Below, piece after piece: positions 1 through 64,000 of a DNA stretch of 64,000 nucleotides. The stretch lies in contig JAWBQJ010000005.1 in assembly GCA_038845865.1 (NCBI GenBank), positions 1-64,000 of the forward strand, in the 5' to 3' direction. Positions within the stretch are counted from its first letter, which is position 1; each line of letters begins with the position of its first letter. The notes under the pieces were generated by a model that made no database searches, was not told where the DNA came from, and worked only from the letters and a program-made list of their open reading frames with translations. The DNA comes from Desulfurococcaceae archaeon. GTDB lineage: Archaea > Thermoproteota > Thermoprotei_A > Sulfolobales > Desulfurococcaceae. The translations under genes were made by a program, and so were the position numbers.

Positions 1-52
1 TTTAACAAAAAAACGATTTAATTCTAGAGGGGCTCGGCCGGGTCATCTCCTA

Positions 53-631
53 CTACCTTCCACCGGCTGGGTTCGCGGGCGGAGTCTCCGTTGACGGCGT
101 GTACACTAGCTTAGCGTCCGCCGTGTAGGATCTCCCTGTGATGACTGTTCCCTCGGGTATGTAGACGTAGATGTCGATCTGCCAGACCTTTGTAGCCCCC
201 AGTAGACCAATGCTTATTGGCTGGTTGAGCTGTGGACTGGTTACGTTGAGCTCTTTGACCTTGGTGGTATCCTCGTAGACGAAGAGCTTCACGACGCTAC
301 CCGCTGGCAACGTGTTCGACACGGATGTGAAGACTATGTAGACGTTCATCGCGTTGTCATCCGTGTTGTTGATCCTCAGAACGTCCTTGTAGTAGTTCTC
401 CTGGTAGGTTGGGTGAATGGTGATGGTCGCCGATGTCTTGTTGGCTCCTACGGAGACCGTGATGGTGTTCCTTGCTCCGATGTCGGGTTGACCAGCGTTA
501 CTACCCTTTTCGAACACGACTCCCGGAGCCGTTGGCACAACCTGCAGAGTTAACGGGTAGTATGCGAAGACGCTGGCTAGAGTTGCCGTCATGGCCAAGA
601 GGGCTAGAGCCAGTACTAGTGCATACCTCAC
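53..631 (-). CDS. secreted beta-rich surface protein, unknown
   Basis: A 192-residue protein with a clear signal peptide: a short basic start, then a hydrophobic run to about residue 23 ending near FAYYP. The rest is Thr/Val/Asn-rich, looks all-beta, carries several N-x-S/T sequons, and ends in a Pro/Gly-rich tail without a membrane anchor. The start is a GTG at 631 preceded by a purine-rich stretch. The size and pattern resemble archaeal TasA/camelysin-like pilin subunits (for example the bundling pilins of Pyrobaculum), but I see no diagnostic motif, so this is only a suggestion. It stands alone with its own promoter. It is almost certainly exported; its role is unknown. Confidence 0.75.
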   Translation of the reverse strand: MRYALVLALALLAMTATLASVFAYYPLTLQVVPTAPGVVFEKGSNAGQPDIGARNTITVSVGANKTSATITIHPTYQENYYKDVLRINNTDDNAMNVYIVFTSVSNTLPAGSVVKLFVYEDTTKVKELNVTSPQLNQPISIGLLGATKVWQIDIYVYIPEGTVITGRSYTADAKLVYTPSTETPPANPAGGR

Positions 632-1068
632 TTCTTTACACCATCTAATAATCTAGTGACTTTAAAGCTATAAAAATGCTAAGGGTTTTTATTTTTTAAC
701 AGTTGAAAACCCCGCCTTCCAGAGAGTGAATGGGGTGTTGCAGCCGTTTTAGTGTATAGTGTTTACTGATTTTCGTAGGAGTTCTTGTAGTTAGTGATGA
801 GTCAAGTGTTTTCGCGGACTTAGGAGGCTTTGACATGCGGTGCCTGTGGCCCCCTTGTGGTGATCAGCTGTGATGACTCGCTGGGTGCGTGAACTCCGTG
901 CCGTTGAGCTCGAAGGTGGCTTATAACCCGCATGTAGAGTAGCTAGTAGTCACCGTGAAACAGGGGGGAAGAGCCAACCTGCCCTAGAAACCGCGTCCTT
1001 GGTGGGTGCTATGTAGGCTCTCGTCGCGATCGGATCTGGTCGTTGGGCGTTGTCGTGAGGCTTTAACG
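632..1068. other. intergenic stretch, no supported gene
   Basis: About 435 bp between two minus-strand genes. Apart from the promoter at its left end I see no open frame with protein-like composition on either strand, and no convincing tRNA or C/D-box RNA. A T-rich run lies at about 684-699. Confidence 0.4.
660..677 (-). promoter_or_regulatory. TATA-type promoter of the secreted protein gene
   Basis: On the minus strand an A/T-rich element reading TTTTTATAG followed by TTTAAAG lies 30-45 bp before the GTG start at 631, the right distance for an archaeal TATA box with a short leader. Confidence 0.4.
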
Positions 1069-1395
1069 CTACTTTTTGATGAGAGCGGTTATTGCGCCTA
1101 TGATGAAGCCTGCGGTTACGGGGCCTGCGGTAGTTAAGCCGAGCAGTACTACTAGGTTCTTGACGGCAGCTACTGTTAAGCCAATGGTTTTTAAGACGTC
1201 TTCGGGCGTCATTCCGATGCTCCAAACCGATAGGAGTGAGCCGAGCGCTAAGATGGCTACGAACGCGACGATGTACTTGAACGCCTTGACGGCGATGTAG
1301 CCTAGGGCAAGGCCCAGTATGAACTGTATTATCATGACGACGGCCAGCTGGGGGTTTGCAGAAATAACACCTACGATTTCACTTAAATCCGCCAT
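1069..1395 (-). CDS. FUN14-like small membrane protein
   Basis: A 108-residue protein with three hydrophobic segments (about residues 18-36, 40-62 and 78-105). The Gly-spaced helices (GLALGYIAVKAFKY, then GPVTAGFIIGAITALIKK at the C-terminus) resemble the FUN14 family of small membrane proteins, which have glycine-rich helices and a basic C-terminal end; in archaea their function is unknown. The ATG at 1395 is preceded by GGTGG at suitable spacing. It is divergent from the nitroreductase gene, and both promoters lie in the 115 bp between them. It could instead be an unrelated holin-like or channel-like peptide. Confidence 0.6.
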   Translation of the reverse strand: MADLSEIVGVISANPQLAVVMIIQFILGLALGYIAVKAFKYIVAFVAILALGSLLSVWSIGMTPEDVLKTIGLTVAAVKNLVVLLGLTTAGPVTAGFIIGAITALIKK

Positions 1396-1509
1396 CTACT
1401 CGCCACCAGGCAAAATATACCGCTTAGCTAGTTAATAAAGCATATTAAAGCCATACCGGCGTTAAATCCCTCGTGAATACTAAGTTCACATCCACGACTG
1501 GGAGAGCAC

Positions 1510-2115
1510 ATGTCGCAGTGCCTAGACACGCTGTTCACGAGGTGTAGTATTAGGTGGTTTAAACAAGACCCCTTACCCCTGAGTACGGTGGTGAAGCTGC
1601 TCGAAGCCGCCACCAGAGCCCCCACAGCTCAAGGTGCGGAGCAGTGGTTTTTCATAGTGGTGTATTCCGAGGAAAAGAGGAAGGAGGTACACCGGCTCCT
1701 CAGAAAAGCGCATGAGTACTACGCTACGAGTGTTCTTCTAAAACCATACAGTGGTGAGGCGGTTGTCAAGTGGATGAGGAGGATCGATGAAGGAATGTAC
1801 CGGGCACCCGTTTACATAGCCGTGTACGCTGACCTGCGCAAGAGGATCTACAAGGACGAGTACTACGAGTACGAGAAGCTCATGGCGGTACAGTCGGTGT
1901 CGGCTGCGATCGAGAACCTGATCATAGCGGCGTGGAGCATGGGCATAGGTAGCGTTTGGCTCGGTGTACCCGTTTTCTTGAAGGAAGATTTTAATAGGGT
2001 CCTGAACCCGCCTGAAAACTGCGATCTACAGGCAATCGTAGCGCTGGGATATCCGGCCGAGGAGCCGAAACCACGTAGAAGGAAGCCCGTTGAAGAAGTG
2101 GTCGCGTTCACGTAG
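1510..2115 (+). CDS. nitroreductase-family flavoprotein
   Basis: A 201-residue protein of the FMN-dependent nitroreductase superfamily. It starts with the family signature (CSIRWFKQDPL, compare SIRxF), then EAATRAPTAQGAEQW for the phosphate-binding start of the FMN site. The middle (VQSVSAAIENLIIAAWSMGIGSVW) and the end (LQAIVALGYPAEEPKPRRRK) are also typical. Such enzymes use NAD(P)H to reduce quinones, nitro compounds or flavins; the natural substrate cannot be told. The ATG at 1510 has GGGAG upstream and TATA-like elements near 1440-1450. It is followed, overlapping by one base, by an open frame whose first part does not look coding. Confidence 0.9.
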   Translation: MSQCLDTLFTRCSIRWFKQDPLPLSTVVKLLEAATRAPTAQGAEQWFFIVVYSEEKRKEVHRLLRKAHEYYATSVLLKPYSGEAVVKWMRRIDEGMYRAPVYIAVYADLRKRIYKDEYYEYEKLMAVQSVSAAIENLIIAAWSMGIGSVWLGVPVFLKEDFNRVLNPPENCDLQAIVALGYPAEEPKPRRRKPVEEVVAFT

Positions 2116-2195
2116 TGGGCCAGCCACGGAAGCGAACCGTGGAGGGTCCTCTCCATCGGCCTCGCTGTCCCAGTACTCCAGTAGCTTTTAAGTGC

Positions 2196-2444
2196 ATGTT
2201 TTACCATCTGGTAGAAGGGGGCTTGCGCTACGTCATTATGCGTGCTGTTAAAGCGGCGCTCTCAATGGCGTTGGCGTGGTGGGCCTCTACGCGCATACTC
2301 TCCGTGATCAGCCAGTTCGTCGGCGGGCACGCCTACTGCTCGCTAGTGTCGCTCATCATAACTCCACTGATACTGCACACGTACACGTTACTCAGAGACC
2401 TCGTGTTAGAAACCAAATATAGGCTAGAAAAATACCGTTACTAG
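2196..2444 (+). CDS. small membrane protein, unknown
   Basis: About 82 residues when started at the ATG at 2196; the frame is open back to a GTG at 2115 overlapping the nitroreductase stop, but that extension is Pro/Arg-rich and unlike protein. A TTG at 2223 with a strong AGAAGGGGG just upstream is another candidate start. Two hydrophobic segments (ALSMALAWWASTRILSVI, then CSLVSLIITPLILHTYTLL) precede a charged C-terminus. I do not recognise the family. It may be co-transcribed with the nitroreductase. Confidence 0.45.
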   Translation: MFYHLVEGGLRYVIMRAVKAALSMALAWWASTRILSVISQFVGGHAYCSLVSLIITPLILHTYTLLRDLVLETKYRLEKYRY

Positions 2445-2714
2445 AACCGAAATTAATGCACGGAATAAAACACGGAGAGGCGTGAGGCCACATTATATCG
2501 TGCTGTTTCCAGTAAGCCTGCTCGGAAAGCGGCAATTCGCACATCGCGGTCTTCTAATCTGCGAGGTGCACGCAAGTAGTAGCGACCGGTGGGTTCAGGG
2601 TAAAGGATACCGCTTTCGAGGGCGAGACGTCAAGGCCGCTGGGGTGCCGTAATTACAGCTCGCCGCTGCACGGAGCGCTCAGGGCGCTACCACTTCCACT
2701 ACCCGGAGGCGCGT

Positions 2715-3077
2715 TCACCTCGAACACGTCTGCATCATTTCCCGTATTAGTTCGCGCAGTTCACGGGGATTGTTTACAAATAGCTTAGCCAAGATGTCAA
2801 CGGGCTCGTTGCTACTCGTTTCTAGTAGCAACGGATATAGGAATAGCCTTATAACGACCTCTAGGGTATATGGTGAACCGTATATTTCCAGCAAGATGTC
2901 CCTAAACATCTCAGGGTTCGTGAGCAGTAGCGTAATGCAGTCTTCACCCGTAGTTCTGACGCAGTACAGGTCGAGTAACTGAAGTAAACCCGGTGCAATT
3001 CGCATTACATGGCTCCTAATTACGCGTTTTACGCCGAGTCCCCGTGATACCGTGGCATTCACGGTCCCCGGCCCCAC
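2715..3077 (-). CDS. NitrOD5 (DUF3227)-like small protein
   Basis: A 120-residue protein; the conserved-looking part starts near residue 20. The core NPEMFRDILLEIYGSPYTLE followed by a hydrophobic VVIRLFLYPLLLE resembles the archaeal NitrOD5/DUF3227 output domain, in which a helix with an N-P-x-x-F pattern is followed by an (F/Y)G turn and a long helix. NitrOD5 proteins occur alone or as C-terminal output modules of archaeal regulators; the function is unknown. The start may be the GTG at 3077 or the GTG at 3062 (preceded by GGGGA). A strong TATA region lies just upstream. The assignment rests on pattern memory only. Confidence 0.55.
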   Translation of the reverse strand: MGPGTVNATVSRGLGVKRVIRSHVMRIAPGLLQLLDLYCVRTTGEDCITLLLTNPEMFRDILLEIYGSPYTLEVVIRLFLYPLLLETSSNEPVDILAKLFVNNPRELRELIREMMQTCSR

Positions 3078-3098
3078 TCCTTAATAGCGTGCAAGGTG

Positions 3099-3106
3099 TA
3101 TTTATA
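3099..3106 (-). promoter_or_regulatory. TATA box of the NitrOD5-like gene
   Basis: On the minus strand TATAAATA, inside a 40-bp A/T-rich tract (3097-3135), lies about 25 bp before the GTG at 3077, so the transcript would be leaderless or nearly so. Confidence 0.5.
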
Positions 3107-3172
3107 TTTATTATATTTATAATTTTTGATATAACCAGGTAAATCCTTTGCTGAAAAGCTCGGTGGAGAGCC

Positions 3173-3310
3173 CTACTGTTTCGGGCGGCCTATTACACTC
3201 GCTTCAAGCGGTTTCACGAGGATGACAGCTAACTGGTCTCCCGCTTTAAAGCCAGTACGTATGGGTTGCACTGGGTAACCTTCAGGAGGCAGAGAGTGGG
3301 TTAAAAACAA
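3173..3310 (-). other. short coding-like fragment downstream of the peptidase gene
   Basis: An open frame of 45 codons on the minus strand, starting at a TTG without ribosome binding site and ending at TAG. It contains a protein-like stretch PIRTGFKAGDQLAVILVKP. It could be the 3' remnant of a lost gene; I cannot name the family. Confidence 0.25.
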
Positions 3311-3325
3311 ATAAGTGAAGCGGGA

Positions 3326-6300
3326 TTAATGCTTTCTCCTAGTGACTAGGATTACTGCACCCATGATCGCTACTACCACGTAAAGAACCCCTATCATGAT
3401 GTACACTGTTCCAGCGATTTGGCTAATTCTACCGTCCAGCTCTTCTAGCTTAGTGTTAATTGTGCTGTTCACTTTGCTCACGCTGTCTTCAAGTTCACCT
3501 ATCCTGTCTTCGAGTTTACCCGTAACCTCCAGCTTTGCTGATTCGAGCTTTACGCGTATATCGTCCCCTAGATCGTCGAGCTTTATGAAGAGAAGCCCGG
3601 CCGACGTGTTAACGGCTAAGACGTTGTTGTTCAATTCTACTAGCCTCCCGGCTACCTCACCTACTTTCGTTTCTATGACAACTACTCCGTTGCCGAGCAC
3701 CTTAATGTCCCTGATCAGGTCCGCCAAGCCGGCCGACAGGGTTCCATTTAGCAGGACAACTAACGTCCTAGTCTTCTCAGCCTCGTTTTGTACTAGTTCA
3801 CCGACATCGTATAGCCTATCAACGGCTACTACTGCGAAGCCGCCGGTACCGTAGGCGCTTATTAGTTCCGTTCCGTAACTCGCCTTGACAATAACCTTGT
3901 AAGCCCCCGGTGCCTCGGCCGTGAACTCCACCAAGTACACCCCTTCATTCAGCCTCTTGATAACCGGCTGCACCTCTGAGCCGTCGGGGCCTATGGCCAT
4001 CACGGTGATCTGCGAATCCACCGGCTCCCCTCTGAACACAGTATTAACTAGTACGGCTACCTTTTCGTGAACCTCCACCGCGTTCGGCGCTATAACGTTA
4101 ACGCTCAACCCCTCTTCGCCGTACACCGTTAACTTAGCCGCGAGGAGAGGTAGCACTGGTGATAGCGCTGGATCGTAGTAACCCCTTGGGAGAATGATTG
4201 TAACGTTGTATATTCCGGGCACTATGTAGGGGAGGGCTAGGGCCCAGTTCAAGTAACCTAGCGTGGGATCGACGGGTACCCTGGTTACTATTCTACCGGC
4301 TACTACTAGCTCTACCTCGTATATGTAACCGAGGATGTCGAGGCCGAACCCCTCAATGCTTACTAGCCCACCCATCTTAGCCCTCTCGGGGCTTACGGCT
4401 AAGCCCATTGATGTCGCTAAGTACCTTACTTCGCCCCATCCGGGTACGCAGAACTTTATCAACACCTTACCACTTCTCTCCCTGTCGAAGAGGGTTTCGT
4501 AGACGCCGACCCCCTCCTGGATCGACGTGCTCTCCGTGGTTATTGGTAGGTGGTAGTACAGGCCTACCGAGTCGCCGAATATCCTGTTCACGACTACCGT
4601 TACTTCCGATGTGCCACCACCCGATATGTTCATGACGCCGGCTATACCTGGTCTGTACAGTGGTACCTGCCCTTCCCCAATGAAGAACACCGTGTAGGCG
4701 TTGAGGTAACTTAGGGGGTTAACTCCCTTAATGTACCTTATCCAAGGCTTTTCAACAGCCTTTTCGGGTACCGGTAGCGCTAGCGCTGGATCCCCGAGAA
4801 GTGACAGCTTCATGACCTCGGACATGATGACGTCGAGGTCTTCGGGGTACACGATTACCCCGGAAACTGCCACCTCGGACAGGTACCTAGCTAGCCCCTC
4901 GGCAACCACCTGCCCGAGACTCACCTTTTCGCCGATCATTCTATAGCTGTTATAGGTGGATATGATCTTCCTGTGCAGTAGCGTTGCCCCGTAATAGTAG
5001 TTGTAGATGACGCCGTCCTCGAACACGAAGGGGCCTAAGTACTCCCACGCTATTCTGGCAGACCCCACATACGCTACTCCACCAGCGGGTGACAGTAGCA
5101 TGGCTTGACCAATACTGGGTGGGGTGAAAGGAGTATAGTAGCTTTCCGAAGGCGGTACTAGCTCGGTATCCCATGCCGCGTTTGTGCAGGCAACACTGGA
5201 CACCACGGGAACGCTTGGACTGGGCTTCATTGCTAGTAGGTCCTTTGAGGTAGCTAGGTACTCTATTGCCCTGTATTCCGGAGTCATCAGCAGGTCAGCG
5301 AATGCTGTGCCTTCACCGTGCGAGAGTAGGAAAAACCACGCAGCGTCTTCGTAGCCCTGTAGAACGGATTTAACTGTTACCGGTGAGTAGTTACCGCTAG
5401 TTCTCGTCAAGAGCACCGTGTTAAAGCTCCACGTGTCGTTGAAAAGCGTCATTGTTGAAAGCGCTGTTTCACCGAACATCATTGAAAGCCCGAAGGGGTA
5501 TCCCCCGGCCATGACTAGCTTATCACTACTAGCGGCCGGAGCGTTATACCATGACCTTATCTTGTCAACAACGTAGCTAACTGATTCTGGGTTGCTGAAG
5601 GGTATCCTGCCCACGAACAGGTCCGGTACGAGGTCCCTGTCCAAGTCGGAGTAGAATATGTCCGTGGGCATCCACGCGTTATAGGGGTCCAGGTAGAAGT
5701 ACATGTATGTAGAGTACTGGTAGTAGAAGCTCGGCGGCACGTCTAGGGCGTTACCGACCAGTAGTACGTGGGAGTAGCTACCCAGGGTGCTTTCTAGGTA
5801 CTTTATGATTTTTAGTGCAAGAGTGTAGTTGTAGAATCTTTGGAGTACTTCGTATATCCTATCAGGGAATGCGGGGTTGTAGAAGCCCGGGTAATCGCTT
5901 ATAGTGCCGGCGGGAGGGTACTTCTCGTAGATGTACTCCGTATCCACCACCGTCACACTGTACCCCTTACCCCTGTAGAAGTCTCCTAGAGTCGTGTTGA
6001 GTAGCCCGGCCAGGCTCTGCGTAGTTATTATCAGTAGGCTCTTCTCATTGAACGGCATGTACGCGGGCTTAGTGTAGCTGACCTTGACGACGGCGCGATC
6101 TACGACCACGACTTCGTTCTTGAGCGGGTTGTACTGAACTGGGTACACCTTAACGGACAATACACTCCTACCCAGAAGCCCGTGGTATACATTAGCCTCT
6201 GCTAGTACTCCTGGAAAGTACTTGTCTCTACCGTACACTTCCTCGTCGGGAACGTGCTCGAGTCTATTCGGGTAGCTTGGGTGGTAGGTCAGAGGCCTCG

Positions 6301-6694
6301 GTGCAGGCAGTACCCGGCTACTTAATCTAATGGTCTTAAAGGATAGGGGCTCCACGTGTACCCTGGCCTCCTTCACGTACCCCTTAACTATGAACGTATA
6401 GGTGACGTAAGGCAGTAAGGGCTTACCGGGCACCATCACGTAGCCCGCATTATCTAGGCCATCTAGGCTGACTAGCACGTAGTTGCCGGTAGCTTCCAGT
6501 ACTCTTACGCCCTTAAGGGCCACTTCGTAGAGCTCGTAGTAGCCTTTTACCTGTTCTTGCGGTACTCTTATACCCATGTTTTCTAGCGCTACTTTATAGC
6601 TATAGCTGTTACCGGCGATTAAGGGGACTGGCATTGCAGACGCCAAGAGGACTAGGATGAAAAGAGGTGTAACGAGCTTGGACTTAACGACCAT
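3326..6694 (-). CDS. gingipain-like (peptidase family C25) membrane-anchored surface protease
   Basis: A 1122-residue exported protein. Residues 1-28 form a signal peptide. A propeptide-like region is followed by a C25 catalytic domain (about 215-640): the Rossmann-like start SLLIITTQSL, the metal-binding-type loop TDIFYSDLDRDLVPDLFVGR (344-363), the catalytic dyad His459 in FLLSHGEG and Cys503 in SSVACTNAAWD. After it come beta-sandwich domains (one with an Ig-like IVKASYGTELISAYG), a C-terminal coiled coil (about 1045-1090) and one membrane helix ending in TRRKH. The catalytic domain would therefore face outward on a stalk. Family knowledge: C25 enzymes are Arg- or Lys-specific cysteine endopeptidases; specificity here is unknown. 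Its C-terminus (hydrophobic helix plus basic residues) is also what a sortase substrate could look like, but I see no known sorting motif. Confidence 0.88.
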   Translation of the reverse strand: MVVKSKLVTPLFILVLLASAMPVPLIAGNSYSYKVALENMGIRVPQEQVKGYYELYEVALKGVRVLEATGNYVLVSLDGLDNAGYVMVPGKPLLPYVTYTFIVKGYVKEARVHVEPLSFKTIRLSSRVLPAPRPLTYHPSYPNRLEHVPDEEVYGRDKYFPGVLAEANVYHGLLGRSVLSVKVYPVQYNPLKNEVVVVDRAVVKVSYTKPAYMPFNEKSLLIITTQSLAGLLNTTLGDFYRGKGYSVTVVDTEYIYEKYPPAGTISDYPGFYNPAFPDRIYEVLQRFYNYTLALKIIKYLESTLGSYSHVLLVGNALDVPPSFYYQYSTYMYFYLDPYNAWMPTDIFYSDLDRDLVPDLFVGRIPFSNPESVSYVVDKIRSWYNAPAASSDKLVMAGGYPFGLSMMFGETALSTMTLFNDTWSFNTVLLTRTSGNYSPVTVKSVLQGYEDAAWFFLLSHGEGTAFADLLMTPEYRAIEYLATSKDLLAMKPSPSVPVVSSVACTNAAWDTELVPPSESYYTPFTPPSIGQAMLLSPAGGVAYVGSARIAWEYLGPFVFEDGVIYNYYYGATLLHRKIISTYNSYRMIGEKVSLGQVVAEGLARYLSEVAVSGVIVYPEDLDVIMSEVMKLSLLGDPALALPVPEKAVEKPWIRYIKGVNPLSYLNAYTVFFIGEGQVPLYRPGIAGVMNISGGGTSEVTVVVNRIFGDSVGLYYHLPITTESTSIQEGVGVYETLFDRERSGKVLIKFCVPGWGEVRYLATSMGLAVSPERAKMGGLVSIEGFGLDILGYIYEVELVVAGRIVTRVPVDPTLGYLNWALALPYIVPGIYNVTIILPRGYYDPALSPVLPLLAAKLTVYGEEGLSVNVIAPNAVEVHEKVAVLVNTVFRGEPVDSQITVMAIGPDGSEVQPVIKRLNEGVYLVEFTAEAPGAYKVIVKASYGTELISAYGTGGFAVVAVDRLYDVGELVQNEAEKTRTLVVLLNGTLSAGLADLIRDIKVLGNGVVVIETKVGEVAGRLVELNNNVLAVNTSAGLLFIKLDDLGDDIRVKLESAKLEVTGKLEDRIGELEDSVSKVNSTINTKLEELDGRISQIAGTVYIMIGVLYVVVAIMGAVILVTRRKH

Positions 6695-6844
6695 GTACTA
6701 TTTCACCCTGTTTACTGCTAGTAATGGATACGCGTATTTAAATACCTTGCGAGAACAGCGCGGCCCCGGGCCAATCTAACCGCCTTGCCCGCTTATTTAG
6801 CGACTAAAGAGATTAAAGCGAGCTGCCTATAGTTCGTTGGTAGG

Positions 6845-8125
6845 GTGTTTCGCGTGAAGAGGATATGTGTTATTCCGTTCGCGTCGAGGCTTCACGGAGA
6901 AGCGTACTACGCGTCCGTGTACGAAGTCGTGAAAGGGCATGTCTCTAGGGCCGGGCTCAGCGTCGAGTTCTTGTCGCCCATATCTAGTGAAGGCGAAGTG
7001 GAGGAGTACGCTAAGAGGTACAGTGATGCAGTACCGGTACTCATAGCACTAACTGGTGGTGTTAGTGGGTTAATGCAGAAGTTCGCTTCCACCGCCAACT
7101 ACAGCAGAGTAGTAGTCTTCGGCCACGGCGAGCACAACAGCCTCGCATCGGCCGTGTCCGCTAAGACTAAAATGGAGCTTAAAGGTACGTGGACGCGGCT
7201 GTTTCACTGTAGAAGCGTGAATTCCCCGGAGTGCGCCATGGAAGTGCAACGTATGCTCAGCGTAGTCGGTGCTGTGGCGTCTCTACTGAACTCCAAGGTG
7301 CTCCTCGTGGTGCCTCGCGGGGAAAAGCCTCGGAGTGCCAGGGACTTCGAGGCTAGGTTCGAGTCAGTGGTGGATGTCATGTCCATGGACGACCTCGCTT
7401 CGGGGATCGAATCCGCGAGAGGGGACTACGTGGAGCACTTCTTAGGGGTTTTCAGCAAGGTGGAATCCAAGGTACCGAGAGGTATGCTAGTCAACGCAGC
7501 CAAGGTCTACGCCTCCTTGAAGGCAGTGGTGGAGTCCGGTAACTACGATGGAATCGCGGTAGACTGCTTCCCGTACTTGGTGAAGTACGGTATAACGCCG
7601 TGTACAGCCCTAGCGCTACTGAACAGCGAGGGAATTGTGACCTCGTGCGAGGGAGACTTAGCCGCCTTGGCGCTCATGCTGATCTCCAAAGCGCTGACCC
7701 GTACTAGTGGCTGGGTAGCAAACGCCGTTGCTTTCGAGGATGAAAGAGCCTACTTCGCTCACTGCACCATTGCGCTGAACATGGTCGGGGAGCCCGTTAT
7801 GACGACCCATTTCGAGAGCGGGTGCCCTTACTCCTTGACTGGTAGGCTCTTGGGTAGCGTCTACACCGTTGCATCGCTGAGCCCCGACTTCACGGTTATG
7901 GCGATGACCACGGGGCGCGTTCTAGGCAGTGGGTTAATTTACGATACCATGTGCAGGATGCAGGCCATCCTAGAGCTAGGGTTCCCGGTTAAGAAGATGC
8001 CCCTCGTGGCCGTGGCAAACCACCACGTACTAATACCCGGCGATATCCGGGAGGAATTAAAAGCCGTGGCTACTCTCCTGGGATTAAGCTATGCCGAGTA
8101 TGACGACCTAGTAACTGCTATCTAG
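6845..8125 (+). CDS. L-fucose/L-arabinose isomerase-fold family protein
   Basis: A 426-residue cytosolic protein resembling the FucI/AraA-like superfamily. Visible features: an N-terminal Rossmann half (RICVIPFASRLHGEAYYASV; VLIALTGGVSGLMQ), the middle motif DGIAVDCFPYLVKYGITPCTAL with VTSCEGDLAALALMLI, and a C-terminal half with histidines (YFAHCTI, MTTHFESG, ANHHVLIPGD) suitable for metal or sugar binding. True FucI is about 590 residues; the shorter archaeal and Thermotogales relatives of about 430-480 residues are often annotated only as isomerase-like. No sugar kinase or transporter is adjacent, so the substrate is open. The start is GTG at 6845 or the in-frame GTG at 6854. Confidence 0.65.
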   Translation: MFRVKRICVIPFASRLHGEAYYASVYEVVKGHVSRAGLSVEFLSPISSEGEVEEYAKRYSDAVPVLIALTGGVSGLMQKFASTANYSRVVVFGHGEHNSLASAVSAKTKMELKGTWTRLFHCRSVNSPECAMEVQRMLSVVGAVASLLNSKVLLVVPRGEKPRSARDFEARFESVVDVMSMDDLASGIESARGDYVEHFLGVFSKVESKVPRGMLVNAAKVYASLKAVVESGNYDGIAVDCFPYLVKYGITPCTALALLNSEGIVTSCEGDLAALALMLISKALTRTSGWVANAVAFEDERAYFAHCTIALNMVGEPVMTTHFESGCPYSLTGRLLGSVYTVASLSPDFTVMAMTTGRVLGSGLIYDTMCRMQAILELGFPVKKMPLVAVANHHVLIPGDIREELKAVATLLGLSYAEYDDLVTAI

Positions 8126-8241
8126 TAGTCGCAACGCTGTCTACCGCGTCGCTACATCGTGGTGAACGCGTGGTCCGTAAATAGTAGCTGAAGCGGGAGA
8201 GGCCGTTCTCGCGGATGGGATTCCGGTTGAGGAGCCTAGTT

Positions 8242-8337
8242 ATGCTTGTTTCGAGCTTGGAGAGTCAGTACTTGATCCCCGCCATCCGAAGGCATCTCCA
8301 AGTGAAGCCGTCTAGGTACGCGTTGCATAAGTGTTAA
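8242..8337 (+). pseudogene. remnant of a helix-turn-helix regulator (COG2522-like)
   Basis: A 31-codon open piece starting at ATG 8242 that contains SLESQYLIPAIRRHL and KPSRYAL, resembling the N-terminal half of small archaeal XRE-like regulators (pattern: I-P-A-I-R-x-x-L, then a short helix before the HTH). It stops at TAA where the HTH should begin. A different frame just after (8330-8380) keeps protein-like residues. The surrounding 8126-8537 holds nothing else I can support. Read as a decayed gene; intact function is excluded. Confidence 0.35.
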
Positions 8338-8537
8338 ACTCTACGTACTCGTAGAGGTACTACATCCTGGTTAGCGATGCGCAAGTAACCGCTGTATAAG
8401 GGGTGAGTCTTGAAGCGTAAACTAATGCCGTTGCTACGTAGCGCTCTCTCCGTTTAATGAATACGCCCTACTAGGTGTGGTGTTTTGTGGATTTTACCCC
8501 CAATGCCGTCAAATGTGTGTATTGGATGGTGACCTGC

Positions 8538-8999
8538 ATGGCGCGGTCCAAGAGGCTTGGCTTGCTCACAGAGCGCCAGGTCAAGGTTTTGAAGCTCAGA
8601 GCCAGGGGGCTGAGTTTAAGGGAAGTTGCATTTTCATTGAATGTTTCACACCAGGACATAGCAGTAGTTGAGAAAAGGGCCTTGAGAAACCTCGAGCTTG
8701 CTAGGCAAACCATCATAGCGTATAAGCTAGCCACGTCGCCGGTGAAGGTGTTGTTGAGTGAAGGCACGAGACACGTTGACATTCCAGCACTAGTAATAGA
8801 GGAGGCCGATAGGGCTGGCGTTAAAATCAAAGCAGATATATCGCTCTTACTTAAGCTAATATGGCGTAGGGCGAGAAGCTGTATAGAGAGTAGACGTGTC
8901 AAGAAGCCAATAATGGTGCTAGTGGATAGGGAAGGTGAGGTAGAGGTATACCCGTACCAGGACATCCAGCACTTACACCAAGAAATAGAGAAACTTTAA
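8538..8999 (+). CDS. Tfx-family DNA-binding protein
   Basis: 153 residues from the ATG at 8538, chosen because GGTGA lies 5-6 bp upstream and the family fold begins directly after; the frame is open further upstream but looks non-coding. The N-terminal half is a classic Tfx helix-turn-helix: GLLTERQVKVLKLRARGLS, REVAFSLNVSHQDIAVVEKRALRNLELARQTI. The C-terminal half (KVLLSEGTRHVDIPALVIEEAD...) is the usual Tfx effector or dimer part. Tfx was described in Methanothermobacter as a regulator binding downstream of a molybdenum enzyme promoter; here no such operon is adjacent, so the target is unknown. Confidence 0.88.
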   Translation: MARSKRLGLLTERQVKVLKLRARGLSLREVAFSLNVSHQDIAVVEKRALRNLELARQTIIAYKLATSPVKVLLSEGTRHVDIPALVIEEADRAGVKIKADISLLLKLIWRRARSCIESRRVKKPIMVLVDREGEVEVYPYQDIQHLHQEIEKL

Positions 9000-9371
9000 A
9001 GATCCGTTTCAGCGGGCAATGCCATCTCTCCAGCAGCGAGGTGGGGAACTCGCCAGTCTTGCTTTGAACTACTATATGGCAAGAGTTCTTCACAGACTGC
9101 CCTGGAAACACCCGGGCAGGTATATCTATGCCATGATATCGAATCCGGCGTAGAGCTCTACTAAGATAATGTAGTCAAGGTAGGAAGTGGTCGGCATTCA
9201 ACGGATTCTTCACTGCTCGGCGAGTACAGCCTTCTTCATCCCAAGTAAACTGTTTAGTTACCGGCATATTAAGCGTTAAGGCTGCGTAGTCCGTGCAACT
9301 GGCGCTAATAGTGGGGGTCCCGGACTACTTGTGACGCCAGCTACGTCTCCGAGAGCTGTACTCCGCTACTC
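9000..9371. other. intergenic stretch with one doubtful short ORF
   Basis: 370 bp between convergent genes. The only protein-like frame is a 44-codon plus-strand ORF at 9019-9153 containing RVLHRLPWKHPGRYIYAM, without a ribosome binding site. It may be another gene remnant. Nothing else is recognisable. Confidence 0.3.
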
Positions 9372-11048
9372 TTAACTAGGCTTTACAACCTGCTTGTAGC
9401 GACGCACCGTCTCGTATATGGTGATCGTGGCCACGATCATTGTCGAAATGTACACCACCGCGTATTCCTGTACTAGTAGTAGGGGTTGGTGCCTGTAGAT
9501 GTAGTCGTAGAGGAGGTAGATCTGGAGTGCTACTGCGAGCATGCACATCAAGAAATCCACGACGGTGTTCAGTACTATTAGTGGAGTCGCCCTCTTGAGC
9601 CCGCTAATAGAGCTCAGCATTATTTTAGTTAACTTACGTAGCGTTGCTACGTGCACTAGTAAAATCAGTACTAGCGAGGTAATCATGACCAGGGTTGGTA
9701 CTAAAGTGGGGGCGTTAAAGTGCATTAGCGCTTCGAGGGTAACGCTGGTAACGGTGGTTATTATTAAGGAGAGCGCCGAGAACCGGATCAGCGCTGACAG
9801 CGCGTTCAGTGAGAACTCTACCCGCCCATAGTAAACCCTGGAAATGGCGTTAATGGCCTTGATCATTCGGCGGGGTAGCAGCGCCTCTATTCGTGTTGCT
9901 ATGTTGGAGGACTTGGGGGTAATTGCCGAAGAGATGACCATTGTGAAGAGAACAGAAAACGTCACGAGAATGACCAGGTTAACCCCGATAAACCCCCTCT
10001 CCGCGAGCGCGTACGCGAAGATCATTCCCGTCTCGCTAATTGGTGCGAGGATCAGTGATGTGTGCACAGAGCTCCGCACATCCATGCCTGAGACGGCAAG
10101 CCCCAGCGCGATTCCAACCACTCTCGTGGCTATCGCCACGAGAGCGAAGACCGCTGCGTGAGCGAATAGGGTGAAGTCTACTCTGGGCATCCAGGGCGCG
10201 ATCACCAGGCCCAGCGTTGTGAAGTAAAACAGTAAGCCCAGTTCTCTCACACCACTTAACATGTCCTTAACGTCGCTTAAATCGAAGTACAGGGATGCAG
10301 CTAACCCGGCTATGAAGGCCCCTATAAGCTCGGGCAATCCGAGTGAAAAAGCGAAGGTGGAGAACAGCATTGCTAGTACAACTAGCGTAAAGAACTTCTC
10401 CGCCCTGCCCCGAGTGAATGGGCTCTTACTAAGCAGCATAGACAAGTACCTCGCGGCAAGGAAGAGCGCTAACACCGAGCCAGCCAGCCGTAAGGCGTCG
10501 AGCAGTGCTTGAATCGCGTTCAGTCGTTGAACCTGGGGAGCCGTAACTAGCAAGCCGAGAATTACGAACTGTAGTAGGTCCTCGAGGCTGGTCTGTAAAG
10601 CGGCTCTTTCGTACACATCCCCCCTGAGACCCGACTTCCGGAGAGCGACTACCGCGAGCGTGGAGGAGTTCACGATTACCAGGAAGACTAAGAGACGCTC
10701 CAGTACACTGAGCTCCAGTAACGTGACGAGAACCCCGCTTGTAATCCACGCCACTATGAGAAAAACAAGCTCCGCTGACAAAACCACATGGGCTGACTTG
10801 GTGACCCCCCGAATGTCCAGGGAGGCTCCTACCTCGAACGAGAATAGTATCAACCCAATTAACCGGATCGGCTCGGCATACTCAACCACACCCTCCACGG
10901 CCACTCCAAGGCGTTCTAGCAAGTAGTACGAGAGTATACCGCCGAGCACAAAACCCACTATTTCTACCAGCCCGAGCCTTTTGAAGGTCCACGCTACGAG
11001 CACGGCCGGCACGATCAAGTATAGCACGGCCAAGACATCAGTACTCAC
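9372..11048 (-). CDS. CPA2-type (Kef/NapA-like) cation/proton antiporter
   Basis: 558 residues started at the GTG at 11048, where AAGGTG lies 7 bp upstream (the frame runs back to an ATG at 11078 with no such site). About 12 membrane segments fill residues 1-390, with the CPA2 layout: an early EIVGFVLGGILSYYLL segment, PIRLIGLILFSFEVGASLDI, a loop with LQTSLEDLLQFVILGLL, then GLPELIGAFIAGLAASLYFD and SLILAPISETGMIFAYALAERGFI. A further hydrophobic block of about four helices follows (430-550) in place of the TrkA-N/RCK domain found in Kef proteins. Expected role: Na+(or K+)/H+ exchange in the cytoplasmic membrane. It stands alone. Confidence 0.88.
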   Translation of the reverse strand: MSTDVLAVLYLIVPAVLVAWTFKRLGLVEIVGFVLGGILSYYLLERLGVAVEGVVEYAEPIRLIGLILFSFEVGASLDIRGVTKSAHVVLSAELVFLIVAWITSGVLVTLLELSVLERLLVFLVIVNSSTLAVVALRKSGLRGDVYERAALQTSLEDLLQFVILGLLVTAPQVQRLNAIQALLDALRLAGSVLALFLAARYLSMLLSKSPFTRGRAEKFFTLVVLAMLFSTFAFSLGLPELIGAFIAGLAASLYFDLSDVKDMLSGVRELGLLFYFTTLGLVIAPWMPRVDFTLFAHAAVFALVAIATRVVGIALGLAVSGMDVRSSVHTSLILAPISETGMIFAYALAERGFIGVNLVILVTFSVLFTMVISSAITPKSSNIATRIEALLPRRMIKAINAISRVYYGRVEFSLNALSALIRFSALSLIITTVTSVTLEALMHFNAPTLVPTLVMITSLVLILLVHVATLRKLTKIMLSSISGLKRATPLIVLNTVVDFLMCMLAVALQIYLLYDYIYRHQPLLLVQEYAVVYISTMIVATITIYETVRRYKQVVKPS

Positions 11049-11414
11049 ATCACAGCACCTTAAGAGCTTCAAAAGCATGAGTTCCAGCTACGTGGCCTCG
11101 CCTACCCCGGTAATGGTTAGATTGTTCAAGGCTAAAAACGGCCACGGTTCCGGGTATCAAGCCGATACGTGCTTAGCTCTATAGTAAACAGGGAATGCCG
11201 GGATCAGCGCGCGGTACGCCGTGCTGAAAACGCGCGCGGAGAACTCAGTGTAGTACTATACACGTCACGCGCAACCCGGTGATCCTTTGTCCACGCTAGG
11301 CTCGGCTCCGAGGATGTCAGATGTACTGTCTAGAAGGGCTCGAAAGCGGTCAAGTCTATTGTGAGGAGTGGGGTTGCCGATCAAGGTCAATAAACGCGGT
11401 AAAAAACGCGGCCT
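11049..11414. other. intergenic stretch, no supported gene
   Basis: About 365 bp between the antiporter start and the GMP synthase stop. Short open frames exist on both strands but none has protein-like composition with a ribosome binding site. The antiporter promoter should lie at its left end, but no clear TATA box is visible. Confidence 0.35.
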
Positions 11415-12530
11415 CTACTCGTACTCTATTGTCGCAGGGGGCTTGGGCGTTACGTCAAAGGCCACAGCTTTAACTTCCGGGTTCTCTAGGATCCTGTCCG
11501 CGAGCGCTCTAAGAACACCGAGTTCTATTCTCGGGACTTCTGCGACGATGAAGTTCTCTGTTTTAACGACCCTCAGCGCAACTAAGTAGGAACCACTCTC
11601 TTTCTCGGCGAGGGTTACTAGGATGTGCGGGTATTCTACGGTGTCAAACTCCCTGTAAAGCCCATACACGTCTACATTTCTAGGCCACTTTTCAACGACT
11701 AGGGGGTGGCCATAACTACGTTTACCTTCAAAGACACCCGTGACCTTGACGCCGTGCACGGAGTATTCTACGCCGTTTGTACTGGAGCTCTCAACAACGC
11801 TGTACTCCCAGACCGCGGGGAAGTACTGGCTGTAACCCTTATTTACAAACGAGTTCTCAACGACGTCTGTTAGTTTCCTGACCAATTCGAGCTTGTTCCT
11901 GCGAAGCCTCCCCACAGTTCTAACGAGGAGCCCCGGGCCTGGGAAGGGCTGTCTCTCGGTAATGTACTCCGGTAGCCCGAGGTACCTCGCAACTGCTCTC
12001 ACTTCGTGCTTGTAGAGGTCAACTAGGGGCTCGATGACCATTAACCCGTACTTACCAAGAAGCTGTTCATTTAAAACGTTGTGCTGTGTCTTCACGCCGC
12101 CAACGGTTTCAACCACATCTGCCTTTATTGTCCCTTGAACAACCCAGCTACACCCCTTTTCCTCGGCCACTTTCTTAACGGCGGTGTAGAACAGGTCCCT
12201 AAATGCAATCCGCTTCTCCTCCGCGTCACTGAGGCCCTCAAGCCTCGAGAGGAAGTACTCGGAGAAGTCGTAGACCTCTAGCGTAATTAGCCCCGAAAGG
12301 GCTGCACGAACCCGCGTAGCCTCGTTCAACCTCATGAAGCCGGTATCTATGAACACGGGGTAAACCACGTCTCCGAGAGCCCTCTTGGCGAGTATGGCTG
12401 ACGTGGTGCTGTCGATACCTCCGCTAACACAGGCAACTGCACAGTCAATGTTGCTCGCCACAGCCTTCAAGTTCTCGACTATACTTGCAACTAGCTTCTC
12501 AACGCCTAAAACGGAAGTCAAAGATCCCAC
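11415..12530 (-). CDS. guaA: GMP synthase, PP-ATPase (synthetase) subunit B
   Basis: 371 residues. The ATP pyrophosphatase P-loop CVSGGIDSTTSAIL is at about 34-47, followed by VFIDTGFMRLNEA, AVKKVAEEKGCSWVVQGTIKADVVE, and TERQFPGPGLLVR (the conserved PFPGPGL-type loop). It ends with the GMP synthase dimerisation domain signature FDVTPKPPATIEYE. It aminates XMP to GMP using ammonia from a separate glutaminase subunit, the usual two-subunit arrangement in archaea; that glutaminase gene is not in the window. The start is GTG 12530 or TTG 12521, the latter with GGTGG closer to ideal spacing. The last residues of the C-terminal domain are present, so the gene is complete. Confidence 0.92.
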   Translation of the reverse strand: MGSLTSVLGVEKLVASIVENLKAVASNIDCAVACVSGGIDSTTSAILAKRALGDVVYPVFIDTGFMRLNEATRVRAALSGLITLEVYDFSEYFLSRLEGLSDAEEKRIAFRDLFYTAVKKVAEEKGCSWVVQGTIKADVVETVGGVKTQHNVLNEQLLGKYGLMVIEPLVDLYKHEVRAVARYLGLPEYITERQPFPGPGLLVRTVGRLRRNKLELVRKLTDVVENSFVNKGYSQYFPAVWEYSVVESSSTNGVEYSVHGVKVTGVFEGKRSYGHPLVVEKWPRNVDVYGLYREFDTVEYPHILVTLAEKESGSYLVALRVVKTENFIVAEVPRIELGVLRALADRILENPEVKAVAFDVTPKPPATIEYE

Positions 12531-12770
12531 CCGCCGATAACACTACGTAACTAGGTATCCGAGCACCCCCTTAATAAAGGCTGTAACGCATGAAGTTGTC
12601 GGGGGCCTCGGGACGCGCACCAAGAATCGTTAAACCGGCTGAAAGTAGGCCCTGGTCTCTTCGAGAGCCGGGTTACTCTTATAAGGAGAACCCAAATATG
12701 ATAGTGAACTTGGATACTGTGCCTAGTAGCCACGCAACCAACGCTGAGCAAGGCTCGAGGTGCCCCGTAC

Positions 12771-14363
12771 TTGACTGGTGATGCCGATAGCGGCTTACCA
12801 CGGGTCTTCGAGGAGACCGCTACGGGTGCTTTGTTCCTGTTCAGCGGTAGCGCATTATCCACGTTTTTATCTGCCATATGCGGTATTGTCGTCGCGAACT
12901 TACTGGGCCCTGAACTTTACGGTATCTACTCTTTAGCGTTTGTTATTCCGGGGTTTCTGATAGTCTTCACGGGTCTCGGTGTAAATGCCGCCTTAACGAG
13001 GTACATAGCTTACTATAAGAGCCGTGGCGAGGATGGCCGAGTTGCTTTACTGATAAAGCGGGGCTTGCTGTTCACCACAGCCGAGTCCGTTCTCGTCTTC
13101 GTAGTGGCTTACTTTCTACTCGGCGAATTAACAGCTCTACTTACAAATAGGCCCTGGCTCGTCGAGCTGGTGAGAGTCATCCTAGTCCTCGTAGTGCTCC
13201 AGACAGCGTTTAACGTAGCTAGTAGCATTCTATTGGGATTCGGGGACGCTAAGGGCTGTAGCCTGGTGAACATCACGTTACAGTTGTTCAGGGCCATTCT
13301 AGCACCGCTCTTCGTAATTCTGGGCTTCAACGTGCCGGGCGCGCTCGCAGGGAACGCCATAGCCTACGTGATAGGGGTGGTTATAGGCTTCTTTTCAATA
13401 AGCAAGCATTACAAGGAATTAAACCTCAACGCGGGTTTTAACGCGTACTCGCTAAGAGAAGACCTTGTTTTAATGCTCGGTTACGGCATGCCACTGTACT
13501 TTGCGAGTGTCCTAGGCTCGCTTAACGACACCTTTAGAAACACCATTCTCGCGCACTCTACTCCTTCGGATTTCGTGATAGGAAACTTCAACTTGGCACT
13601 GCGCTTTACAGCCATGGTAACGCTTCTAGTAACACCGGTTTCAAGCATTCTCTTCCCTGCGTTTTCGAAGCTCAGCGGGAACTCGGAAGACTTGAAGAGG
13701 ATGTTCACGTACTCTGTTAAGTACTCTTCGCTACTGGTAGTTCCCGTTTCAGTGTTTGTAATCCTATCTTCCCGGGAGCTGATAATAGCGGTGATTCGAA
13801 CAACCGAGTACACTCTTGCACCTTGGTACTTATCGCTCCTCACGTTAAACTACCTATACGTTGGCCTGGGTTCAGCCGTCCTCGGGAGCTTCTTCAGCGG
13901 TCTAGGAGATCCCGGAGTATACTTGAAGTCCATGCTAGTATATACGGGCGTGTTTGTACCCCTGTCAACTGCCTTGACTTTCCTGCTCGGCGTTGAGGGT
14001 TTAATAGCCTCCATCGTAATGGCGACCGGTGTCTCGACGTTGTACGGGTTGGGAGTGGCCGTTAGGAAGTACCGCGTAAAGCTAGATTATGTGGGGGTGT
14101 CACGCATTTACTTAGCGGCGTTAGTCTCAGCACTACCGCTCTTGCCGTTAACGGTGATCCTGCAAGGCCCGCCCATAGTTAAGCTGGCCGTGAACGCGGT
14201 AATATACATGCTCGCTTACTTAACCTTCGCGCCAATGGTAAAAGCCGTGAACGGGAGCGACGTAGAGTTCATGGCCGGGGTCTTTGCTAAGATCAAGCCG
14301 TTGAAACCGCTCGTAAAGGTAATAGCTGACCTCGAAAACATGTTGTTAGAGCTATTTGGTTAA
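12771..14363 (+). CDS. polysaccharide/oligosaccharide flippase (MOP superfamily)
   Basis: 530 residues with about 14 membrane helices. The N-terminus (GALFLFSGSALSTFLSAICG, VVANLLGPELYGIYSLAFVI) is the typical start of Wzx/AglR-like flippases, and GLGVNAALTRYIAYYKSRGE and ILLGFGDAKGCSL are in family positions. It should move lipid-linked sugars across the cytoplasmic membrane for surface glycans or N-glycosylation. The start is a TTG at 12771 with GAGGTG about 8 bp upstream. It precedes the HypE-like gene by 114 bp and may be transcribed separately. The GT2 and GT-C-like genes nearby fit the same lipid-linked glycan theme. Confidence 0.87.
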   Translation: MTGDADSGLPRVFEETATGALFLFSGSALSTFLSAICGIVVANLLGPELYGIYSLAFVIPGFLIVFTGLGVNAALTRYIAYYKSRGEDGRVALLIKRGLLFTTAESVLVFVVAYFLLGELTALLTNRPWLVELVRVILVLVVLQTAFNVASSILLGFGDAKGCSLVNITLQLFRAILAPLFVILGFNVPGALAGNAIAYVIGVVIGFFSISKHYKELNLNAGFNAYSLREDLVLMLGYGMPLYFASVLGSLNDTFRNTILAHSTPSDFVIGNFNLALRFTAMVTLLVTPVSSILFPAFSKLSGNSEDLKRMFTYSVKYSSLLVVPVSVFVILSSRELIIAVIRTTEYTLAPWYLSLLTLNYLYVGLGSAVLGSFFSGLGDPGVYLKSMLVYTGVFVPLSTALTFLLGVEGLIASIVMATGVSTLYGLGVAVRKYRVKLDYVGVSRIYLAALVSALPLLPLTVILQGPPIVKLAVNAVIYMLAYLTFAPMVKAVNGSDVEFMAGVFAKIKPLKPLVKVIADLENMLLELFG

Positions 14364-14477
14364 CGCACGGTAGAAGCACGCCTCGACTACGTGAATTCCA
14401 TCGAAAAGCACGTAGAGGACCTCCTAATGGCGCCACGGGCGCCCGTTATTTATCCGGTAGCAGTAATGTTATAACGG

Positions 14478-15533
14478 GTGCAAGGCGTGGTTGGAAAGCT
14501 CTCTCCAGACATGCTTTTCAAGTATGTTTTGAGTAGAACCGGTGTTTTAGATCCCTCGGTAATCGTGGGGCCTTCAATAGGCGAGGACGCGGCCGTGATA
14601 GATATTGGCGGTGGAAAAGTCCTGGTTACGCATGTAGACCCCATTACCGGCGCTATTGAATTCTTAGGTTGGTTAGCAGTCCACATAGCTTCCAACGACG
14701 TGGCTGTGCGGGGGGTTAAGCCCCGCTGGCTTCTCTCGGTACTATACCTACCCGAAAACGCCACCGAAGAGCTCGTAGACAGGATAACGAGCCAGGTGGA
14801 CAGGGCGGCGAAAGAGGTGGGAGCTATGGTTGTAGGCGGTCACTCCGAGTTTACGCCGGGCATTACGAGACCCCTCATATCCATGACGGCTATAGGAATA
14901 ACCGAGAAGGATAGGTACGTGACGACAGGCGGTGCCAAGGTCGGTGACGTGGTGGTAATGACCAAGTCAGCGGGCATTGAGGGCACGGCGATCTTGGCAA
15001 CGGACTTCAGGGATGTGTTAATGGAGCTCGGTGTACCCGAGGGTGTTGTCCAGCGCGGTAGCGAGTTCATCAGGGAGGTGAGCGTTGTTAAGGAGGCACT
15101 GGCTCTCGCAGACGCGGGACTAGTCACCTCAATGCACGATCCCACAGAAGGCGGTCTGCTCGGCGGATTGGTGGAAATCGCTTACGCCTCCAACACGACC
15201 ATATACGTCTGGGAGGAAAGGGTTCTGTTGGCCGAGGAAACAGCCGTAATAAGTAGTGTGCTGGGATTAGACCCACTTAGGCTCATCAGCTCGGGTACAT
15301 TGGTAGCAACGGTTCCCAAGGACAGGGTTGGAGAGGCTTTGAGGATCCTCCACGATATAGGTGTAAAGGCCAGCGTGATAGGTTACGTCGGCGAGAAAGC
15401 CGGCGAACTCGTAACCGTCTACAGGAGAAGCGGTACTGTTGAAAAGGTGAAAGAAGTCTACGTTAGAGATGAGCTCGTAAGGGCGTGGGAGCTCTGGGGA
15501 GGAGCGCTCAAGAAAGGCGGGAAGAAGGGTTAA
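14478..15533 (+). CDS. HypE/AIR-synthase superfamily protein without the HypE C-terminal Cys
   Basis: 351 residues. The PurM/ThiL/SelD/HypE ATP-binding half shows GPSIGEDAAVID (about 32-43), VDPITGAIEFLGWLAVHIASNDVAVRG and MVVGGHSEFTPGI. The C-terminal half has HDPTEGGLLGGLVEIAYASN. These are HypE-like motifs, yet hydrogenase-maturation HypE ends in a catalytic -PRIC, while this protein ends in LKKGGKKG with no cysteine. It therefore cannot do the thiocarboxamide chemistry of HypE and belongs to the unassigned AIR-synthase-related group. Its stop overlaps the ATG of the first radical SAM gene, which suggests a shared pathway. The start is GTG 14478. Confidence 0.85.
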   Translation: MQGVVGKLSPDMLFKYVLSRTGVLDPSVIVGPSIGEDAAVIDIGGGKVLVTHVDPITGAIEFLGWLAVHIASNDVAVRGVKPRWLLSVLYLPENATEELVDRITSQVDRAAKEVGAMVVGGHSEFTPGITRPLISMTAIGITEKDRYVTTGGAKVGDVVVMTKSAGIEGTAILATDFRDVLMELGVPEGVVQRGSEFIREVSVVKEALALADAGLVTSMHDPTEGGLLGGLVEIAYASNTTIYVWEERVLLAEETAVISSVLGLDPLRLISSGTLVATVPKDRVGEALRILHDIGVKASVIGYVGEKAGELVTVYRRSGTVEKVKEVYVRDELVRAWELWGGALKKGGKKG

Positions 15534-16360
15534 TGCTGTACGCACTGTGTCCTCCAAGTGGAGAGTGCTTGCAGTGCCCATTTAGAGGCAGGGCCATAGT
15601 GTACGGGCCATTTAGGTCGAGGAGACGGGGGGTTTCAATAGGGATAAACCTTTTCCCAGGCTGCAAAATCTGTAGTTTTAACTGCATATACTGTTTTCGC
15701 GGGGTTACGGAATTCAAGACGCTTAAACCGGTGGAAGACGCTTACGGCATATCGGTAAAAACGCTCAAGCAGGCGCTGGAACAGGCATATAGCGCCCTCT
15801 TAACCGTTGAAAGCAGGGTAGAGGCCTTAGATTTCTCAGGTAGCGGTGAGCCTACCCTACACGCGAGATTCCCAGAAATGGTGCAGGTCGCGTTGGAGTT
15901 TGCAAGGGAACGCGGTTTAAGTTCGGGCGTAGGGGTCTTCACCAATTCCACAATGCTGTGGCATGAAGGTGTCGTAAACGCGTTAAGCGAAGTAGAATTC
16001 GTTGAGGCAAAGCTAGATACGGTAGACCCGGAAAAATTCGTTGCCATAAACCAGCCCGTAGAGGGGTTGAGGGCAAGTAACGTAGTGGAGTGGTTGAAGA
16101 GGTTCAGAAAAGAATTCAGCGGCGTGCTCGCCGTGCAGGTCATGCTCTTAAGGTACGGTAACCTAGTAAACTACACTGAGAAAGACGCTGAAAACCTCGC
16201 TGAGGCATTACTGCTTGTAGAGCCCGATGTAGTACACGTTTATACCGTATACAGAGCGCCTAGGTTAAGCGGCGTACTGCGAGCTAGCGAGGAGTCTGTA
16301 GTGGCATTTACCGAGAGGATCCGTGAATCCGGTTTAAATGTCAGGGCATACGCCAGGTGA
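15533..16360 (+). CDS. radical SAM protein, COG0731-like, divergent
   Basis: 275 residues from the ATG at 15533, which overlaps the preceding stop (TAATG) and has GAAGAAGGG upstream. The radical SAM cluster motif CSFNCIYC is at 47-54. Before it come extra N-terminal cysteines (C6, C12, C15) and the COG0731-style segment IVYGPFRSRRRGVSIGINLFPGCK. After it come DFSGSGEPTLHARF (the GGEP-type SAM-binding loop, here SGEP) and VFTNSTML. It is clearly related to the next gene but diverged and carries additional Cys that could bind a second cluster. Product unknown; TYW1-like tRNA modification is only a distant relative. Confidence 0.85.
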   Translation: MLYALCPPSGECLQCPFRGRAIVYGPFRSRRRGVSIGINLFPGCKICSFNCIYCFRGVTEFKTLKPVEDAYGISVKTLKQALEQAYSALLTVESRVEALDFSGSGEPTLHARFPEMVQVALEFARERGLSSGVGVFTNSTMLWHEGVVNALSEVEFVEAKLDTVDPEKFVAINQPVEGLRASNVVEWLKRFRKEFSGVLAVQVMLLRYGNLVNYTEKDAENLAEALLLVEPDVVHVYTVYRAPRLSGVLRASEESVVAFTERIRESGLNVRAYAR

Positions 16361-17340
16361 CTCCGGCTTTGAGCTCTCCCACCACGCAGTACAAGTATGT
16401 TTTTGGACCAGTTTACTCCAGGAGGCTGGGTAGGAGCCTCGGCGTGAATCACGTACCCTACAAGACGTGTACATACTCCTGCATATACTGCCAACTCGGC
16501 AGAACAACTAATTTCACAACAACGAGGAGGTCCTTCTACGAACCAAGCGAAGTGGTTAACGAGGTATACGAGTTCATTAGTAGAAGTGGAGATGCCGTAG
16601 ACTACGTAACGCTCGTCCCCAATGGCGAGCCCCTTCTCGACAAGAACGTGGGTTTGATAATGAGGGGGATCAGGGGGTTTTCCCGGAAACCCATTGCCGC
16701 CCTCACCAACGCATCGTTACTATTCCTAGAAGACGCTAGAAGGGATTTACTAGAAGCAGATTTCGTTTCAGTCAAGGTTGATGCGCTTAGGGAGAACACT
16801 TGGAGAGGTGTTAATAGGCCGTGTTCAAGCCTATCACTGCAACGGGTTTTAGAAGGCATAGCGGAGTTTGCACGGATATTCAGAGGTAAGCTGGTAACAG
16901 AAACCATGCTTGTGGATGGTTACAACACCGCGGTAGAGGAACTAGAACTCATAGCTGATTTCGTTAAAACGCTAGACCCGTGGAAAGCCTACATTTCAAT
17001 ACCCATAAGGCCTCCCGCAGAGCCGTACGCTACGTCTCCGCGCCCCGAAGTGCTCGTAGAGGCCTACCTCGTGTTTTCAGGGAAGCTCGGAGAAAGCAGG
17101 GTAGAACTACTGAACTTGCCAGAACCACCGGAATTTAGAGTTCACGGCGACCCGGCAACATGGCTTTTAAACCTAGTATCGGTACACCCGCTTAGGCTCG
17201 AATACGCGTTAAAAGCCCTTAAAGACGCCGTTGAAAAACCCGAAGACTTATTACACAGGTTAGAGTTGGAAGGGAAAATACACGTAGTGGTATTTGAAGG
17301 CAAGGAGTTTATCGTGAGAGCATACGGGCAGGTGCTGTGA
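16357..17340 (+). CDS. radical SAM protein, COG0731 family
   Basis: 327 residues starting at GTG 16357, which overlaps the upstream stop by four bases (GTGA). The N-terminus is the COG0731 signature YVFGPVYSRRLGRSLGVN, then the cluster motif CTYSCIYC at 38-45 and QLGRTTNFT. LVPNGEPLLDKNVG supplies the SAM loop. The C-terminal 80 residues (HPLRLEYALKALKDA..., LEGKIHVVVFEGKEFIVR) form a small winged-helix-like domain. COG0731 proteins resemble TYW1 of wyosine synthesis but lack its other parts; substrate unknown. With the HypE-like gene and the first radical SAM gene it forms a three-gene coupled unit. Confidence 0.88.
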   Translation: MTPALSSPTTQYKYVFGPVYSRRLGRSLGVNHVPYKTCTYSCIYCQLGRTTNFTTTRRSFYEPSEVVNEVYEFISRSGDAVDYVTLVPNGEPLLDKNVGLIMRGIRGFSRKPIAALTNASLLFLEDARRDLLEADFVSVKVDALRENTWRGVNRPCSSLSLQRVLEGIAEFARIFRGKLVTETMLVDGYNTAVEELELIADFVKTLDPWKAYISIPIRPPAEPYATSPRPEVLVEAYLVFSGKLGESRVELLNLPEPPEFRVHGDPATWLLNLVSVHPLRLEYALKALKDAVEKPEDLLHRLELEGKIHVVVFEGKEFIVRAYGQVL

Positions 17341-17467
17341 CTGCCAAGACCACAGTAGGGATCACGCCGGTGAAGCCCGCATCAACCACGGTGAGTTATC
17401 CCCAGAGGCCACCTCTCGGTAGGCGGTAGGCTTATTTCCACGTGTTTAAAGTTTTTAACCTAGGGTC

Positions 17468-17478
17468 CGTTTATTTAA
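17468..17478 (+). promoter_or_regulatory. TATA-type promoter before the glycosyltransferase/archaeosortase operon
   Basis: GTTTATTTAAC, preceded by a second T/A-rich element at about 17443-17456, lies 50-60 bp before the first gene of the long operon. No other clear promoter is visible until 27004, so this may drive most of the cluster. Confidence 0.45.
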
Positions 17479-17527
17479 CCTTAATGATGCGGGGCTACCA
17501 TGCCTCCTCTAATAAAAGGCGGTTGGC

Positions 17528-18433
17528 TTGAAAAGCGACTATTTGTCTCAGGTAACGGTCGTTATACCCGTGCTCAATGAGCGTGAAGCATTAGAGAAGG
17601 TCCTGAACGAGCTCTTCGAGGTTCCCATACCGCGTGAAAGGATCATTATCGTAGATGGGCATAGTACTGACGGCACCGATAAGATTGCCAGGAAACTCGG
17701 TGTTAAAGTTGTGTACCAGAACGGGAAGGGTAAGGCAGACGCGGTGAAGGAGGGACTGAGCCTCGTAGAAACAAAGTACGCGGTAATAATGGACGGTGAC
17801 TACACGTATCCTGCTAGGTATATTCCAAGACTACTCGAAGAGGCCGTGGTAAGACGGTGTGGCGAGGTCATCGGTGCCAGGATCCATGGACGGGAAAACA
17901 TACCGCTACTAAACCGCCTTGGCAACAGGATCATAACACTATTCTTTAACGTACTATACGGCACGAGGTTAAGAGATGTCTTGTCGGGAATGTACCTTGT
18001 CGACATGGAGCACTTAAGAGATGCAACTTACGAGATGAAGGGTTTCAGTATAGAGGTGGAAATAGCTTCCCACATGGCGGGCAGTATCTTAGATATCTGC
18101 GAAGTGCCTATAGAATACCGGGAGAGGCTTGGCGAGAAGAAACTGAAAGCCGTGCACGGCCTTAAGATCGCGATCGACCTCTTAAGGCTTGTTTGGAGGT
18201 ATAATCCAGTCCTATTCATATTCATGGTCGCCAGCTTACTGGTAATACCGGGGCTGGCGCTGGGGGCTTACGTAGCGTACTACTACTTCTTCGAGGGTGT
18301 GAGATACCACGTTAAAGGAATAATAGCGATAGTCCTGACCGCATCGGGGTTCAACGCGCTCCTTCTAGGAGTACTCTCGCTGTATTTGAAGAGAATGGAG
18401 TTAAGATTACGCAAACTAGTAACTCGCAAGTGA
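17528..18433 (+). CDS. GT2 glycosyltransferase with two C-terminal membrane helices (polyprenyl-phosphate sugar synthase-like)
   Basis: 301 residues. The GT-A fold signatures are TVVIPVLNEREALEKVL, IIIVDGHSTDGT (D43) and IMDGDYTYPARYI with the metal-binding DGD at 89-91. The conserved RLGNRIITLFFNVLYG and DVLSGMYLVD follow. Two hydrophobic helices (about 228-255 and 264-290) anchor it. This architecture is that of dolichol-phosphate mannose/glucose synthases: sugar transfer from a nucleotide sugar to a lipid phosphate on the inner face of the membrane. Start TTG 17528. It is the first gene of the operon and overlaps the archaeosortase gene by four bases, which suggests that its lipid-linked product is used by the downstream proteins. 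Confidence 0.88.
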   Translation: MKSDYLSQVTVVIPVLNEREALEKVLNELFEVPIPRERIIIVDGHSTDGTDKIARKLGVKVVYQNGKGKADAVKEGLSLVETKYAVIMDGDYTYPARYIPRLLEEAVVRRCGEVIGARIHGRENIPLLNRLGNRIITLFFNVLYGTRLRDVLSGMYLVDMEHLRDATYEMKGFSIEVEIASHMAGSILDICEVPIEYRERLGEKKLKAVHGLKIAIDLLRLVWRYNPVLFIFMVASLLVIPGLALGAYVAYYYFFEGVRYHVKGIIAIVLTASGFNALLLGVLSLYLKRMELRLRKLVTRK

Positions 18434-20133
18434 ACGGGCAGCTGGTGATACCCTCATTGACTAGTACACTACAGGAGTATCGTGCCAAGTTGGTGATGGG
18501 CTACTTAGTAGTAATGTCGCTTATAGCTCTCCTAATCCAAGGCATGTACCGGGATTACTTCGAAACGGTTGTGAAGCTCGTATTTACCGAGGATTACAGT
18601 TACCTGCTAGTGGCCTTCTCCACGGTAGCGGTAAGCCTCTATCTCTCGTACCGGTACATGGGCCTTTCCTACGAGATCCAGCTCAGTAGAGTACTCTCCA
18701 ACTCGCTTCTATTCATAATTGCGGTGATGCTTTACCATGCTTCAAAACTAAGCCTGGATTACTCAGTTCAGCTTATGGGTTTAAGCTTTGCCGTGATGCT
18801 CATTGCGACTATAATGTTCGTCTTTAAACCCTTATCGCCGGGTGACACGATACCCCTTATAACCCCGCTACTCACAGTACCCATTCCAGCGAGCGTACTA
18901 GATCGTGTAACAACTTCACTCTCACGCGTTATCGGTAAAGTTGCGGCACTACTAACCGGGACAAAACTCGTGGAGGCGCAGGCATTTACCATGATCGAGG
19001 TCGTTACCGCTAACGATGGGGTCCGCGCGCTCAGCATCGAGGCCGTCTGTAGTGGGATTGCGATGCTGAGCGCGGCGATCGTGATCTTTCCTCTTCTAGC
19101 GTATTATATTACCGCGAGCCGTGAAAAGGCCTTAAGGAAGGCGGTAGTATCCGCAATTGCGTTCGCTACGGGGCTCTTAATAGGCTTCGTAGGGAACACG
19201 TTGAGAGTTATTTCAATAGTACTGGTCGCTAAGTACTACGGCGTTGAAGCGGCTACAAGCATTTTCCATTACTCGCCATCCGCTATCTACGCATTACTTT
19301 CAGTGATTACAGCGTATGCGCTGATCTCCAAGCTGGCGCGCATAGCTTACGCCGTGCCAAGGCCCCTGGAGGCCGATACCAACCTCTCGGGGTTAAGGTG
19401 GGAGTATGTCGCCGGCACGTTGATATTGTTATTGTTCATGGTCTCGGCGGTACAGGTATCGACTGTACTGTCTGAGAATGCGCTCGCCGGAGAAGCCGGC
19501 ACCGTGGCCATCAAGGTTGATAGCGTGGGGGACTTCATCGAAAACCCCGTCAAGTACCTGGTTCGCAGCGATATGGTTTCCAGTTACGTGTACGATGCTT
19601 TTCTAACTAGGGTTACTGGCTCGTTAGCGATGTACAGAATTAGCGTTGTTACGGGTAACGACACGTATCCAGGGCTCCTCGAACTGGTAGATACCACGGG
19701 GAGATTGCACACTCTACAGCTTTGCTTCAGCGTGCAGGGTTACAGGGTACTAAATGCCTGGAACGAGCAACGCGGGTCTCTCATGGTGGGTTACATCATG
19801 TCGGAGAAGGATGGCGTGCTCTATCTACTAACGTACATGCTTACGCCTGTTACCGTTAAGTCCACCAGTGGAGATTACGCCTTCTACGCGAGGGTATCAC
19901 TGGTAAAGCCGTACACCGGCGCGGGAGACCTTGAGACGGCTGCTAACACCCTGCTCAGATCCCTAAGTGTAAGCCCGGTTCCCGTATTGCGAGAGAGCGC
20001 TGTACCTGGGCTTGCAGTCGCGTGTAGCACGAGTGTTGCAGTTCTAGTTATATATGCCTTTGTAACGTATTTATACAACCTGGTCTTGAAGAGGAGGCGC
20101 GGCGTTGTCCCAATTAACAAAACTGAGCTTTGA
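18430..20133 (+). CDS. archaeosortase/exosortase fused to an EpsI-like domain
   Basis: 567 residues. Eight or so membrane helices (about 20-310) carry the exosortase/archaeosortase catalytic set: Cys207 in IEAVCSGIAML, Arg259 in VGNTLRVISI and His280 in IFHYSPSA. A membrane helix at about 325-343 leads into an exterior domain (about 345-525) with TLQLCFSVQGYRV around Cys432, reminiscent of the EpsI/DUF3485 domain fused to some bacterial exosortases, and a final helix (527-552). Family knowledge: these enzymes cleave C-terminal sorting signals of surface proteins and probably join them to a lipid. The start GTG overlaps the GT2 gene and the 3' end overlaps moxR by 29 bases. The substrate proteins are not identified here. 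Confidence 0.88.
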   Translation: MNGQLVIPSLTSTLQEYRAKLVMGYLVVMSLIALLIQGMYRDYFETVVKLVFTEDYSYLLVAFSTVAVSLYLSYRYMGLSYEIQLSRVLSNSLLFIIAVMLYHASKLSLDYSVQLMGLSFAVMLIATIMFVFKPLSPGDTIPLITPLLTVPIPASVLDRVTTSLSRVIGKVAALLTGTKLVEAQAFTMIEVVTANDGVRALSIEAVCSGIAMLSAAIVIFPLLAYYITASREKALRKAVVSAIAFATGLLIGFVGNTLRVISIVLVAKYYGVEAATSIFHYSPSAIYALLSVITAYALISKLARIAYAVPRPLEADTNLSGLRWEYVAGTLILLLFMVSAVQVSTVLSENALAGEAGTVAIKVDSVGDFIENPVKYLVRSDMVSSYVYDAFLTRVTGSLAMYRISVVTGNDTYPGLLELVDTTGRLHTLQLCFSVQGYRVLNAWNEQRGSLMVGYIMSEKDGVLYLLTYMLTPVTVKSTSGDYAFYARVSLVKPYTGAGDLETAANTLLRSLSVSPVPVLRESAVPGLAVACSTSVAVLVIYAFVTYLYNLVLKRRRGVVPINKTEL

Positions 20134-21064
20134 TAAGGCTAACGAGCTCGTCAAGGAGGTTATGATTACCATCTCTAAGGTATATGTAGGTAAGCAAGAT
20201 ATAGTTAAACTAGCCGTAGTAACGCTCTTTAGCGGGGGCCACCTGCTAATTGAAGGTTATCCGGGCACGGGTAAGACCCTCCTAGCCAAGGCACTTGCAA
20301 AGGCTATTAGCGGCGAGTACAGGAGAATACAGGGACACCCCGACGTGCTTCCGAGCGACATCATAGGTTTTCACATGTACAGGGTTAGCGGTGAGAGAGT
20401 TTTCATTAAGGGACCCGTGTTCGCGAACGTCGTGCTATTTGATGAGCTTAACAGAACGCCGACGAGGTCCCAGAGCGCCTTGTTAGAGGCCATGCAAGAA
20501 TACCAGGTGACAGTAGACGGCACCACCTATCCTCTTCCAAGACCATTTATGGTTATAGCCACGCAGGTCCCCGAGAGGTACGCTGTAGGCACGTACAGGA
20601 TCATGGAGACGCTTGCTGATAGGTTTAGTACCTCGATACTGAGCTACTACAACCCGCCGGAAGAGGAGCTTGAAATAGTTACCAGGGCCGACTTTATCAT
20701 TACAATGCCGGTGGAGCAGGTAGCTACTCTGAGTGAAGTGAACAATGTCATAGAGTCTATGCCGGGCCTAGTCGAGGTGAGCGAGTACGTGGCCGACTAC
20801 ATGGTCAGGCTAGTAAACTACGTTAGAACCCACTCCGCCGTGGCTTACGGGCCTTCACACAGAGTAACGGTGGATCTAATGAAGCTCAGCAGAGTACTGG
20901 CACTACTCGAGGGTAGAGAGTACGTCATACCCGATGATGTCAAGTCAATATTCGTCAACGTCGTATCACATAGAGTTAAGTTGAAGGAGGAGTACGAGCT
21001 TGAAGGATTAACAGCAGACTCGATTGCCACTGAGGCCCTGAAAAATGTCCCTGTACCCCGATGA
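20105..21064 (+). CDS. MoxR-family AAA+ ATPase
   Basis: 319 residues. Walker A GYPGTGKT (51-58), the MoxR-typical RIQGHPDVLPSDIIGF, Walker B VLFDELNRTP (about 110-119), then SALLEAMQEYQVTVDG and the sensor region FMVIATQVPERYAVGTYRIMETLADRFS. MoxR ATPases act as chaperone-like motors with DUF58/VWA partners during maturation of secreted or membrane complexes. A DUF58 gene lies 4 kb downstream in the same operon, fitting that pairing. Start TTG 20105, inside the 3' end of the archaeosortase gene. Confidence 0.95.
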   Translation: MSQLTKLSFDKANELVKEVMITISKVYVGKQDIVKLAVVTLFSGGHLLIEGYPGTGKTLLAKALAKAISGEYRRIQGHPDVLPSDIIGFHMYRVSGERVFIKGPVFANVVLFDELNRTPTRSQSALLEAMQEYQVTVDGTTYPLPRPFMVIATQVPERYAVGTYRIMETLADRFSTSILSYYNPPEEELEIVTRADFIITMPVEQVATLSEVNNVIESMPGLVEVSEYVADYMVRLVNYVRTHSAVAYGPSHRVTVDLMKLSRVLALLEGREYVIPDDVKSIFVNVVSHRVKLKEEYELEGLTADSIATEALKNVPVPR

Positions 21065-21770
21065 TGCAGGTAAGCAAGGTAAAAAGCCCGTGAAGCAAGG
21101 CTCATTCAAGCGCGTTAACTTGCTTATCCTGGTAACCGCCACTTTTCTTTACTATGTATTTAAATACTTCCAAGTACCGCTCTACGTAATGGCCGTCTCC
21201 TCGTTATTACTGGTAAACGTTCTCATGCTCTTTAGGCGTAGCATGGAGCTCTACTTCGGCATGCTCTTATTTTTCATAGTTGTACTCGTCTACACGGTGC
21301 TAGGCATGTTCTTGGTAGACGCCGTCTTGGGCCCTCTCGTAGACCTGTCAATAATACTGAGCATTGTACTCACTTATACCTATTACAGGTACGCCATTGA
21401 AACGCACGCTATTTTTAAACAATACATACCCCTCACCGTGCTAGCATCCACCATTCTCGGAGTGTACCTTGAAGTGGATAGTCCGCTAAGATACTCCCTC
21501 TTAACGCTACTAGATGCAATCGTATCAAATATAGTCTCGGTAAGTGCGGAGAACGCTACCTTAAAGTACACTACTTCGTTACTCTTCTTTACACTACTGT
21601 ACTCCTCCCCTCTGGTACGCGTCAACCCGCTTTCATTAATAGCATTTGCATCACTACACGTAGCGAGGAACACTTTCATGTACGTTTCCAACAAGCGCTG
21701 GGAAGGTGTAGCAGGCCATGTTCTCGGACTAGACATCATATTAAAGCCTTTAGTGGTGGCTTTCACGTGA
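21045..21770 (+). CDS. polytopic membrane protein, unknown
   Basis: 241 residues with about six membrane helices after a basic N-terminus (residues 1-23). The start ATG at 21045 lies 20 bases inside moxR. No motif is recognised. Its place between MoxR and DUF58/DUF4350 genes suggests the membrane component often found in MoxR operons. Short exterior loop residues include an N-A-T sequon. Confidence 0.75.
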   Translation: MSLYPDDAGKQGKKPVKQGSFKRVNLLILVTATFLYYVFKYFQVPLYVMAVSSLLLVNVLMLFRRSMELYFGMLLFFIVVLVYTVLGMFLVDAVLGPLVDLSIILSIVLTYTYYRYAIETHAIFKQYIPLTVLASTILGVYLEVDSPLRYSLLTLLDAIVSNIVSVSAENATLKYTTSLLFFTLLYSSPLVRVNPLSLIAFASLHVARNTFMYVSNKRWEGVAGHVLGLDIILKPLVVAFT

Positions 21771-22456
21771 ACACCAGGTTAGCCGTCCTGGGCATAAACA
21801 TCGTGCTGGTATCTGCCTTCTTGGCTGTTTACGGGCTACTTGTTAATGACAACGGGCTTGTTGGGCTAGCGATGTCTGCGGGGATTGTAGGAGGCGTCTT
21901 AATAGTGTACAGTACTGCACCGGGCGAGCCCTCACTCGAGGCTGTTCTCAGTTACACGACACTATTAGTTGATGCCGTGACGGCTGTACTCGAGGACCTC
22001 GACCTCCTAAATGGTAAAGTATGCGTTTTAAATACTGGCAGAAACGCGCTAGTACTGTATTCTAAGGGTTATTGTGCCTGGGATGTAAATCCAGGCGTCG
22101 GGTTCGTGGCAAGCTCACCCTATTTCTCAGTACCCGTGCACGCGTTCGCCGACACAGCTGAATTAGAGGAGCTAAATGGCGATGCGCTGGAGAGCGCTTT
22201 AAACGCCCTACTAGTAGACGAGCTGGGTCTGTGCGAAAGTATCAAGGTAGAGCAGCGTGGCGAGGTGTTCAGCGTTAACGTAATCGGCATTGCGAAAACG
22301 CTAACAGACTATGCGAGGTACCCCCTAAACCCCGTTACCCTGTTAACATTAATAGCTGTTTCTAAACTCGCTGGCAGAGGTAAGGTTTACTTGGTTGACA
22401 GGCAGGAAGCTCCCAGAACTATTAGGCTTGTTGTAAGGGTTGAGAAAGGTGCATAA
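21767..22456 (+). CDS. membrane protein with two N-terminal helices and a soluble domain, unknown
   Basis: 229 residues. Two helices (about 4-25 and 30-49) are followed by a soluble alpha/beta domain of about 175 residues containing LNGKVCVLNTGRNALVLYSK and three cysteines (C68, C80 and C154 by my count). It starts at a GTG overlapping the upstream stop by four bases. The family is not recognised. Topology would put the soluble part on the cytoplasmic side if the hairpin has its N-terminus inside. Confidence 0.7.
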   Translation: MNTRLAVLGINIVLVSAFLAVYGLLVNDNGLVGLAMSAGIVGGVLIVYSTAPGEPSLEAVLSYTTLLVDAVTAVLEDLDLLNGKVCVLNTGRNALVLYSKGYCAWDVNPGVGFVASSPYFSVPVHAFADTAELEELNGDALESALNALLVDELGLCESIKVEQRGEVFSVNVIGIAKTLTDYARYPLNPVTLLTLIAVSKLAGRGKVYLVDRQEAPRTIRLVVRVEKGA

Positions 22457-22703
22457 GCGCCTGGATTCGTTTATACTGGTGTACGTTACACTCTCTTTAC
22501 TAGTATCAGCGTCCCTGTACCTACTTAATGAGCAGAGAATGGACGCGTACGTGGCCGTGAACGTGCTCATGTACTACGTATCATATGCCATAATAAGGCC
22601 TGTTCCAGAGACTACTTTAACCATTAAGATACTAAACGCCGTCCTCCTGGCGGTGTTTTCGATCATAGTAGCTATGAGGGTGTACGAGGTGTTAGCCGGG
22701 TGA
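22449..22703 (+). CDS. small membrane protein, unknown
   Basis: About 84 residues with three hydrophobic segments. Start GTG 22449 overlaps the upstream gene by eight bases (TTG 22440 is an alternative) and the stop overlaps the next start by four. Part of the MoxR/DUF58 operon; function unknown. The coupling on both sides is the main evidence that it is real. Confidence 0.65.
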   Translation: MHKRLDSFILVYVTLSLLVSASLYLLNEQRMDAYVAVNVLMYYVSYAIIRPVPETTLTIKILNAVLLAVFSIIVAMRVYEVLAG

Positions 22704-24478
22704 AACGCAACAGTAGACTGTTTTTACCCCTGCTTTTCTCGGTGCTGGTAATAATAGCGAACACTACTACAGGCTCCACGAGTACTAAGGACAGAGTCGA
22801 CTGCCTCTACCTTCTAGTACTACTAGACAAGGTGCTGGATTACGCAGTTAGAGGAGACCCTGTAGGCGAGCTGATGAGCAAGTATATAGTGAATGCGGGG
22901 GTGTTCGGCGACCTTCACGATCTTCACGTGTCTGCGTATACCGCTATTTTAGACTATTACAGGGTTCTTCACGTTACTAGTGAGACCCCCTTTAACTTGA
23001 CTAGCGGAGCGTATAGGATCCTGGAGGGCTTAAACGACATCGGAGGTTACGCGAGTAGGCTGAGCGCGTGCTCTCACGACGCCGAGGCCGCTAAGGCGTT
23101 GAGCGTCTCCGTAAACGCGAAACTACGTGGCCTGAGGGATCTCGTCTACGCGTTGATTAAAGTATCATATCGAGCCCGATTCACTGATGCTTACCAAGTA
23201 CGTCCTCTCAAAGACACGTACTTACCTGGAGAAGTGGTGGAGATCGCTATCCCTCGAGAAATACGTGTTGAAACCATGGAGGCGTATGCCTGGCCCAGCT
23301 TTCTCAGGATCCGGGACTCTCTTCCGCGTGAGTGTAATGAGGTATACTGCGCATACGAGCTATCAATGCCCACGGCAATGGAGTTAGAGCATCTAGGGCT
23401 AAGAAGGTACTTGATTGAACAGGTTCTCACGGTGGGTATCTTTGCCAAGCTGTTAAACGGCTCGTACCTAGGAGTTTACCTGGTGACTGTGAAGTATGAC
23501 CTGCCGAGGGTGCAGGTTGACATGCCGAGCACGGTTAAGCGTGGTGATATACTGGAAGTCAAGGTGCTCTCCGAGGACTTTTACAACGCTAGTTTGCGTT
23601 TAAACGGCTTTGAAGCTCTGAATATAACGTTTAAACCCGGCACCACTGTTCTCACGCTGGATCCCGTTCATTACAACTACACACTAGGACTCAACACGCT
23701 TGAAATCTGCGTAAATGCTTCAATAAGAACGCTTTCACATTGTTATAGCAGGGTATTCACCGTTGAGCCGGTACATCCACGGGTAGGCATAAGCCTAGGT
23801 GACTTCGCTCTTACGTGGTCCGGCTTCTTGACACTAACAATAAGCAATATGGACGTGGTTGACGTGCACGCAGTAGTGGATACGGGTGTGTTTAAGCAGA
23901 CTATCACGGTGCCGGGTGGTTGCATCGGGCAGGTAAACATTTTTACCGGGATTTTACCCGTTCAGGGCTTGAACGTAAACATCGGTATCACCGCCACCCG
24001 AGGTCCTTACGACGAGCTTAAAGTTAGTAGGAGCATATATGTAGTAAACGTGGCAGCTACCATAATTTTAACCCTGGTATCGGTGCTACTGTCGTCTTTT
24101 ATGAGTAGTCGTGAGAAGAGCTTTATTGTGGCTTTAATCACTGCGTGGAAGAGGTACATGCCCGTATCGGTGAGACACGCGGAATTAGAGGTTAGTAGGC
24201 TCTTGAAGCCGTATAAGCTTGGACTGGGCTCGCACGTGGCACTACTGTACTACGAGCTAGTGCGCAGGCTGGGGATCAGGATGCCCCAGGTACATGAAAC
24301 CCTAAGAGAGCACTTCATGGAGATTTCAAGGTCGCCCTCGCTTACCTTAACACTCAAGAAGCTGATGTGGAAAATGCTACTAATCGCCGAGAGGGATCTC
24401 TATTACAGTAAAAGGCCTCCACTAGAGGAGGCTAGAAGGCTCTACGAGGATGTTTTAAATGCTGCTCGCAAAGAGTAG
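22700..24478 (+). CDS. exported multi-domain membrane protein with cytoplasmic DUF4129-like tail
   Basis: 592 residues. Signal peptide or anchor at 5-25, a helical exterior domain (about 30-160), then beta-sandwich segments with many N-x-S/T sequons (for example VKRGDILEVKVLSEDFYNAS), a membrane helix at about 450-470, and a cytoplasmic C-terminus whose HVALLYYELVRRLGIRMP and QVHETLREHFMEIS resemble the DUF4129 motif found beside transglutaminase and MoxR/DUF58 proteins. No transglutaminase Cys-His-Asp triad is visible. It overlaps the next gene by 20 bases. Likely a structural or sensing subunit of the surface-assembly machine. Confidence 0.75.
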   Translation: MKRNSRLFLPLLFSVLVIIANTTTGSTSTKDRVDCLYLLVLLDKVLDYAVRGDPVGELMSKYIVNAGVFGDLHDLHVSAYTAILDYYRVLHVTSETPFNLTSGAYRILEGLNDIGGYASRLSACSHDAEAAKALSVSVNAKLRGLRDLVYALIKVSYRARFTDAYQVRPLKDTYLPGEVVEIAIPREIRVETMEAYAWPSFLRIRDSLPRECNEVYCAYELSMPTAMELEHLGLRRYLIEQVLTVGIFAKLLNGSYLGVYLVTVKYDLPRVQVDMPSTVKRGDILEVKVLSEDFYNASLRLNGFEALNITFKPGTTVLTLDPVHYNYTLGLNTLEICVNASIRTLSHCYSRVFTVEPVHPRVGISLGDFALTWSGFLTLTISNMDVVDVHAVVDTGVFKQTITVPGGCIGQVNIFTGILPVQGLNVNIGITATRGPYDELKVSRSIYVVNVAATIILTLVSVLLSSFMSSREKSFIVALITAWKRYMPVSVRHAELEVSRLLKPYKLGLGSHVALLYYELVRRLGIRMPQVHETLREHFMEISRSPSLTLTLKKLMWKMLLIAERDLYYSKRPPLEEARRLYEDVLNAARKE

Positions 24479-25295
24479 AGTTATACCTCTATCTACGCTG
24501 ATAGCAGTCATAGCGGGGTTACTGGTAATTACGTCGCTTCCTTCAGACTTACCTTACAGTGCTGCAAATAGTGGCGCAGGTGGACTACACCGACTGTATG
24601 AAGAACTGGGTGCGCGTGTATTGTATTCCTTGAAGGATTTAAGTGGATACGACGCAGCAGGCTATGCCTTGATCGTAGCTCGTAGAGGCGGGCTCGAAAA
24701 CATGGTGGGGTTGAAGAGCTTCGTTGAACGGGGAGGCCTAGTAATAGCTTACGGTTCGCCGGATTACATTGTTGGCCTGCTAAGGGGGCTGGGCGTTAAC
24801 GCCACCTTTAAAGGATACGTCCGCGACGTGATGTTTGGCGTCGACAATCAGGGATACATCGTGGTGAACACCACGTCGCGTTGTGGTAACATAGTACTTG
24901 GAAATCCATACACGCTTGAACTTGAGGGCGCATTAGAGAACTCGTTCGCTCATAGTAGTATGTTTTCGTACGTTGACCTAAACGGCAATGGGTTCTACGA
25001 CCTTGAAGAGCCTTTAGGGCAGTTCCCACTAGGCGTTAGCATCACTAGCGGAAACGGGCACGTAATCATAGTATTCGCTAAAAACTTCCTCGATAACAGC
25101 GTCCTGGATCCCAACAAGCAGTTTTTAAAATGTACTGTGGAGGGTAGACCGGTATTGATCGATCAATCTGAGGTTGCCGGAAACCCCTTCGAGCTACTAC
25201 GACTAGTACTATATAAGCAGGACGGGCATGCCTACATCACGTTGATGCTCGCATTTATACTGGCACTGGTGGCTTATTTTGCAAGCTGGAAGTAA
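24459..25295 (+). CDS. DUF4350-like membrane-anchored protein
   Basis: 278 residues with a hydrophobic N-terminal helix (8-28) and a C-terminal one (258-275). Between them is a GATase-like alpha/beta domain: SAANSGAGGLHRLYEELGARV, then YALIVARRGG and FVERGGLVIAYGSPDYI, as in DUF4350 proteins. These normally lie in MoxR-DUF58-DUF4129 operons and have no known activity. Start ATG 24459 within the upstream 3' end; its own 3' end overlaps DUF58 by 17 bases. Confidence 0.78.
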   Translation: MLLAKSRVIPLSTLIAVIAGLLVITSLPSDLPYSAANSGAGGLHRLYEELGARVLYSLKDLSGYDAAGYALIVARRGGLENMVGLKSFVERGGLVIAYGSPDYIVGLLRGLGVNATFKGYVRDVMFGVDNQGYIVVNTTSRCGNIVLGNPYTLELEGALENSFAHSSMFSYVDLNGNGFYDLEEPLGQFPLGVSITSGNGHVIIVFAKNFLDNSVLDPNKQFLKCTVEGRPVLIDQSEVAGNPFELLRLVLYKQDGHAYITLMLAFILALVAYFASWK

Positions 25296-27003
25296 AGATG
25301 CCCTGTACGCGCTACTGGTACTGCTTGAATCGGCCTGCTTCGCCATGTTATTTGCTACCTACGGCTATCCAGGCTTGGCATTACTACTAGCTGTAGTCCC
25401 CCTAGCACTGAGGAAACATCGAGTACTTTACATTTCAGTCCTTACTTCAGGTTTCGTGCTTATCGCCCTGGTAAACAACGTTTACGCCTACATAGTGTCA
25501 ATCTTAATGGCCCTAGTCGGCTCTTCCTACTATATATTAAACTGCCGCGAAGGGAGTGAAGTTAAAACAATTCACGCAGTATTGCTGATATACACGCCAC
25601 TATATGTTATTTCGCCTAGGACGGCTGTCCCGGCAATGGCCTCGTCGCTAGTTTACCTAATCCACCTGCTCCGCGAGTACCTTAGGTTAGGCAAGTCACA
25701 CGTATACTTGTTCGCGCTAAATCCCGCAGTACACTTGAACGAAAACGCTGACATCGCACTAGAGGTAAAATGTCCAGGACGCTTCAAGTACATGGTTCAA
25801 GTAGACGATAGCGCATACCCAGTTAAGGAAGGCACTGATGGTGTCTTCGATGTGATCAGAGTAAGGGCTACCCGCCTAGGCGTGGTAAGACACGTTGTTA
25901 AAGTAATCTTACTTGATTTCCGCGGGCTGGCCAAGGTAGTTCACGGTCCCTATATACTGGAGTACGCAGTCATGCCAAAGTTCCCCGAGCTTGTGAGGCA
26001 GGTAGAAAGGATTCTACGCCGTTATGCCGAGTACGTGACAGTGCCACTAATATCGATAATAACGCTACAACCGGGGCTCGACAAGGAGGCAGGAGGAGTT
26101 GGTGGGATGGGGCAGGCTATGGGCGTTGAAGGAGCTACTCATGCTGTATCCGATACGACTACGAAAAGTAAGGAATACCCCGCCAAGGCAACGGGGGGTA
26201 TTGAGGCTCCTGGGAAGGTAGCTGTAGGGCATTACGCGGAGACCGCCTCCACGCAACCTAGAGCAACGCAGGGTGCTCAGAAACACTTCGAGGTTAAAGT
26301 TGCTTGGAGGGCTCCGAGAAAAATACTTGAGAGAACGATCCAGGTAGTAAAAGCCTACGTAGGCGAGTACATTGGCGTCAGAAATTACCAACCCGGAGAT
26401 AGCGTGAGATTGATTCACTGGAAGAAGAGCTTCCGCAAAGAGGATGTACTAGACCTCGCTGTCAAGGTTTACAGTAGTGGTGAAATGGAAAAGCGATCTA
26501 CCGGGGGGAGGCTCATCGTGCTAGCTGACTTAACCGCTACGAGCCCCGAAGAGCTGGATCTACTGCTACAAACGCTCTATAGCCAGCTTCTTTCAGTTAT
26601 TAGGGACTCTGGCAGGGCTCTCAGCGAGCTATACTTATACCTGGTCACGCCCAGGAATGAGACGTACTTCTTGAAGGGTAAAGTAGTTGATATACTATCA
26701 GCGCTCAACGCACTTATATTGGAGGAAAGGTACACGTCTCTATATAACTACAGTAGCTGGCCTAGGATAAACCCACCGGTGAAGGGTAAGGCAACCGGCC
26801 TCCTTGAGCAGCTCGTCGAATACTACAGGTCTTACGGACACGCACTAGTAAGGGACTTGAACTCATGGGGTCTCGAGAAGGGAAGTATAATCCTTATACA
26901 TTCTAAAGCCCTTGGCTTCAAGTACTATGTAATCGCAGCAGTCTTAAAGGAGCACGGATTCGCAGCAATCACCCCGGGAACACGCGCTATTGAAGGCTTG
27001 TAA
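25279..27003 (+). CDS. DUF58 protein, MoxR partner
   Basis: 574 residues. Several N-terminal membrane helices (about 6-130), a beta domain (150-235), a Gly/Ala/Thr-rich linker of about 55 residues (275-330), then the DUF58 signature RNYQPGDSVRLIHWKKS (368-384) followed by a VWA-like domain starting GRLIVLADLTATSPEELD. DUF58 proteins work with MoxR ATPases. The length and linker exceed the usual 300-450 residues. Start TTG 25279, overlapping the DUF4350 gene. Confidence 0.92.
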   Translation: MQAGSKDALYALLVLLESACFAMLFATYGYPGLALLLAVVPLALRKHRVLYISVLTSGFVLIALVNNVYAYIVSILMALVGSSYYILNCREGSEVKTIHAVLLIYTPLYVISPRTAVPAMASSLVYLIHLLREYLRLGKSHVYLFALNPAVHLNENADIALEVKCPGRFKYMVQVDDSAYPVKEGTDGVFDVIRVRATRLGVVRHVVKVILLDFRGLAKVVHGPYILEYAVMPKFPELVRQVERILRRYAEYVTVPLISIITLQPGLDKEAGGVGGMGQAMGVEGATHAVSDTTTKSKEYPAKATGGIEAPGKVAVGHYAETASTQPRATQGAQKHFEVKVAWRAPRKILERTIQVVKAYVGEYIGVRNYQPGDSVRLIHWKKSFRKEDVLDLAVKVYSSGEMEKRSTGGRLIVLADLTATSPEELDLLLQTLYSQLLSVIRDSGRALSELYLYLVTPRNETYFLKGKVVDILSALNALILEERYTSLYNYSSWPRINPPVKGKATGLLEQLVEYYRSYGHALVRDLNSWGLEKGSIILIHSKALGFKYYVIAAVLKEHGFAAITPGTRAIEGL

Positions 27004-27013
27004 ACTTTATTTA
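27004..27013 (+). promoter_or_regulatory. possible internal promoter
   Basis: ACTTTATTTA directly after the DUF58 stop, about 40 bp before the next start and in the only gap of the cluster larger than 40 bp up to this point. It would allow separate expression of the DUF1616/FtsX/ABC half. Confidence 0.35.
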
Positions 27014-27045
27014 CGAATCGTGCACTTCTAGAGTAGTGGAAATCG

Positions 27046-27474
27046 GTGGTGACGCTGGTGTACAAGTACTGCTTGCTTGCAATGCTACTATTAACCTTTT
27101 TGTTGCTCGTGACACCCGTATCTCGTGCTCAGGAGGGGTTCCCAGATGAGATCGCCTCCGTAATGAGGGACCTTGAGTACCTGCATAGCAGGGGGCTAGA
27201 CCTGGAACCTGTTATCGAGGCGTTGAATAAGGCCATAGAAGCATACTACAAGAACGACGTAGCTGAAGCTCGCGAGTACTTGGAAAGGGCTAAACACCTC
27301 GTGGAGGAATTAAAGCCAGTTGCCGAAACCGTTCACCTAGTTAACTTACTGACTAAAATATGCACGGTGATCGCGCTAGCATCCATTCCACTAGTGGTCT
27401 ACTTCGCCTTGCCGAGGCTGTACTTGTACTTGTGGTTTACATCTCGTAAAAAGTGGATTGTGATAAGGCGGTAA
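27046..27474 (+). CDS. small exported helical protein with C-terminal membrane helix
   Basis: 142 residues. A signal peptide or N-terminal helix (8-27), an exterior helical hairpin (about 32-95: ALNKAIEAYYKNDVAEAREY, a pattern typical of TPR-like or SlpA-like helices) and a membrane helix (102-122) ending in basic residues (RKKWIVIRR). The family is not recognised. It overlaps the following DUF1616 fragment gene by 22 bases. Start GTG 27046 or 27049. Confidence 0.65.
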   Translation: MVTLVYKYCLLAMLLLTFLLLVTPVSRAQEGFPDEIASVMRDLEYLHSRGLDLEPVIEALNKAIEAYYKNDVAEAREYLERAKHLVEELKPVAETVHLVNLLTKICTVIALASIPLVVYFALPRLYLYLWFTSRKKWIVIRR

Positions 27475-27983
27475 AATTGATCTTGGATGACGAAGTGTTC
27501 GCTGTAATACTCGCAGTGACCATCGTGTCATCCGTAGTAGGAATAGCAATGGTGCTTCGGCAGGAGGCCGAGCAGTGGACAGCGCTGGGTTTACTCGGAG
27601 AATGCAAAATAGGCAAATACCCTAAAACAGCGGTAAACGGCTCTTTACAGGATTTATGCATCTACGTGGCTAACTACATGGGTAAGCCAGTGTACTACAA
27701 GGTAATATACAGAGTAGGTGATCAGGAAGCATTGCCCACAAATACCACCCCTTCGCCAAGCGAACCCCTCGCCTTCTGGATAGGAGTACTGGGCAATAAG
27801 GACAACGCCACGGTACCCGTCAAGGTGCCAATTACTGTTCGAGGACCCCTACCCCGGAAAGTCGCGCTGATCTTCGAGCTCTGGTTGTACGATACCGGCA
27901 CACATGAATGGATATACTCAGGTAGGTGGGTTCATGTTTATGTTAACGTTACGTTAATACCGATAGAGGGTACAACACAGTGA
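27453..27983 (+). CDS. DUF1616 C-terminal (exterior) domain as a separate protein
   Basis: 176 residues. One membrane helix (about 14-34) followed by an exterior beta domain beginning with WTALGLLGECKIGKYP and containing LCIYVANYMGKPVYYKVIYR, which matches in order what I know of the C-terminal half of DUF1616 (a T-E-L-Y-L-L-like start, yP, then a V-x-N-x-E-like strand). In usual DUF1616 proteins this half follows four membrane helices in one chain; here those helices are encoded by the next gene. The stop overlaps the next start by four bases (GTGA). Exosortase/archaeosortase-associated in other genomes. Confidence 0.72.
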   Translation: MDCDKAVKLILDDEVFAVILAVTIVSSVVGIAMVLRQEAEQWTALGLLGECKIGKYPKTAVNGSLQDLCIYVANYMGKPVYYKVIYRVGDQEALPTNTTPSPSEPLAFWIGVLGNKDNATVPVKVPITVRGPLPRKVALIFELWLYDTGTHEWIYSGRWVHVYVNVTLIPIEGTTQ

Positions 27984-28567
27984 AACACGGCGAAGTTGTA
28001 CTCGAAGAGTACATCAAGAATCTGGCTCAGAGTAGAGGAATGTATAGCGTTCTCCGCGAAACGTGGACAAGTGTACGAGAAGGGCGTATTAAGCTAATAG
28101 ACCCCGACCCCCCCGTAACGTTCGCGGCTTACTCTTTCAGGCTATGTTACTCGCTGTGGTTCTGGGCATCCCTAGCCTTCATTTTACTAACATGCGTGCT
28201 CGTGTATACTACTGACTTCGTGCCCCTATTACTCCCCGCCAGATACGTGTTTGCAACGTTGTATGTCCTCTTTCTCCCCGGCTACTCCTTGGTGGAAGCG
28301 CTGTACCCTGGTGAGGGTGACCTTTCACCACTAGAAAGGGTGGCCCTTTCAATAGGCTTGTCGCTAGCAGTAGTGCCGTTAATAGGCTTAGTACTCAACT
28401 ACACGCAGTGGGGCATTAGGTTAACGCCGGTGGTCGCATCAACCGCTATCTTTACCACCACAATGCTGATTATCGCCCTCTACCGGAAGTACTCTATCTA
28501 TAAGCTCTCAATAACGCCCACGAGGCGAAAATCGTGGTCTTCAGGGCGGGGAAGAGTATCAGGATAG
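27980..28567 (+). CDS. DUF1616 N-terminal (membrane) domain as a separate protein
   Basis: 195 residues. A charged N-terminal helical part (1-45) is followed by four membrane helices. The DUF1616 signature is clear: ATLYVLFLPGYSLVEALYP, then GDLSPLERVALSIGLSLAVV and GLVLNYTQWGIRLTP. It ends with a basic, Ser-rich tail. Together with the preceding gene it makes up one complete DUF1616 protein, but with the two halves in reversed gene order. It overlaps the first FtsX-like gene by 34 bases. Confidence 0.8.
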   Translation: MKHGEVVLEEYIKNLAQSRGMYSVLRETWTSVREGRIKLIDPDPPVTFAAYSFRLCYSLWFWASLAFILLTCVLVYTTDFVPLLLPARYVFATLYVLFLPGYSLVEALYPGEGDLSPLERVALSIGLSLAVVPLIGLVLNYTQWGIRLTPVVASTAIFTTTMLIIALYRKYSIYKLSITPTRRKSWSSGRGRVSG

Positions 28568-29511
28568 TGACTTTACTTGTAAAATCTATTTTAAGGCGCA
28601 ACGCTCATCTGATCCTACTGGTATCTCTCAGCGCGCCACTTGTCCTCACTGTCATACTTTACTCCCTACCGAGTCCAGTACTGTTTCTAGAAGAATACTT
28701 TAGTAGCGCGTTCAGAGACGTGAACGTGGTTATAACTTCTCGGAACAGCATTATTGGGAAGTGCATTAAAGCCGGCTTAGTGGAAGGGGAATTAGCTGGT
28801 TATGGGCCCGTAACGCTAGTATACCCCAAAGTAATCACGAAGGAGTTCTTAGAGGCTCTTAAGCTCAACGAGACAGGATGCATGTGTAGCGGTTTAACCA
28901 TCTCTCTTCCCCGAGACATATATGTCTATTTAAATTATACCTGTAACGTCGGATTAAGAACTCTCGGTGCATATGGAAGTTACTGTACCGGGTATACTCA
29001 CAAGTCGCTAGAAGCCGTAATAGTGCTAGTTAATGGAACGGAGAGCTTTCAGAGAGATAACCTGTATCTTTGCTTTACTTCAAAGCTCGAAATTGCACGT
29101 AATACCCTAGTGGAACTGGAAAGCAGTATTTTGAGTACAGTAGACGCGTGGCTGTTTTTGCTGTTAATTGCTTCTTTACCGGGTGTCTATGTTGCCTCTA
29201 TTAGAGTTCTCTTAAGCATTAAAAGCGAGTTAAGGGTGTTGTTGAACGTGGGACTCAGCGAAGCCGCCGTAACCCTCTACTGTACATTCGCTCTCTGGAT
29301 TCTTGAGGTGCTTTCGGGCCTCTTCCTCCTATCGCTATCTACCACGATAGTGTACTCCGCATCTACGGCCCTCAGCACCTTAGTCCCAGCCTTAGTACCT
29401 ACTTTCAGGCTGGGGCAAATACTCCGTCACACTTTACTGATTTTCGCCTTCACTTACTTAGTCTCCTCAATAGCTTCGCGGAGGTTTGCCAGGAATGAGG
29501 AGTTACTTTAA
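28534..29511 (+). CDS. FtsX/MacB-type ABC permease-like protein, first copy
   Basis: 325 residues. One membrane helix near the N-terminus (about 27-47), an exterior domain of about 150 residues with five or more cysteines (CMCSG, NYTCNVG, YGSYCTG), then three C-terminal helices (about 205-310). This 1+3 topology with a large exterior loop is that of FtsX-like permeases (LolC/MacB). With the second permease and the LolD-like ATPase it would form a heterodimeric exporter or extractor. Start GTG 28534. Confidence 0.7.
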   Translation: MVFRAGKSIRIVTLLVKSILRRNAHLILLVSLSAPLVLTVILYSLPSPVLFLEEYFSSAFRDVNVVITSRNSIIGKCIKAGLVEGELAGYGPVTLVYPKVITKEFLEALKLNETGCMCSGLTISLPRDIYVYLNYTCNVGLRTLGAYGSYCTGYTHKSLEAVIVLVNGTESFQRDNLYLCFTSKLEIARNTLVELESSILSTVDAWLFLLLIASLPGVYVASIRVLLSIKSELRVLLNVGLSEAAVTLYCTFALWILEVLSGLFLLSLSTTIVYSASTALSTLVPALVPTFRLGQILRHTLLIFAFTYLVSSIASRRFARNEELL

Positions 29512-30571
29512 AGTTTACATACTCATGGTGCGGAAAAGGTGTGCCTTAATAGTGTTTCCAGCTGTAGTGCTCTTGGTTCTAAGCGTGCTTTCAGCGTACG
29601 CTCTAAGCTCCATACGGACACTGTACTACGCGGACAAAACACTGCTAGGATTAGGTGACAGCGTAGTCGTATCCGGCGCTGCCATTTCACCATTCACGTC
29701 GCTTGTAAACTCCGAGGAGCTGAGCAGGCTTCTAGCCGGTGTCAAAGGCGTTGAAGTAGAGTACCTCTTCCTGACCTTAGCATATCTATACGATAAACCG
29801 GTCGTAATTCACGGAGTGGAAGAAGGGGTTAAAACAGGCTGCGCCCACGTAGGTGTAGACCTGGTTAAGTCGCTTCACATAAATGTGGGAGAAGCGATCC
29901 CAGTTCACTCTCCTTTCAGTGATAGCACCTACTTCTTTGAAGTCTGCGGACTCGTTGAAGGGCCTGCCCTTCTACTGAACTACGAAGATGCCATAAAAAT
30001 TCGCGGGGTAAAGCCCGGCTACTACACGCTAGCAGTCATTAGGGCCGAGAACCGAGAAGTTCTCGAGGAGGTCTACAAAGCCCTGGGTTTGGAACCAGCT
30101 AAGCAGAAGATACTTTCTAGGGCACTATTAGTGCTAGTGCGCAAAGGCGAGAAAATCAGTGTGGAGGCCTACGAGAACATAATCGAAGGCTATCTCTACA
30201 GGCTCGGTATATACCGTGATTTCGTATTCTACTTCGCGTACGCCATGGTAATTATCTCGGCCCTCAGCACACCGATAATCGGTGTAGGGCTGGTGGTGCT
30301 GCTTCGTAGAGAAGTTTACGTGCTAAGGCTTTTAGGCCTATCTTGTAGAGGGGTATTCCTAGTGCTCCTGACTACTGTAGTGGTCGCGACGCTGTTTTCA
30401 TACGCGCTTGCCCAAGTAATTGCTATTTCAGGGCTTCTCCCGGGTACGCGCGTACTAGGCTACTATATAAGCCCCTCGATGAGCGTGGAAGATCTCATTT
30501 GCGTACACTTCGTGCACTTAGTGATGTGCATCACGGGAGCATATATTGGGTTAACACGCCATGCCAAGTAA
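29495..30571 (+). CDS. FtsX/MacB-type ABC permease-like protein, second copy
   Basis: 358 residues from the ATG at 29495, placed about 10 bp after GGAGGT; a TTG at 29486 is less likely. A membrane helix (about 17-37), an exterior alpha/beta domain (about 40-220) including GVDLVKSLHINVGEAIPVHS, a phrase typical of MacB-like periplasmic domains (v-G-x-x-i), then three helices with the FtsX-like VYVLRLLGLSCRGVFLVL. Overlaps both neighbours. Partner of the preceding permease. Confidence 0.78.
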   Translation: MRSYFKVYILMVRKRCALIVFPAVVLLVLSVLSAYALSSIRTLYYADKTLLGLGDSVVVSGAAISPFTSLVNSEELSRLLAGVKGVEVEYLFLTLAYLYDKPVVIHGVEEGVKTGCAHVGVDLVKSLHINVGEAIPVHSPFSDSTYFFEVCGLVEGPALLLNYEDAIKIRGVKPGYYTLAVIRAENREVLEEVYKALGLEPAKQKILSRALLVLVRKGEKISVEAYENIIEGYLYRLGIYRDFVFYFAYAMVIISALSTPIIGVGLVVLLRREVYVLRLLGLSCRGVFLVLLTTVVVATLFSYALAQVIAISGLLPGTRVLGYYISPSMSVEDLICVHFVHLVMCITGAYIGLTRHAK

Positions 30572-32081
30572 ACGCGCATATATGGCGCTACTCATCATAC
30601 TGCACGCTGCAATTGTAAGACTCATCCCTGTACTTGTCACGGGTATGCCCTTCTCCAACGATGTATGGCCGCTAATCAGGATCGCACAGGCGCTCAACAA
30701 TGGTACGAGCATAGGCGCGCTTTATGGAGACCCGGTTTACGGGCATCACGCTCAGTGGCCTTTCTCAGTGCTCATGGCAATGCTATACTCCAACGTAGCA
30801 GGTATAAGTCCACTATTTTACTACCAGTATGTTGGAACATGTCTTGTAGGTTTAGTGCTGGCGTTGCTAGCATACGTACTTGGTAACCGCTTATTCGGCG
30901 AGCACGCCGAACCGGCCCTATTCGCTCTAGCTCTATCAGCGTACCCGTCTTTTGTACTGTACACTTCCGCGTTTTTGAAGGAGGTATACGCCCACCTAAT
31001 AGCGCTGGCTTTCCTTATTTGGGTGCTTACTTCCAGTAGATGGGGTGCTTACTTCCTAGCACCAGTATTCACGGTATCACTCGTACTTGGACACCCACTT
31101 CCTTCCATTATCCTTGCTCTCGTGCTTGCGCTACATTACGTTGATGAAAGGGTCCAGGCATTTAGGGGCCGTAAAGCACCTGAACGGGTTTCGTGGAGGT
31201 TGGCGGCATTGGCCCTGGTTTTACTGGTGGCAACGATAGCATATAATGCGGTGGTCGTGAAGGAATGGCCGATCCTACTTAATTCCGTAGACGCCATGCT
31301 ACTAATTACATACGCTGTAACGGTGTACGCCGCTTACGTACTACTTGGTGATGGAGGGTCGAGCTGCCTGTTTGGAGCACTTGCAACAGCGGCAATCGTG
31401 ATTACCGTGAGGGCCATTACCAGCCCCCTATCGTATAGCTTATTGCTGTACGTGGCACCACCTCTAACAGTATTCCTTGCGAGCACCATTAAGAGCGTGC
31501 GGAGATCTGGAGACAGTAGCCTACGTGCAGTAACCGCTACACCGCTTCTCCTAATTATCTCTACCGGGTTTTTGTACATTACAACGTACTTCACTCAGGT
31601 ACTAGGACTTCTACATAGGCTACTAAATTACCTTGTTTACGTGACTGCAGTATTGATGGCTGGCATGGCACGTAGAAGTATTGGTAAGACCGCCGCCATC
31701 GCGTGCGCGTGTGTAGCTATTACACTGGCATCCGTGTGCACCGCTTCCACGGGGTTAGATCCCCTTCTATTCTACTGGAAGTACAGTAAAGTGGATGGCG
31801 AGCTTGAAGTTTATATAGCGAGGTTCCTGGCTGGAGCCGGCATACACGGCGACCCGAAGTACTCCTACTTCATGGCGGGGCTGGTTAATCACATACCACT
31901 AAACGCGCTGGTGGACACTTGCAGGTGGCTAGGCCGTTCCCAAGACCTACTATTGCTTTCTTCTAGCGACTTAAAGTACGGTATACCGGTCTCGCCAGTA
32001 GATTTTGTTAAAATTGGGGAAAACGTATTTACATGTGGTGATCTCGTGTTCAATGCCGGTGATATATGGCTCTTCGGGTAG
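30561..32081 (+). CDS. GT-C-fold-like multi-pass membrane protein (possible glycosyltransferase)
   Basis: 506 residues with about 12 membrane helices. The first exterior loop carries PFSNDVWPLIRIAQALNNGT, with an acidic D-x-W before a helix, as in GT-C glycosyltransferases (PMT, oligosaccharyltransferase-like), whose catalytic acid sits in the first loop. YTSAFLKEVYAHLIALAF is consistent with that. If so it would use a lipid-phosphate sugar such as the product of the GT2 enzyme at the operon start. A plain structural membrane protein is not excluded. It overlaps the upstream permease gene and the start region of the ATPase gene. Confidence 0.6.
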   Translation: MPSKRAYMALLIILHAAIVRLIPVLVTGMPFSNDVWPLIRIAQALNNGTSIGALYGDPVYGHHAQWPFSVLMAMLYSNVAGISPLFYYQYVGTCLVGLVLALLAYVLGNRLFGEHAEPALFALALSAYPSFVLYTSAFLKEVYAHLIALAFLIWVLTSSRWGAYFLAPVFTVSLVLGHPLPSIILALVLALHYVDERVQAFRGRKAPERVSWRLAALALVLLVATIAYNAVVVKEWPILLNSVDAMLLITYAVTVYAAYVLLGDGGSSCLFGALATAAIVITVRAITSPLSYSLLLYVAPPLTVFLASTIKSVRRSGDSSLRAVTATPLLLIISTGFLYITTYFTQVLGLLHRLLNYLVYVTAVLMAGMARRSIGKTAAIACACVAITLASVCTASTGLDPLLFYWKYSKVDGELEVYIARFLAGAGIHGDPKYSYFMAGLVNHIPLNALVDTCRWLGRSQDLLLLSSSDLKYGIPVSPVDFVKIGENVFTCGDLVFNAGDIWLFG

Positions 32082-32086
32082 TAGCG

Positions 32087-32767
32087 ATGTACTTGCTTAA
32101 GCTAGTGGGAGTTTCGAAGGTTGTTGGAGGAGAACTAATACTCAGAGACCTAGACCTCGAAATACCGGGATCTGCCACGGTACTAGTCCGTGGTAGAAGC
32201 GGTGTTGGCAAGTCTACGTTAGCGAGAATAGCAGCGCTCTTGTGGAAACCAGACAGTGGTACAGTCCTCTTTAACGGTGTAGATACGTGTACTCTCAGTG
32301 AAGCGGAGAGGTCCAAGGTGAGGTTAAGGCACATTGGGTACGTCGACCAGGAGTACGTGTTAATGCCCGAGCTCACGGTGTTGGAGAACGTTGAACTACC
32401 CCTTCTATTACTGGGCGTTGAAAAGAAAAAGCGCCGAGAGTTGGCGAAGGATGCGCTTGAGGCCTTAGGGTTAAAAGGCCTTGAACACAGGTACCCTGAC
32501 GAGCTTAGTGGCGGTCAGAAACAACGTGTCGTGATAGCGAGAGCACTGGTTAAGGGACCAAGGCTACTCGTAGCGGACGAACCGTTCTCGAACCTAGACA
32601 ATGAAGCGGCTAGAAACGTTTTAGACTACATAAGAAGGCTCTCCAGGTCTATTGGTTTGTCAGCATTGATGACCACCGTGGACCTTTACGGAGATTACCA
32701 GGTTGACTACGAGTACGTTCTTGAAAACGGGAGACTGACTGCCGTCAAACGGCTGGAACCACGTTAG
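32087..32767 (+). CDS. LolD/MacB-type ABC ATPase
   Basis: 226 residues from the ATG at 32087, where the family fold begins (LLKLVGVSKVVGG); the in-frame ATG at 32066, with GGTGAT just before it, is the alternative. Walker A GRSGVGKST (36-44), Q-loop YVDQEYVLMPELTVLENVELP, signature DELSGGQKQRVVIARAL, Walker B RLLVADEPFSNLD. The LTVLENVxLPLLL pattern is that of LolD/MacB ATPases, which pair with FtsX-type permeases. The usual H-loop His is replaced (LMTTVDLYGDY), so ATP hydrolysis may be altered. Last gene of the operon. Confidence 0.92.
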   Translation: MYLLKLVGVSKVVGGELILRDLDLEIPGSATVLVRGRSGVGKSTLARIAALLWKPDSGTVLFNGVDTCTLSEAERSKVRLRHIGYVDQEYVLMPELTVLENVELPLLLLGVEKKKRRELAKDALEALGLKGLEHRYPDELSGGQKQRVVIARALVKGPRLLVADEPFSNLDNEAARNVLDYIRRLSRSIGLSALMTTVDLYGDYQVDYEYVLENGRLTAVKRLEPR

Positions 32768-32783
32768 GGACAGTGAACTTAAA

Positions 32784-33238
32784 CTACAGCCGGCAAATGC
32801 TTATTTTTCTGTAGGTCACCGCAATGACTATTCCAGCAAAGACGGCCAGCGTTAACAGGTAAGCTAGACCCTCCACATGTATATCGGTATGCTCCAGAGG
32901 TAGGAGAACGACGGGAAGTTCCAGGAAATAAGCCTTTTACCGGGTGCGCGCATTACGAGGTTCATTCATGTGTAGCTAGCTATGAGCAATAGCACATACA
33001 GCCCCACCACGACCGAGACCCACAGAACCGGTGTCCTGCCCTTCTTTCTTACATCTTTACACCCCTTCACTATTTATTCCAGGTAATGCCACCCTCGGGA
33101 TGAAAACCAGTATTGCTAGGAACCTGACTACGTTTATGAAAATGTACAGATACTGTAGAGTACAGCGGCCACGATGAAGCCCGGTTTAGGCGCGTTCAGC
33201 ACCTTAGCTGGAAGCACTACGAGGAGCGCGCGAAGATC
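32784..33238 (-). pseudogene. decayed multi-helix membrane protein gene
   Basis: Four protein-like stretches in different minus-strand frames: about 33238-33155 (ALLVVLPAKVLNAPKPGFIV), 33153-33057 (FINVVRFLAILVFIPRVALP), 33059-32966 (KGRTPVLWVSVVVGLYVLLL) and 32938-32784 (GLAYLLTLAVFAGIVIAVTY). Each ends at a stop or frameshift, and together they read as one membrane protein with at least four helices. The whole 32768-33403 gap holds no intact gene. I cannot identify the family; a permease or surface-anchoring protein related to the preceding operon is possible. A nested palindrome lies where its promoter would be. Confidence 0.6.
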
Positions 33239-33312
33239 GGCGTGATACCAGCCCTGTTAACACTTGACGAAAGCGCCCGCTCTCACCGGGACCTATATGG
33301 TACTATCCCGGC

Positions 33313-33349
33313 ATATACTTCACTGCATATATATGCAACAAAAGTATAT
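33313..33349. repeat. nested inverted repeat
   Basis: A perfect 14-bp palindrome TGCATATATATGCA (33324-33337) is flanked by ATATACTT (33313-33320) and its complement AAGTATAT (33342-33349). It lies upstream of the decayed minus-strand gene and downstream of the phosphorylase stop; it looks like an operator over an A/T-rich promoter, or a hairpin. Confidence 0.5.
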
Positions 33350-33403
33350 CTACGACAGCGCTCTTAGTAGGCGGTGAATATGTTACGGAGCATACGGGCC
33401 AGT

Positions 33404-34984
33404 TCATACAAGTGGTGTTTTAACGAGGTCTGGGTAGTACTCTTTTAGCACCCTGAACATGCTTACCCTGGGCATGAACGACCTCGTTGCAGATAGTGCT
33501 ATGCTGTAAAAGGCCTCTGACCCCTCTTTAAACACCTTATATATTTTCAGGAGCTTGGCTTTCAGCTCGTCGTAGTCCCTTTCGTTTATTTCTCTGGCCT
33601 TTTCGCAGTGTAGGTCTATTGGTTCACGCAGGTCCTCGCCGAAAAGCCACCCGTTAATGCCATCAACTACAAATTCCAGTACTCCACCGTCTCTAACGGC
33701 TAGTGAGGGTACGCCGTTTATTGCTGCCTTCATGTAGCTAGTTCCACAAGCCTCCAGGCCCGAGAAGGGCGTGAATAGGAGCAGGTGCCCCGAGGACAGG
33801 AGTACTTTGGCTTTGAGCACGTCGTAGTTGTGGATGAATACGACGTTCGGCATTTCCCTGTGCATTTTCCTAAAGACCCTCATGTACTCTACGCCTGCGA
33901 GGTCGTGGGGGTGGGCTTTACCGCCTATGATGAATGCTATTGGCATGTCCTTAAGTTCGCTGGCGAGCTTTGCAATCATCCAGGGCCTCTTGTACTCCGT
34001 AATCCTTCTAGCCCACACGACGACGAGCTTGTTTTCTAATGTGATGTCTTTGTAGCTACGTAACAGCTTTTCGAGCTCGTAAACGAGCTTTTCCCTAATA
34101 CCTATTAGTAGGTCTAGCGTTAATTTGCGCGATTCGAAGGCCCATCTAATATTCGGGGTTGTCCACCTCTCCAGGTTAACACCGTTTGTTACGTAAGCTA
34201 GCTTTTCGTTAAAGTGCGGGAATATCCTACGTAAAACATCGTAGTGCTTGGCGGATACTGCAAGTGCTTGTTGAGCCGCCGCAAGACCTATCTCCGTCAG
34301 AAGGACTTCCTTCTCAATGAACTTGTAACCCAGCTCTCTCTCAAGCACTTCTCGGGGAAATGATGGATGCCCCCATATACCGGCTGTGTGTATTATAAGC
34401 CTGTACTTGCCGGGTATTTTTAGCTGAAGGGGTAACGTGGCTGTGTAGGCTTCTTGAAGGTCTATATACGCCACGCAGTCTAGTTCAAAGCTTCTCTTAA
34501 TGTACTCTGCGGCAACTTTAGAGAACAGTATGTACTTGTACGCCTTTTCCTCGGCATCGCTTTCAACGTATATCCTGCTCGTGATGTCTGCAACCCGTTC
34601 AGGGGACAGAACATTGAAGAAAACTGCCTTGGCGGAGCCGTACTTGTATGTAAGGGCCTCTACTTCCACGTCCTCGCCTCTCAGCTTAACCTTAAACCTA
34701 TCCTCAACAGATAAGTTCTTGACGAGTTCTTCGGGCTGTTGTTGCGGTTTTGGAACGGGGTTCTCACCATCATCGAAACTCCACTCCACGTAGCCGTACC
34801 TGTAAAACAGTGTTAGGGCCACGTACCTTAGCCCTAATCTGCCCGCAGCGTAGAACTTGTCACCTTCTAAAACACCTAAACCGCCCGCGTACGTGTACCC
34901 GGCGTCGAGCGCTAAGTCGGGCGTGACGCTAATAGCGTAACGGCTGGTATCAACGTCCACTTTGATCACCACGTTACCAAACAT
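33404..34984 (-). CDS. glgP: alpha-glucan (glycogen/maltodextrin) phosphorylase, GT35
   Basis: 526 residues from the ATG at 34984. This start was chosen because a TATA box lies about 26 bp upstream (leaderless transcript) and because the frame upstream overlaps the promoter of the divergent regulator; longer starts exist at 34999 and 35059. Signatures: AGGLGVLEGDKFYAAGRLGL, HPSFPREVLE, AYVTNGVNLERWT, ARRITEYKRP, and the pyridoxal-phosphate lysine in GTSYMKAAINGVPSLAVRDG. Catalyses phosphorolysis of alpha-1,4-glucan to glucose 1-phosphate in the cytosol. The short (under 600 residues) archaeal/Thermotoga-type form. Part of a glycogen locus with glycogen synthase and two GH57 enzymes. Confidence 0.92.
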   Translation of the reverse strand: MFGNVVIKVDVDTSRYAISVTPDLALDAGYTYAGGLGVLEGDKFYAAGRLGLRYVALTLFYRYGYVEWSFDDGENPVPKPQQQPEELVKNLSVEDRFKVKLRGEDVEVEALTYKYGSAKAVFFNVLSPERVADITSRIYVESDAEEKAYKYILFSKVAAEYIKRSFELDCVAYIDLQEAYTATLPLQLKIPGKYRLIIHTAGIWGHPSFPREVLERELGYKFIEKEVLLTEIGLAAAQQALAVSAKHYDVLRRIFPHFNEKLAYVTNGVNLERWTTPNIRWAFESRKLTLDLLIGIREKLVYELEKLLRSYKDITLENKLVVVWARRITEYKRPWMIAKLASELKDMPIAFIIGGKAHPHDLAGVEYMRVFRKMHREMPNVVFIHNYDVLKAKVLLSSGHLLLFTPFSGLEACGTSYMKAAINGVPSLAVRDGGVLEFVVDGINGWLFGEDLREPIDLHCEKAREINERDYDELKAKLLKIYKVFKEGSEAFYSIALSATRSFMPRVSMFRVLKEYYPDLVKTPLV

Positions 34985-35002
34985 CGGGTAACCTGGCATT
35001 TG

Positions 35003-35010
35003 AATATAAA
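35003..35010 (-). promoter_or_regulatory. TATA box of the phosphorylase gene
   Basis: The minus strand reads TTTTATATTC, with the first T about 27 bases before the ATG at 34984. The divergent regulator has its own TATA-like CATAATTTTA at about 35041-35050. Confidence 0.5.
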
Positions 35011-35083
35011 AGTGGCGCTGCTTAATAGCTTTACCTAAAAGCCATAATTTTAGCTGCATGAGAGTGAGGGTTGGTGATGGTGT

Positions 35084-35587
35084 GTGCCAGCGTCCCTCTC
35101 AAGGCTGATCAGCATACTGAAAAGTGTCGGCATGGAGTTCACCGTTAATGACATCGTCGCGAAGGCAGGGCTCTCGCCTAGTACAGCGAGAAGGTACGTT
35201 CGGGAAATGGTTAAGCAGGGCGTGGTCACCGGATTTAACGGTAAATACACCGTAACAGATAAGGGCCTCCTCCTGCTTGAAGGAGAAGCCATTTACAAAA
35301 AACGCGTTGAGAGCGCGGTAGCCTACGTATTCACGGACGAGGATGGAGCCCCATTGTATTTAAAAATAGATAGCGTCGAGAAGCTGTACGTTGCTTTAAA
35401 GTACGGTTTCGTACCAGACCGCGTAATTGTACACCACTTGACCAGGGGGTTCCTGTTTAGGTGGATCTCAGAGGCAGTGGGTGCGAAGATGCTTGCGCGG
35501 AGGATTAGGGACGTAAAGTCCGTCGAAGAGCTGGTCAAAACGCTCGAAGAGTATGCAGGCCTAGCTACCAGGAGCGGTTCTTTCTAG
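35084..35587 (+). CDS. winged-helix regulator with DUF5752-like C-terminal domain
   Basis: 167 residues. The N-terminal winged helix reads FTVNDIVAKAGLSPSTARRY then VREMVKQGVVTGFNGKYTVT with a hairpin wing. The C-terminal domain (about 78-155) has YVFTDEDGAPLYLKIDS, VIVHHLTRGFLFRWI and GAKMLARRIRDV, which align with the C-terminal part of the GH57 enzyme at 38038-39579 and resemble DUF5752. It is divergent from the phosphorylase gene by about 100 bp, so it is the obvious candidate regulator of the glycogen genes, with the second domain as the sensor. Start GTG 35084 with GGTGAT upstream. Confidence 0.82.
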   Translation: MPASLSRLISILKSVGMEFTVNDIVAKAGLSPSTARRYVREMVKQGVVTGFNGKYTVTDKGLLLLEGEAIYKKRVESAVAYVFTDEDGAPLYLKIDSVEKLYVALKYGFVPDRVIVHHLTRGFLFRWISEAVGAKMLARRIRDVKSVEELVKTLEEYAGLATRSGSF

Positions 35588-35620
35588 CACGGGTCACAAC
35601 CCTTTCTAGTAACTCGGAGA

Positions 35621-37186
35621 CTACGGTATGTGCCTATCGAACTCGCTAATCCACAGCGTTATCATCTCCTCGTCCCAGAACTCCGCCCACCAGTAATCGC
35701 TGTCAAGCACGTGCCATAGTGCCCATTCAGCCTTCACGGCTTTCTCGTCAAGCCCGTGCTTGAGAATGTACTCCTTGTACCTTGCAATTCTACGCTCTAC
35801 CATTTCCCAGAACACTTCATGCTCCACCCTCTCTCCTTTCCACTTGGTGTACGATCCCAGCCATGTAGTTGATGGCACGTACCATAACTTCCGTACCGGT
35901 GGCGTCGACCTCAACACCTCCTCAGCCGTTGTGAGCTTCGCCAAACCGAGCTTTCCCAGCCTCTTAAGCAACAATAGTACCGTCTCCAGGAACACGGCCG
36001 TTGCCGGTGGGTTCTTGGAAAAAGCCATCCAATTCTCGCCGTCAAGGGCTATTGTCAGTACCTTGGCCCTGTTCCTGGCGCACTTGTCAACGAGCTTCGA
36101 CATGAAGGCGTAAGCACCCTTCACGGCGTGGATGTCACTACAGTAATTGTTCGCAAAGCCCACGTCATTGCTGAGCTCAGTGTCCCTAAATAATACTGTT
36201 AAGGTGTTTCCCGAGGAGTCCTGGACTACGTATGGCTCGTAGTGGTCCCCGATGTCCCCTTTTGCACCGTTAAAGTGGTACCTTTCATCTAGGAACGTGT
36301 ACTCTAAGTTCTGCGATTTCAAGATAGATATGAGGTTCATGGAGAAGGACATCTCCGGCAACCAGATGCCCTTGGGCTTCGAGCCCGTGAACTCTTCCGT
36401 TATGTTGTACCCGTACTCCACTTCCCTACGTATTAAGTCTCCTAGGCCTAATACGTCGACTACGTACCCTGCTATCGTGTGCGCATAAATGCTCGTTAAG
36501 ACCTCTATAACGCCGCTTGAGGCGAGCTCTTGGTAGATATTCATGGTCTCTTTGACCACTTTAGCGAGCTCGGAATGAGGTGATATGATTTCGCCGGTTA
36601 TGGTCTTGATCCCCGTCTCCACGATGTCTCTCCACTGCCTGATCAGCGAGGGACTTATGTTGTAAACGAGCTTAACACCAAAACCCACTTCCTTGAGTAG
36701 GATGGCTTGGTAGTAGTAGGGTCCAAGACCGTAAGGAAACAATATGGGCTCCCACACATATGTAAACGGCCATAAACCCCTGTATACTGAGCGGGGACAG
36801 TAATTTGGGGGCTGATGATTATGAAGCACCATTAACACGTTAGTCGGATTTTCGAGAGAGCTTGTATCACGTACATCAATCTTCTGTGCGTCTAGAGTAC
36901 TGCCGTTAACGGCGAGCCTCGCTGTGCAGTCCTTTTTAGCATCAACGTACAGCTCTACTCCCTGTCTTTCACCTCGCAGCAGCCTAATGACCCGCCTATA
37001 TACGGTGTTTCCGCAAACATCTAGCTCCACTGCGAAGTCCTTGTCAACACCGTAGTTTCTAACGAAGGCTAATACCCTGACCTCGTTCGCATCAACACTT
37101 TCAAACGTGTCCACGACTACGTACCCTTCAAGTGGGCCTAGAAACCTAGGCTCTACGAGGCTCTTACCGCACCTGCCTGTACTCAC
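35621..37186 (-). CDS. GH57 glycoside hydrolase (alpha-amylase/amylopullulanase-like), cytosolic
   Basis: 521 residues, no signal peptide. A small N-terminal beta domain (about 15-105) precedes the GH57 barrel: region 1 LHNHQPPNY (121-129), region 3 GIWLPEMSFS with the nucleophile candidate Glu278, region 4 ALDGENWMAF with acid candidate Asp382. The C-terminal helical part continues to RHIP. These regions are those of amylopullulanase/alpha-amylase-type GH57 enzymes acting on alpha-1,4 or alpha-1,6 glucans. Since it lacks an export signal it should act on internal glycogen, perhaps as debranching enzyme or amylase. GTG 37186 with GGGTGA upstream; it diverges from the aldolase gene. Confidence 0.9.
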   Translation of the reverse strand: MSTGRCGKSLVEPRFLGPLEGYVVVDTFESVDANEVRVLAFVRNYGVDKDFAVELDVCGNTVYRRVIRLLRGERQGVELYVDAKKDCTARLAVNGSTLDAQKIDVRDTSSLENPTNVLMVLHNHQPPNYCPRSVYRGLWPFTYVWEPILFPYGLGPYYYQAILLKEVGFGVKLVYNISPSLIRQWRDIVETGIKTITGEIISPHSELAKVVKETMNIYQELASSGVIEVLTSIYAHTIAGYVVDVLGLGDLIRREVEYGYNITEEFTGSKPKGIWLPEMSFSMNLISILKSQNLEYTFLDERYHFNGAKGDIGDHYEPYVVQDSSGNTLTVLFRDTELSNDVGFANNYCSDIHAVKGAYAFMSKLVDKCARNRAKVLTIALDGENWMAFSKNPPATAVFLETVLLLLKRLGKLGLAKLTTAEEVLRSTPPVRKLWYVPSTTWLGSYTKWKGERVEHEVFWEMVERRIARYKEYILKHGLDEKAVKAEWALWHVLDSDYWWAEFWDEEMITLWISEFDRHIP

Positions 37187-37215
37187 CGCGTTGTCACCCT
37201 CGTTTCCTGGTATAA

Positions 37216-37887
37216 ATGTTGCGCATAGGTATAAATGCCGTTGAGTTCTTAGAGGATACTTTGGGGTTTTACGTGTACGAAGAATTGAAGAGGGATATTG
37301 TGAACGCGTTCCACTACATGGAGGAAAGGGGCTGGAACTATGGAAGAGCCGGTAACATAAGTGTTTTCGTTCGCGAAAACGGGCACGTCCTCGTAACTCC
37401 TAGTGGTGTTTTAAAAGCCAAGTTGAAGCCCGAAGACATACTGGTACTAGATGTTAAGGGCAATCTATTAGAAGGTCGTGGTAAGCCCACTATAGAGCTC
37501 CCCCTCCACTTAGCAATATACGACGCGTACGAATACTTCAACGCCGTAGTACACGCGCACGGCGTGTACTCCACCACCTTATCCATCACTAGAGACCCCT
37601 TGCCGCTGCTAATCGAGGAAATGGTTATGTACCTAGGTGGTGAAGTCAGGGTCGCTGAATACGCCCCTTCAGGTACCGAAGAGCTGGCTGAAAAGGTCGT
37701 CAAAGCCCTCAATGGTAGGAAAGCCGTCATCTTAGCTAACCACGGAGTGGTTGCGTGTGGAAAAGACCTCGAAGAAGCCGTTGAAGTCCTAGGCCTCGTA
37801 GAGAGGCTTTCGCAAATATACATACTAGCTAGGTTACTTGGAAAAGTACACCTGTTATCGACCTCAGAAACGAAGCCCACTCCTTAA
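37216..37887 (+). CDS. class II aldolase/adducin-family protein (fuculose-1-phosphate aldolase-like)
   Basis: 223 residues. Family motifs: GRAGNISVFV, VLVTPSGVLKAKLKPEDI, the zinc-binding histidines in VVHAHGVYS and ILANHGVVACG, the catalytic-type Glu in IELPLHLAIYDA. These enzymes split sugar phosphates such as L-fuculose 1-phosphate to DHAP and an aldehyde, or act on related sugars. The start is ATG 37216, but GTG 37273, just before YEELKRDIVNAF where the family fold begins and with two GGTATAAATG elements upstream (37209, 37228), is a fair alternative. A partner for the isomerase-like protein at 6845 cannot be claimed from distance. Confidence 0.87.
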   Translation: MLRIGINAVEFLEDTLGFYVYEELKRDIVNAFHYMEERGWNYGRAGNISVFVRENGHVLVTPSGVLKAKLKPEDILVLDVKGNLLEGRGKPTIELPLHLAIYDAYEYFNAVVHAHGVYSTTLSITRDPLPLLIEEMVMYLGGEVRVAEYAPSGTEELAEKVVKALNGRKAVILANHGVVACGKDLEEAVEVLGLVERLSQIYILARLLGKVHLLSTSETKPTP

Positions 37888-38037
37888 GATCCAGCCGTCT
37901 CAGTGGATGGCTGTTCATCGGCTTTCATGTTCTTTCCGGGATGCGTTAAGTCCTCAATGTCCCTTGCTGGAGAAGTGCGCGGGGCTCGTTGCCGTGGACT
38001 CCATGTACTCGCATGATCTAGGTACGCAGCGCAGAGT

Positions 38038-39579
38038 TCAAGGAAACAGGTATTTCTCTATTGCTTTGAGTACTAGTAGGCGCTTCTCTTCCGGTGAAGC
38101 TTCCACTCTTGCTATTTCATCTAGTTCGCGGTAAAGTCCTTCTAGGAAATACGTGTCTCTAAGCCACCTTTGAATATCACCGTTGTTGAGGTGTTTGACG
38201 AAGCAATTAGCTGGGATGATCTTCAGTATGCTGAGGAATTCCTTAATAGACGTAGCTGTGAGGGGGAGAGTGCCGTCCTCAGTACACTTGAAGTGAAACC
38301 CTCTTTCGGGCGGTAAGACGAGGTTACGTATTAGCCTAGATGGCTCTCTCCGCGCCCTTTCCGCTACGATGTAAAATAGCACTGCTAGCGATTGTACGTA
38401 AAGCGTGTATGCGTCAACCGCGTTTTTATACGGACTAAAGTACTTGTGAACTTCCTCAAAGGAGCCGAACTTCGTGGCCATGTAGTAGAAGTGATCACTT
38501 ACCGTTAAGAGCCTCCAGAGCCTTAACAAATGAGGGTCTTCGAGGGCATCCACGTACCTCCTCAAGTCCAGTAGCATGTTAAACGCGTTTTTCTGTAGGC
38601 TATTACCAAGCCACGGGCTCGTATCCCTTTCATCGGCCCAGCTTATAGTAGACCAGGGAGGCACGTTGTAAACATCTACAGCGGGGTGTTCAAACGCCGC
38701 TAGGGATGGAGTGGAGAACTTCAAGTGATTGTATTTAAGTACCTCACCGGGAAGCCATTTAAGGAAGTCGTGGATGCCGGTCTCGGGCCAGTGGTGTTCG
38801 CCAAAGGTTTCATAGTCCATCGCTATCAGAATCACATCTCCTGGAGTTGCAGCGAGCCAGGACGCGTACTTGCCGGGGGTAAGGGGGTACTGGTCCCACG
38901 CCACGTTGCTGAACCTAAAGCCCACGTCGTCGCTGAGCCTGTAGTTCCTCGTTAGGATCCTGATATCGCAGTGGTACCCCCTGTAAACGAAGTTAGGGTT
39001 TCTCCAGCCTAAAACATGGTCAACTCCCTCGGTTAAGATGACCTTGAACCCCGCTGAGTACAGCTCGCAAGCCATGTCGTTGTTATAAATGAACTCCGTG
39101 TTTTCGACTGTTACGGGTTCTACGCCGAAAACGCTCTTCAGTAGCTTTACGTGCATGTCCACCTGTTCTCTTAGTTCACGGTAGCCGGGTATGAGCGAGG
39201 CCATGCTGTGGTAGTATGTCTGGGCCACCAGCTCGGCACAACCCGTATTCGCTATTTCCTGGAACAGTTCAACGACCCTCGGTACCCAGCGCATGGCTTG
39301 TTCAACAAATATGCCTGAAATGCCGAAGGAGACCATGAACTTCCTATCGCTATCCCTGTACTTCTTAATATTCTCGAGGATTATCGATGACGCGGGTATG
39401 TAGCACTTGCTCGCTGCCCTCTCCATGACGAGCTTGTTAAGGCCCTGGTCGAACAGCACATCCTCTAGGTCTTTAATCTCTAACGTGCCGCGAATAGCCT
39501 TCTCTACGAGCTTTTCGTGCATTCTCCTATCAAGCCTGTAGGGTTGGTGTACCTCGAAAAATAGAACAATGTCCTTCAT
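38038..39579 (-). CDS. GH57 alpha-amylase-like enzyme with C-terminal DUF5752-like domain
   Basis: 513 residues, cytosolic. GH57 regions: FFEVHQPYRLDRR (8-20), QTYYHSMASLIPGYRELREQ, TVENTEFIYNN with nucleophile candidate Glu162, AMDYETFGEHHW with acid candidate Asp255. The barrel and helical part end near residue 425. Residues about 430-505 (FHFKCTEDGTLPLTATSIKE, ANCFVKHLNNGDIQRWL) form a separate domain resembling DUF5752, shared with the regulator at 35084. Likely an intracellular alpha-amylase acting on glycogen or maltodextrin. Start ATG 39579. A glycogen synthase gene with a terminator lies just upstream on the same strand. Confidence 0.9.
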   Translation of the reverse strand: MKDIVLFFEVHQPYRLDRRMHEKLVEKAIRGTLEIKDLEDVLFDQGLNKLVMERAASKCYIPASSIILENIKKYRDSDRKFMVSFGISGIFVEQAMRWVPRVVELFQEIANTGCAELVAQTYYHSMASLIPGYRELREQVDMHVKLLKSVFGVEPVTVENTEFIYNNDMACELYSAGFKVILTEGVDHVLGWRNPNFVYRGYHCDIRILTRNYRLSDDVGFRFSNVAWDQYPLTPGKYASWLAATPGDVILIAMDYETFGEHHWPETGIHDFLKWLPGEVLKYNHLKFSTPSLAAFEHPAVDVYNVPPWSTISWADERDTSPWLGNSLQKNAFNMLLDLRRYVDALEDPHLLRLWRLLTVSDHFYYMATKFGSFEEVHKYFSPYKNAVDAYTLYVQSLAVLFYIVAERARREPSRLIRNLVLPPERGFHFKCTEDGTLPLTATSIKEFLSILKIIPANCFVKHLNNGDIQRWLRDTYFLEGLYRELDEIARVEASPEEKRLLVLKAIEKYLFP

Positions 39580-39638
39580 CTAAATCAGCTTCGCGAGACC
39601 TGTTCCCCAGGGAAATATAACTAGCATGTCAGCGTATT

Positions 39639-39660
39639 AAAAACCGGCGCCGTAGCCGGT
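39639..39660 (-). terminator. hairpin-plus-U-tract terminator after glycogen synthase
   Basis: On the minus strand a perfect 6-bp stem ACCGGC/GCCGGT with loop TACGGC is followed at once by TTTTT. It lies 30 bp after the glycogen synthase stop and before the GH57 gene, so it would separate the two transcripts. Confidence 0.6.
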
Positions 39661-39689
39661 GCTTTGATTTGAACACAGCTGTGGATGCG

Positions 39690-41234
39690 CTATGCATGGG
39701 CCCTGTAGTAGGCCATCCGCCTCGCTAACTCGTAACAGGAGAGAATGCTGTTAACGGTGTGTTCAGGCCTAAAGAACGCATCAACGTAGTTTACCGCAAC
39801 CTTCCTCAGCCTTTCTCCAAACTTAGGCTCCCTCACGGCCATGCTTCTAAGCTCCTCGGTGACGACCTTATCAAGCCCTTTACCCGTTTCGCCGTAGTAC
39901 ATTAAGTAACCCAGGCTCTGGATTGCAGTGGCCAGGTCGAAGGCGTTATTAGGTTGCACTAAGATGCCTACGCCGAGCGGCGTTGTCCTCAAATCGCTTA
40001 CGTACTCCCTTAACCCACCAACAGCTGAAGCAACAAGCGGTGTTCCAAGGGCTAGCGCCTCTATACCAGCAATTCCGAAAGGCTCATACCTTGAAGGAAG
40101 GGCATAAACGTGTGCCACGTAGATGAGTAATTGGTAGAGGGGTGGTGGAGGGCCTTCCACGGCTATAACCGCCCTGCCCTTAACGGAGTCTAGTAGGCTC
40201 TTCAAGTAAGCCTCGTAATCATCATTTCCCACCCTTAAACCGAGGATGATTACCTTGATCGAGGGTGGCAGGAACCGTGCCGCGTATAAAAGCGTGTCGA
40301 ATCCTTTTTGAGGCGTTAGCCTGCCGGAAGCCACCACCAGGACTTCGCCATCCTCGATCTCGAGGTGGCCCCAGACGCTGGAGCTGCGTAACGAGTCTTC
40401 TACGACCTTCCATCTAATCCTCTCTCTCCTACTAGAACTGTACTTACTCGTTGCAACCTCTTCGACATCTTTAACGCTCCACGAGGTCGAGTTGTAAGAG
40501 TAGCAGCTTTTACCTCTGATCCACTCGCCGTAATCCCTAGCTAACAACTCTACTTCCGACCTGCTTACCGTAGCCACCGCATCGGCTAGCTTCACTATAA
40601 AGCACTCTACACTGCCCCAGCAACCGTTCCATAGGCTCCGCGTAGATTCAAAGATGTGCCTTGTAACTGCCCACAGCCTTTGAACGGCGTCTGGGACCCC
40701 ACACCACTCCTCAGAAGCGTAGTGCCAGGGATACGAAGGCGACCCCCTCAGGTGCACTTGGTAGAGTACGGGTAAGGAGTAGCCCCGCAACTCTGCATCT
40801 ACTTTAAGCACGACGGCCGCTAAGGCCGAGTGCCAGTCGTTTGCGTGAACCAGGTCGGGATAGCCGTGTTTCTGCGCTAGGCACCGAACGGCCCTAGCTA
40901 GTAGGCACGCCTTCTCGTCAACGTGGTTGTAAGGAGGCCAGGTATTTAAAACCATTGACGTCCTGGAGTTCTTGCCCTTAACGAGTACTACTCTAACGCC
41001 TCCGATAACTCCCTCTAAGAATGCCAGGTCGTAGGGGTACGTGTTGCCGTCAGCACCATACCTGTTACCACTACACTCGACGTCTAGTTCCCGGAAGTTT
41101 GAGGGACGCACGCCGTGAGAAGGCATTATAACCGTTAAATCAAGACCACGCTTGGCGAGCTCACTACTCACTAGTGATACCATTTCCCCTAGGCCGCCGA
41201 CTTTCGCCACTCCACTAAATTCAAATGTAAGCAT
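39690..41234 (-). CDS. glgA: glycogen synthase (GT5)
   Basis: 514 residues from the ATG at 41234, with GGGTG just upstream and the family N-terminus MLTFEF beginning there; TTG 41267 and GTG 41240 are alternatives. KVGGLGEM (11-18) is the ADP/UDP-glucose binding loop; VHANDWHSALAAVVL, ASGRLTPQKGFDTLL and the C-terminal SRYEPFGIAGIEALALGTPL with the E-x7-E pair follow. It elongates alpha-1,4-glucan from a nucleotide glucose. Together with the phosphorylase it makes a synthesis/degradation cycle. A loop (about 265-295) rich in Ser and Lys appears to be an insertion. Confidence 0.93.
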   Translation of the reverse strand: MLTFEFSGVAKVGGLGEMVSLVSSELAKRGLDLTVIMPSHGVRPSNFRELDVECSGNRYGADGNTYPYDLAFLEGVIGGVRVVLVKGKNSRTSMVLNTWPPYNHVDEKACLLARAVRCLAQKHGYPDLVHANDWHSALAAVVLKVDAELRGYSLPVLYQVHLRGSPSYPWHYASEEWCGVPDAVQRLWAVTRHIFESTRSLWNGCWGSVECFIVKLADAVATVSRSEVELLARDYGEWIRGKSCYSYNSTSWSVKDVEEVATSKYSSSRRERIRWKVVEDSLRSSSVWGHLEIEDGEVLVVASGRLTPQKGFDTLLYAARFLPPSIKVIILGLRVGNDDYEAYLKSLLDSVKGRAVIAVEGPPPPLYQLLIYVAHVYALPSRYEPFGIAGIEALALGTPLVASAVGGLREYVSDLRTTPLGVGILVQPNNAFDLATAIQSLGYLMYYGETGKGLDKVVTEELRSMAVREPKFGERLRKVAVNYVDAFFRPEHTVNSILSCYELARRMAYYRAHA

Positions 41235-41302
41235 CCACACCCTCTCTATGCGTGGCGGAGCGTGCAAGCTTCACTACCCAGGGTACTTTACAGCTCTCGA
41301 GA

Positions 41303-41312
41303 ACTATATATA
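41303..41312 (-). promoter_or_regulatory. TATA box of glycogen synthase gene
   Basis: CTATATATAG on the minus strand predicts transcription from about 41280, giving a leader of about 45 bases to the ATG at 41234. Confidence 0.55.
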
Positions 41313-41457
41313 GCTCGGGGGAGGGCGCATTACGCTGATGCAGGCGATGGAAAGCATTGAAGTTTTATGGGGTCTGTACGGGACGGCCGGGAAACGCGAG
41401 CGCGGTGACCCTATCGTAGCTTATAATAAAAAGCCTTACCTTCGGGGGCTGGAGGGA

Positions 41458-42585
41458 TCAGGCTGTTTCTTTGAGAACCTTGACATTGAACTCTACTCCT
41501 AGGCTTTCTCCTTCTTCCCTTATCTCTTTCAAGATGCCTCTATGCACTGGTATTCCGATCCTCATCCTCGTTTCCATGGTTAACCAGGCTTTTTCCCCGG
41601 GTAGCCAGATCTCAGCGCTTTCGGAGATCTTCTTGAGGCTTTTAATGTACTTCCTGTACTCTTCGATCCTATCCAAGAAGAGGTCTAGTGAGGAGATAGC
41701 ATCTATGTTGACCACGATCATGAAGTGGCCGACGTTCGCGGGCTCTTTACCCGTTGTATGTTTAACATACATGCCGTAGCTGGCACCTGTCAGAACTCCA
41801 CAAAGAACGTCTACGACTAGAGCTAGCCCAGAGCCCTTATGTCCACCGAGTTCCTCGCCGAGCCCTCCTAATGGGAGTAGCGAGCCCTTCCTAGCCATGA
41901 CTTCTTTCGGGTCATCTGTAAGCCTGCCTTCAGGTGTCAATGCCCAGCCTAGTGGTATCTTCTTATCCTGCTTGGCATAGAGCTCTATTTTGCCAATCGG
42001 AGCTATGCTGGTAGCGGCATCAAACAATATTGGCGGAGGGGTCTTCGTAGGAAATCCCACCGCTATGGGGTTCGTACCCATATTCCTGCCCACGGTGTGC
42101 GTATAAGATACCACAGCTTCGGAGTTGGTCATCACGACTCCAACCATGTTCTCCCTGACTGCCTGCAGGGCGTAATAGCCCGCTATACCAAAGTGATGGC
42201 TATTTCTAACACCGACTACGGATACTCCTGCACTCCTAGCCTTTTCAATGGCTATCTTCATTGCATTGTACGCGACAACTTGCCCCAAACTGGCACCACC
42301 GTCAATCAGTGCGGTTGAGGGGGTCTCCTTTACGGTCATGATCTCGGCTCTGGGCTTAACGGAGCCGTTCTTGATGCCGGTCGTGTACCTCTTGAGTCTC
42401 TGAACCCCGTGGCTCTCAATACCCATCAAATCGGCGGTGACAAGGACGTCAGCGACGATCTCGGCGTGCTCACGCGGTACACCTAGGGCACAAAATACCT
42501 CCTTAACATACTCTTTTAAAGAGGTCCACTCAACCCGAACGAACTCCTCTGGAGGTATGGGAGGGCTTTTCTCGTAGAGCCTCAT
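41458..42585 (-). CDS. LDH2/malate-dehydrogenase-family NAD(P)-dependent oxidoreductase
   Basis: 375 residues from the ATG at 42585 (GGGGTG upstream; ATG 42618 is an alternative without such a site). Family motifs: GIESHGVQRLKRYT with the catalytic His, SHHFGIAGYYAL, GTNPIAVGFPT, GGHKGSGLALVVDVLCG. This family includes malate, L-lactate, sulfolactate and ureidoglycolate dehydrogenases and also the delta1-pyrroline-2-/piperideine-2-carboxylate reductase DpkA. It is the third gene of the glycyl radical block. Because that enzyme is HypD-like, a cyclic imino acid reductase role is attractive but is inference; a 2-hydroxyacid dehydrogenase role is equally allowed by the sequence. Confidence 0.88.
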   Translation of the reverse strand: MRLYEKSPPIPPEEFVRVEWTSLKEYVKEVFCALGVPREHAEIVADVLVTADLMGIESHGVQRLKRYTTGIKNGSVKPRAEIMTVKETPSTALIDGGASLGQVVAYNAMKIAIEKARSAGVSVVGVRNSHHFGIAGYYALQAVRENMVGVVMTNSEAVVSYTHTVGRNMGTNPIAVGFPTKTPPPILFDAATSIAPIGKIELYAKQDKKIPLGWALTPEGRLTDDPKEVMARKGSLLPLGGLGEELGGHKGSGLALVVDVLCGVLTGASYGMYVKHTTGKEPANVGHFMIVVNIDAISSLDLFLDRIEEYRKYIKSLKKISESAEIWLPGEKAWLTMETRMRIGIPVHRGILKEIREEGESLGVEFNVKVLKETA

Positions 42586-42649
42586 GCCGCTACACCCCGA
42601 TTTCATCTTCCTAGACATCGTTAATTTAACCTTTAATGCCGTGGAGAGG

Positions 42650-43579
42650 CTAGCCGTATCCTCCTACAGTGACCTTTAAGCCTGTTTTCTCTATTTCCTC
42701 CTTGATGAGGTTAAGCCTATCAGTTGATGCTTTTAGTCCCGGTGGCATTTTGTATTCGAGGTCTAGGCGCTCATACTTTTCCCTCACATCGTGGTATGGA
42801 AGTAGGTCTACCCTTAAGATAGTCTTCAAGTTTAAAGATGAGAGCAGATCGATCACGCTTTTTAGGTTCTCATCGGTATCCGTTATGGTGGGTATTACTG
42901 GTATTCTTATAATGATCGGCTTGCCCGTGGCGTTCGCGTAGAGCAGGTTTGCGAGTATCGGTTTATTGGATACCCCAGTATACTTTACGTGAGCAGCGTC
43001 ATCTACTAGCTTTATATCGTAGAGTAGTAAGTCAACCAGCTCTAGGACTTCTCTAAAAACGCCTGATGGCGCGTAGCCAGAAGTCTCAATTGCGGTGTGT
43101 ATCCTCCTAGCTCTGCATGCTTTGAGTAGTTCGGTGAGAAACCCCGCCTGTACTAGTGGTTCCCCACCACTAAAGGTGACACCCCCTCCACTAGCATCAT
43201 AGAATGGTATATCTTTTTCGATTTCAGCCATTACCTCCTCCACGGTCATTTCCTTCCCTATAAACCTGAGGGCGGTTGTGGGGCAGTTCTCCGTACACGT
43301 TCCGCAGAGATTACAGCGGCTTCTATCTATCTTGACCACGTTCCTTTCCTCGTCGTATAGTAGGGCCCTCTGAGGGCAGATCCCTATGCAGGTTTTACAC
43401 CTAATGCACTTGTAACTTATGTAAATTAAGGAGGGCTCTATCGTTAGGCCCTCGGGGTTCTGGCACCACCAGCATCTAAGAGGACAACCTTTTAGAAAAA
43501 CAAGCGTTCTTATTCCAGGCCCATCGTAGATCGCGAATCTCTGTATATCAAACACGATTCCCTTAACCGGTTTCACCAC
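42650..43579 (-). CDS. glycyl radical enzyme activating enzyme (radical SAM)
   Basis: 309 residues. The radical SAM motif CPLRCWWC lies at 32-39, then the ferredoxin-like insert typical of non-PFL activases with two Cys sets (C58, C61, C64, C68 and C89, C92, C95, C99) for two further 4Fe-4S clusters. GGGVTFSGGEPLVQ is the SAM-binding GGEP. DGPGIRTLVFLKGCP is characteristic. It abstracts hydrogen from the glycine of the partner enzyme encoded 15 bp upstream, generating the glycyl radical. Start GTG 43579 or 43576. Confidence 0.95.
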   Translation of the reverse strand: MVKPVKGIVFDIQRFAIYDGPGIRTLVFLKGCPLRCWWCQNPEGLTIEPSLIYISYKCIRCKTCIGICPQRALLYDEERNVVKIDRSRCNLCGTCTENCPTTALRFIGKEMTVEEVMAEIEKDIPFYDASGGGVTFSGGEPLVQAGFLTELLKACRARRIHTAIETSGYAPSGVFREVLELVDLLLYDIKLVDDAAHVKYTGVSNKPILANLLYANATGKPIIIRIPVIPTITDTDENLKSVIDLLSSLNLKTILRVDLLPYHDVREKYERLDLEYKMPPGLKASTDRLNLIKEEIEKTGLKVTVGGYG

Positions 43580-43593
43580 GATCGCCGTCGTTA

Positions 43594-46083
43594 CTAGAGC
43601 TCCCGGTGCTCTGTCCGGGCAATGATTTCGTCTTGTAAGCCCTTGGGAAGCTTAACGAAGTAGTCGCTGTAACCTGCTACCCTGACCATTAGGTCTTCAA
43701 AGTCTTGCGGCTTTCTCTGGGCTTCGCGAAGTAGTTCGGCACTTACAACGTTAAACTGGACGTGGTGGCCCCCGAGCCTAAAGAACGTTCTAATAGCTAA
43801 GACCAGCTTCTTGTAGTTCTCTTCATGGTCGAAGAAATCGGGCATTAGCTTAGCGTTTAGTAAGGCTCCGCCGGTTTTATCCCAGTCTACCTTGGCCACT
43901 GACTTGAAGACTGCTAGTAAGCCTTTACGATCCATTCCCTGTACGGGGGAAACCCCTTCGGATACTGGAAAGCCTGCTTTCCTGCCATCCGGCGTCGCCC
44001 CCGTAACCTTTCCGAAATATACGTGAACCGTTGTGGGTAGCCAATATATGTGGCGCGTTGCTCTTCTAATCGGGGTGGGCGGGTAGCTCTCGACCATTTG
44101 AACTAAGGCTTCGTTAAGCCTCACTGCGATGGAGTCTACGTAGTCGTCGTCGTTACCCCAGTGTGGTATCTTGTTAACGATGAATTGCCTTAACCACTCG
44201 AAGCCCTCCCAATTCTTGTTCAATGCTTCGAGCACCTGGTCCATGGTGACGATCCTGTGATCGAATACCAGGTATTTTATTGCAACCAGAGAGTCTACGA
44301 CGGTGCCTAGTCCAGCCATCTGTATGTACTGGGTATTGTACCTAGCGCCGCCCGCGTTATAGTCCTTGGCGTTCTTTACGCAGTCCTCGATCCAAAGCGA
44401 GAGGAAAGGTACCGGTAGCTCGTCGGCGTAGATCTTTTCGATGATATCGTTTCCACGCATTTTAATGTCTAGAAAGTGCTTGACTTGCTTCAAGTACGCT
44501 TCCCACAGCTCGTCAAAGCTCTTAAAGCTCCTCGGGTCGCCGGTCTCTAACCCTATCTTCTTCCCCGTCCTCGGGTCAACCCCATTATTAAGCGTTATTT
44601 CCAGGATCTTGGGTAGGTTGAAGTAGCCTGTAAGTATGTACGCTTCTTTTCCAAACGCCCCTGATTCCACGCAACCACTAGCTCCGGCGAGGCGCGCATC
44701 CTTTAAACACTTACCTTGTCTAAGCATTTTTACTACTATTCCATCGTGATTGAAGAATGGAGGCTCGCCGAAACCCCTCGAAGCCATTTTTAGAGCCCTT
44801 ACGAGAAACTCCTCGGGGGTCTTCTCGGATACCTGTACAGCGAGGTTAGGTTGTAGTGTCGGCATTAGCTCCTCTCTAGCTTCAATTATGAGGTACGAGA
44901 GCTCGTTGACGGCGTTCTTGCCGTTCTCGTCCACACCGCCCAGGTTGATCTTGGCGAAGTCGTTATATGTGTAGCTCTCCTCGGCTGTTACGCCCACCTT
45001 AGGTGGTGCTGGTTGAGCCTCAAATTTTAGTAAAAAGCACTGAAGCAGCTCCTTAGCTTTCTCTCTAGTCAACTTACCGGTTTCTAGGTCTCTCTTGTAA
45101 AATGGATATAGCCACAAGTCTAAACGGCCGGGGCTAAAGGAATCCCAGCCGTTGGCTTCGTAAACTACACCAACATGTATAAACCAGTAATGCTGTAGTG
45201 CCTCCCAGAAGGTTTCCGGGGCACGTGCTGGAACCTTCTCGCATATAGCGGCCATCTGCAGTAATTCCTCTTTCCGGGCCGGATCTCCCTCCTCCTCTGC
45301 CATTCTCCTTAGCTTGTCGGCGTACCGCTTAGCGTAAACAAGCATCGCATCGGCAACTATCTCCATGGCCTCTAACTCCGCGAGCTTGTTCTCGTATTCA
45401 GGGTCCTCTGGATCAAGCATTTCTCTTACTTTCTTTATCTCTTCCTTGACGTCTAGTAGCCCTGTTCTGAATATTCTTTCGCCTCCGCAGGTGTGGCCGG
45501 GTGCTCTCTGCTCCATGAACTCTGTGAAGATGCCTGCTTCGTAAGCATCAAGCCACTCTTTGGACATGGATTTAAAGAGCTTTTCCCTGACGGTCTTGTT
45601 TTTCCAGAATGGTATTACCTTCTCCTCGTAGATCTTGAAGACCTCCGGATCTACTCTATACGGCATCCTCTCCCTTGAATTGAGTATCTCTAAGTCCTTG
45701 AGGGTGTGACAACATATCTCAGGGTATGTAGGGACCTCTTTTACCCACGAACCCCTTATACCCACAATAAGCTGACCCCACTCTACGGGGGTGGAAACCC
45801 TTTCCAGTAAGTACTTAAACGCTAAAGCCCTCTTCACGGGGATTGGTTTATTACGGCATTCGGGTTCACGCTCGCATTTTTCATAGAACTCTGTAATGAG
45901 CTTGGCCCTTTCCACCGACACCTTTACAGTCGCTTTACGGTATTCTTCGAGAAGCCTGAGAACTCTAAGGCTAGAAGGGCGGGGCCCTTCTCTCCTCCTA
46001 CTAATCTCCTTTAGAATACCCACCTGGATGCCAGCACCGTGGATTTCAGCGTGTAAAGGTTGCGAGGCACTCAAATAAAACAC
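43594..46083 (-). CDS. hypD: glycyl radical enzyme, trans-4-hydroxy-L-proline dehydratase (HypD)-like
   Basis: 829 residues. The active-site cysteine loop GASGCVESGAFGKEAYILTG has Cys471 and Glu473, with Tyr487 exactly 16 residues after the Cys; the glycyl radical site RVAGYSDYF has Gly804. Compared from memory with bacterial HypD (H160, D278, S334, D339, F340, C434, E436, Y450, T645, G765), equivalents are visible: H197 in APGHTCG, D314 in GWDSFSPGR, S370, D375, F376, Thr684 or Thr685, all at nearly constant offset. HypD dehydrates hydroxyproline to delta1-pyrroline-5-carboxylate. The GTG at 46083 gives an N-terminus about 37 residues longer than HypD; GTG 46023 is an alternative. Strictly anaerobic enzyme. 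Confidence 0.88.
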   Translation of the reverse strand: MFYLSASQPLHAEIHGAGIQVGILKEISRRREGPRPSSLRVLRLLEEYRKATVKVSVERAKLITEFYEKCEREPECRNKPIPVKRALAFKYLLERVSTPVEWGQLIVGIRGSWVKEVPTYPEICCHTLKDLEILNSRERMPYRVDPEVFKIYEEKVIPFWKNKTVREKLFKSMSKEWLDAYEAGIFTEFMEQRAPGHTCGGERIFRTGLLDVKEEIKKVREMLDPEDPEYENKLAELEAMEIVADAMLVYAKRYADKLRRMAEEEGDPARKEELLQMAAICEKVPARAPETFWEALQHYWFIHVGVVYEANGWDSFSPGRLDLWLYPFYKRDLETGKLTREKAKELLQCFLLKFEAQPAPPKVGVTAEESYTYNDFAKINLGGVDENGKNAVNELSYLIIEAREELMPTLQPNLAVQVSEKTPEEFLVRALKMASRGFGEPPFFNHDGIVVKMLRQGKCLKDARLAGASGCVESGAFGKEAYILTGYFNLPKILEITLNNGVDPRTGKKIGLETGDPRSFKSFDELWEAYLKQVKHFLDIKMRGNDIIEKIYADELPVPFLSLWIEDCVKNAKDYNAGGARYNTQYIQMAGLGTVVDSLVAIKYLVFDHRIVTMDQVLEALNKNWEGFEWLRQFIVNKIPHWGNDDDYVDSIAVRLNEALVQMVESYPPTPIRRATRHIYWLPTTVHVYFGKVTGATPDGRKAGFPVSEGVSPVQGMDRKGLLAVFKSVAKVDWDKTGGALLNAKLMPDFFDHEENYKKLVLAIRTFFRLGGHHVQFNVVSAELLREAQRKPQDFEDLMVRVAGYSDYFVKLPKGLQDEIIARTEHREL

Positions 46084-46120
46084 CTACGCTTCTCCACGAC
46101 CTAATACTGCTCTAACCTAC

Positions 46121-46145
46121 CTTAATATATATGTGTATTACACAT
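46121..46145 (-). promoter_or_regulatory. hypD promoter with overlapping palindromic operator
   Basis: On the minus strand ATATATATTAAGG (46121-46133) is a strong TATA box, placed to start transcription near 46098, 15 bases before the GTG. Directly upstream and touching it is the 15-bp palindrome ATGTGTATTACACAT (46131-46145), which would cover the TFB-recognition site, suggesting repressor control. Confidence 0.55.
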
Positions 46146-46167
46146 TATAGCATTGTACTATTAGTTC

Positions 46168-46365
46168 TTGCCACGTCGTGAAGGGGCTCGGGAAGGCCGT
46201 AGGATCCTTCAGCACTTGAAGGGGCTTTTGAATAGATACTTGCCGGCTAGGTTGCTTAAATGTATTGAAACCGCTGAAAAGTGGTGGGGGAAAGAACTCT
46301 TGGTGAGGATGCTATTATACGGGTATACGTATGGTGGGGAATGCTACGTGAGGGGTGATTTCACC
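46168..46365 (+). other. plus-strand coding-like remnant between hypD and a racemase gene
   Basis: An open frame reading LLNRYLPARLLKCIETAEKW then WGKELLVRMLLYGYTYGGEC looks like protein but has no ribosome binding site and runs on into the racemase gene in the opposite direction. Probably the leftover of a gene truncated when the cluster was assembled. The 46084-46343 gap contains otherwise only the hypD promoter. Confidence 0.3.
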
Positions 46366-47036
46366 TTACGGTGCTTTAGTTTCAGCTTTATAATAGCTTC
46401 CGCTATTTTTAGCGTTGTAATTGTTGGATCTATTACTGGTATGCCCGTGGTCTCGCTTAGTTCATCTGCTAGTCCTATGAGCCCTCCGCAACCTAGTACT
46501 GCGACGTCTGCACCGTAATCTCTTATAGCCTTCTTGATTTCCCCTACTAGTAGGGCTTTCACTCTTTCAATTTCCTTTCTCAGGTCCAGTATCGGAACGT
46601 CTATTCCTGAGATGTAGACTATGCGTCTCTCAACGCCTAGTTGGGAGGCTCTGCGCCTGTATATAGTAGACCATTCTCTCCCCGTCGAGATCACCGCTAT
46701 GTTGTAGCCTAAGAGCATGGCTGTCATTAACGATGTCTCTCCTATGCCGAGAACCGGTATGCTGGAAACCTCTCGCGAAGCCTCTAGTCCAGGGTCGTCA
46801 AAGCAGTTTATGACAACTCCCTTAAAGCCCTCCTCACTCGCTTTTAGTACTTCCCTAACGACAAGTGGTGCGGCTAGCTCTTTTTCGTACTCAGTCTCTA
46901 TGAATGGTGGTGCGCTGGGTATGTGCCTTACAGCGACTTCAACATCTGAAGAGAGAACGGTCTTCGCGTACTTTAAAACGAGGTCGTCCCACACATCCAC
47001 ACTAACGGGGTTTATGACGAGCAGCTTCAAAGACAT
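46344..47036 (-). CDS. Asp/Glu/hydantoin racemase family protein, first copy
   Basis: 230 residues. N-terminal LKLLVINPVSVDVWDDLV, then the two catalytic cysteines in VVINCFDDPGLEA and VAVLGCGGLIGLADEL, placed as in cofactor-independent hydantoin/aspartate racemases. VLGIGETSLMTAMLLGYNIAV is family-typical. It should interconvert enantiomers of an amino acid derivative or hydantoin. It sits between the peptide importer and hypD. A second, clearly different copy lies at 52744. Start ATG 47036 with a TATA box (GGTATTTAAC, about 47072-47081) and three palindromes upstream. Confidence 0.85.
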   Translation of the reverse strand: MSLKLLVINPVSVDVWDDLVLKYAKTVLSSDVEVAVRHIPSAPPFIETEYEKELAAPLVVREVLKASEEGFKGVVINCFDDPGLEASREVSSIPVLGIGETSLMTAMLLGYNIAVISTGREWSTIYRRRASQLGVERRIVYISGIDVPILDLRKEIERVKALLVGEIKKAIRDYGADVAVLGCGGLIGLADELSETTGIPVIDPTITTLKIAEAIIKLKLKHRKVKSPLT

Positions 47037-47084
47037 GGAGGCACACTCCCAGACTGCTTTAGCTAAGTACGTGTTAAATACCTT

Positions 47085-47115
47085 TTACGCGTATTACGCG
47101 TAAAGTTACGCGTAA
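47085..47115. promoter_or_regulatory. three tandem copies of palindrome TTACGCGTAA
   Basis: TTACGCGTAT (47085-47094), TTACGCGTAA (47094-47103) and TTACGCGTAA (47106-47115) lie immediately upstream of the TATA box of the racemase gene; the last overlaps the stop codon of the ATPase gene. The same 10-mer stands before the importer's binding-protein gene at 52660. Likely operators for a regulator of this cluster. Confidence 0.6.
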
Positions 47116-48056
47116 AGCCAGCAAGCTACGAGCCTACCTTGTATGTTAAGCAGCGTAGGTCTCTTTTCAAAACACTTTTCTTCGGCATAAGGACACCTAT
47201 AAGCTAGCTTGCAGCCACTAACCTCCCTATACACCTCCTCCTCTTTCAAGAGCTTGCCGCTGGCTATGCCTTTGAATGGATCGGGAATAGATGCGGTCAG
47301 TGCTTGCGTATATGGGTGTAGAGGTTTACTGAAAACATCGTTTACGGGGCTTATCTCTACTACGTTACCGCGGTACAGTACAGCGACTTTCTTGGCGATG
47401 TAGCTCACAATCGCTAGATCGTGTGTTACCAGGAGGTACGTCACATTGAGCTTGCGCCCGAGCTCCTGTAAGAGATTAAGTATCTGCGCTTGTACGGAGA
47501 CGTCGAGAGCCGACGTAGGCTCGTCGAGAAGCACTAGCTCGGGGTTCACAGCAAGTGCACGCGCTATTGCAACGCGCTGAGCCTGCCCACCACTTAGACT
47601 GGCCGGGTACTGGTTTAGAACAGAGTATGGCAGTCCCACTAGTTCTAGTAGTTCGTGAACCCTCTTCTCCACCTCACCTTCTTCGAGCTTCACGTACCTG
47701 TTCAAGGGTTCTACGAGGATGTCGTGCACCCGCATTCTAGGGTTGAGTGATTGGAACGGGTTCTGGAAGACTGCTTGAACTTTCCTACGATACCAGCTCT
47801 CCTCTACCCGGGTCAGCGAGAAGATGTCCCTGCCTTCGAAGAAAACCTTTCCACGTGTTGGCCTCTGAAGCTTAAGTATAACTCTAAGTATCGTAGACTT
47901 GCCTGAACCCGTTTCGCCAACTAGAGCAAGCCCATCACCGCGGCTTACGCTAAGCGATACCCCGTCAACGGCTTTGACATACCCTACAGTCCGCCCAAGC
48001 AAGCCCCTCTTAACCGGAAAATACACGTAGAGGTCTTCTATTTTTAGGATTTCCAT
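47106..48056 (-). CDS. peptide ABC importer ATPase (OppF/DppF type)
   Basis: 316 residues from ATG 48056 (frame open to 48080). Walker A GETGSGKS, QAVFQNPFQSLNPRMRV, signature SLSGGQAQRVAIARAL, Walker B LVLLDEPTSALD, H-loop VTHDL. The C-terminal oligopeptide-ATPase domain has HPYTQALTASIP and a four-Cys set (GCKLAYRCPYAEEKC, VACWLYA) as in DppD/DppF proteins with an iron-sulfur cluster. Overlaps the DppD-type gene by 13 bases. Confidence 0.93.
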   Translation of the reverse strand: MEILKIEDLYVYFPVKRGLLGRTVGYVKAVDGVSLSVSRGDGLALVGETGSGKSTILRVILKLQRPTRGKVFFEGRDIFSLTRVEESWYRRKVQAVFQNPFQSLNPRMRVHDILVEPLNRYVKLEEGEVEKRVHELLELVGLPYSVLNQYPASLSGGQAQRVAIARALAVNPELVLLDEPTSALDVSVQAQILNLLQELGRKLNVTYLLVTHDLAIVSYIAKKVAVLYRGNVVEISPVNDVFSKPLHPYTQALTASIPDPFKGIASGKLLKEEEVYREVSGCKLAYRCPYAEEKCFEKRPTLLNIQGRLVACWLYA

Positions 48057-49018
48057 TGAGACCCCCAGTAGAGGTGGCAATGAACAGTCCTTTCTCCAAG
48101 AACAACGCGAGGGGGTTTTTGAGTACTACACTCCCCTCTAGCGCTGTTACACCTGCCGTAAAATGGGCAGCCTTCAAAGACTTCTCGGGGATCTGGCGGG
48201 AAACCAGGTATTGGCGTTAATGACCTGCCCATTCTAGGTATTGCCATCAGTAGCCCCCTAGTGTACGGGTGTAGTGGGTTATCTAAAACCTGCCTCGTAG
48301 GCCCGTCTTCAAAGATCATCCCGGCATACATTACAACAACCCTGTCGCAGACGTGTGCTGCGACTCCAAAATTGTGAGTAATCATTATCAGTGTTAAACC
48401 GTATTCTCGTTTGAGCACCTTAATGAGGTCTAGTATCTCTGCCTGGGTAGTTACATCTAGATTGGTTGTGGGCTCATCAGCTATAAGTACTTTAGGTTTC
48501 TTGGCCAGGGCTAGCGCGATGGACGCCCTCTGCAACATTCCACCTGATAGTTCATGAGGATACGAGTTCAGAACTCGCTCGACTTCGATGAGCCTAGCGT
48601 TCTTAAGCGCTTCCCTGGAGATCCTGAGCGCTTCCTCGGGTGTCACTTTTAGTACTTCCGAAAGCACGTCTACGAATTGCTGCTTTATTGGGAATAAGGG
48701 GCTAAAAGACGTAGCGGGGTCTTGAAAGACCATTCCGATGTCTCTTCTTACCCTGGCTAGTACATCTAGACTACTGCTTCTCAATATATCAACACTATCG
48801 TAAATTATAGAGCCTCGCTCAACTACGGCATTTTGGGGGAGGATCATTGCTATTGTCTGCGCCAGGGTGGATTTACCAGAACCCGACTCCCCGACAATGC
48901 ATATGGACTCCCCATGATTAATGTCTAGATCCACGTCTCTGAGGGCTTTAATCACGCCCCCGAATGTGTAGTAGTTGACTACGAGGCCGCGTATTGATAT
49001 AATAGTAGTGCCGCTCAC
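48044..49018 (-). CDS. peptide ABC importer ATPase (OppD/DppD type)
   Basis: 324 residues. Walker A GESGSGKS, VFQDPATSFSPLFPIKQQF, signature ELSGGMLQRASIALAL, Walker B VLIADEPTTNLDVTTQ, H-loop ITHNF, and the C-terminal HPYTRGLLMAIPRMG with cysteines GCPFYGRC, GEC, and VHCHLYW. Forms the heterodimeric motor with the preceding ATPase. It follows the permease gene by 2 bp. Confidence 0.94.
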   Translation of the reverse strand: MSGTTIISIRGLVVNYYTFGGVIKALRDVDLDINHGESICIVGESGSGKSTLAQTIAMILPQNAVVERGSIIYDSVDILRSSSLDVLARVRRDIGMVFQDPATSFSPLFPIKQQFVDVLSEVLKVTPEEALRISREALKNARLIEVERVLNSYPHELSGGMLQRASIALALAKKPKVLIADEPTTNLDVTTQAEILDLIKVLKREYGLTLIMITHNFGVAAHVCDRVVVMYAGMIFEDGPTRQVLDNPLHPYTRGLLMAIPRMGRSLTPIPGFPPDPREVFEGCPFYGRCNSARGECSTQKPPRVVLGERTVHCHLYWGSQWKS

Positions 49019-49020
49019 AG

Positions 49021-49899
49021 CTACTTCACCTTCCTCCTAACCATGAGGTTTCTGACCCTCGGATCTAGGTATTCCTTAAACGCGTCACCCAGCAAGTTAA
49101 ACCCAAGTACGACTACTAGTATGGCCAAGCCGGGGAAGAAGGAAATCCACCATGCCATGTTAATGTACTGCCACCCCTCACTAACCAGGAGACCCCACTC
49201 CGGTGTAGGTGGCGGAACACCCACGCCGAGGAAGCTTAGCGCGGATGCTTCCAATATGGCTGACCCGATGTCAAGTGTTGCTTGCGTTATTAAAGGTGTA
49301 GCTATGTTAGGGAGTATGTGTTTAAACATTATTGTTATGGGGTTTAATCCCATTATTCTGGCGGAGTCCACGTACGCCAACGACTTCACGGATGTTGTTT
49401 GAATGTAGATGAGCCTAGTGTACCAGGGCCACCAGGAGAGGGCGAGTGCAATGATGGTGTTCAAAACCCCCCTTCCAAGCACAGATGCAAATGCTATGGC
49501 TAGGAGTAGGGGTGGGAATGCTAAAAATATGTCGGCAATCCTCATCAATACTGTCCCGAGCCTGCCGCCAAGGTAGCCTGCTAAGAGGCCTATGGGTATT
49601 CCTATGAAGAGTGATAGTGAAACGACGGAGACCCCTATGATCAAAGAAAACCTCGTGCCGAGAACTACCCTGTTGAGTAGGTCCCTTCCAAGGGCGTCGG
49701 TTCCCAAGGGGTTTTCCAATGAGGGTTGTTTAAACGCTTTTTCCGGGTTGTACGTTATACCCCACGCATCTTCAGGCCGTCTCACGATATAAGGGGCTAG
49801 AATACCCGTGATAACGAACAGCGTGACGATGACGAGGCCCACCAAGTAGATCTTTCTATGCACAGCGAACTCCAAGAAATCTCTTAGCTGCTTGTTCAC
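49021..49899 (-). CDS. peptide ABC importer permease (DppC type)
   Basis: 292 residues with six membrane helices. LGTDALGRDLLNRVVLGTRF is the DppC N-terminal signature and DSARIMGLNPITIMFKHILP is the EAA-like loop that contacts the ATPase; GVPPPTPEWGLLVSEGWQYI is family-typical. Start ATG 49899 overlaps the DppB-type stop by four bases. Confidence 0.94.
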   Translation of the reverse strand: MNKQLRDFLEFAVHRKIYLVGLVIVTLFVITGILAPYIVRRPEDAWGITYNPEKAFKQPSLENPLGTDALGRDLLNRVVLGTRFSLIIGVSVVSLSLFIGIPIGLLAGYLGGRLGTVLMRIADIFLAFPPLLLAIAFASVLGRGVLNTIIALALSWWPWYTRLIYIQTTSVKSLAYVDSARIMGLNPITIMFKHILPNIATPLITQATLDIGSAILEASALSFLGVGVPPPTPEWGLLVSEGWQYINMAWWISFFPGLAILVVVLGFNLLGDAFKEYLDPRVRNLMVRRKVK

Positions 49900-50918
49900 A
49901 GTTTCACCCGTGGATCTATCCAGGCGTGTACCAGGTCTACGACGAGGTTTATAGCGGAGTAGAACAAGGCCACGAACACTATTGAACCAAGTACTGCCGG
50001 GTAATCATAGCTTAAAAGCGCCATGCCCGCGTAGTACCCTATGCCCGGCCACACGTACACGAGCTCCACCATGAAGGCACCTATGAGGGTATAGCCGAAG
50101 CTGAGGCCTAGTGAAGCTATTACTGGTGAAATCACGCTTCTTAAGACGTACCTGTAGATCAGCGTTCTCCTGTTTATTCCGTTAACCTCTAAGAACCTTA
50201 CGAAGTTCTCATTCAAGACCTCTACAGCTAGGGACCTCACCATTCGGATAGTGAGGCTTAGCGGGTAAAGTGATACCGTTATTGCCGGTAAAACCAGCCT
50301 TTTTAAAGCATCTATAAACACGATCATGTTACCCTGTATTAATGAGTCAAGTAGGTAAAAACCCGTTATGGACCTGAAGCCGGTTACTATTGCGAGGGCG
50401 GTATCGACGCGCTTACCGGCCGGTAGCACCTTAAGCCATATTCCAAAAACGAGTTGCAATATTAGCGCTACCCAGAAGATGGGCATAGACGCCCCGATCA
50501 CAGCAATACTGCGAACCACATCATCTTTTATGCTCCCCAGCCTTAAGGCCGAGTAGAAGCCTAGCGGTATACCGGCGATTACAGCTATCGCAAAGCCTAT
50601 TATCACCAGCTCTAGGGTTGCCGGTAGCGCTGAGAGTATGTCCTGGAAAACCGGTTGCTTTGTTCTCCACGACACACCCCAGTTACCAGTGAAGAAGTCC
50701 CTTAAGTAGTACGCCAGCTGAACATGTATAGGCTTGTCTAGGTGTAACTCCTCCCTAGCTCTTTTAATGGCTTCAAGAGGTGCGTGAGGGCCTGCCCACA
50801 GTAGTTCCGGCCTAGCCGGTATAACGCGGGTCAGGATGAAGGTAATAACAAGAACGCCAAGCACGACGAGGACAAGTAAAAAAAGCCTTTTAATAACGTA
50901 CTCGTATGTTACCGGCAT
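49896..50918 (-). CDS. peptide ABC importer permease (DppB type)
   Basis: 340 residues. The DppB start (YVIKRLFLLVLVVLGVLVIT), LHLDKPIHVQLAYYLRDFFTGNWGVSW and the coupling loop FVRFLEVNGINRRTLIYRYV are clear. It carries a region between helices with GIWLKVLPAGKRVDTALAIV. Lies 13 bp after the binding-protein gene. Confidence 0.94.
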   Translation of the reverse strand: MPVTYEYVIKRLFLLVLVVLGVLVITFILTRVIPARPELLWAGPHAPLEAIKRAREELHLDKPIHVQLAYYLRDFFTGNWGVSWRTKQPVFQDILSALPATLELVIIGFAIAVIAGIPLGFYSALRLGSIKDDVVRSIAVIGASMPIFWVALILQLVFGIWLKVLPAGKRVDTALAIVTGFRSITGFYLLDSLIQGNMIVFIDALKRLVLPAITVSLYPLSLTIRMVRSLAVEVLNENFVRFLEVNGINRRTLIYRYVLRSVISPVIASLGLSFGYTLIGAFMVELVYVWPGIGYYAGMALLSYDYPAVLGSIVFVALFYSAINLVVDLVHAWIDPRVKL

Positions 50919-50931
50919 GTAGATTAACCAC

Positions 50932-52605
50932 CTACTCTACAATGAGCATTTGCGCGAACACGACAGTCGGATAACATGGGTTTACAGCGCTTTCGAGGTT
51001 TTTAACGCGTGCAACTGACACTCTTATCTCGAGCATATCCCAGAGCGGGACGGCCGGCACGTCCACGTACAGCATGTATTGAGCCCTATAGTACAGTTCA
51101 AGTGCTTTGTGGGGGTCTGAGCCCTCAACCGCGTACGCTTGCATTATTATTTCGTCGAATGTAGAGTTCTCGTAGTAGCAGAGGTTAAATGCTTTGCTCT
51201 CGCTGTGGAACATGTTGTACAGGTACGTTATTGGCGAGAGAACATCAGGCCACCAGTAGAATATGAATAAGTCCTGTACTTCTTCGGGGGCCTCCCAGCC
51301 CTTTTGCGCTAGTGCCCATTGCTCTTCCCATGACATTGGCCTGATCTCCACGTTTATACCAATTTTAGCTAGTGATGCCTTTATGATCTCGGACGTCTTG
51401 GCCTCGTAAACGTCCCCGGCCGTATACACTAGTGTAAATGTTCTCGGTATGCCAGTAGGGTATCCCGCTTCTGCCAGTAGCCTCTTAGCCAGTTCTAGGT
51501 CATAAGTGTACGTCAAGTTGTCGAAGTGACCCCACAGGCCGTAGGGTATCGGCCCGCTTGCAACTCTGGCTAGGCCTCCGCGCGCCAGTCTAACTATGTC
51601 TTCATACGGTATTGCATGGGCTATTGCCATACGCACGCGTACATCGTTTAGTGGAGGCTTCTTAGTGTTTATCAGCATTAACAGGTTCTGGAAACTCGGT
51701 TTACGCACAACTACGAAGTTGGGGTCCTTTTCGAAGCCTTCAACATCTTCCACGGGAACGTACTCTGCGATGTGTATTTCCCCGGCTCTTAACATCCTGC
51801 TCTGAGTTGCAGCGTCTTTGATTATTTTAAGGATGAAGATGTCCGGTGCCTTGTCAAGCGATGATCTCCACGGATAGTCGGGTTCTCTCCAACCCCACCA
51901 GTCATTCCACTTTTCGAGTACGACCTCGAACTCCGGGTCCCATTTCGTTAACTTGTAGGGTCCGCTACCACAGTCGTTGCCTTTATTAAACCAGTCTGCT
52001 ACCTTGGGGTCGGCGGGATCCGTTGCGTTGGCGTATTTTACCACGTTGGGGCAGAAGATGTAAGCTGCGTACGGTGATGCTGCGACTTTAAGTAATGGTG
52101 CCGGGTACTTGAGGTGGAACTTGACGGTATACTCGTCTACAACCTCAATTCTCTCAACGGGGTCCCATATGTATGCTGCACCCCCTCCAAGCGTTATTGT
52201 CCTATTTATGCTAAACGCCACAGCTTCCGCGTTAACTGGCGAGCCGTCATGGAATTTAGCGTTCCTTCTGATGTAAAATGTCCACTCCGTGCTTTCAGGA
52301 TTACTCTCCCACCTCTCAGCTAGCGCCGGTATGAACTGGTCTTTAAACGGGTCATACCATACAAGTGTTTCGTATACTAGTGGAAGCCACATTACCGAGT
52401 TAGAGAACTCCGTACTAGGCTCTGCACTCGTCATTTCGGAAAGTGAGGCATACACGATAACTTTTTTAGGCACAGCGGGGGGCTGCTGCCAGAACAGGAA
52501 TGCAATGACCGACGTTGCCGCGACGATCACAATTACAACAATGGTCACTACAAGCCATTTAGATATAGCCTTCACAGGTCTGCACCGTAAGAAAGTTATT
52601 TTCAT
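50932..52605 (-). CDS. peptide ABC importer substrate-binding protein (SBP family 5), membrane-anchored
   Basis: 557 residues from ATG 52605 (frame open to a TTG at 52659). An N-terminal basic stretch and one hydrophobic helix (about 18-40) anchor it to the membrane, as usual in crenarchaea. Family 5 features: ALAERWESNPESTEWTFYIR, FHDGSPVNAEAVAFSINRT, MLINTKKPPLNDVRVRMAIA, YDLELAKRLLAEAGYP. It captures di- or oligopeptides outside the cell. Head of the five-gene importer operon; a TTACGCGTAA palindrome lies 55 bp upstream. Given the HypD-like enzyme, hydroxyproline peptides are a plausible ligand. Confidence 0.9.
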   Translation of the reverse strand: MKITFLRCRPVKAISKWLVVTIVVIVIVAATSVIAFLFWQQPPAVPKKVIVYASLSEMTSAEPSTEFSNSVMWLPLVYETLVWYDPFKDQFIPALAERWESNPESTEWTFYIRRNAKFHDGSPVNAEAVAFSINRTITLGGGAAYIWDPVERIEVVDEYTVKFHLKYPAPLLKVAASPYAAYIFCPNVVKYANATDPADPKVADWFNKGNDCGSGPYKLTKWDPEFEVVLEKWNDWWGWREPDYPWRSSLDKAPDIFILKIIKDAATQSRMLRAGEIHIAEYVPVEDVEGFEKDPNFVVVRKPSFQNLLMLINTKKPPLNDVRVRMAIAHAIPYEDIVRLARGGLARVASGPIPYGLWGHFDNLTYTYDLELAKRLLAEAGYPTGIPRTFTLVYTAGDVYEAKTSEIIKASLAKIGINVEIRPMSWEEQWALAQKGWEAPEEVQDLFIFYWWPDVLSPITYLYNMFHSESKAFNLCYYENSTFDEIIMQAYAVEGSDPHKALELYYRAQYMLYVDVPAVPLWDMLEIRVSVARVKNLESAVNPCYPTVVFAQMLIVE

Positions 52606-52659
52606 TTGGGCTTTTAAGTGTGCTATCAAGTATGTGGGAAGCCCGGTAATTCGAGCCAA

Positions 52660-52669
52660 TTACGCGTAA
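52660..52669. promoter_or_regulatory. palindrome TTACGCGTAA upstream of the importer operon
   Basis: A perfect 10-bp palindrome identical to two copies at 47094-47115, located 55 bp before the binding-protein start. The spacing to the start codon is similar at both sites (about 50-70 bp), which supports a common regulator. Confidence 0.55.
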
Positions 52670-52743
52670 CAAAGTCTTCCTTAAGGGCCGGAAAAGGAAC
52701 ACGGTAATGCGTATTAAAAACGAGTAGTATTGAAGCCTTATAA

Positions 52744-53421
52744 TCAATCTTTAAGGAGCAGTCTTAGTAAGCTCACCATTAGGAGTGCGCTAGCTTTAAC
52801 CGGGTCTACTACGGGCATTTTTACCAGGTTCTGCAGCTCTTCCGCAATTCCACCGAAACCCGTACACCCTAACACTATAGTTACCTTCTCCCCACTTCTC
52901 TTAGACGTCACGGATTTTGCCGCGTTAAATAGTAGGCTGAGTGTCCTCTCCCTATCCCTGTCGATGTCCATTACGCCGAAGGGGACACCAACTATGTCTG
53001 CCACGATTTTTTCGAAGCCTAGCTTTACCACTCTTTCCCACATGAGGTTTAATGTCTCCTCTTCGGCACCCACTGTTATTATGTATATGGGGTGTCCATA
53101 GAGCTTAGCAAGCGTTAAGGAAGCCTCGCCTGCGCCAATAACTACGCTTTTTGTCTCATACCTTAATTCTTCTACACCGGGGTCTAAGAAACAGTTTACT
53201 ATTGTACCATCATATCCACTAAATAGCTCTCTACCTCTCTCTACGACTAGGGCAGCTGCTTCCCTGTACGCTTCAGCGGTCTCAACCGTTGTGGGCCCTC
53301 TTGGAAGGGAGACAACATCTACGTGCACGTCTGAGGGGAGAAACCTCTTATACAGTGCTCTATCTGATTCATTCCATGTTGAGTGTCCTACGGGATTTAT
53401 GACCAAGACCCTCATGCTCAC
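52744..53421 (-). CDS. Asp/Glu/hydantoin racemase family protein, second copy
   Basis: 225 residues, same fold as the protein at 46344 but diverged. Start MRVLVINPVGHSTWNESD; catalytic-type cysteines in TIVNCFLDPGVEEL and IVLGCTGFGGIAEEL; VIGAGEASLTLAKLYGHPIY. Its start overlaps the DUF917 stop by four bases, so the two are translated together. Substrate unknown: hydantoins, amino acids or an opine-like compound. Start ATG 53421 or the ATG two codons later. Confidence 0.85.
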   Translation of the reverse strand: MSMRVLVINPVGHSTWNESDRALYKRFLPSDVHVDVVSLPRGPTTVETAEAYREAAALVVERGRELFSGYDGTIVNCFLDPGVEELRYETKSVVIGAGEASLTLAKLYGHPIYIITVGAEEETLNLMWERVVKLGFEKIVADIVGVPFGVMDIDRDRERTLSLLFNAAKSVTSKRSGEKVTIVLGCTGFGGIAEELQNLVKMPVVDPVKASALLMVSLLRLLLKD

Positions 53422-54524
53422 ACAATGCCGTGTTGTTTAATGAGTTCTTCTACGGGGACGTAGTCGTAGTCAAAACCAAAGTGTTTCGGCCCGAATAGTT
53501 CGAGGCCCCGTTGAGTTCTCCACACGGCCGGCGCCTTAGCAGCCACTCCGTTAACCACCATTCCCTCTTTGAGCTCCGTGTTTGTTACTGGTGTACCATC
53601 ATCAGCTACCAGCATGAAGAGGTCTGGTGGCATTACGAGCGGCTTCTCGTCAAGCCACACCATTATGTGCTCGTTCATGATCCAGCTTTTGAGAGTTCTA
53701 CCCTCATACCTATATAAGCCTTTTACGACTGCTTCGCCTTTCAAGAAGCCGCCTTCATCGCGCCACCTGTAGCTTTCAACGATACCTCTAAATACAACCC
53801 ACCCTTCGAGAACTCTCGCCATCTTCCTTACCGGATCCCTTCTCCTGGCTCTAGCTCTTAGTACCGCGCTTCCAAGTCTAAGGCACTTAGAAAGAGTGCC
53901 TCTCACAACCGCCTTTTCAGCATCACCCTTTTTCATCGGTGTATCAACTACTGCTACAAATTTACCGCTCAAAACCGATAAATACCTCGCTATTGCTTCA
54001 TAGTCATCTATGTCTGCATACTCCTTTACAACCACGACATTGCCCGTTTCAGACACCACCACTGAGGGATACATGGGTATGTTGAATATGTGAACAGTAC
54101 ACTGGTGTAATTCTGGTGCAGCCCTGCCAAGTAGGTCTCCATCTATGGCAGGTATTCCAAGCCTAGCCGCTATGCTTAAAGCCACTGGGGTATTAGCACC
54201 TCCGAGCTCGCTTGCAATGACAGCACCGATCCTAGTCTCTAGCTCCTTTTCCATGGTTTCAAATGCCCTACCAATGGCATCGGCTATTTTGATTCCCTTC
54301 TTGGGCTTCAAGCCGGGAGCTATCGATCCAACGTAGTACGGAACGACTATCAAGCTGTTCTCCGGTAGCTCTTCGAGAGTTATGACGTCAATCTTCTTAC
54401 CCTCTTCGAGAACGCCTTTCAGCATTGAGAGGCCCTCGCGCGGATCACCACCTCCACCCGTGCCCAAAATAGTTGCTCCAAGGACAAGTTTCTCAGCATC
54501 GTCAATGCTGGTTATGGACCACAC
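53418..54524 (-). CDS. DUF917 family protein
   Basis: 368 residues from GTG 54524 (GGTGG at good spacing); GTG 54533 is the alternative. The N-terminal LVLGATILGTGGGGDPREGL is the DUF917 signature, followed by NSLIVVPYYVGSIAPGLKPK and ASELGGANTPVALSIAARLG, then IPAIDGDLLGRAAPELHQCT. The C-terminal half is the usual all-beta domain. DUF917 proteins often accompany hydantoinases/oxoprolinases; their activity is unknown. It is co-translated with the racemase; no hydantoinase gene is in the window. Confidence 0.9.
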   Translation of the reverse strand: MWSITSIDDAEKLVLGATILGTGGGGDPREGLSMLKGVLEEGKKIDVITLEELPENSLIVVPYYVGSIAPGLKPKKGIKIADAIGRAFETMEKELETRIGAVIASELGGANTPVALSIAARLGIPAIDGDLLGRAAPELHQCTVHIFNIPMYPSVVVSETGNVVVVKEYADIDDYEAIARYLSVLSGKFVAVVDTPMKKGDAEKAVVRGTLSKCLRLGSAVLRARARRRDPVRKMARVLEGWVVFRGIVESYRWRDEGGFLKGEAVVKGLYRYEGRTLKSWIMNEHIMVWLDEKPLVMPPDLFMLVADDGTPVTNTELKEGMVVNGVAAKAPAVWRTQRGLELFGPKHFGFDYDYVPVEELIKQHGIV

Positions 54525-54551
54525 TAAACCCACCTCGATAAAAATTAATGG

Positions 54552-54559
54552 TTATAATT
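54552..54559 (-). promoter_or_regulatory. TATA box of the DUF917-racemase unit
   Basis: AATTATAA on the minus strand in a strongly A/T-rich tract (54538-54582) lies about 25 bases before GTG 54533, so the mRNA has almost no leader. Confidence 0.5.
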
Positions 54560-54598
54560 AAAAAATATTTTTTACCGAAGGCGTAGAACTCTGCGTTT

Positions 54599-55156
54599 CT
54601 AAGCTGTTTTCTCCTTTCCTACCCTCACGTCGCACTTCTCAGCGCACCTACTTAAAATGAGCTCGTAAACGCTGGCCAGCTTTCTGAATTCATTTAGAGC
54701 CTTGGACAGATCTTCGATGTCGAGATAACCTGGTTCTGTACCCTCTAAGCCCGTTTCCGGGTTTTCGGGGAATGCGCTTTCCCTCCCTTCACCACTAAAG
54801 GCGCGTTTCACGACGATCGTCACCAAGACCGTTGCGGCAATCACCTGCAATCCCGCGAGCAGTGCGTTACTAGGCTGTGCTAGCCCCAGGAGACCCGTTA
54901 ACAACGGTGTAGCCGCGAATAGCATTGCTGAATATGTTCCCTCCAATTTTGCTTTTTCGGTAACGGTGCTCCGTGTTAGCTCTTCTAACAGCTGCTCTAT
55001 GTTAGCTATGATTTTCAAGGTCTGCAGGTACTTGTCGGCTACGCTTCTACAAAGCTCGCAACTGTCTATTTCCACGCACATTAAGGACTTACATCCCATA
55101 CCGCACAGCCCGTTATTAGCATCGCGGCGTTTAGGCATTTTAGGAGGAGGGGTCAA
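54599..55156 (-). CDS. Cys-rich membrane protein, unknown
   Basis: 185 residues. The N-terminus has closely spaced cysteines (GLCGMGC, MCVE, SCELC) that could bind a metal or iron-sulfur cluster; then a helical stretch (40-70), two membrane helices (about 75-93 and 98-117), and a cytoplasmic helical C-terminus with another Cys pair (RCAEKC). The family is not recognised. The ATG at 55156 could be replaced by the ATG at 55138, before PKRRDANNG. It stands between the DUF917 promoter and a decayed region. Confidence 0.55.
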   Translation of the reverse strand: MTPPPKMPKRRDANNGLCGMGCKSLMCVEIDSCELCRSVADKYLQTLKIIANIEQLLEELTRSTVTEKAKLEGTYSAMLFAATPLLTGLLGLAQPSNALLAGLQVIAATVLVTIVVKRAFSGEGRESAFPENPETGLEGTEPGYLDIEDLSKALNEFRKLASVYELILSRCAEKCDVRVGKEKTA

Positions 55157-55385
55157 TATTACTGGTATTACGGAGGCTAGGCGTTCTCGTGGTTGATGAC
55201 ATTATGTAGGATGTAGGCGCTGTGCACTAGGGAAAGTGGAGTGACTGGTTTGACGGGGGTGCGTAAAACAACGGGGAAACTACTGGTTAGCATTTTGGCT
55301 CGAGGTTCCTTCTACCTGCTTAACAGCCTTTACCAACATTCCTTCTCGGGCTCTTCGCCGACCTGGAGGAGCCTTTGATGGATGA

Positions 55386-56040
55386 TTTAACTTCATTTTA
55401 GTCTTTAGTACGTTTTCTCAATGGTCCACTACCGCTTCCATTCATAGGCGTTTCCAGGACAACGCGATACAGTACCTTGCACCGCTCTTCGCTATAGTAG
55501 TTGCCACTCTCTACTCTTTCAATTATTACATTACTAAGAGCATATTCTGCGAGTTACCTTTACGTCCGCAGAGCCTGGTAGACTCGACTACGGTGTCCCA
55601 TGAAATGGTGCCCGTTAATGTCTTAATCCTCGAAAACCCCCCATACATTGCCAGAATATAGTGGTAGGGGTTGAGGCCCGCGCAATATAGGTCAAGGACG
55701 TAGTCGGACGACATTGCGAGCTCCCTACGACCTTTACGATGGTCCTTGTACTAGGGGAACCAGCTCCTTCCGGGAAAACGCTGTTCAAGTTAACAAGGTA
55801 TGCTGGGTTGTACTTCATCCTAGCTTGGAATCTTAAAACGCTAACTACTGGAACTATGATGGCGGTTTCGAGTACTTCGTTGACTGGTTTAGACTGGAAA
55901 GAGTGCGAGGTTAAAAAGCGCTAATGGCTTAACACGCTGGCCCGAGAGCCTATATAGAACTTGCCCGTACAATGGGTACAAGGCACGTGATAGTGCCGTA
56001 TTTAGTTCATCTTCTATTGAAATGGGGCTTGAAGGGTTCA
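55386..56040 (+). pseudogene. decayed plus-strand gene (unidentified)
   Basis: A 91-codon frame without a start codon or stop (55386-55661) reads as a membrane segment (YLAPLFAIVVATLYSFNYYI) and a domain part (HEMVPVNVLILENPPYIARI). Further protein-like pieces follow in other frames: FRENAVQVNKVCWVVLHPSL and, after one stop, NYDGGFEYFVDWFRLE at about 55870-55912, then HVIVPYLVHLLLKWGLKG near 56000. No intact gene lies between 55157 and 56037. This looks like one gene broken by several frameshifts; the family is unknown. A minus-strand reading of 55526-55714 is the alternative. Confidence 0.4.
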
Positions 56041-57279
56041 TGGTAACATGAAGTACATACATATCGCTACGGCGAGAGTAACGGTAACTGCCGCGAACAT
56101 TTCCGGGTACGCGCTGGTAAGGGGCTGCTCAAAGTACTGAGCCGTGTAGACATAACATAAGTGTGCTGGAGACGCTAGGTAGCCCAGCATGTTCGATGCA
56201 TATATCAAAGAAACCTCCTTGAGCCCCATACTTAGAGTAGGCTGGAATACTGATATGGCGACGATGCCCCCCGTGAGAGGAGAGCCTGTGGCCAGGGACA
56301 CTACGAGAGGCACAAGAGCTAAGAGCACAGTCTTCTCGATCTCATTTCTAGGCAATAGGAGGTTTGAAAACATCTCCGGCCCCTTCACGGCGACAAAAAC
56401 ATCCCTGAGGAGAATCGCAGAGAAGGCCGCGACAACGAGCTCTACAACGCTTTTCGATAATGCTGCGTCTCTGATACCCTCTAAGTTCACCTTTGAAAGC
56501 TTTACGAGGAGTATTATGGCTAAAATTAACCCTAATACCATGGAGTAGCGCGTTAAGGGGATCTGCGGCAGGGTCGGCCCGTCAAGCAAGGGGCTCATGG
56601 CAACGGCAGTACCCACTGCTACGAGTATGGGAGAAAACACACGAGCAAGCGTGCTCAGATTCGCTTCGCCGGAGACCCCGGCGAAGTGAGGATGGTAGCC
56701 GCGGAAGCCCAGTAAGTAGCCCGTGATTACCATGAACAGGGCGATGGGGATCCCTCTTAGCACAATATACCACACGCTAATGCCCGCCAAGGTGGCGATC
56801 GTTATAACCACCGTACTGAGAGGGTAGACCATGAAGATCACGTGGCGAAACCAGACATTGATGAAAAGCCTTAACTTTTTACTTAGTCTCAAGTGACTAC
56901 CGACCGTGTCAACGACGGGAGCAGACATGAGGGCTCCGCCGGCAACCGGTAGAAGCCCCATGACCGCAGGCACAAACATTGCTATGATCCTGGGCTTCTT
57001 TAAGAACTTTACGAGCTCCTCTCCCAGCTTGGCGAGAAAGCCCGACACCCGGTATAGATTCACGAACACGGCTATTAGGAACGTAATTAAAATGAGGTCA
57101 AGCGCGGAACTACTCGAAGCAGTTGAGGACACGATCTCGACTAAACCCGAGAACCCGGCGTCAAGGAGCCCCATGGCTAATGAAGCCGATAAGAGCGCCA
57201 TCCATACTGGCTTCTTCAAACCCAGCATCAAGGCCAATATAGCAAAGCCCGTAATGGTGCCCAGTCCACTGTAAGCCAT
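56038..57279 (-). CDS. DUF401 family transporter
   Basis: 413 residues with about ten membrane helices. The first two-thirds carry the DUF401 signature: FVPAVMGLLPVAGGALMSAP followed by VVDTVG, LSKKLRLFINVWFRHVIFMV YPLS (split here for length), and near the end SLATGSPLTGGIVAISVFQP and NMLGYLASPAHLCYVYT. These belong to the ion transporter superfamily related to gluconate/C4-dicarboxylate carriers; substrate unknown, an organic anion being likely. Start ATG 57279. It stands alone. Confidence 0.87.
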   Translation of the reverse strand: MAYSGLGTITGFAILALMLGLKKPVWMALLSASLAMGLLDAGFSGLVEIVSSTASSSSALDLILITFLIAVFVNLYRVSGFLAKLGEELVKFLKKPRIIAMFVPAVMGLLPVAGGALMSAPVVDTVGSHLRLSKKLRLFINVWFRHVIFMVYPLSTVVITIATLAGISVWYIVLRGIPIALFMVITGYLLGFRGYHPHFAGVSGEANLSTLARVFSPILVAVGTAVAMSPLLDGPTLPQIPLTRYSMVLGLILAIILLVKLSKVNLEGIRDAALSKSVVELVVAAFSAILLRDVFVAVKGPEMFSNLLLPRNEIEKTVLLALVPLVVSLATGSPLTGGIVAISVFQPTLSMGLKEVSLIYASNMLGYLASPAHLCYVYTAQYFEQPLTSAYPEMFAAVTVTLAVAICMYFMLP

Positions 57280-57462
57280 AGGCCTCTATCCTCGCCCCTA
57301 CCGACCTACTTGTTCTTTAAGACACGTTATGGATAAACATGGGTAAAAACTATTAAACAGTAAGGAATCAAGCCAAGACCCCGAAGGCACCGTAAAAGCC
57401 ACTCCTTACAACTGGTTTTAAGCTTCGTATACCTAAGAAGCTGTGAAGGTGGTCGCTGGTCT

Positions 57463-57696
57463 ATGAAAAGTATTGAGAAGATTGTTAGGAGGACCCTGTC
57501 ACGGAAAGACCCCGCTGGCTACTATGTCATCGTAGTAGTGAACGCTGAAGAGGCGAAGAGCATTATTGAAAAGTACAAAAAGTATGGGGGGGTCGTGGTG
57601 GAGGAAGCCGGAGACATGATCGTGACTCGTAGCAAGTCGAGAAAAGTAGCGGAAGAATTAGCCCGTGCACTGGCGGTGAGGAACCTACTTGTGTAA
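57463..57696 (+). CDS. small alpha/beta protein, unknown
   Basis: 77 residues. ATG 57463 is preceded by AAGGTGG. Two beta-strand-like stretches (YYVIVVVNAEEA, GGVVVEEAGDMIVTR) alternate with basic helices. The family is not recognised; the size and basic charge suggest a nucleic-acid or regulatory role, but this is not supported by a motif. A weak GGGG/CCCC stem follows the stop. Confidence 0.6.
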   Translation: MKSIEKIVRRTLSRKDPAGYYVIVVVNAEEAKSIIEKYKKYGGVVVEEAGDMIVTRSKSRKVAEELARALAVRNLLV

Positions 57697-57905
57697 GGGG
57701 CTCAAGAAACCCCAGTAAAGTACACATGTCACTGCATTCGATGAGATCACCTGGTTCTTACCGGTAGACACTTATCCCTATAGACTTACCTCCTTAAAAA
57801 ACCTAGTGTACACAACCATCTCCCTATACCGGTAACGACTTCACAGTCCTGACACTTGACGTGCACGATCTCACAGTAAGCCCTCTCCTCAGTTCGTGCA
57901 TAGCC

Positions 57906-57941
57906 GTTCTCGGCACAATCACGTTTCCGTGAGCCGAGAAC
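57906..57941. repeat. long composite hairpin upstream of the amidohydrolase gene
   Basis: GTTCTCGGC (57906-57914) pairs perfectly with GCCGAGAAC (57933-57941); inside, TCACG pairs with CGTGA around the loop TTTC, leaving a 4-base ACAA bulge on one side. It lies 16 bp before a TATA box, in an otherwise empty 308-bp gap (57697-58004). Operator, terminator or structured RNA are all possible. Confidence 0.55.
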
Positions 57942-57957
57942 ACAGAGGAAAACTGGG

Positions 57958-57966
57958 AAAAATTAT
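57958..57966 (+). promoter_or_regulatory. TATA box of the amidohydrolase gene
   Basis: AAAATTATA, about 40 bases before the ATG at 58005; GGTGG before the start codon is the ribosome binding site. Confidence 0.45.
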
Positions 57967-58004
57967 AACGGAGAGTGGAAATCATAGTCACGTGGTGGTA
58001 ACTC

Positions 58005-59297
58005 ATGGCATCTTCATCCCTCAAGCACAGCGTCCTGGCTCTGGTTAATGCGAGAATCTTTACAGCTGTGGATTCGAGGATCATTGAAAACGGGGTAGTA
58101 GTTGTACGCGATGGAATAATACACGATGTAGGTACAAGCGGTTACGTTGAAGTACCAGGTGAGGCCGAAGTGCTAGACCTCAAAGGCTCCTTCTTAATGC
58201 CCGGACTAATAGAGGCCCACGCACACCTCTCCGGTTGCAAAAGCGCTGATTTCGTTAAGGAACCCCTAGTAACACCCTACGAGGTACTCTTACTCAGGGC
58301 TGCAAAAGACCTGGAGGTGCTGATAAACGCGGGCTATACCACGTTTGTAGACCCAGCCAGCGTCATAGCCCTCAAATTAAAGTACGCAGTGAACGAAGGA
58401 ACCATAAATGGCCCCAGAATAGTCGCTTCAGGTCCACCTCTGACTCAGACATTTGGGCACGGCGATATACACTACTTACCAGTTGAATGGGTTGACGTTA
58501 GGACAACCAAGAAGCTGGTGTCACCGTTCGCAAGCTTAATATGTGATGGTATCGAGGAGTGCCGTAAAGCAGCCAGATACGCTCTTAGAGAAGGGGCAGA
58601 CTTCATAAAGATCATGGCTTCTGGAGGCGTCCTATCCCAGAGAGATAAGCCAGAGTACCGGCAGTTTACAGTAGAGGAAATAAAGGCCATCGTGGAAGAG
58701 GCGAGAGCTGTAGAAACGTTTGTTTACGCTCACACCTACTCCAGTATAGGCATAAAGAACGCTATACAAGGTGGCGTCAAAGTAATTGCCCACGCCTCAT
58801 TCATAGACGAGGAAGGAATAGTGCTAGCTAGGGAGAAAGACGCCATAGTAGTTCCAACAACAGCCACTTACTACAAGATCCTCACCGAAGGCGCTAAGGC
58901 GGGCTTCCCTGAATGGGGTTTAAGAAAGGCTGAAGAAGTGTTCAAGGTGCACTGCGAAAACATTAGAAAAGCATATAAAAGCGGTGTAAAGATCGCCGCG
59001 GGCTCAGACTTTATAGGAGGGCCCTTTAGGCACGGTGAAAACGCCCTTGAACTAAAAATGCTCGTCGAGAGAATAGGCATGAGCCCTGCCGAAGCCCTCA
59101 TAGCCGCTACGCGTATAGCGGCCGAGGTTGCCGGCCTCCTCGACCGCGTCGGGACAATAGAGAAGGGTAAGTTAGCGGACATCATAGCGATCAGAGGTAA
59201 CCCCCTTGATAACATAGACACCCTCCTAAACGTCAACAACATAGTCCTCGTGATGAAGGAAGGAGAGATACTGAAGAGGGACAAAAGTTTCTACTAG
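58005..59297 (+). CDS. metal-dependent amidohydrolase (COG1228 type; dipeptidase/imidazolonepropionase-like)
   Basis: 430 residues. Metal ligands are visible: HAH at 72-74 in LIEAHAHLSG, probable carboxylated Lys202 in DFIKIMASGG, His243 in YAHTYSSIG, His263 in VIAHASFID, and Asp335 in AAGSDFIGGP. The C-terminal GTIEKGKLADIIAIRGNPLD closes the small beta domain. This branch includes Xaa-Pro, Xaa-Arg/Lys dipeptidases and imidazolonepropionase relatives. Since the importer for peptides and a hydroxyproline-type enzyme lie within 15 kb, a dipeptidase role is an appealing inference. Single gene with its own promoter. Confidence 0.88.
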   Translation: MASSSLKHSVLALVNARIFTAVDSRIIENGVVVVRDGIIHDVGTSGYVEVPGEAEVLDLKGSFLMPGLIEAHAHLSGCKSADFVKEPLVTPYEVLLLRAAKDLEVLINAGYTTFVDPASVIALKLKYAVNEGTINGPRIVASGPPLTQTFGHGDIHYLPVEWVDVRTTKKLVSPFASLICDGIEECRKAARYALREGADFIKIMASGGVLSQRDKPEYRQFTVEEIKAIVEEARAVETFVYAHTYSSIGIKNAIQGGVKVIAHASFIDEEGIVLAREKDAIVVPTTATYYKILTEGAKAGFPEWGLRKAEEVFKVHCENIRKAYKSGVKIAAGSDFIGGPFRHGENALELKMLVERIGMSPAEALIAATRIAAEVAGLLDRVGTIEKGKLADIIAIRGNPLDNIDTLLNVNNIVLVMKEGEILKRDKSFY

Positions 59298-59429
59298 ATC
59301 CTACAAGCTAACGGAAGACCTTGGCTACCCATTCCATTTCTCATTATTTTTAAACCCAATGCACGTTTCCCAATTCATTCTACACTAAAATGATGTAAAA
59401 ACGAAAACCGACTTATGAAACTCTTGATG

Positions 59430-59571
59430 CTATACTGGTGGTAGCAGAGGTGGTGTGGGCGCTGGCACCTGGCCACGCCTTCTCTTCTCTATGCTATTTC
59501 CAAGGGCTATGTACAGTAATATCAACGCAATTACTACTGCAATTGAGAAGAATATTCCAATAATTAGTCTT
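59430..59571 (-). other. out-of-frame membrane/proline-rich tail following the DUF973 gene
   Basis: A minus-strand frame without its own start codon reads LIIGIFFSIAVVIALILLYI followed by ALGNSIEKRRRGQVPAPTPP and LLPPV, ending at TAG 59430-59432. It begins where the DUF973 protein ends but in another frame. A final helix with a Pro-rich tail fits the C-terminus of DUF973 proteins, so a frameshift in the genome (or in the sequence) may have cut it off. Confidence 0.45.
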
Positions 59572-60073
59572 CACGTTCAAGCTCTTTTAGCTTGAAGCAT
59601 AGAATTATTAGCCCTATATAGCCTATTAGCATTAAAACGGCAGCGATAATGCCCGTGAAGACCCCTATAATAAGGGGAAAGGACACTAGTGGTATACTAA
59701 CTACCAGTAGTATTAGCCCCCAGAAATAGCCGAGTTTAACGAGCGTTTCTGCAGTTGAGAAATCGGGTTGAACTTCCTTAAGTACCCTCATTCCTGGGAG
59801 AAGCTTACCCCATAAACCAATTAATGCTATTATCGCGCCGACGAGAAGAACTAATATGAAGGCTATGAAGTGGGCCGTGAAGAGAACGGTAGAGGGGATA
59901 GAAGGGAGGACTCCAACCCTCTCCCTACCCGGCGGCACTAGCCAGAGAAACGAAACGAGTAAACCCATTAACCCGGCAATGAGCATTATGGCCGCCACGA
60001 GCATGCATAGTATGCCCGTTCTCATTAACCCATACGCTTCAACTAACCTGTCACTAGAAGGGAACGTGTTCAC
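59564..60073 (-). CDS. DUF973 family membrane protein, possibly frameshift-truncated
   Basis: 169 residues with four membrane helices. The C-terminal ETLVKLGYFWGLILLVVSIP, then IIAAVLMLIGYIGLIILCFK, is the DUF973 pattern common in crenarchaea; function unknown. The expected last helix and Pro-rich tail are found out of frame directly downstream. Start ATG 60073. Confidence 0.72.
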   Translation of the reverse strand: MNTFPSSDRLVEAYGLMRTGILCMLVAAIMLIAGLMGLLVSFLWLVPPGRERVGVLPSIPSTVLFTAHFIAFILVLLVGAIIALIGLWGKLLPGMRVLKEVQPDFSTAETLVKLGYFWGLILLVVSIPLVSFPLIIGVFTGIIAAVLMLIGYIGLIILCFKLKELERED

Positions 60074-60131
60074 GATACGTCACCGCAGGTTAGAAAATGG
60101 CGTTAAACGGTAAAAAGCGCGATGGGCGGGC

Positions 60132-60752
60132 CTACGCCTTACCATCTCCTTTTTCCTCTCCTTTTTCAAGTTCTTTTTTAACCTGTTCTCGCAACTCCTT
60201 TATTTTCGTCAAATGTTCTCTCACCTTTTCAAGCCAGTCTCTTGAAGCCTCTATACCCTTCTTCGTGAAAAATGCAACTGCCTCGCTTCGGCTTTTAAAT
60301 ACACCCGCTTCTACAAGCTCGTCTATGATCGAGACATCCTCTTCTCTAAGCCTTATTGAGGAAATGACGGTTGTGGCCGATTCAAGGGCTCTTCTCGTCT
60401 CTTCAAGAGCTGTCCTAACGGCCTCTTCCACCTCCTCGCCAATACTCCTGGCCAATTTCCGCGGCAACATGGTTATTGCAATCCAGTGCGGACCTCTCCT
60501 CACCTTGATCTCGGGGAAGCTTTTTTCCACGTATTTGACGATTTCCCTGTACTTTTCATTAAATTCCCTGACCTTGGAGTCGACGTATTCCTCTAAGTCT
60601 CTTACGGCATCCAATAAAGCTTTGTCTCCGAGTTTTTCGGTTTCTTTTTTAACTTCTCGCAATCTTCTCTTGGCGTCAAGTAAGGCATCTTCGAAATAAT
60701 CGACTATGTGCTCTAACTCTCTATAAAGTCTTCTTAATCTACGCGGCGTCAA
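60132..60752 (-). CDS. coiled-coil protein with ribbon-helix-helix-like C-terminal segment
   Basis: 206 residues from the first usual start, TTG 60752. A long charged coiled coil (1-75), a central segment (PHWIAITMLPRKLARSIGEEV), then SSIRLREEDVSIIDELVEAG with VFKSRSEAVAFFTKKGIEAS, resembling a CopG-type ribbon-helix-helix, and another charged helix. Coding character continues upstream of the TTG in the same frame for 39 codons (60753-60869), with heptad-like KDEIEKIRNAVEIALRRALE, but that stretch has no ATG, GTG or TTG. The promoter lies above it. The true start is therefore probably upstream and non-standard, or the sequence has an error. Possible DNA-binding or scaffold role. Confidence 0.72.
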   Translation of the reverse strand: MTPRRLRRLYRELEHIVDYFEDALLDAKRRLREVKKETEKLGDKALLDAVRDLEEYVDSKVREFNEKYREIVKYVEKSFPEIKVRRGPHWIAITMLPRKLARSIGEEVEEAVRTALEETRRALESATTVISSIRLREEDVSIIDELVEAGVFKSRSEAVAFFTKKGIEASRDWLEKVREHLTKIKELREQVKKELEKGEEKGDGKA

Positions 60753-60892
60753 CCACTCCGAGACCCCTAACTTAACTTCTTCAAGCTCCTCGAGGGCTCT
60801 CCTTAGCGCGATTTCAACTGCATTCCGAATTTTCTCAATTTCATCTTTTAAGTCAGGCGTATTACCACCTTATATGTAAGAAAGTAAGAAAA

Positions 60893-60901
60893 CTTTTAAA
60901 T
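60893..60901 (-). promoter_or_regulatory. TATA box of the coiled-coil gene
   Basis: ATTTAAAAG on the minus strand predicts transcription from about 60870; AAGGTGG (60867-60873) lies there, well upstream of the TTG at 60752. Confidence 0.5.
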
Positions 60902-61086
60902 CTTACAGATAATAACTCTTCAGCGAAGGCGGTTATGCATGCTTTATCAATAGTTCTCGGTATACGCAGGTGCGAGGAAGGCGAAGGCTAGGTACTTGAG
61001 GTACTAATAGGATTAGGGGGTGCGCTCGCAGAAAATCTCTCACGTTTTCTCGAACGCATGTTCTTTAAAGGAATTGGCGTTAACAG

Positions 61087-61506
61087 CTATCTATGTGTAA
61101 ACGCCTTTTCAACGTCGCTGCCTAGTTCAACTAGGAATGCTTCTATGAATGGGTTTACTATGCCTTTCACAAGGTGCCCTGCAAGTACGTTACCTGGCGT
61201 GGCCAGCGTTACATGCACGTGCACGCTTACGTCACCGTCTTGCTTTACGAGGTAGTTTCCAGTCATTGATGAGACTTCTAGGACGGTTTCACCCGCTTTA
61301 ATTTCACGGATTAAATACCTTCTTGAAGCGGGGTCAAAGTGGCCTACTTCGGCGTACTCTAGGCCACCAATACCCAGTATAATGCCTCCTTTTAAGCCTC
61401 GAGACAGTATGTATTCCTTTAAGAAGTCGTGTATTGTGCTCTTCTCAGGTATTTTAACCGCATAAACGATTACCATATCCTCATCCCATTGAAATTGCGT
61501 GTTCAT
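61087..61506 (-). CDS. PPC/DUF296 domain protein
   Basis: 139 residues covering one complete PPC (DUF296) domain: ILGIGGLEYAEVGHFDPASR, SSMTGNYLVKQDGDVSVHVH, then TLATPGNVLAGHLVKGIVNP with three His (two in VHVHV and one in AGHLV) at the metal-binding positions, ending FIEAFLVEL. In plants the domain sits on AT-hook proteins; stand-alone prokaryotic forms are trimers of unknown function. Start ATG 61506. Confidence 0.92.
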   Translation of the reverse strand: MNTQFQWDEDMVIVYAVKIPEKSTIHDFLKEYILSRGLKGGIILGIGGLEYAEVGHFDPASRRYLIREIKAGETVLEVSSMTGNYLVKQDGDVSVHVHVTLATPGNVLAGHLVKGIVNPFIEAFLVELGSDVEKAFTHR

Positions 61507-61602
61507 AGCTTTTAACTCTAATCGCTTTATTTACGAGGACTGGTAGTGTAGCGGTGCGTAGGGCCCGTGATGGCGTCAATTACTTTAAGATGCTCTTGTG
61601 CT

Positions 61603-62817
61603 TTATAGAATAACTTCGTTTTCACCTAGTACCTCGGCACCATATAGTTGTATAAATAGTGTTTTTACAATCCTCCTCCTCAGCTCTCTCTCTGAGACTA
61701 TTTTCTCTTGCACGATCTTCTTACATTTTCTCGTAATTTTCTTCTTTGAAGTGCAACTGAACTCTTCCGGGCAGATGCGTGTTTCTGAGCACAGGCTTCT
61801 TATTAACGGTATGGGCAACCCGTACCACGAATACCCAATAATGCTCTTTCCCTCTTCCACCTTGCTATTGCCTCTTCTACGTAAGCGCACTACTAGCATA
61901 ATCATGACGATCAACGCCGCGACGTTCAGGCACGTGAAGAAGCATGTTTCCCTCTCAATGGTAACTATTAGTTGGTATGTATACCGTGCAGGGTTAATCA
62001 GCAGTTTCAACTTCTCGCTAAACGGCATGTCACTTGCCAAGACTTCACGTGGCGTTAGGATTCTTGCATTGTACTTGCTCCCTTCAACTAGAAATACCTT
62101 TCCACGAGTAGTACCGATACCCCTACACACCTCGCTGATTATGCCCCGAAGAAGTAGAGTGTATGGATTGTACTCGTTTAGGGGTGTTAAAGCTGAATTA
62201 GTGGCTAGAGTCCCGTCGCCTAGAACGAGAACACTCGAATTACTAAGCCTACAGAGCGCGCCTATGGGAATGCCGTCTACGTACCCCACGTACCTGCAGG
62301 TCTTGTTATCATGCACTCTCACAGGTGAGGCGTACGCGAATGCCACTCTCAATCTTGCCCCGTACACTTCAATGGTACCCCACACTACATACGAGCCCTC
62401 TTCGTCGACTATGTACTCGTAGCCCCTGATTTCCAGGGGCACTTTGAGGGATTTTAACACCTGGTTTCCATAAGGACCCTCATCTAGGACAATTAAACAG
62501 TAGCTTTTGTTTAAAACGAGTTCGCGCATTACGTTTAACTCCACGTCGTTGAAAGGCTTCTCCGGGGAAACCACGACTATTACATTGCAGTATTCGCTAC
62601 CAGCGTTAACAGTAGCTCCAGCCAGCGAACCCCAGTCTTCGACGATAATAACCCTCTCACCAATCATCGAGAGCAACTCCACCATGTTAGAAGTACCATC
62701 CCAGCCCGTGTTTAATGGCGAAGCACCTGCATACGTTGTTCCGGGAACGTTGCCTTCCAGCGCCACGAACACAAAAACCATTACTGCGAATAGTAGCACT
62801 AGAGCAGCCTTCTTCAT
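61603..62817 (-). CDS. DUF4350-like membrane-anchored protein, second copy
   Basis: 404 residues. Signal/anchor helix (4-20), then the DUF4350 pattern SPLNTGWDGTSNMVELLSMI and VIVVVSPEKPFNDVELNVMR, and LIVLDEGPYGNQVLKSL; a second helix at about 300-320, and a basic cytoplasmic tail with several cysteines (CSETRICPEEFSC). Compare the copy at 24459. Start ATG 62817 overlaps the small upstream gene by ATGA. Part of a minus-strand operon extending beyond the window. Confidence 0.75.
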   Translation of the reverse strand: MKKAALVLLFAVMVFVFVALEGNVPGTTYAGASPLNTGWDGTSNMVELLSMIGERVIIVEDWGSLAGATVNAGSEYCNVIVVVSPEKPFNDVELNVMRELVLNKSYCLIVLDEGPYGNQVLKSLKVPLEIRGYEYIVDEEGSYVVWGTIEVYGARLRVAFAYASPVRVHDNKTCRYVGYVDGIPIGALCRLSNSSVLVLGDGTLATNSALTPLNEYNPYTLLLRGIISEVCRGIGTTRGKVFLVEGSKYNARILTPREVLASDMPFSEKLKLLINPARYTYQLIVTIERETCFFTCLNVAALIVMIMLVVRLRRRGNSKVEEGKSIIGYSWYGLPIPLIRSLCSETRICPEEFSCTSKKKITRKCKKIVQEKIVSERELRRRIVKTLFIQLYGAEVLGENEVIL

Positions 62818-62975
62818 TTACCTTTCTCACCTACATACGAAAGCACAATTAACCCGATAAATAGTGCTACGAAAGAAGCAACGTACCTCTGTAAAACCGC
62901 TAGTAGTATAGAAACGACGAATGACGCGAGTGCAAAGACAACACACAACGTGTTCACTTTCTCGCTAAGCACCAT
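62814..62975 (-). CDS. 53-residue membrane protein
   Basis: A small gene: ATG 62975 preceded by GGAGGT at good spacing, 11-base overlap with the upstream gene and a 4-base ATGA overlap with the next. The product begins MVLSEKVNTLC and has two hydrophobic helices (about 9-27 and 31-47) with a basic turn between and a Lys-ending tail. The tight coupling on both sides shows that it is real. Family unknown; small two-helix proteins also occur in the first DUF58/DUF4350 cluster (22449). Confidence 0.72.
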   Translation of the reverse strand: MVLSEKVNTLCVVFALASFVVSILLAVLQRYVASFVALFIGLIVLSYVGEKGK

Positions 62976-63501
62976 GTAGTACCTCCTCTAGCAGTTTGAA
63001 TGCGTGTTCGAAGTATTCAACGTCACGGTCGTTAATTAACCCTGCGAAGAATAGCGTGGTGAAGAGCGCAAGGACGACTACACTAGTGTACGTTGTTTTG
63101 CGTTTCCCGTGAATCCTTCTAGTAGCGTTAACCACGATTACTAAGATCACCGCACTTATTGCTAGCGACAAGTATACGTTGCCCACTAAGGAAATCAAGG
63201 CACGCTCTAACAGTCCGCCGAGCATGACTACGAAGAGCAGGTTCACGAATACATCGCGAAACGTCACTACGCGTAGTCTTGAAGGTAGTTTGATAGGGCC
63301 TTCTTCGACGACGCCTAGTTTAAAGTACGTAATGTGCACTCTAGTAATGTAATGTAACGAGAACGCAGTAACCAGTAGCGTCACCAGCGTCCTCAACGGA
63401 GAGTAGGAGAAAGCAATTGACGCCGCTACGACCATTATCATCACGAGCAACGGCAGAATATACAGAAACGCGTGGTTAACTCTGAATTTAGGCATTCGCA
63501 T
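62965..63501 (-). CDS. polytopic membrane protein, unknown, in DUF4129/DUF4350 operon
   Basis: 178 residues with five hydrophobic segments; the loop after the second (about 63-85) contains the charged VVEEGPIKLPSRLRVVTFRD. Family not recognised. Start ATG 63501 directly abuts the preceding stop. It takes the position of the protein at 21045 in the first cluster and may be its counterpart. Confidence 0.68.
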   Translation of the reverse strand: MRMPKFRVNHAFLYILPLLVMIMVVAASIAFSYSPLRTLVTLLVTAFSLHYITRVHITYFKLGVVEEGPIKLPSRLRVVTFRDVFVNLLFVVMLGGLLERALISLVGNVYLSLAISAVILVIVVNATRRIHGKRKTTYTSVVVLALFTTLFFAGLINDRDVEYFEHAFKLLEEVLHGA

Positions 63502-63993
63502 TCACTTTAATGAATCTATTAGCCGTAATAGAGGCTTTACATCCAGTTCCATGCCGCCATACCTAGCATATTCATAGCCGTACAGTAATGTTTCGAGGAC
63601 CGCTATTTTAACGGGGTCTTTTATTCTACTGGAGAGCAGCGAATACGCCTCCCTATGAGTAGTTGACTTTGTTATGACCACGTTGTACTTAGAGGAGAGT
63701 TCGTGTACCACGTCCCAGAACCTCTCGAAGAACGCGGCCTTCTCACTCCTGAACACGAGGCCTTCTTGGTTGCTCACAACCCACCGCGGTTTTCCCACCG
63801 CCCATTCCTTAAGAATGCTAACCATAGTCATTAAAATGCCCTTCTTATACGCTACTATCAGAAAGGACAGTACCGGTAACGTGATCGAGATGTACTGTAG
63901 GTAACCTAATAGGTGACCGCTCTCAGCTTTCCCCTGAACTATGTGAATAGATTTGTTTTTTCCTTCCTTAAAGGCTACCATACCTCCTTTCAC
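63502..63993 (-). CDS. DUF4129-like membrane protein
   Basis: 163 residues. One membrane helix (about 28-58), then a cytoplasmic helical domain with THREAYSLLSSRI and LLYGYEYARYGG, which is the DUF4129 C-terminal pattern (T-x-x-E ... Y-E-x-x-R/Y-G). Such domains accompany MoxR and DUF58. The start GTG 63993 lies seven bases from the window edge; the rest of the operon (probably MoxR and DUF58) should follow beyond it. It is clearly in one transcript with the next three genes. Confidence 0.65.
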   Translation of the reverse strand: MKGGMVAFKEGKNKSIHIVQGKAESGHLLGYLQYISITLPVLSFLIVAYKKGILMTMVSILKEWAVGKPRWVVSNQEGLVFRSEKAAFFERFWDVVHELSSKYNVVITKSTTHREAYSLLSSRIKDPVKIAVLETLLYGYEYARYGGMELDVKPLLRLIDSLK

Positions 63994-64000
63994 ATCCTGG

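Follow-up and report, generated by a model that had tools for sequence, protein, structure and literature searches.

How does a membrane protein come to be coded by two genes whose order is the reverse of the order of its domains? This question is raised by a 64,000-nucleotide stretch of DNA from a Desulfurococcaceae archaeon (hereafter the window), in which two overlapping reading frames, genes B and C, resemble the two halves of a DUF1616 protein. The canonical member of this family (PF07760, COG4743), e.g. Methanohalobium evestigatum WP_013195696 or Haloferax volcanii HVO_2173, is a single chain with the helices first, as alignment and the full-length Pfam match upheld.

The two halves of DUF1616

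An original prediction, made without database searches, had read the two frames as the exterior and the helical half of DUF1616. Both frames were found at the coordinates of Table 1, and profile searches of each half agreed with this reading. Gene C matched PF07760 of Pfam at positions 4-120 (E 1.4e-31) and gene B at positions 151-236 (E 1.3e-7), the latter with 31.6 bits, which is exactly the curated cut-off. Profile-profile comparison with canonical DUF1616 chains gave E 6e-33 for C and E 1e-17 over 153 columns for B. Regarding the hallmarks of the family, the four-helix N-terminal part with the motifs PGY...LFP, LER.ALS.GLS and LNYTPWGIRL is present in gene C, and the fifth helix followed by the exterior beta domain with its YP motif in gene B. 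Each half is homologous along its entire length to the canonical chain, and five membrane helices plus a single exterior beta domain are common to both. Instead of one chain with the helices leading, the window has two genes with the exterior half first and a 4-base overlap, precisely as had been described. Because this order recurs in many other genomes, chance can be excluded as its source. An intact DUF1616 gene elsewhere, which would have spoken for two unrelated genes here, was not found, as the full genome sequence (1.45 Mb, 99% complete) contains no DUF1616 match beyond B and C.

Table 1. Coordinates of the trio, its parts and its neighbours in the window
Feature	Position	Strand	Description or evidence
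GT2 glycosyltransferase, AglJ-like	17528..18433	+	PF00535 E 1.9e-22; TIGR04182 E 2.7e-61, below cut-off
Exosortase/archaeosortase family protein	18430..20133	+	PF09721 E 2.6e-12; TIGR04178 above cut-off
MoxR-type AAA+ ATPase	20105..21064	+	PF07726 E 1.8e-45; conserved neighbour
DUF4350 protein	24459..25295	+	Pfam E 5.5e-5, below cut-off
DUF58 protein	25279..27003	+	Pfam E 0.0011, weak and below cut-off; neighbour kept in several loci
Gene A, 142 aa	27046..27474	+	Signal peptide followed by an exterior helical domain, a membrane helix and a cytoplasmic tail
Conserved juxtamembrane tail of A (YFALPRLYLYLWFTSRKKWIVIRR)	27400..27471	+	Alignment of 23 sequences
Gene B	27453..27983	+	DUF1616 exterior half: membrane helix 5 and beta sandwich
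Membrane helix of B	27501..27557	+	Homologue of canonical DUF1616 helix 5
Exterior beta sandwich of B, Ig/CARDB-like	27570..27956	+	Fold of the homologous L102 domain
GTGA shared by the stop of B and the start of C	27980..27983	+	4 bases
Gene C, 195 aa	27980..28567	+	Cytoplasmic N-terminal domain and four-helix half of DUF1616
Cytoplasmic N-terminal region of C (REGRIKLIDPDPP)	28001..28141	+	Probable reduced winged helix
Four membrane helices of C (motifs VLFLPGY..EALYP, LERVALSIGLSLA, LNYT.WGIRL)	28142..28513	+	Model and invariant columns
Downstream run: two permease-like proteins, a large membrane protein and an ABC ATPase	28534..32767	+	

Two details of gene B differ from first appearances. 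Since the alignment of its relatives begins at M(I/L)LDEEVFAV, its true start is probably the TTG at 27477, two bases past the stop of gene A, rather than the GTG at 27453. The second concerns the membrane helix, which had been taken for a new one that keeps the exterior half at the membrane. Columns 7-163 of B pair with canonical columns 185-341 (E 1e-17), and because this alignment continues ungapped from the helix to the beta domain, the helix is instead the ancestral fifth helix of DUF1616. The chain break lies in the cytoplasmic linker that joins helices 4 and 5.

Insight on the fold was obtained from an AlphaFold2 model of L102, a relative in which B, A and C form one chain in this order (46 aligned sequences, mean pLDDT 93.3, pTM 0.80). 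The B part consists of a helix (7-29) and a beta sandwich (38-161), the A part of exterior helices (176-214) and a single 62-residue helix (218-279), and the C part of a winged-helix-like cytoplasmic domain (about 297-346) and four helices (361-485). In the case of gene C of the window, the model likewise showed four membrane helices (pLDDT 93.1). A fold search matched the L102 beta sandwich to the CARDB domain of PF1109 with Z 10.2, and matches reached Z about 10 over 102-103 residues. The CARDB and Ig-like domains PF1109, 3idu and 2kl6 share a fold with the exterior half of DUF1616. This fold is widespread, and the likeness extends neither to a match of sequence families nor to a demonstrated common function with B. 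The winged-helix-like region of L102, whose elements are visible in the model, weakly matched the Z-alpha winged helix 1sfu in a profile comparison (E 0.009). These two observations, together with the model of gene C of the window, point to a probable reduced winged helix at the N-terminus of C. In the case of the four-helix part, comparison with solved folds yielded nothing convincing (best Z 4.8, no Foldseek match under E 1), families outside those collections being possible. A kinship of C to GT-C-like membrane proteins (DUF6541) was dropped, as it rested on E 0.01 in one of 16 sequences.

N-glycosylation sequons fit the exterior location of the beta domain of B: 53 B proteins contain 262 of them, compared with 61 expected from shuffling, and the enrichment is stronger than in the other parts of the trio. 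The sequons of C are probably for the most part its invariant NYT, which was dismissed as a glycosylation site since a proline usually comes next. For H. volcanii, a glycoproteomics survey reports that HVO_2173 is N-glycosylated in its exterior part (PMC8241124).

Some variation within C was also observed. The stand-alone C genes of L036, L038 and L039 have a longer and clearer winged-helix-like N-terminal domain. The C part of L039 runs on into an extra membrane segment ending in WIGWTMATTPPPKP, a motif which is found in L022 and L025 as a separate small gene directly after C.

Gene A as a third part

Directly upstream of B lies gene A, which had been overlooked and is a member of the same unit. 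It matches no Pfam or NCBIfam family at or over its cut-off; matches to FliS, PhoU and others fell below the cut-off and were taken as chance. Gene A is poorly conserved, its relatives sharing 13-37% identity with the window copy. Its cytoplasmic tail carries the conserved residues PR-Y-W-RR-W: among 23 sequences Y119 and W130 never vary, and P123, R124 and W137 hardly do.

When 23 stand-alone copies of gene A are combined into a profile, it matches the middle of the B-A-C fusions (E 9e-17), so that the extra middle segment of these chains is gene A. The fused copies have no signal peptide, and need none because they are already outside. The same profile has no match in canonical DUF1616 chains; those examined contain neither the A part nor the winged-helix-like domain.

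The linkage of A to the pair is close. Among the loci with at least 2.5 kb of sequence upstream of C, 51 of 55 have A within 2.5 kb of C. In a sample of 299 genomes of the phylum Thermoproteota, of which 109 are DUF1616-positive, 65 of the 71 genomes with a strong A match belong to these positives (Fisher p 5e-29). Both this figure and the count of linked loci are uncorrected for kinship. A clear A (E <= 1e-6) was not detected in 44 of the 109 positive genomes, where it may be either dispensable or missed by the search. One match, in L090 at 5615-5902, was rejected as a coiled-coil surface protein.

These observations bear on the suggestion that the pair might function as a two-subunit protein. 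Separate B and C chains very probably do cooperate, but the number of subunits falls short, as A is constantly linked to them and in relatives fused with them. We consider it likely that A, B and C are one three-part membrane complex that is coded in several gene arrangements. The two DUF1616 halves are made as separate chains, and A would be their partner in this complex. Gene C would supply four membrane helices and the cytoplasmic winged-helix-like domain, B the fifth helix and the exterior Ig-like domain, and A a long membrane-crossing helix that carries a helical hairpin on the exterior. In relatives the same complex would be coded as A>B>C, as an AB fusion followed by C, as AB divergent from C or as a single B-A-C chain; in Euryarchaeota it would be a C-B chain with A absent. 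From the homology, the order, the fusions and the constant linkage we infer physical assembly, which the fusions support well.

Could B simply be an Ig-like surface protein and C a membrane protein of an independent family, the two having profile segments in common merely through later roles of their own and not assembling at all? In some genomes (e.g. G206 and G121) B and C are indeed kilobases apart or far away from each other, and in G313 and G115 A-B pairs occur with C elsewhere. However, single chains unite B and C in two different orders (CB and BAC), AB fusions probably originated more than once, and the adjacency of B and C is kept over great distances. Independence of the two is therefore highly improbable.

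Arrangements across archaea and their history

In most DUF1616-positive genomes of the sample for which both halves were listed, B precedes C, and a full-length canonical chain was found in only three genomes, all Bathyarchaeia-like. A second scan comprised 80 named loci from Desulfurococcales, Thermofilum, Ignisphaera, Bathyarchaeota, Nitrososphaeria, Methanomethylicia and Methanodesulfokora as well as the Asgard groups Odinarchaeota and Baldrarchaeota, classified with the A, B and C profiles. The most prominent arrangement was A>B>C (48 loci, including L081 and L113, in which A lies away from the B/C pair), followed by a single B-A-C chain (11) and an A-B fusion divergent from C (9). Four loci have B>C with A missing or the locus truncated at a contig end, and eight have C alone, several of the latter at contig ends. 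A-B fusions oriented towards C occur in L011, L012, L049 and L050, which brings AB fusions to 13 loci. Single B-A-C chains of about 450-520 residues are present e.g. in L037, L041, L042, L044, L046 and L053; six B-A-C loci came from the genome sample, whose organisms may partly coincide with those of the 11 named loci. The swapped order is thus the usual state in Thermoproteota and is found in Asgard loci too. To call it an informative marker for one operon type, as had been proposed, is too narrow, as the split or permuted form prevails throughout the phylum.

The canonical helices-first form was confirmed in Methanohalobium and haloarchaea, and 80 of 93 plasmid records match at least 80% of the canonical query in one place. 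No canonical relatives were confirmed among viral contigs.

In a tree of the C part, three forms are each confined to one side of a branch, namely the B-A-C chains (support 100/97), the divergent A-B fusions (97/89) and the canonical CB chains (100/99); all remaining positions belong to separate genes. Once the co-oriented fusions are added, the A-B fusion requires three changes on this tree and therefore probably has more than one origin. With a root on the canonical branch, the three-gene state would be the background for Thermoproteota and Asgard, and the BAC and AB fusions would be derived from it.

The locus had been explained by fission with rearrangement. If this were recent, a canonical C-B gene would have been split within the present lineage and its two halves exchanged. 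Canonical single chains, the required starting point, are known in Euryarchaeota and in the three Bathyarchaeia-like genomes. On the tree, however, they are confined to one branch, and the three chains of Thermoproteota group with the euryarchaeal ones, which suggests that they came by transfer. Separate genes are widespread in the loci of Thermoproteota and Asgard and surround the fused forms as a background. A recent event of this kind is accordingly unlikely, whereas a single fission, or a fusion in Euryarchaeota, may have taken place in ancient times; the direction between CB and split forms hinges on the root.

The topology predicted from the models is identical in all arrangements: the N-terminal end of helix 5, the tail of A and the winged-helix-like domain would be inside, and the beta domain and the hairpin of A outside. 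Overall, it is reasonably probable that we are dealing with one polytopic membrane machine, retained across a large part of the archaea in at least five arrangements (A>B>C, AB>C, AB divergent, B-A-C and C-B), a natural permutation among them, with unchanged topology and an undescribed subunit A in Thermoproteota and Asgard. The family also shows how widely the gene order and chain breaks of a membrane protein can shift while its predicted topology stays fixed, and the fused and permuted relatives provide a natural test of which pieces go together. In practical terms, two DUF fragments and a 142-residue gene without a name become one defined three-part complex for expression, co-purification and folding. 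Annotation pipelines that look for DUF1616 as one chain will overlook or mislabel its parts throughout Thermoproteota.

Gene neighbourhood and other loci of the window

Close relatives share the run of genes in which the trio is embedded (Table 1), and in distant relatives MoxR and DUF4350 are again found near the trio. In 38 of the 41 sampled genomes with DUF4350 and C on one contig, the two are at most 10 kb apart, typically about 3.5 kb. Further membrane proteins precede the trio, between MoxR and DUF4350 in the listed run. Downstream, the ABC ATPase (32066-32767) matches PF00005 with E 1.4e-31, the other genes of that run have no family, and the order of the whole run is repeated in L060 and L105. 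The two adjacent permease-like proteins (28534-30571, + strand), without a Pfam match and with the ABC ATPase beyond them, are probably a divergent FtsX/MacB-like transporter tied to the same run. Exosortase genes co-occur with DUF1616 in the genome sample (51/77). The exosortase/archaeosortase-family protein of the window bears a C-terminal extension, and several Bathyarchaeia-like genomes have exosortases of about 700 aa located 4-7 kb from the DUF1616 four-helix gene.

Similar neighbours have been described before. In the available sections of Makarova, Galperin and Koonin (2015), DUF4350 (arCOG01314), MoxR and vWA genes form a predicted system for secretion or membrane remodelling, and pfam07760 proteins with "2 or 4 TMs" belong to several arCOGs of that system (PMC5898192). 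The window shares with it the DUF4350 protein, found below the Pfam cut-off, the MoxR-type ATPase and the pfam07760 proteins. No vWA model matched a neighbour of the trio; the DUF58 protein, itself a weak match, may fill the vWA part. Gene A may be one of the arCOGs listed in those sections as "membrane protein with 2-3 TMs". Thus, both the DUF1616 family and the predicted arCOG01314 system are already known, and the swapped split, the permuted fusions and A as a constant partner are not described in the available sections of PMC5898192 and PMC8241124.

Judging from its gene neighbours, the trio could, tentatively, be the membrane scaffold of the predicted DUF4350/MoxR/DUF58 surface system. 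Such a scaffold would hold or guide exported (glyco)proteins, to which B and A would offer an exterior surface. The long helix and conserved tail of A would connect to the cytoplasm, from where the MoxR ATPase with DUF58 would drive an energy-dependent step. The handling of surface glycans or lipid-linked sugars, in place of protein export or anchoring, appears more doubtful. It would agree with the GT2, flippase-like and large membrane proteins near the trio in many loci and with the haloarchaeal DUF1616 genes lying among polysaccharide genes; however, DUF4350, MoxR and DUF58 accompany the trio more constantly, and neither a catalytic nor a sugar-binding motif was found. The trio sits in a predicted archaeal surface system of no known biochemistry.

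Other loci of the window deserve a brief description. A glycyl radical enzyme (43594-46083), its activase (42650-43579) and an Ldh_2-type dehydrogenase (41458-42618), all on the - strand, adjoin a peptide-type ABC transporter, an unusual set for a hyperthermophilic-type archaeon. The best family of the enzyme is trans-4-hydroxy-L-proline dehydratase, with 1070.5 bits, just below the cut-off of 1100. The region 46344-54533 (- strand) contains a solute-binding protein 5 type transporter, an Asp/Glu/hydantoin racemase-like gene and an S-Me-THD gene, the last thiohydantoin desulfurase-like and far below its cut-off; it is perhaps a locus for the degradation of hydantoin or amino-acid derivatives. 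Finally, 3326-6694 (- strand) codes for a large secreted peptidase of family C25 (the gingipain family) that carries a coiled coil and a membrane helix at its C-terminus and is possibly a client of the surface system.

Follow-up and report, generated by a model that had tools for sequence, protein, structure and literature searches.

OrfY of Thermoproteus tenax, whose crystal structure (4CSO) was named 'transcription factor' by its depositors, is a tandem of two copies of one fold and adjoins the trehalose synthase TreT (by Pfam) in 21 of 22 loci. Our literature search found no paper naming DUF5752, the Pfam family of OrfY (PF19027), or 4CSO, and none on OrfY with Thermoproteus tenax or trehalose; the word OrfY is absent from the portions seen of two trehalose papers (PMC3634074, PMC7688234). 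For GH57 alpha-amylase of Desulfurococcales and for archaeal glycogen regulators, the titles and abstract openings retrieved held nothing relevant. Other described relatives are Sso10a and further HTH_45 winged-helix proteins and the amylopullulanase of Aquifex aeolicus (9KYQ), a GH57 enzyme.

The window analyzed here, a stretch of 64,000 nucleotides from a heat-loving Desulfurococcaceae archaeon, contains a glycogen locus in which a regulator and a GH57 enzyme each carry a single copy of the OrfY module, joined to a winged helix-turn-helix (wHTH) or a GH57 domain, in contrast to OrfY, where the partner is a second copy of the module itself. To our knowledge, no regulator of glycogen stores has been described in these archaea.

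The regulator, the enzyme and their neighbors

The regulator R (35084..35587, + strand) is an open reading frame of 167 aa. Its N-terminal wHTH (residues 1-72; 35084..35299, + strand), assigned from Pfam HTH_45/HTH_IclR and the model, scored 33.7 bits against the curated HTH_45 cut-off of 25.5 in Pfam and thus belongs to that family. The AlphaFold model of R showed the wHTH helices and wing at residues 5-71, and many wHTH regulators were among its structural matches. This part resembles the Sso10a and HTH_45 proteins, from which R differs by its extra C-terminal module (residues about 79-158; 35318..35557, + strand), which was defined by the A6 profile (E 1.1e-22), the model and superposition on 4CSO. 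The mean net charge of the wHTH was about +5 (+5.1) among 29 orthologues. R would act as a local one-component transcription factor, with the N-terminal winged helix binding DNA.

The GH57 enzyme (38038..39579, - strand) has 513 aa, and Pfam Glyco_hydro_57 covers residues 5-307 (E 7.3e-79), which places it in GH57. In its model (pLDDT 92.9), residues 1-404 superposed on the amylopullulanase 9kyq with Z 36.0, in a comparison that hardly probed residues beyond about 414 and had no 4CSO among the matches listed. The likeness to the Aquifex enzyme lies in the catalytic part; the window enzyme differs in that its whole-enzyme profile matched only OrfY in the PDB at E <= 1e-5, via the C-terminal module. 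This module (residues about 423-513; 38041..38313, - strand) was delimited with the A6 (E 1.1e-24) and A2 profiles and the model.

Between R and the module-bearing GH57 gene lies, in the loci checked, a maltokinase-like gene, and these two genes are the conserved neighbors of R. Of the 28 family genomes that have both, 21 had R and the GH57 gene within 2.5 kb of each other; in 20 of these 21 they were on the same strand, 1451-1597 bp apart. The window also encodes a second GH57 protein without the module (35621..37186, - strand; Pfam Glyco_hydro_57, E 8.5e-29), which neither domain HMM matched, and a glycogen synthase-like GlgA (39690..41267, - strand; Pfam Glyco_transf_5, E 2.6e-25). An alpha-glucan phosphorylase gene (33404..35059, - strand) is divergent from R and outside the conserved pair; its match to NCBIfam more_P_ylases (E 1e-48) lies under the curated cut-off of that family. 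Elsewhere in the family the phosphorylase is far from R or on a different contig. The preliminary description had proposed a gel shift on the promoter region at 34984-35084; as a site of phosphorylase control it is a weak candidate, for the R/phosphorylase neighborhood was not seen in the other genomes checked. No common inverted or operator-like repeat was found upstream of R, the phosphorylase, both GH57 genes and GlgA.

One half of the OrfY fold in both proteins

BLASTP aligned R with the GH57 enzyme at 30% identity over 63 positions (E 1e-4). We searched the 1037 ORFs of the window with a regulator HMM made from 29 regulator domains and zero GH57 sequences; it matched R (E 3e-30) and the GH57 enzyme (E 5e-5), with the next best at 0.55. 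The reverse HMM, made from 28 GH57 C-termini, matched the GH57 enzyme (E 3.5e-32) and R (E 1.2e-8), with the next at 0.87. On the 28 family GH57 sequences the regulator HMM scored 10.3-27.3 bits, and the top score among 5600 shuffled GH57 sequences was 12.0 bits, so that 26 of the 28 were outside this null range and the two weakest inside it. A control set of 119 further proteins of glycogen loci (GH57 paralogues, GlgA, maltokinase-like proteins and debranching enzyme) gave at most 5.7 bits. Profile-profile comparison by hhalign aligned the two modules over 80 columns (probability 97.9%, E 3.2e-13), and R found the GH57 C-termini of two other genomes (G027, G028) by direct sequence match (E 4.9e-6 and 7.5e-6). 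We have practically no doubt that the two segments are homologous, and the domain common to both proteins, noticed at first from the letters of the window alone, is borne out by the reciprocal HMMs and hhalign.

The AlphaFold models of both modules have an identical order of elements, two strands followed by five helices. In R the strands span residues 81-84 and 90-95 and the helices 98-106, 112-120, 123-132, 135-142 and 147-157; in the GH57 enzyme the strands span 428-430 and 440-442 and the helices 445-454, 457-465, 468-477, 480-491 and 496-511. Failure of the predicted structures to superpose had been named as grounds for rejecting the shared domain; they agree in strand and helix order, one model being compared with the other by this order and not by mutual superposition. 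Details of the preliminary description did change: the F-x-F motif actually reads Y-x-F in the regulator, and the bounds, given as 78-155 and about 430-505, were redrawn to about 80-158 in the regulator and about 427-513 in the enzyme.

The module of R superposed on OrfY (4CSO) with Z 10.3 and rmsd 1.9 over 86 residues, and that of the GH57 enzyme matched 4CSO in sequence (A2 profile, E 1.1e-11; hhalign E 4e-16). By hhalign, the R module matched OrfY with E 1.6e-6 over 38 columns, and the R domain profile alone had no match among PDB sequences (best 0.18). A Foldseek search with the R model gave wHTH-type matches in its top 50, and 4CSO emerged in a later comparison. PF19027, a model of 208 positions with two tandem copies, had zero matches in either window protein, each of which has one copy, and none in the genome of the window at E 1e-3; Pfam scans of the two segments in isolation gave nothing of note. 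GH57 orthologues in two genomes (G021, G022) passed the PF19027 cut-off (E 7e-10 and 4.5e-10), and the window sequences are therefore divergent relatives. The affinity to DUF5752 suggested earlier holds; by the Pfam profile the window's own sequences stay below the curated cut-off. By homology and fold the two segments belong to the OrfY/DUF5752 superfamily, and a single module makes up half of the tandem fold, with a beta-hairpin and five helices in about 80 residues. A tblastn search of plasmids with OrfY gave no match.

His and Trp (H118/W127 in R, H463/W472 in the GH57 enzyme) were the only invariant residues over the 32 rows of the A6 alignment, which comprises regulators, GH57, wHTH and single-domain carriers. 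Both were also invariant in the two halves of the OrfY alignment. The Asp of R-G-D is common in GH57 and OrfY and lost in R, so that no ligand site shared by all of them is evident. Two GH57 sequences (L056, L058; contig end or frameshift) were excluded from the domain alignment and one fragment (L030) from the regulator alignment.

Pairing of the two copies within and beyond Desulfurococcaceae

R orthologues were present in 30 of 40 family genomes; 28 had both R and the module-bearing GH57 enzyme and nine had neither. In the 23 good-quality genomes, 19 had exactly two module copies (R and GH57), four had none and none had a single copy (Fisher 1e-4, a statistic that ignores kinship). The nearest relative found (L091) has a GH57 enzyme that is 77% identical and ends directly after the linker, and neither a module nor an R match was found in that genome. 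GH57 enzymes without the module also occur in L151 and L139, whose genomes have zero module copies. In Desulfurococcaceae both copies are almost always retained or lost together, which hints at common control of stored sugar.

Such joint retention and loss, including the three enzymes without the module, could also arise if the two copies bind each other, with the GH57 enzyme, free or glycogen-bound, titrating or co-regulating R in a feedback. OrfY, as a tandem of two copies, fits such docking, as does the trehalose synthase TPSP of Thermoproteus tenax, which according to PMC3634074 is activated by a complex with the product of the neighboring gene gt. Against it, in 21 of 70 genomes with the module on GH57 no further copy was found outside GH57, and the GH57 copy therefore needs no partner there. 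We consider docking rather unlikely; its obligate form, strong after L091, was weakened by these 21 genomes. One of them (G375) has two GH57-length copies.

Outside Desulfurococcaceae the pairing of R and GH57 is loose. Fusions of the module to a wHTH are common in Bathyarchaeia, and in seven Bathyarchaeia loci of 80 a wHTH-module gene was near a GH57-module gene. In this 80-genome count, L105 and L108 were scored as carriers of the module, a piece of which is placed on a different contig or in a different frame, while in L104 R was represented by a fragment only; many of the 80 named genomes recur in the set of 40 family genomes, and the two counts are not independent. The Bathyarchaeia proteins (e.g. 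L121 8857-9426) resemble R in having a wHTH and then one module, but they form a separate clade of the domain tree and their pairing with GH57 is not one-to-one. The two wHTH fusions could not be claimed to have arisen independently, as a common origin was not rejected (p-AU 0.17).

Many module carriers are located in alpha-glucan or trehalose loci. However, among 40 carriers sampled from the wHTH and single-domain types, 25 had none of a panel of eight alpha-glucan/trehalose genes in the stretch retrieved around them, which speaks against a sugar-only role. These 40 non-GH57 carrier regions (L180-L219) were hand-picked by open-frame length, L213 duplicates part of the L177 stretch and several end at contig ends; 20 control regions were positioned by hand, for the most part in genomes that also supplied carriers. 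In Bathyarchaeia the module is also present in a GIY-YIG-like/zinc-ribbon protein, whose GIY-YIG match is under the Pfam cut-off and for which no link to sugars was seen, so a sugar-only role of the module is not assured and was weakened as a proposal.

The partners of the module (wHTH, GH57, stand-alone, tandem, coiled-coil, GIY-YIG-like) are so mixed that it might merely be a homodimerization or stabilizing domain used by both proteins, and its reduction or absence in some GH57 enzymes, by which it is not needed for catalysis, would agree with this; such a passive role leaves the joint retention and loss in the family unexplained, and we regard it as unlikely. DNA binding by the module itself is very improbable: the depositors' name for OrfY and the frequent wHTH fusions would suit it, but the module sits on a glycoside hydrolase and is acidic on average (mean net charge -2.3 in R, -2.0 in family GH57, -4.3 and -4.7 in the OrfY halves). 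Chance resemblance or an alignment artefact, to which the low identity (about 20-30%) and the two GH57 scores overlapping the top of the shuffles might point, can practically be dismissed, since the reciprocal HMM matches were the sole ones in the window, hhalign was strong and both modules match OrfY.

A possible shared input for regulator and enzyme

The module is probably a small non-catalytic regulatory unit, rather than a catalytic or DNA-binding one. In R it would serve as an input and/or oligomerization domain, and on the GH57 enzyme as an accessory domain at the C-terminus, separate from the catalytic part, through which the enzyme would receive the same input as R. A small molecule as the specific input is plausible, if slightly short of an even chance; the likeliest candidate would be one of the small metabolites that arise in glycogen/maltodextrin turnover. 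Enzymes and regulators of amino-acid metabolism have small ACT and RAM domains in common. The likeness to these domains is in logic and in the pattern of domain shuffling; there is no likeness of fold and we claim no homology.

By this analogy we tentatively propose, as a possible and still doubtful reading, that the OrfY/DUF5752 half is a small archaeal input domain, so far undescribed, of a large family of wHTH one-component regulators and of the alpha-glucan/trehalose enzymes or operons that they accompany, and that R and the GH57 enzyme of Desulfurococcaceae may be a matched pair responding to the same signal. If true, this would give a testable function to the OrfY fold, known from a crystal structure labelled as a transcription factor, and would point to archaeal regulators of a family not yet described, with a wHTH and this module, across Desulfurococcaceae and Bathyarchaeia. 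The matched regulator/enzyme pair would make the control of glycogen stores directly testable.

The module shared by the regulator and the GH57 enzyme

Within the glycogen/maltodextrin region of this 1.45 Mb genome, the regulator R (35084-35587, plus strand) and the GH57 enzyme (38038-39579, minus strand) are intact ORFs. Pfam recognized the winged helix in the first 70 residues of R (HTH_45, above cut-off) and the GH57 domain at enzyme residues 5-307, but neither of the C-terminal segments. BLASTP matched the two proteins with an E value of 1e-4. Of 40 genomes in the family Desulfurococcaceae, 30 supplied R and 29 the GH57 enzyme, and the excised domains were built into two separate HMMs. Among 1037 window ORFs, each HMM matched only the protein it was built for and its counterpart (cross-matches of 5e-5 and 1.2e-8), and no further ORF came under 0.5 with either. 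Comparison of the two domain alignments by hhalign gave 97.9% and E 3.2e-13 over 80 columns. In control searches, shuffled GH57 sequences (n = 5600) reached at most 12.0 bits versus 10.3-27.3 bits for real ones (n = 28), and other glycogen-locus proteins (n = 119) at most 5.7 bits. The resemblance, first noticed by reading the sequence, is real. AlphaFold2 models (pLDDT 82.5 for R and 92.9 for the GH57 enzyme) agreed with it, the module being built in both as two strands followed by five helices, in identical order.

The surrounding locus looks rearranged or in part replaced: in comparisons with family members, GH57 shows 53-65% identity but GlgA (39690-41267) just 26-36% to the GlgA-like proteins there, and a maltokinase-like gene did not turn up in the genome. 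In the gap separating the GlgA stop from the GH57 start, a short GC-rich hairpin (39643-39660) is followed by a T run on the minus strand and appears terminator-like by eye. A class II aldolase is encoded at 37216-37887, and at 42650-46083 an archaeal glycyl radical enzyme (PFL-like, 829 aa) and its radical SAM activase, with an Ldh_2 dehydrogenase following.

Relationship to OrfY/DUF5752

Against all PDB sequences, the GH57-domain alignment had a single significant match, at E 1.1e-11 and extending to both halves of the chain, namely 4CSO, labeled 'OrfY protein, transcription factor'; the whole-enzyme profile again retrieved only this entry, through residues 427-511. OrfY/DUF5752 consists of two module copies in tandem, and L082, a protein assigned to DUF5752 by Pfam, agrees with the 4CSO sequence letters. 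By hhalign, OrfY aligned with R over 38 columns (E 1.6e-6) and with the GH57 module over 90 columns (E 4e-16). Residues 73-160 of the R model superposed on 4CSO with Z 10.3 and rmsd 1.9 over 86 residues; since Z below about 13 can reflect a common arrangement in helical bundles, the sequence evidence carries the weight. The preliminary description had called the domain DUF5752-like, and homology to this family stands; the window sequences, however, fall below Pfam's DUF5752 cut-off and carry one copy each rather than two, so we term them one-half relatives of OrfY/DUF5752.

The fold is already known (4CSO) and the Pfam family exists. Pfam detects the wHTH-module and GH57-module architectures in some relatives, so a database user could find both. 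Literature searches, with subscription papers largely outside their scope, found no paper that names DUF5752 or 4CSO, or that mentions OrfY alongside Thermoproteus tenax or trehalose; judging from them, the matched R/GH57 pair and its coupled loss seem undescribed.

Pairing and coupled loss

Both proteins occur in 28 of the 40 family genomes, neither in nine and one alone in three, namely G033 and G020 (76% and 78% complete) and G037 (93% complete, 7% contamination). The 23 good-quality genomes have both (19) or neither (4), and a joint profile found exactly one R copy and one GH57 copy in each of those 19. The spacing is below 2.5 kb in 21 of the 28 genomes with both (1.45-1.6 kb in 20 of these), with a maltokinase-like gene in between wherever checked (TIGR02457, E 3e-38 but under the family cut-off; PDB maltokinases, E 1e-16). 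The window is an exception, with a 2.5 kb gap and R in the opposite orientation. Regulation of the phosphorylase promoter by R, as suggested earlier, gains no backing from conserved gene order.

Among the good-quality genomes in which the pair was lost, G006, G008 and G010 all kept the maltokinase-like gene, and the phosphorylase persists in two of these. GlgA had no match in these three, which is weak evidence because pair-bearing G001 gave none at the same threshold. In G031, where searches found neither R nor the GH57 enzyme nor GlgA, phosphorylase remnants with several stops lie at C14:606-1552.

Among the best 80 GH57 relatives in named genomes, 69 carry an HMM-detected module. The other 11 comprise two that are cut or frame-split (L105, L108), three that stop ahead of the module (L091, L139, L151) and six from Thermoproteales (Pyrobaculum/Thermoproteus-type; L135, L136, L138, L146, L153, L157), in which reading by eye revealed a reduced C-terminal remnant that bears an R-H-R-x-D-L-x-x-W-like motif. 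Separately, the GH57 gene of G004 is broken just ahead of the module (L058 2700-2760), apparently by a short, frame-shifting tandem duplication.

Beyond GH57, another copy of the module turned up in 49 of the 70 genomes with the GH57 module versus 2 of 10 in which it is lacking or a remnant (Fisher 0.004; 0.03 without Thermoproteales; kinship uncorrected). The most telling case is L091 (KUA_Bin18), whose GH57 enzyme is the nearest relative found, at 77% identity: the enzyme (9992-11239) terminates directly behind the linker, at a point well within a 131 kb contig, and its genome, a metagenome bin in which R may have been missed, has no match to the module profile or R. No module copy was found anywhere in the L139 and L151 genomes. 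The 21 exceptions among the 70 indicate that the copy on GH57 can persist with no partner.

Distribution and putative role

The module is mobile, occurring in GH57, wHTH, single-domain, tandem OrfY, coiled-coil (L195) and GIY-YIG-like contexts. In the domain tree, R of Desulfurococcaceae forms one clade (100/99), and a separate Bathyarchaeia clade of wHTH fusions is well supported (97/98). All ten further wHTH-type proteins scanned (L121, L119, L178, L181, L188, L189, L196, L200, L202, L209) have DUF5752 above the Pfam cut-off; an HTH match reached its own cut-off only in L209 and, as a tie, in L121, and for the other eight the winged helix rests on weaker matches and sequence reading. Two stand-alone single-module genes adjoin an Lrp/AsnC-like regulator gene (L174 2615-3476; L175 6084-7013, the latter neighbor judged from its likeness to the former). 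In 21 of 22 loci, tandem OrfY neighbors the gene for TreT, a trehalose synthase (L171, L172, L173; L061-L082); nearby in L173 are also a 737 aa gene and two more genes that by eye resemble the described Thermoproteus msc-gt-tpsp operon. A Bathyarchaeia protein of about 250 aa carries the module between a GIY-YIG-like N-terminus and a zinc-ribbon-like C-terminus that contains CxxC motifs (L250 5540-6295; L251 5716-6486; L252 5698-6450; L253 5467-6210).

Of eight alpha-glucan/trehalose genes, at least one was present in 15 of the 40 wHTH or single-domain regions picked by hand and in none of the 20 control regions (Fisher 0.001), most commonly a GlgA-like match (24-35% identity); the other 25 had none of the eight.

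The module is acidic on average and the winged helix of R basic, so DNA binding would most simply be the job of the latter. Since it sits outside the GH57 catalytic part and some enzymes have lost it, the module is probably not catalytic, and what remains is input, docking or assembly. The coupled loss makes docking, in which the module copies of R and the GH57 enzyme would bind each other, the strongest rival. We favor a shared small-molecule input as the putative function, given that the module is partnerless in 21 genomes, occurs in regulators as well as enzymes and retains an invariant His and Trp; the modules of R and the GH57 enzyme would then both read the same small molecule.
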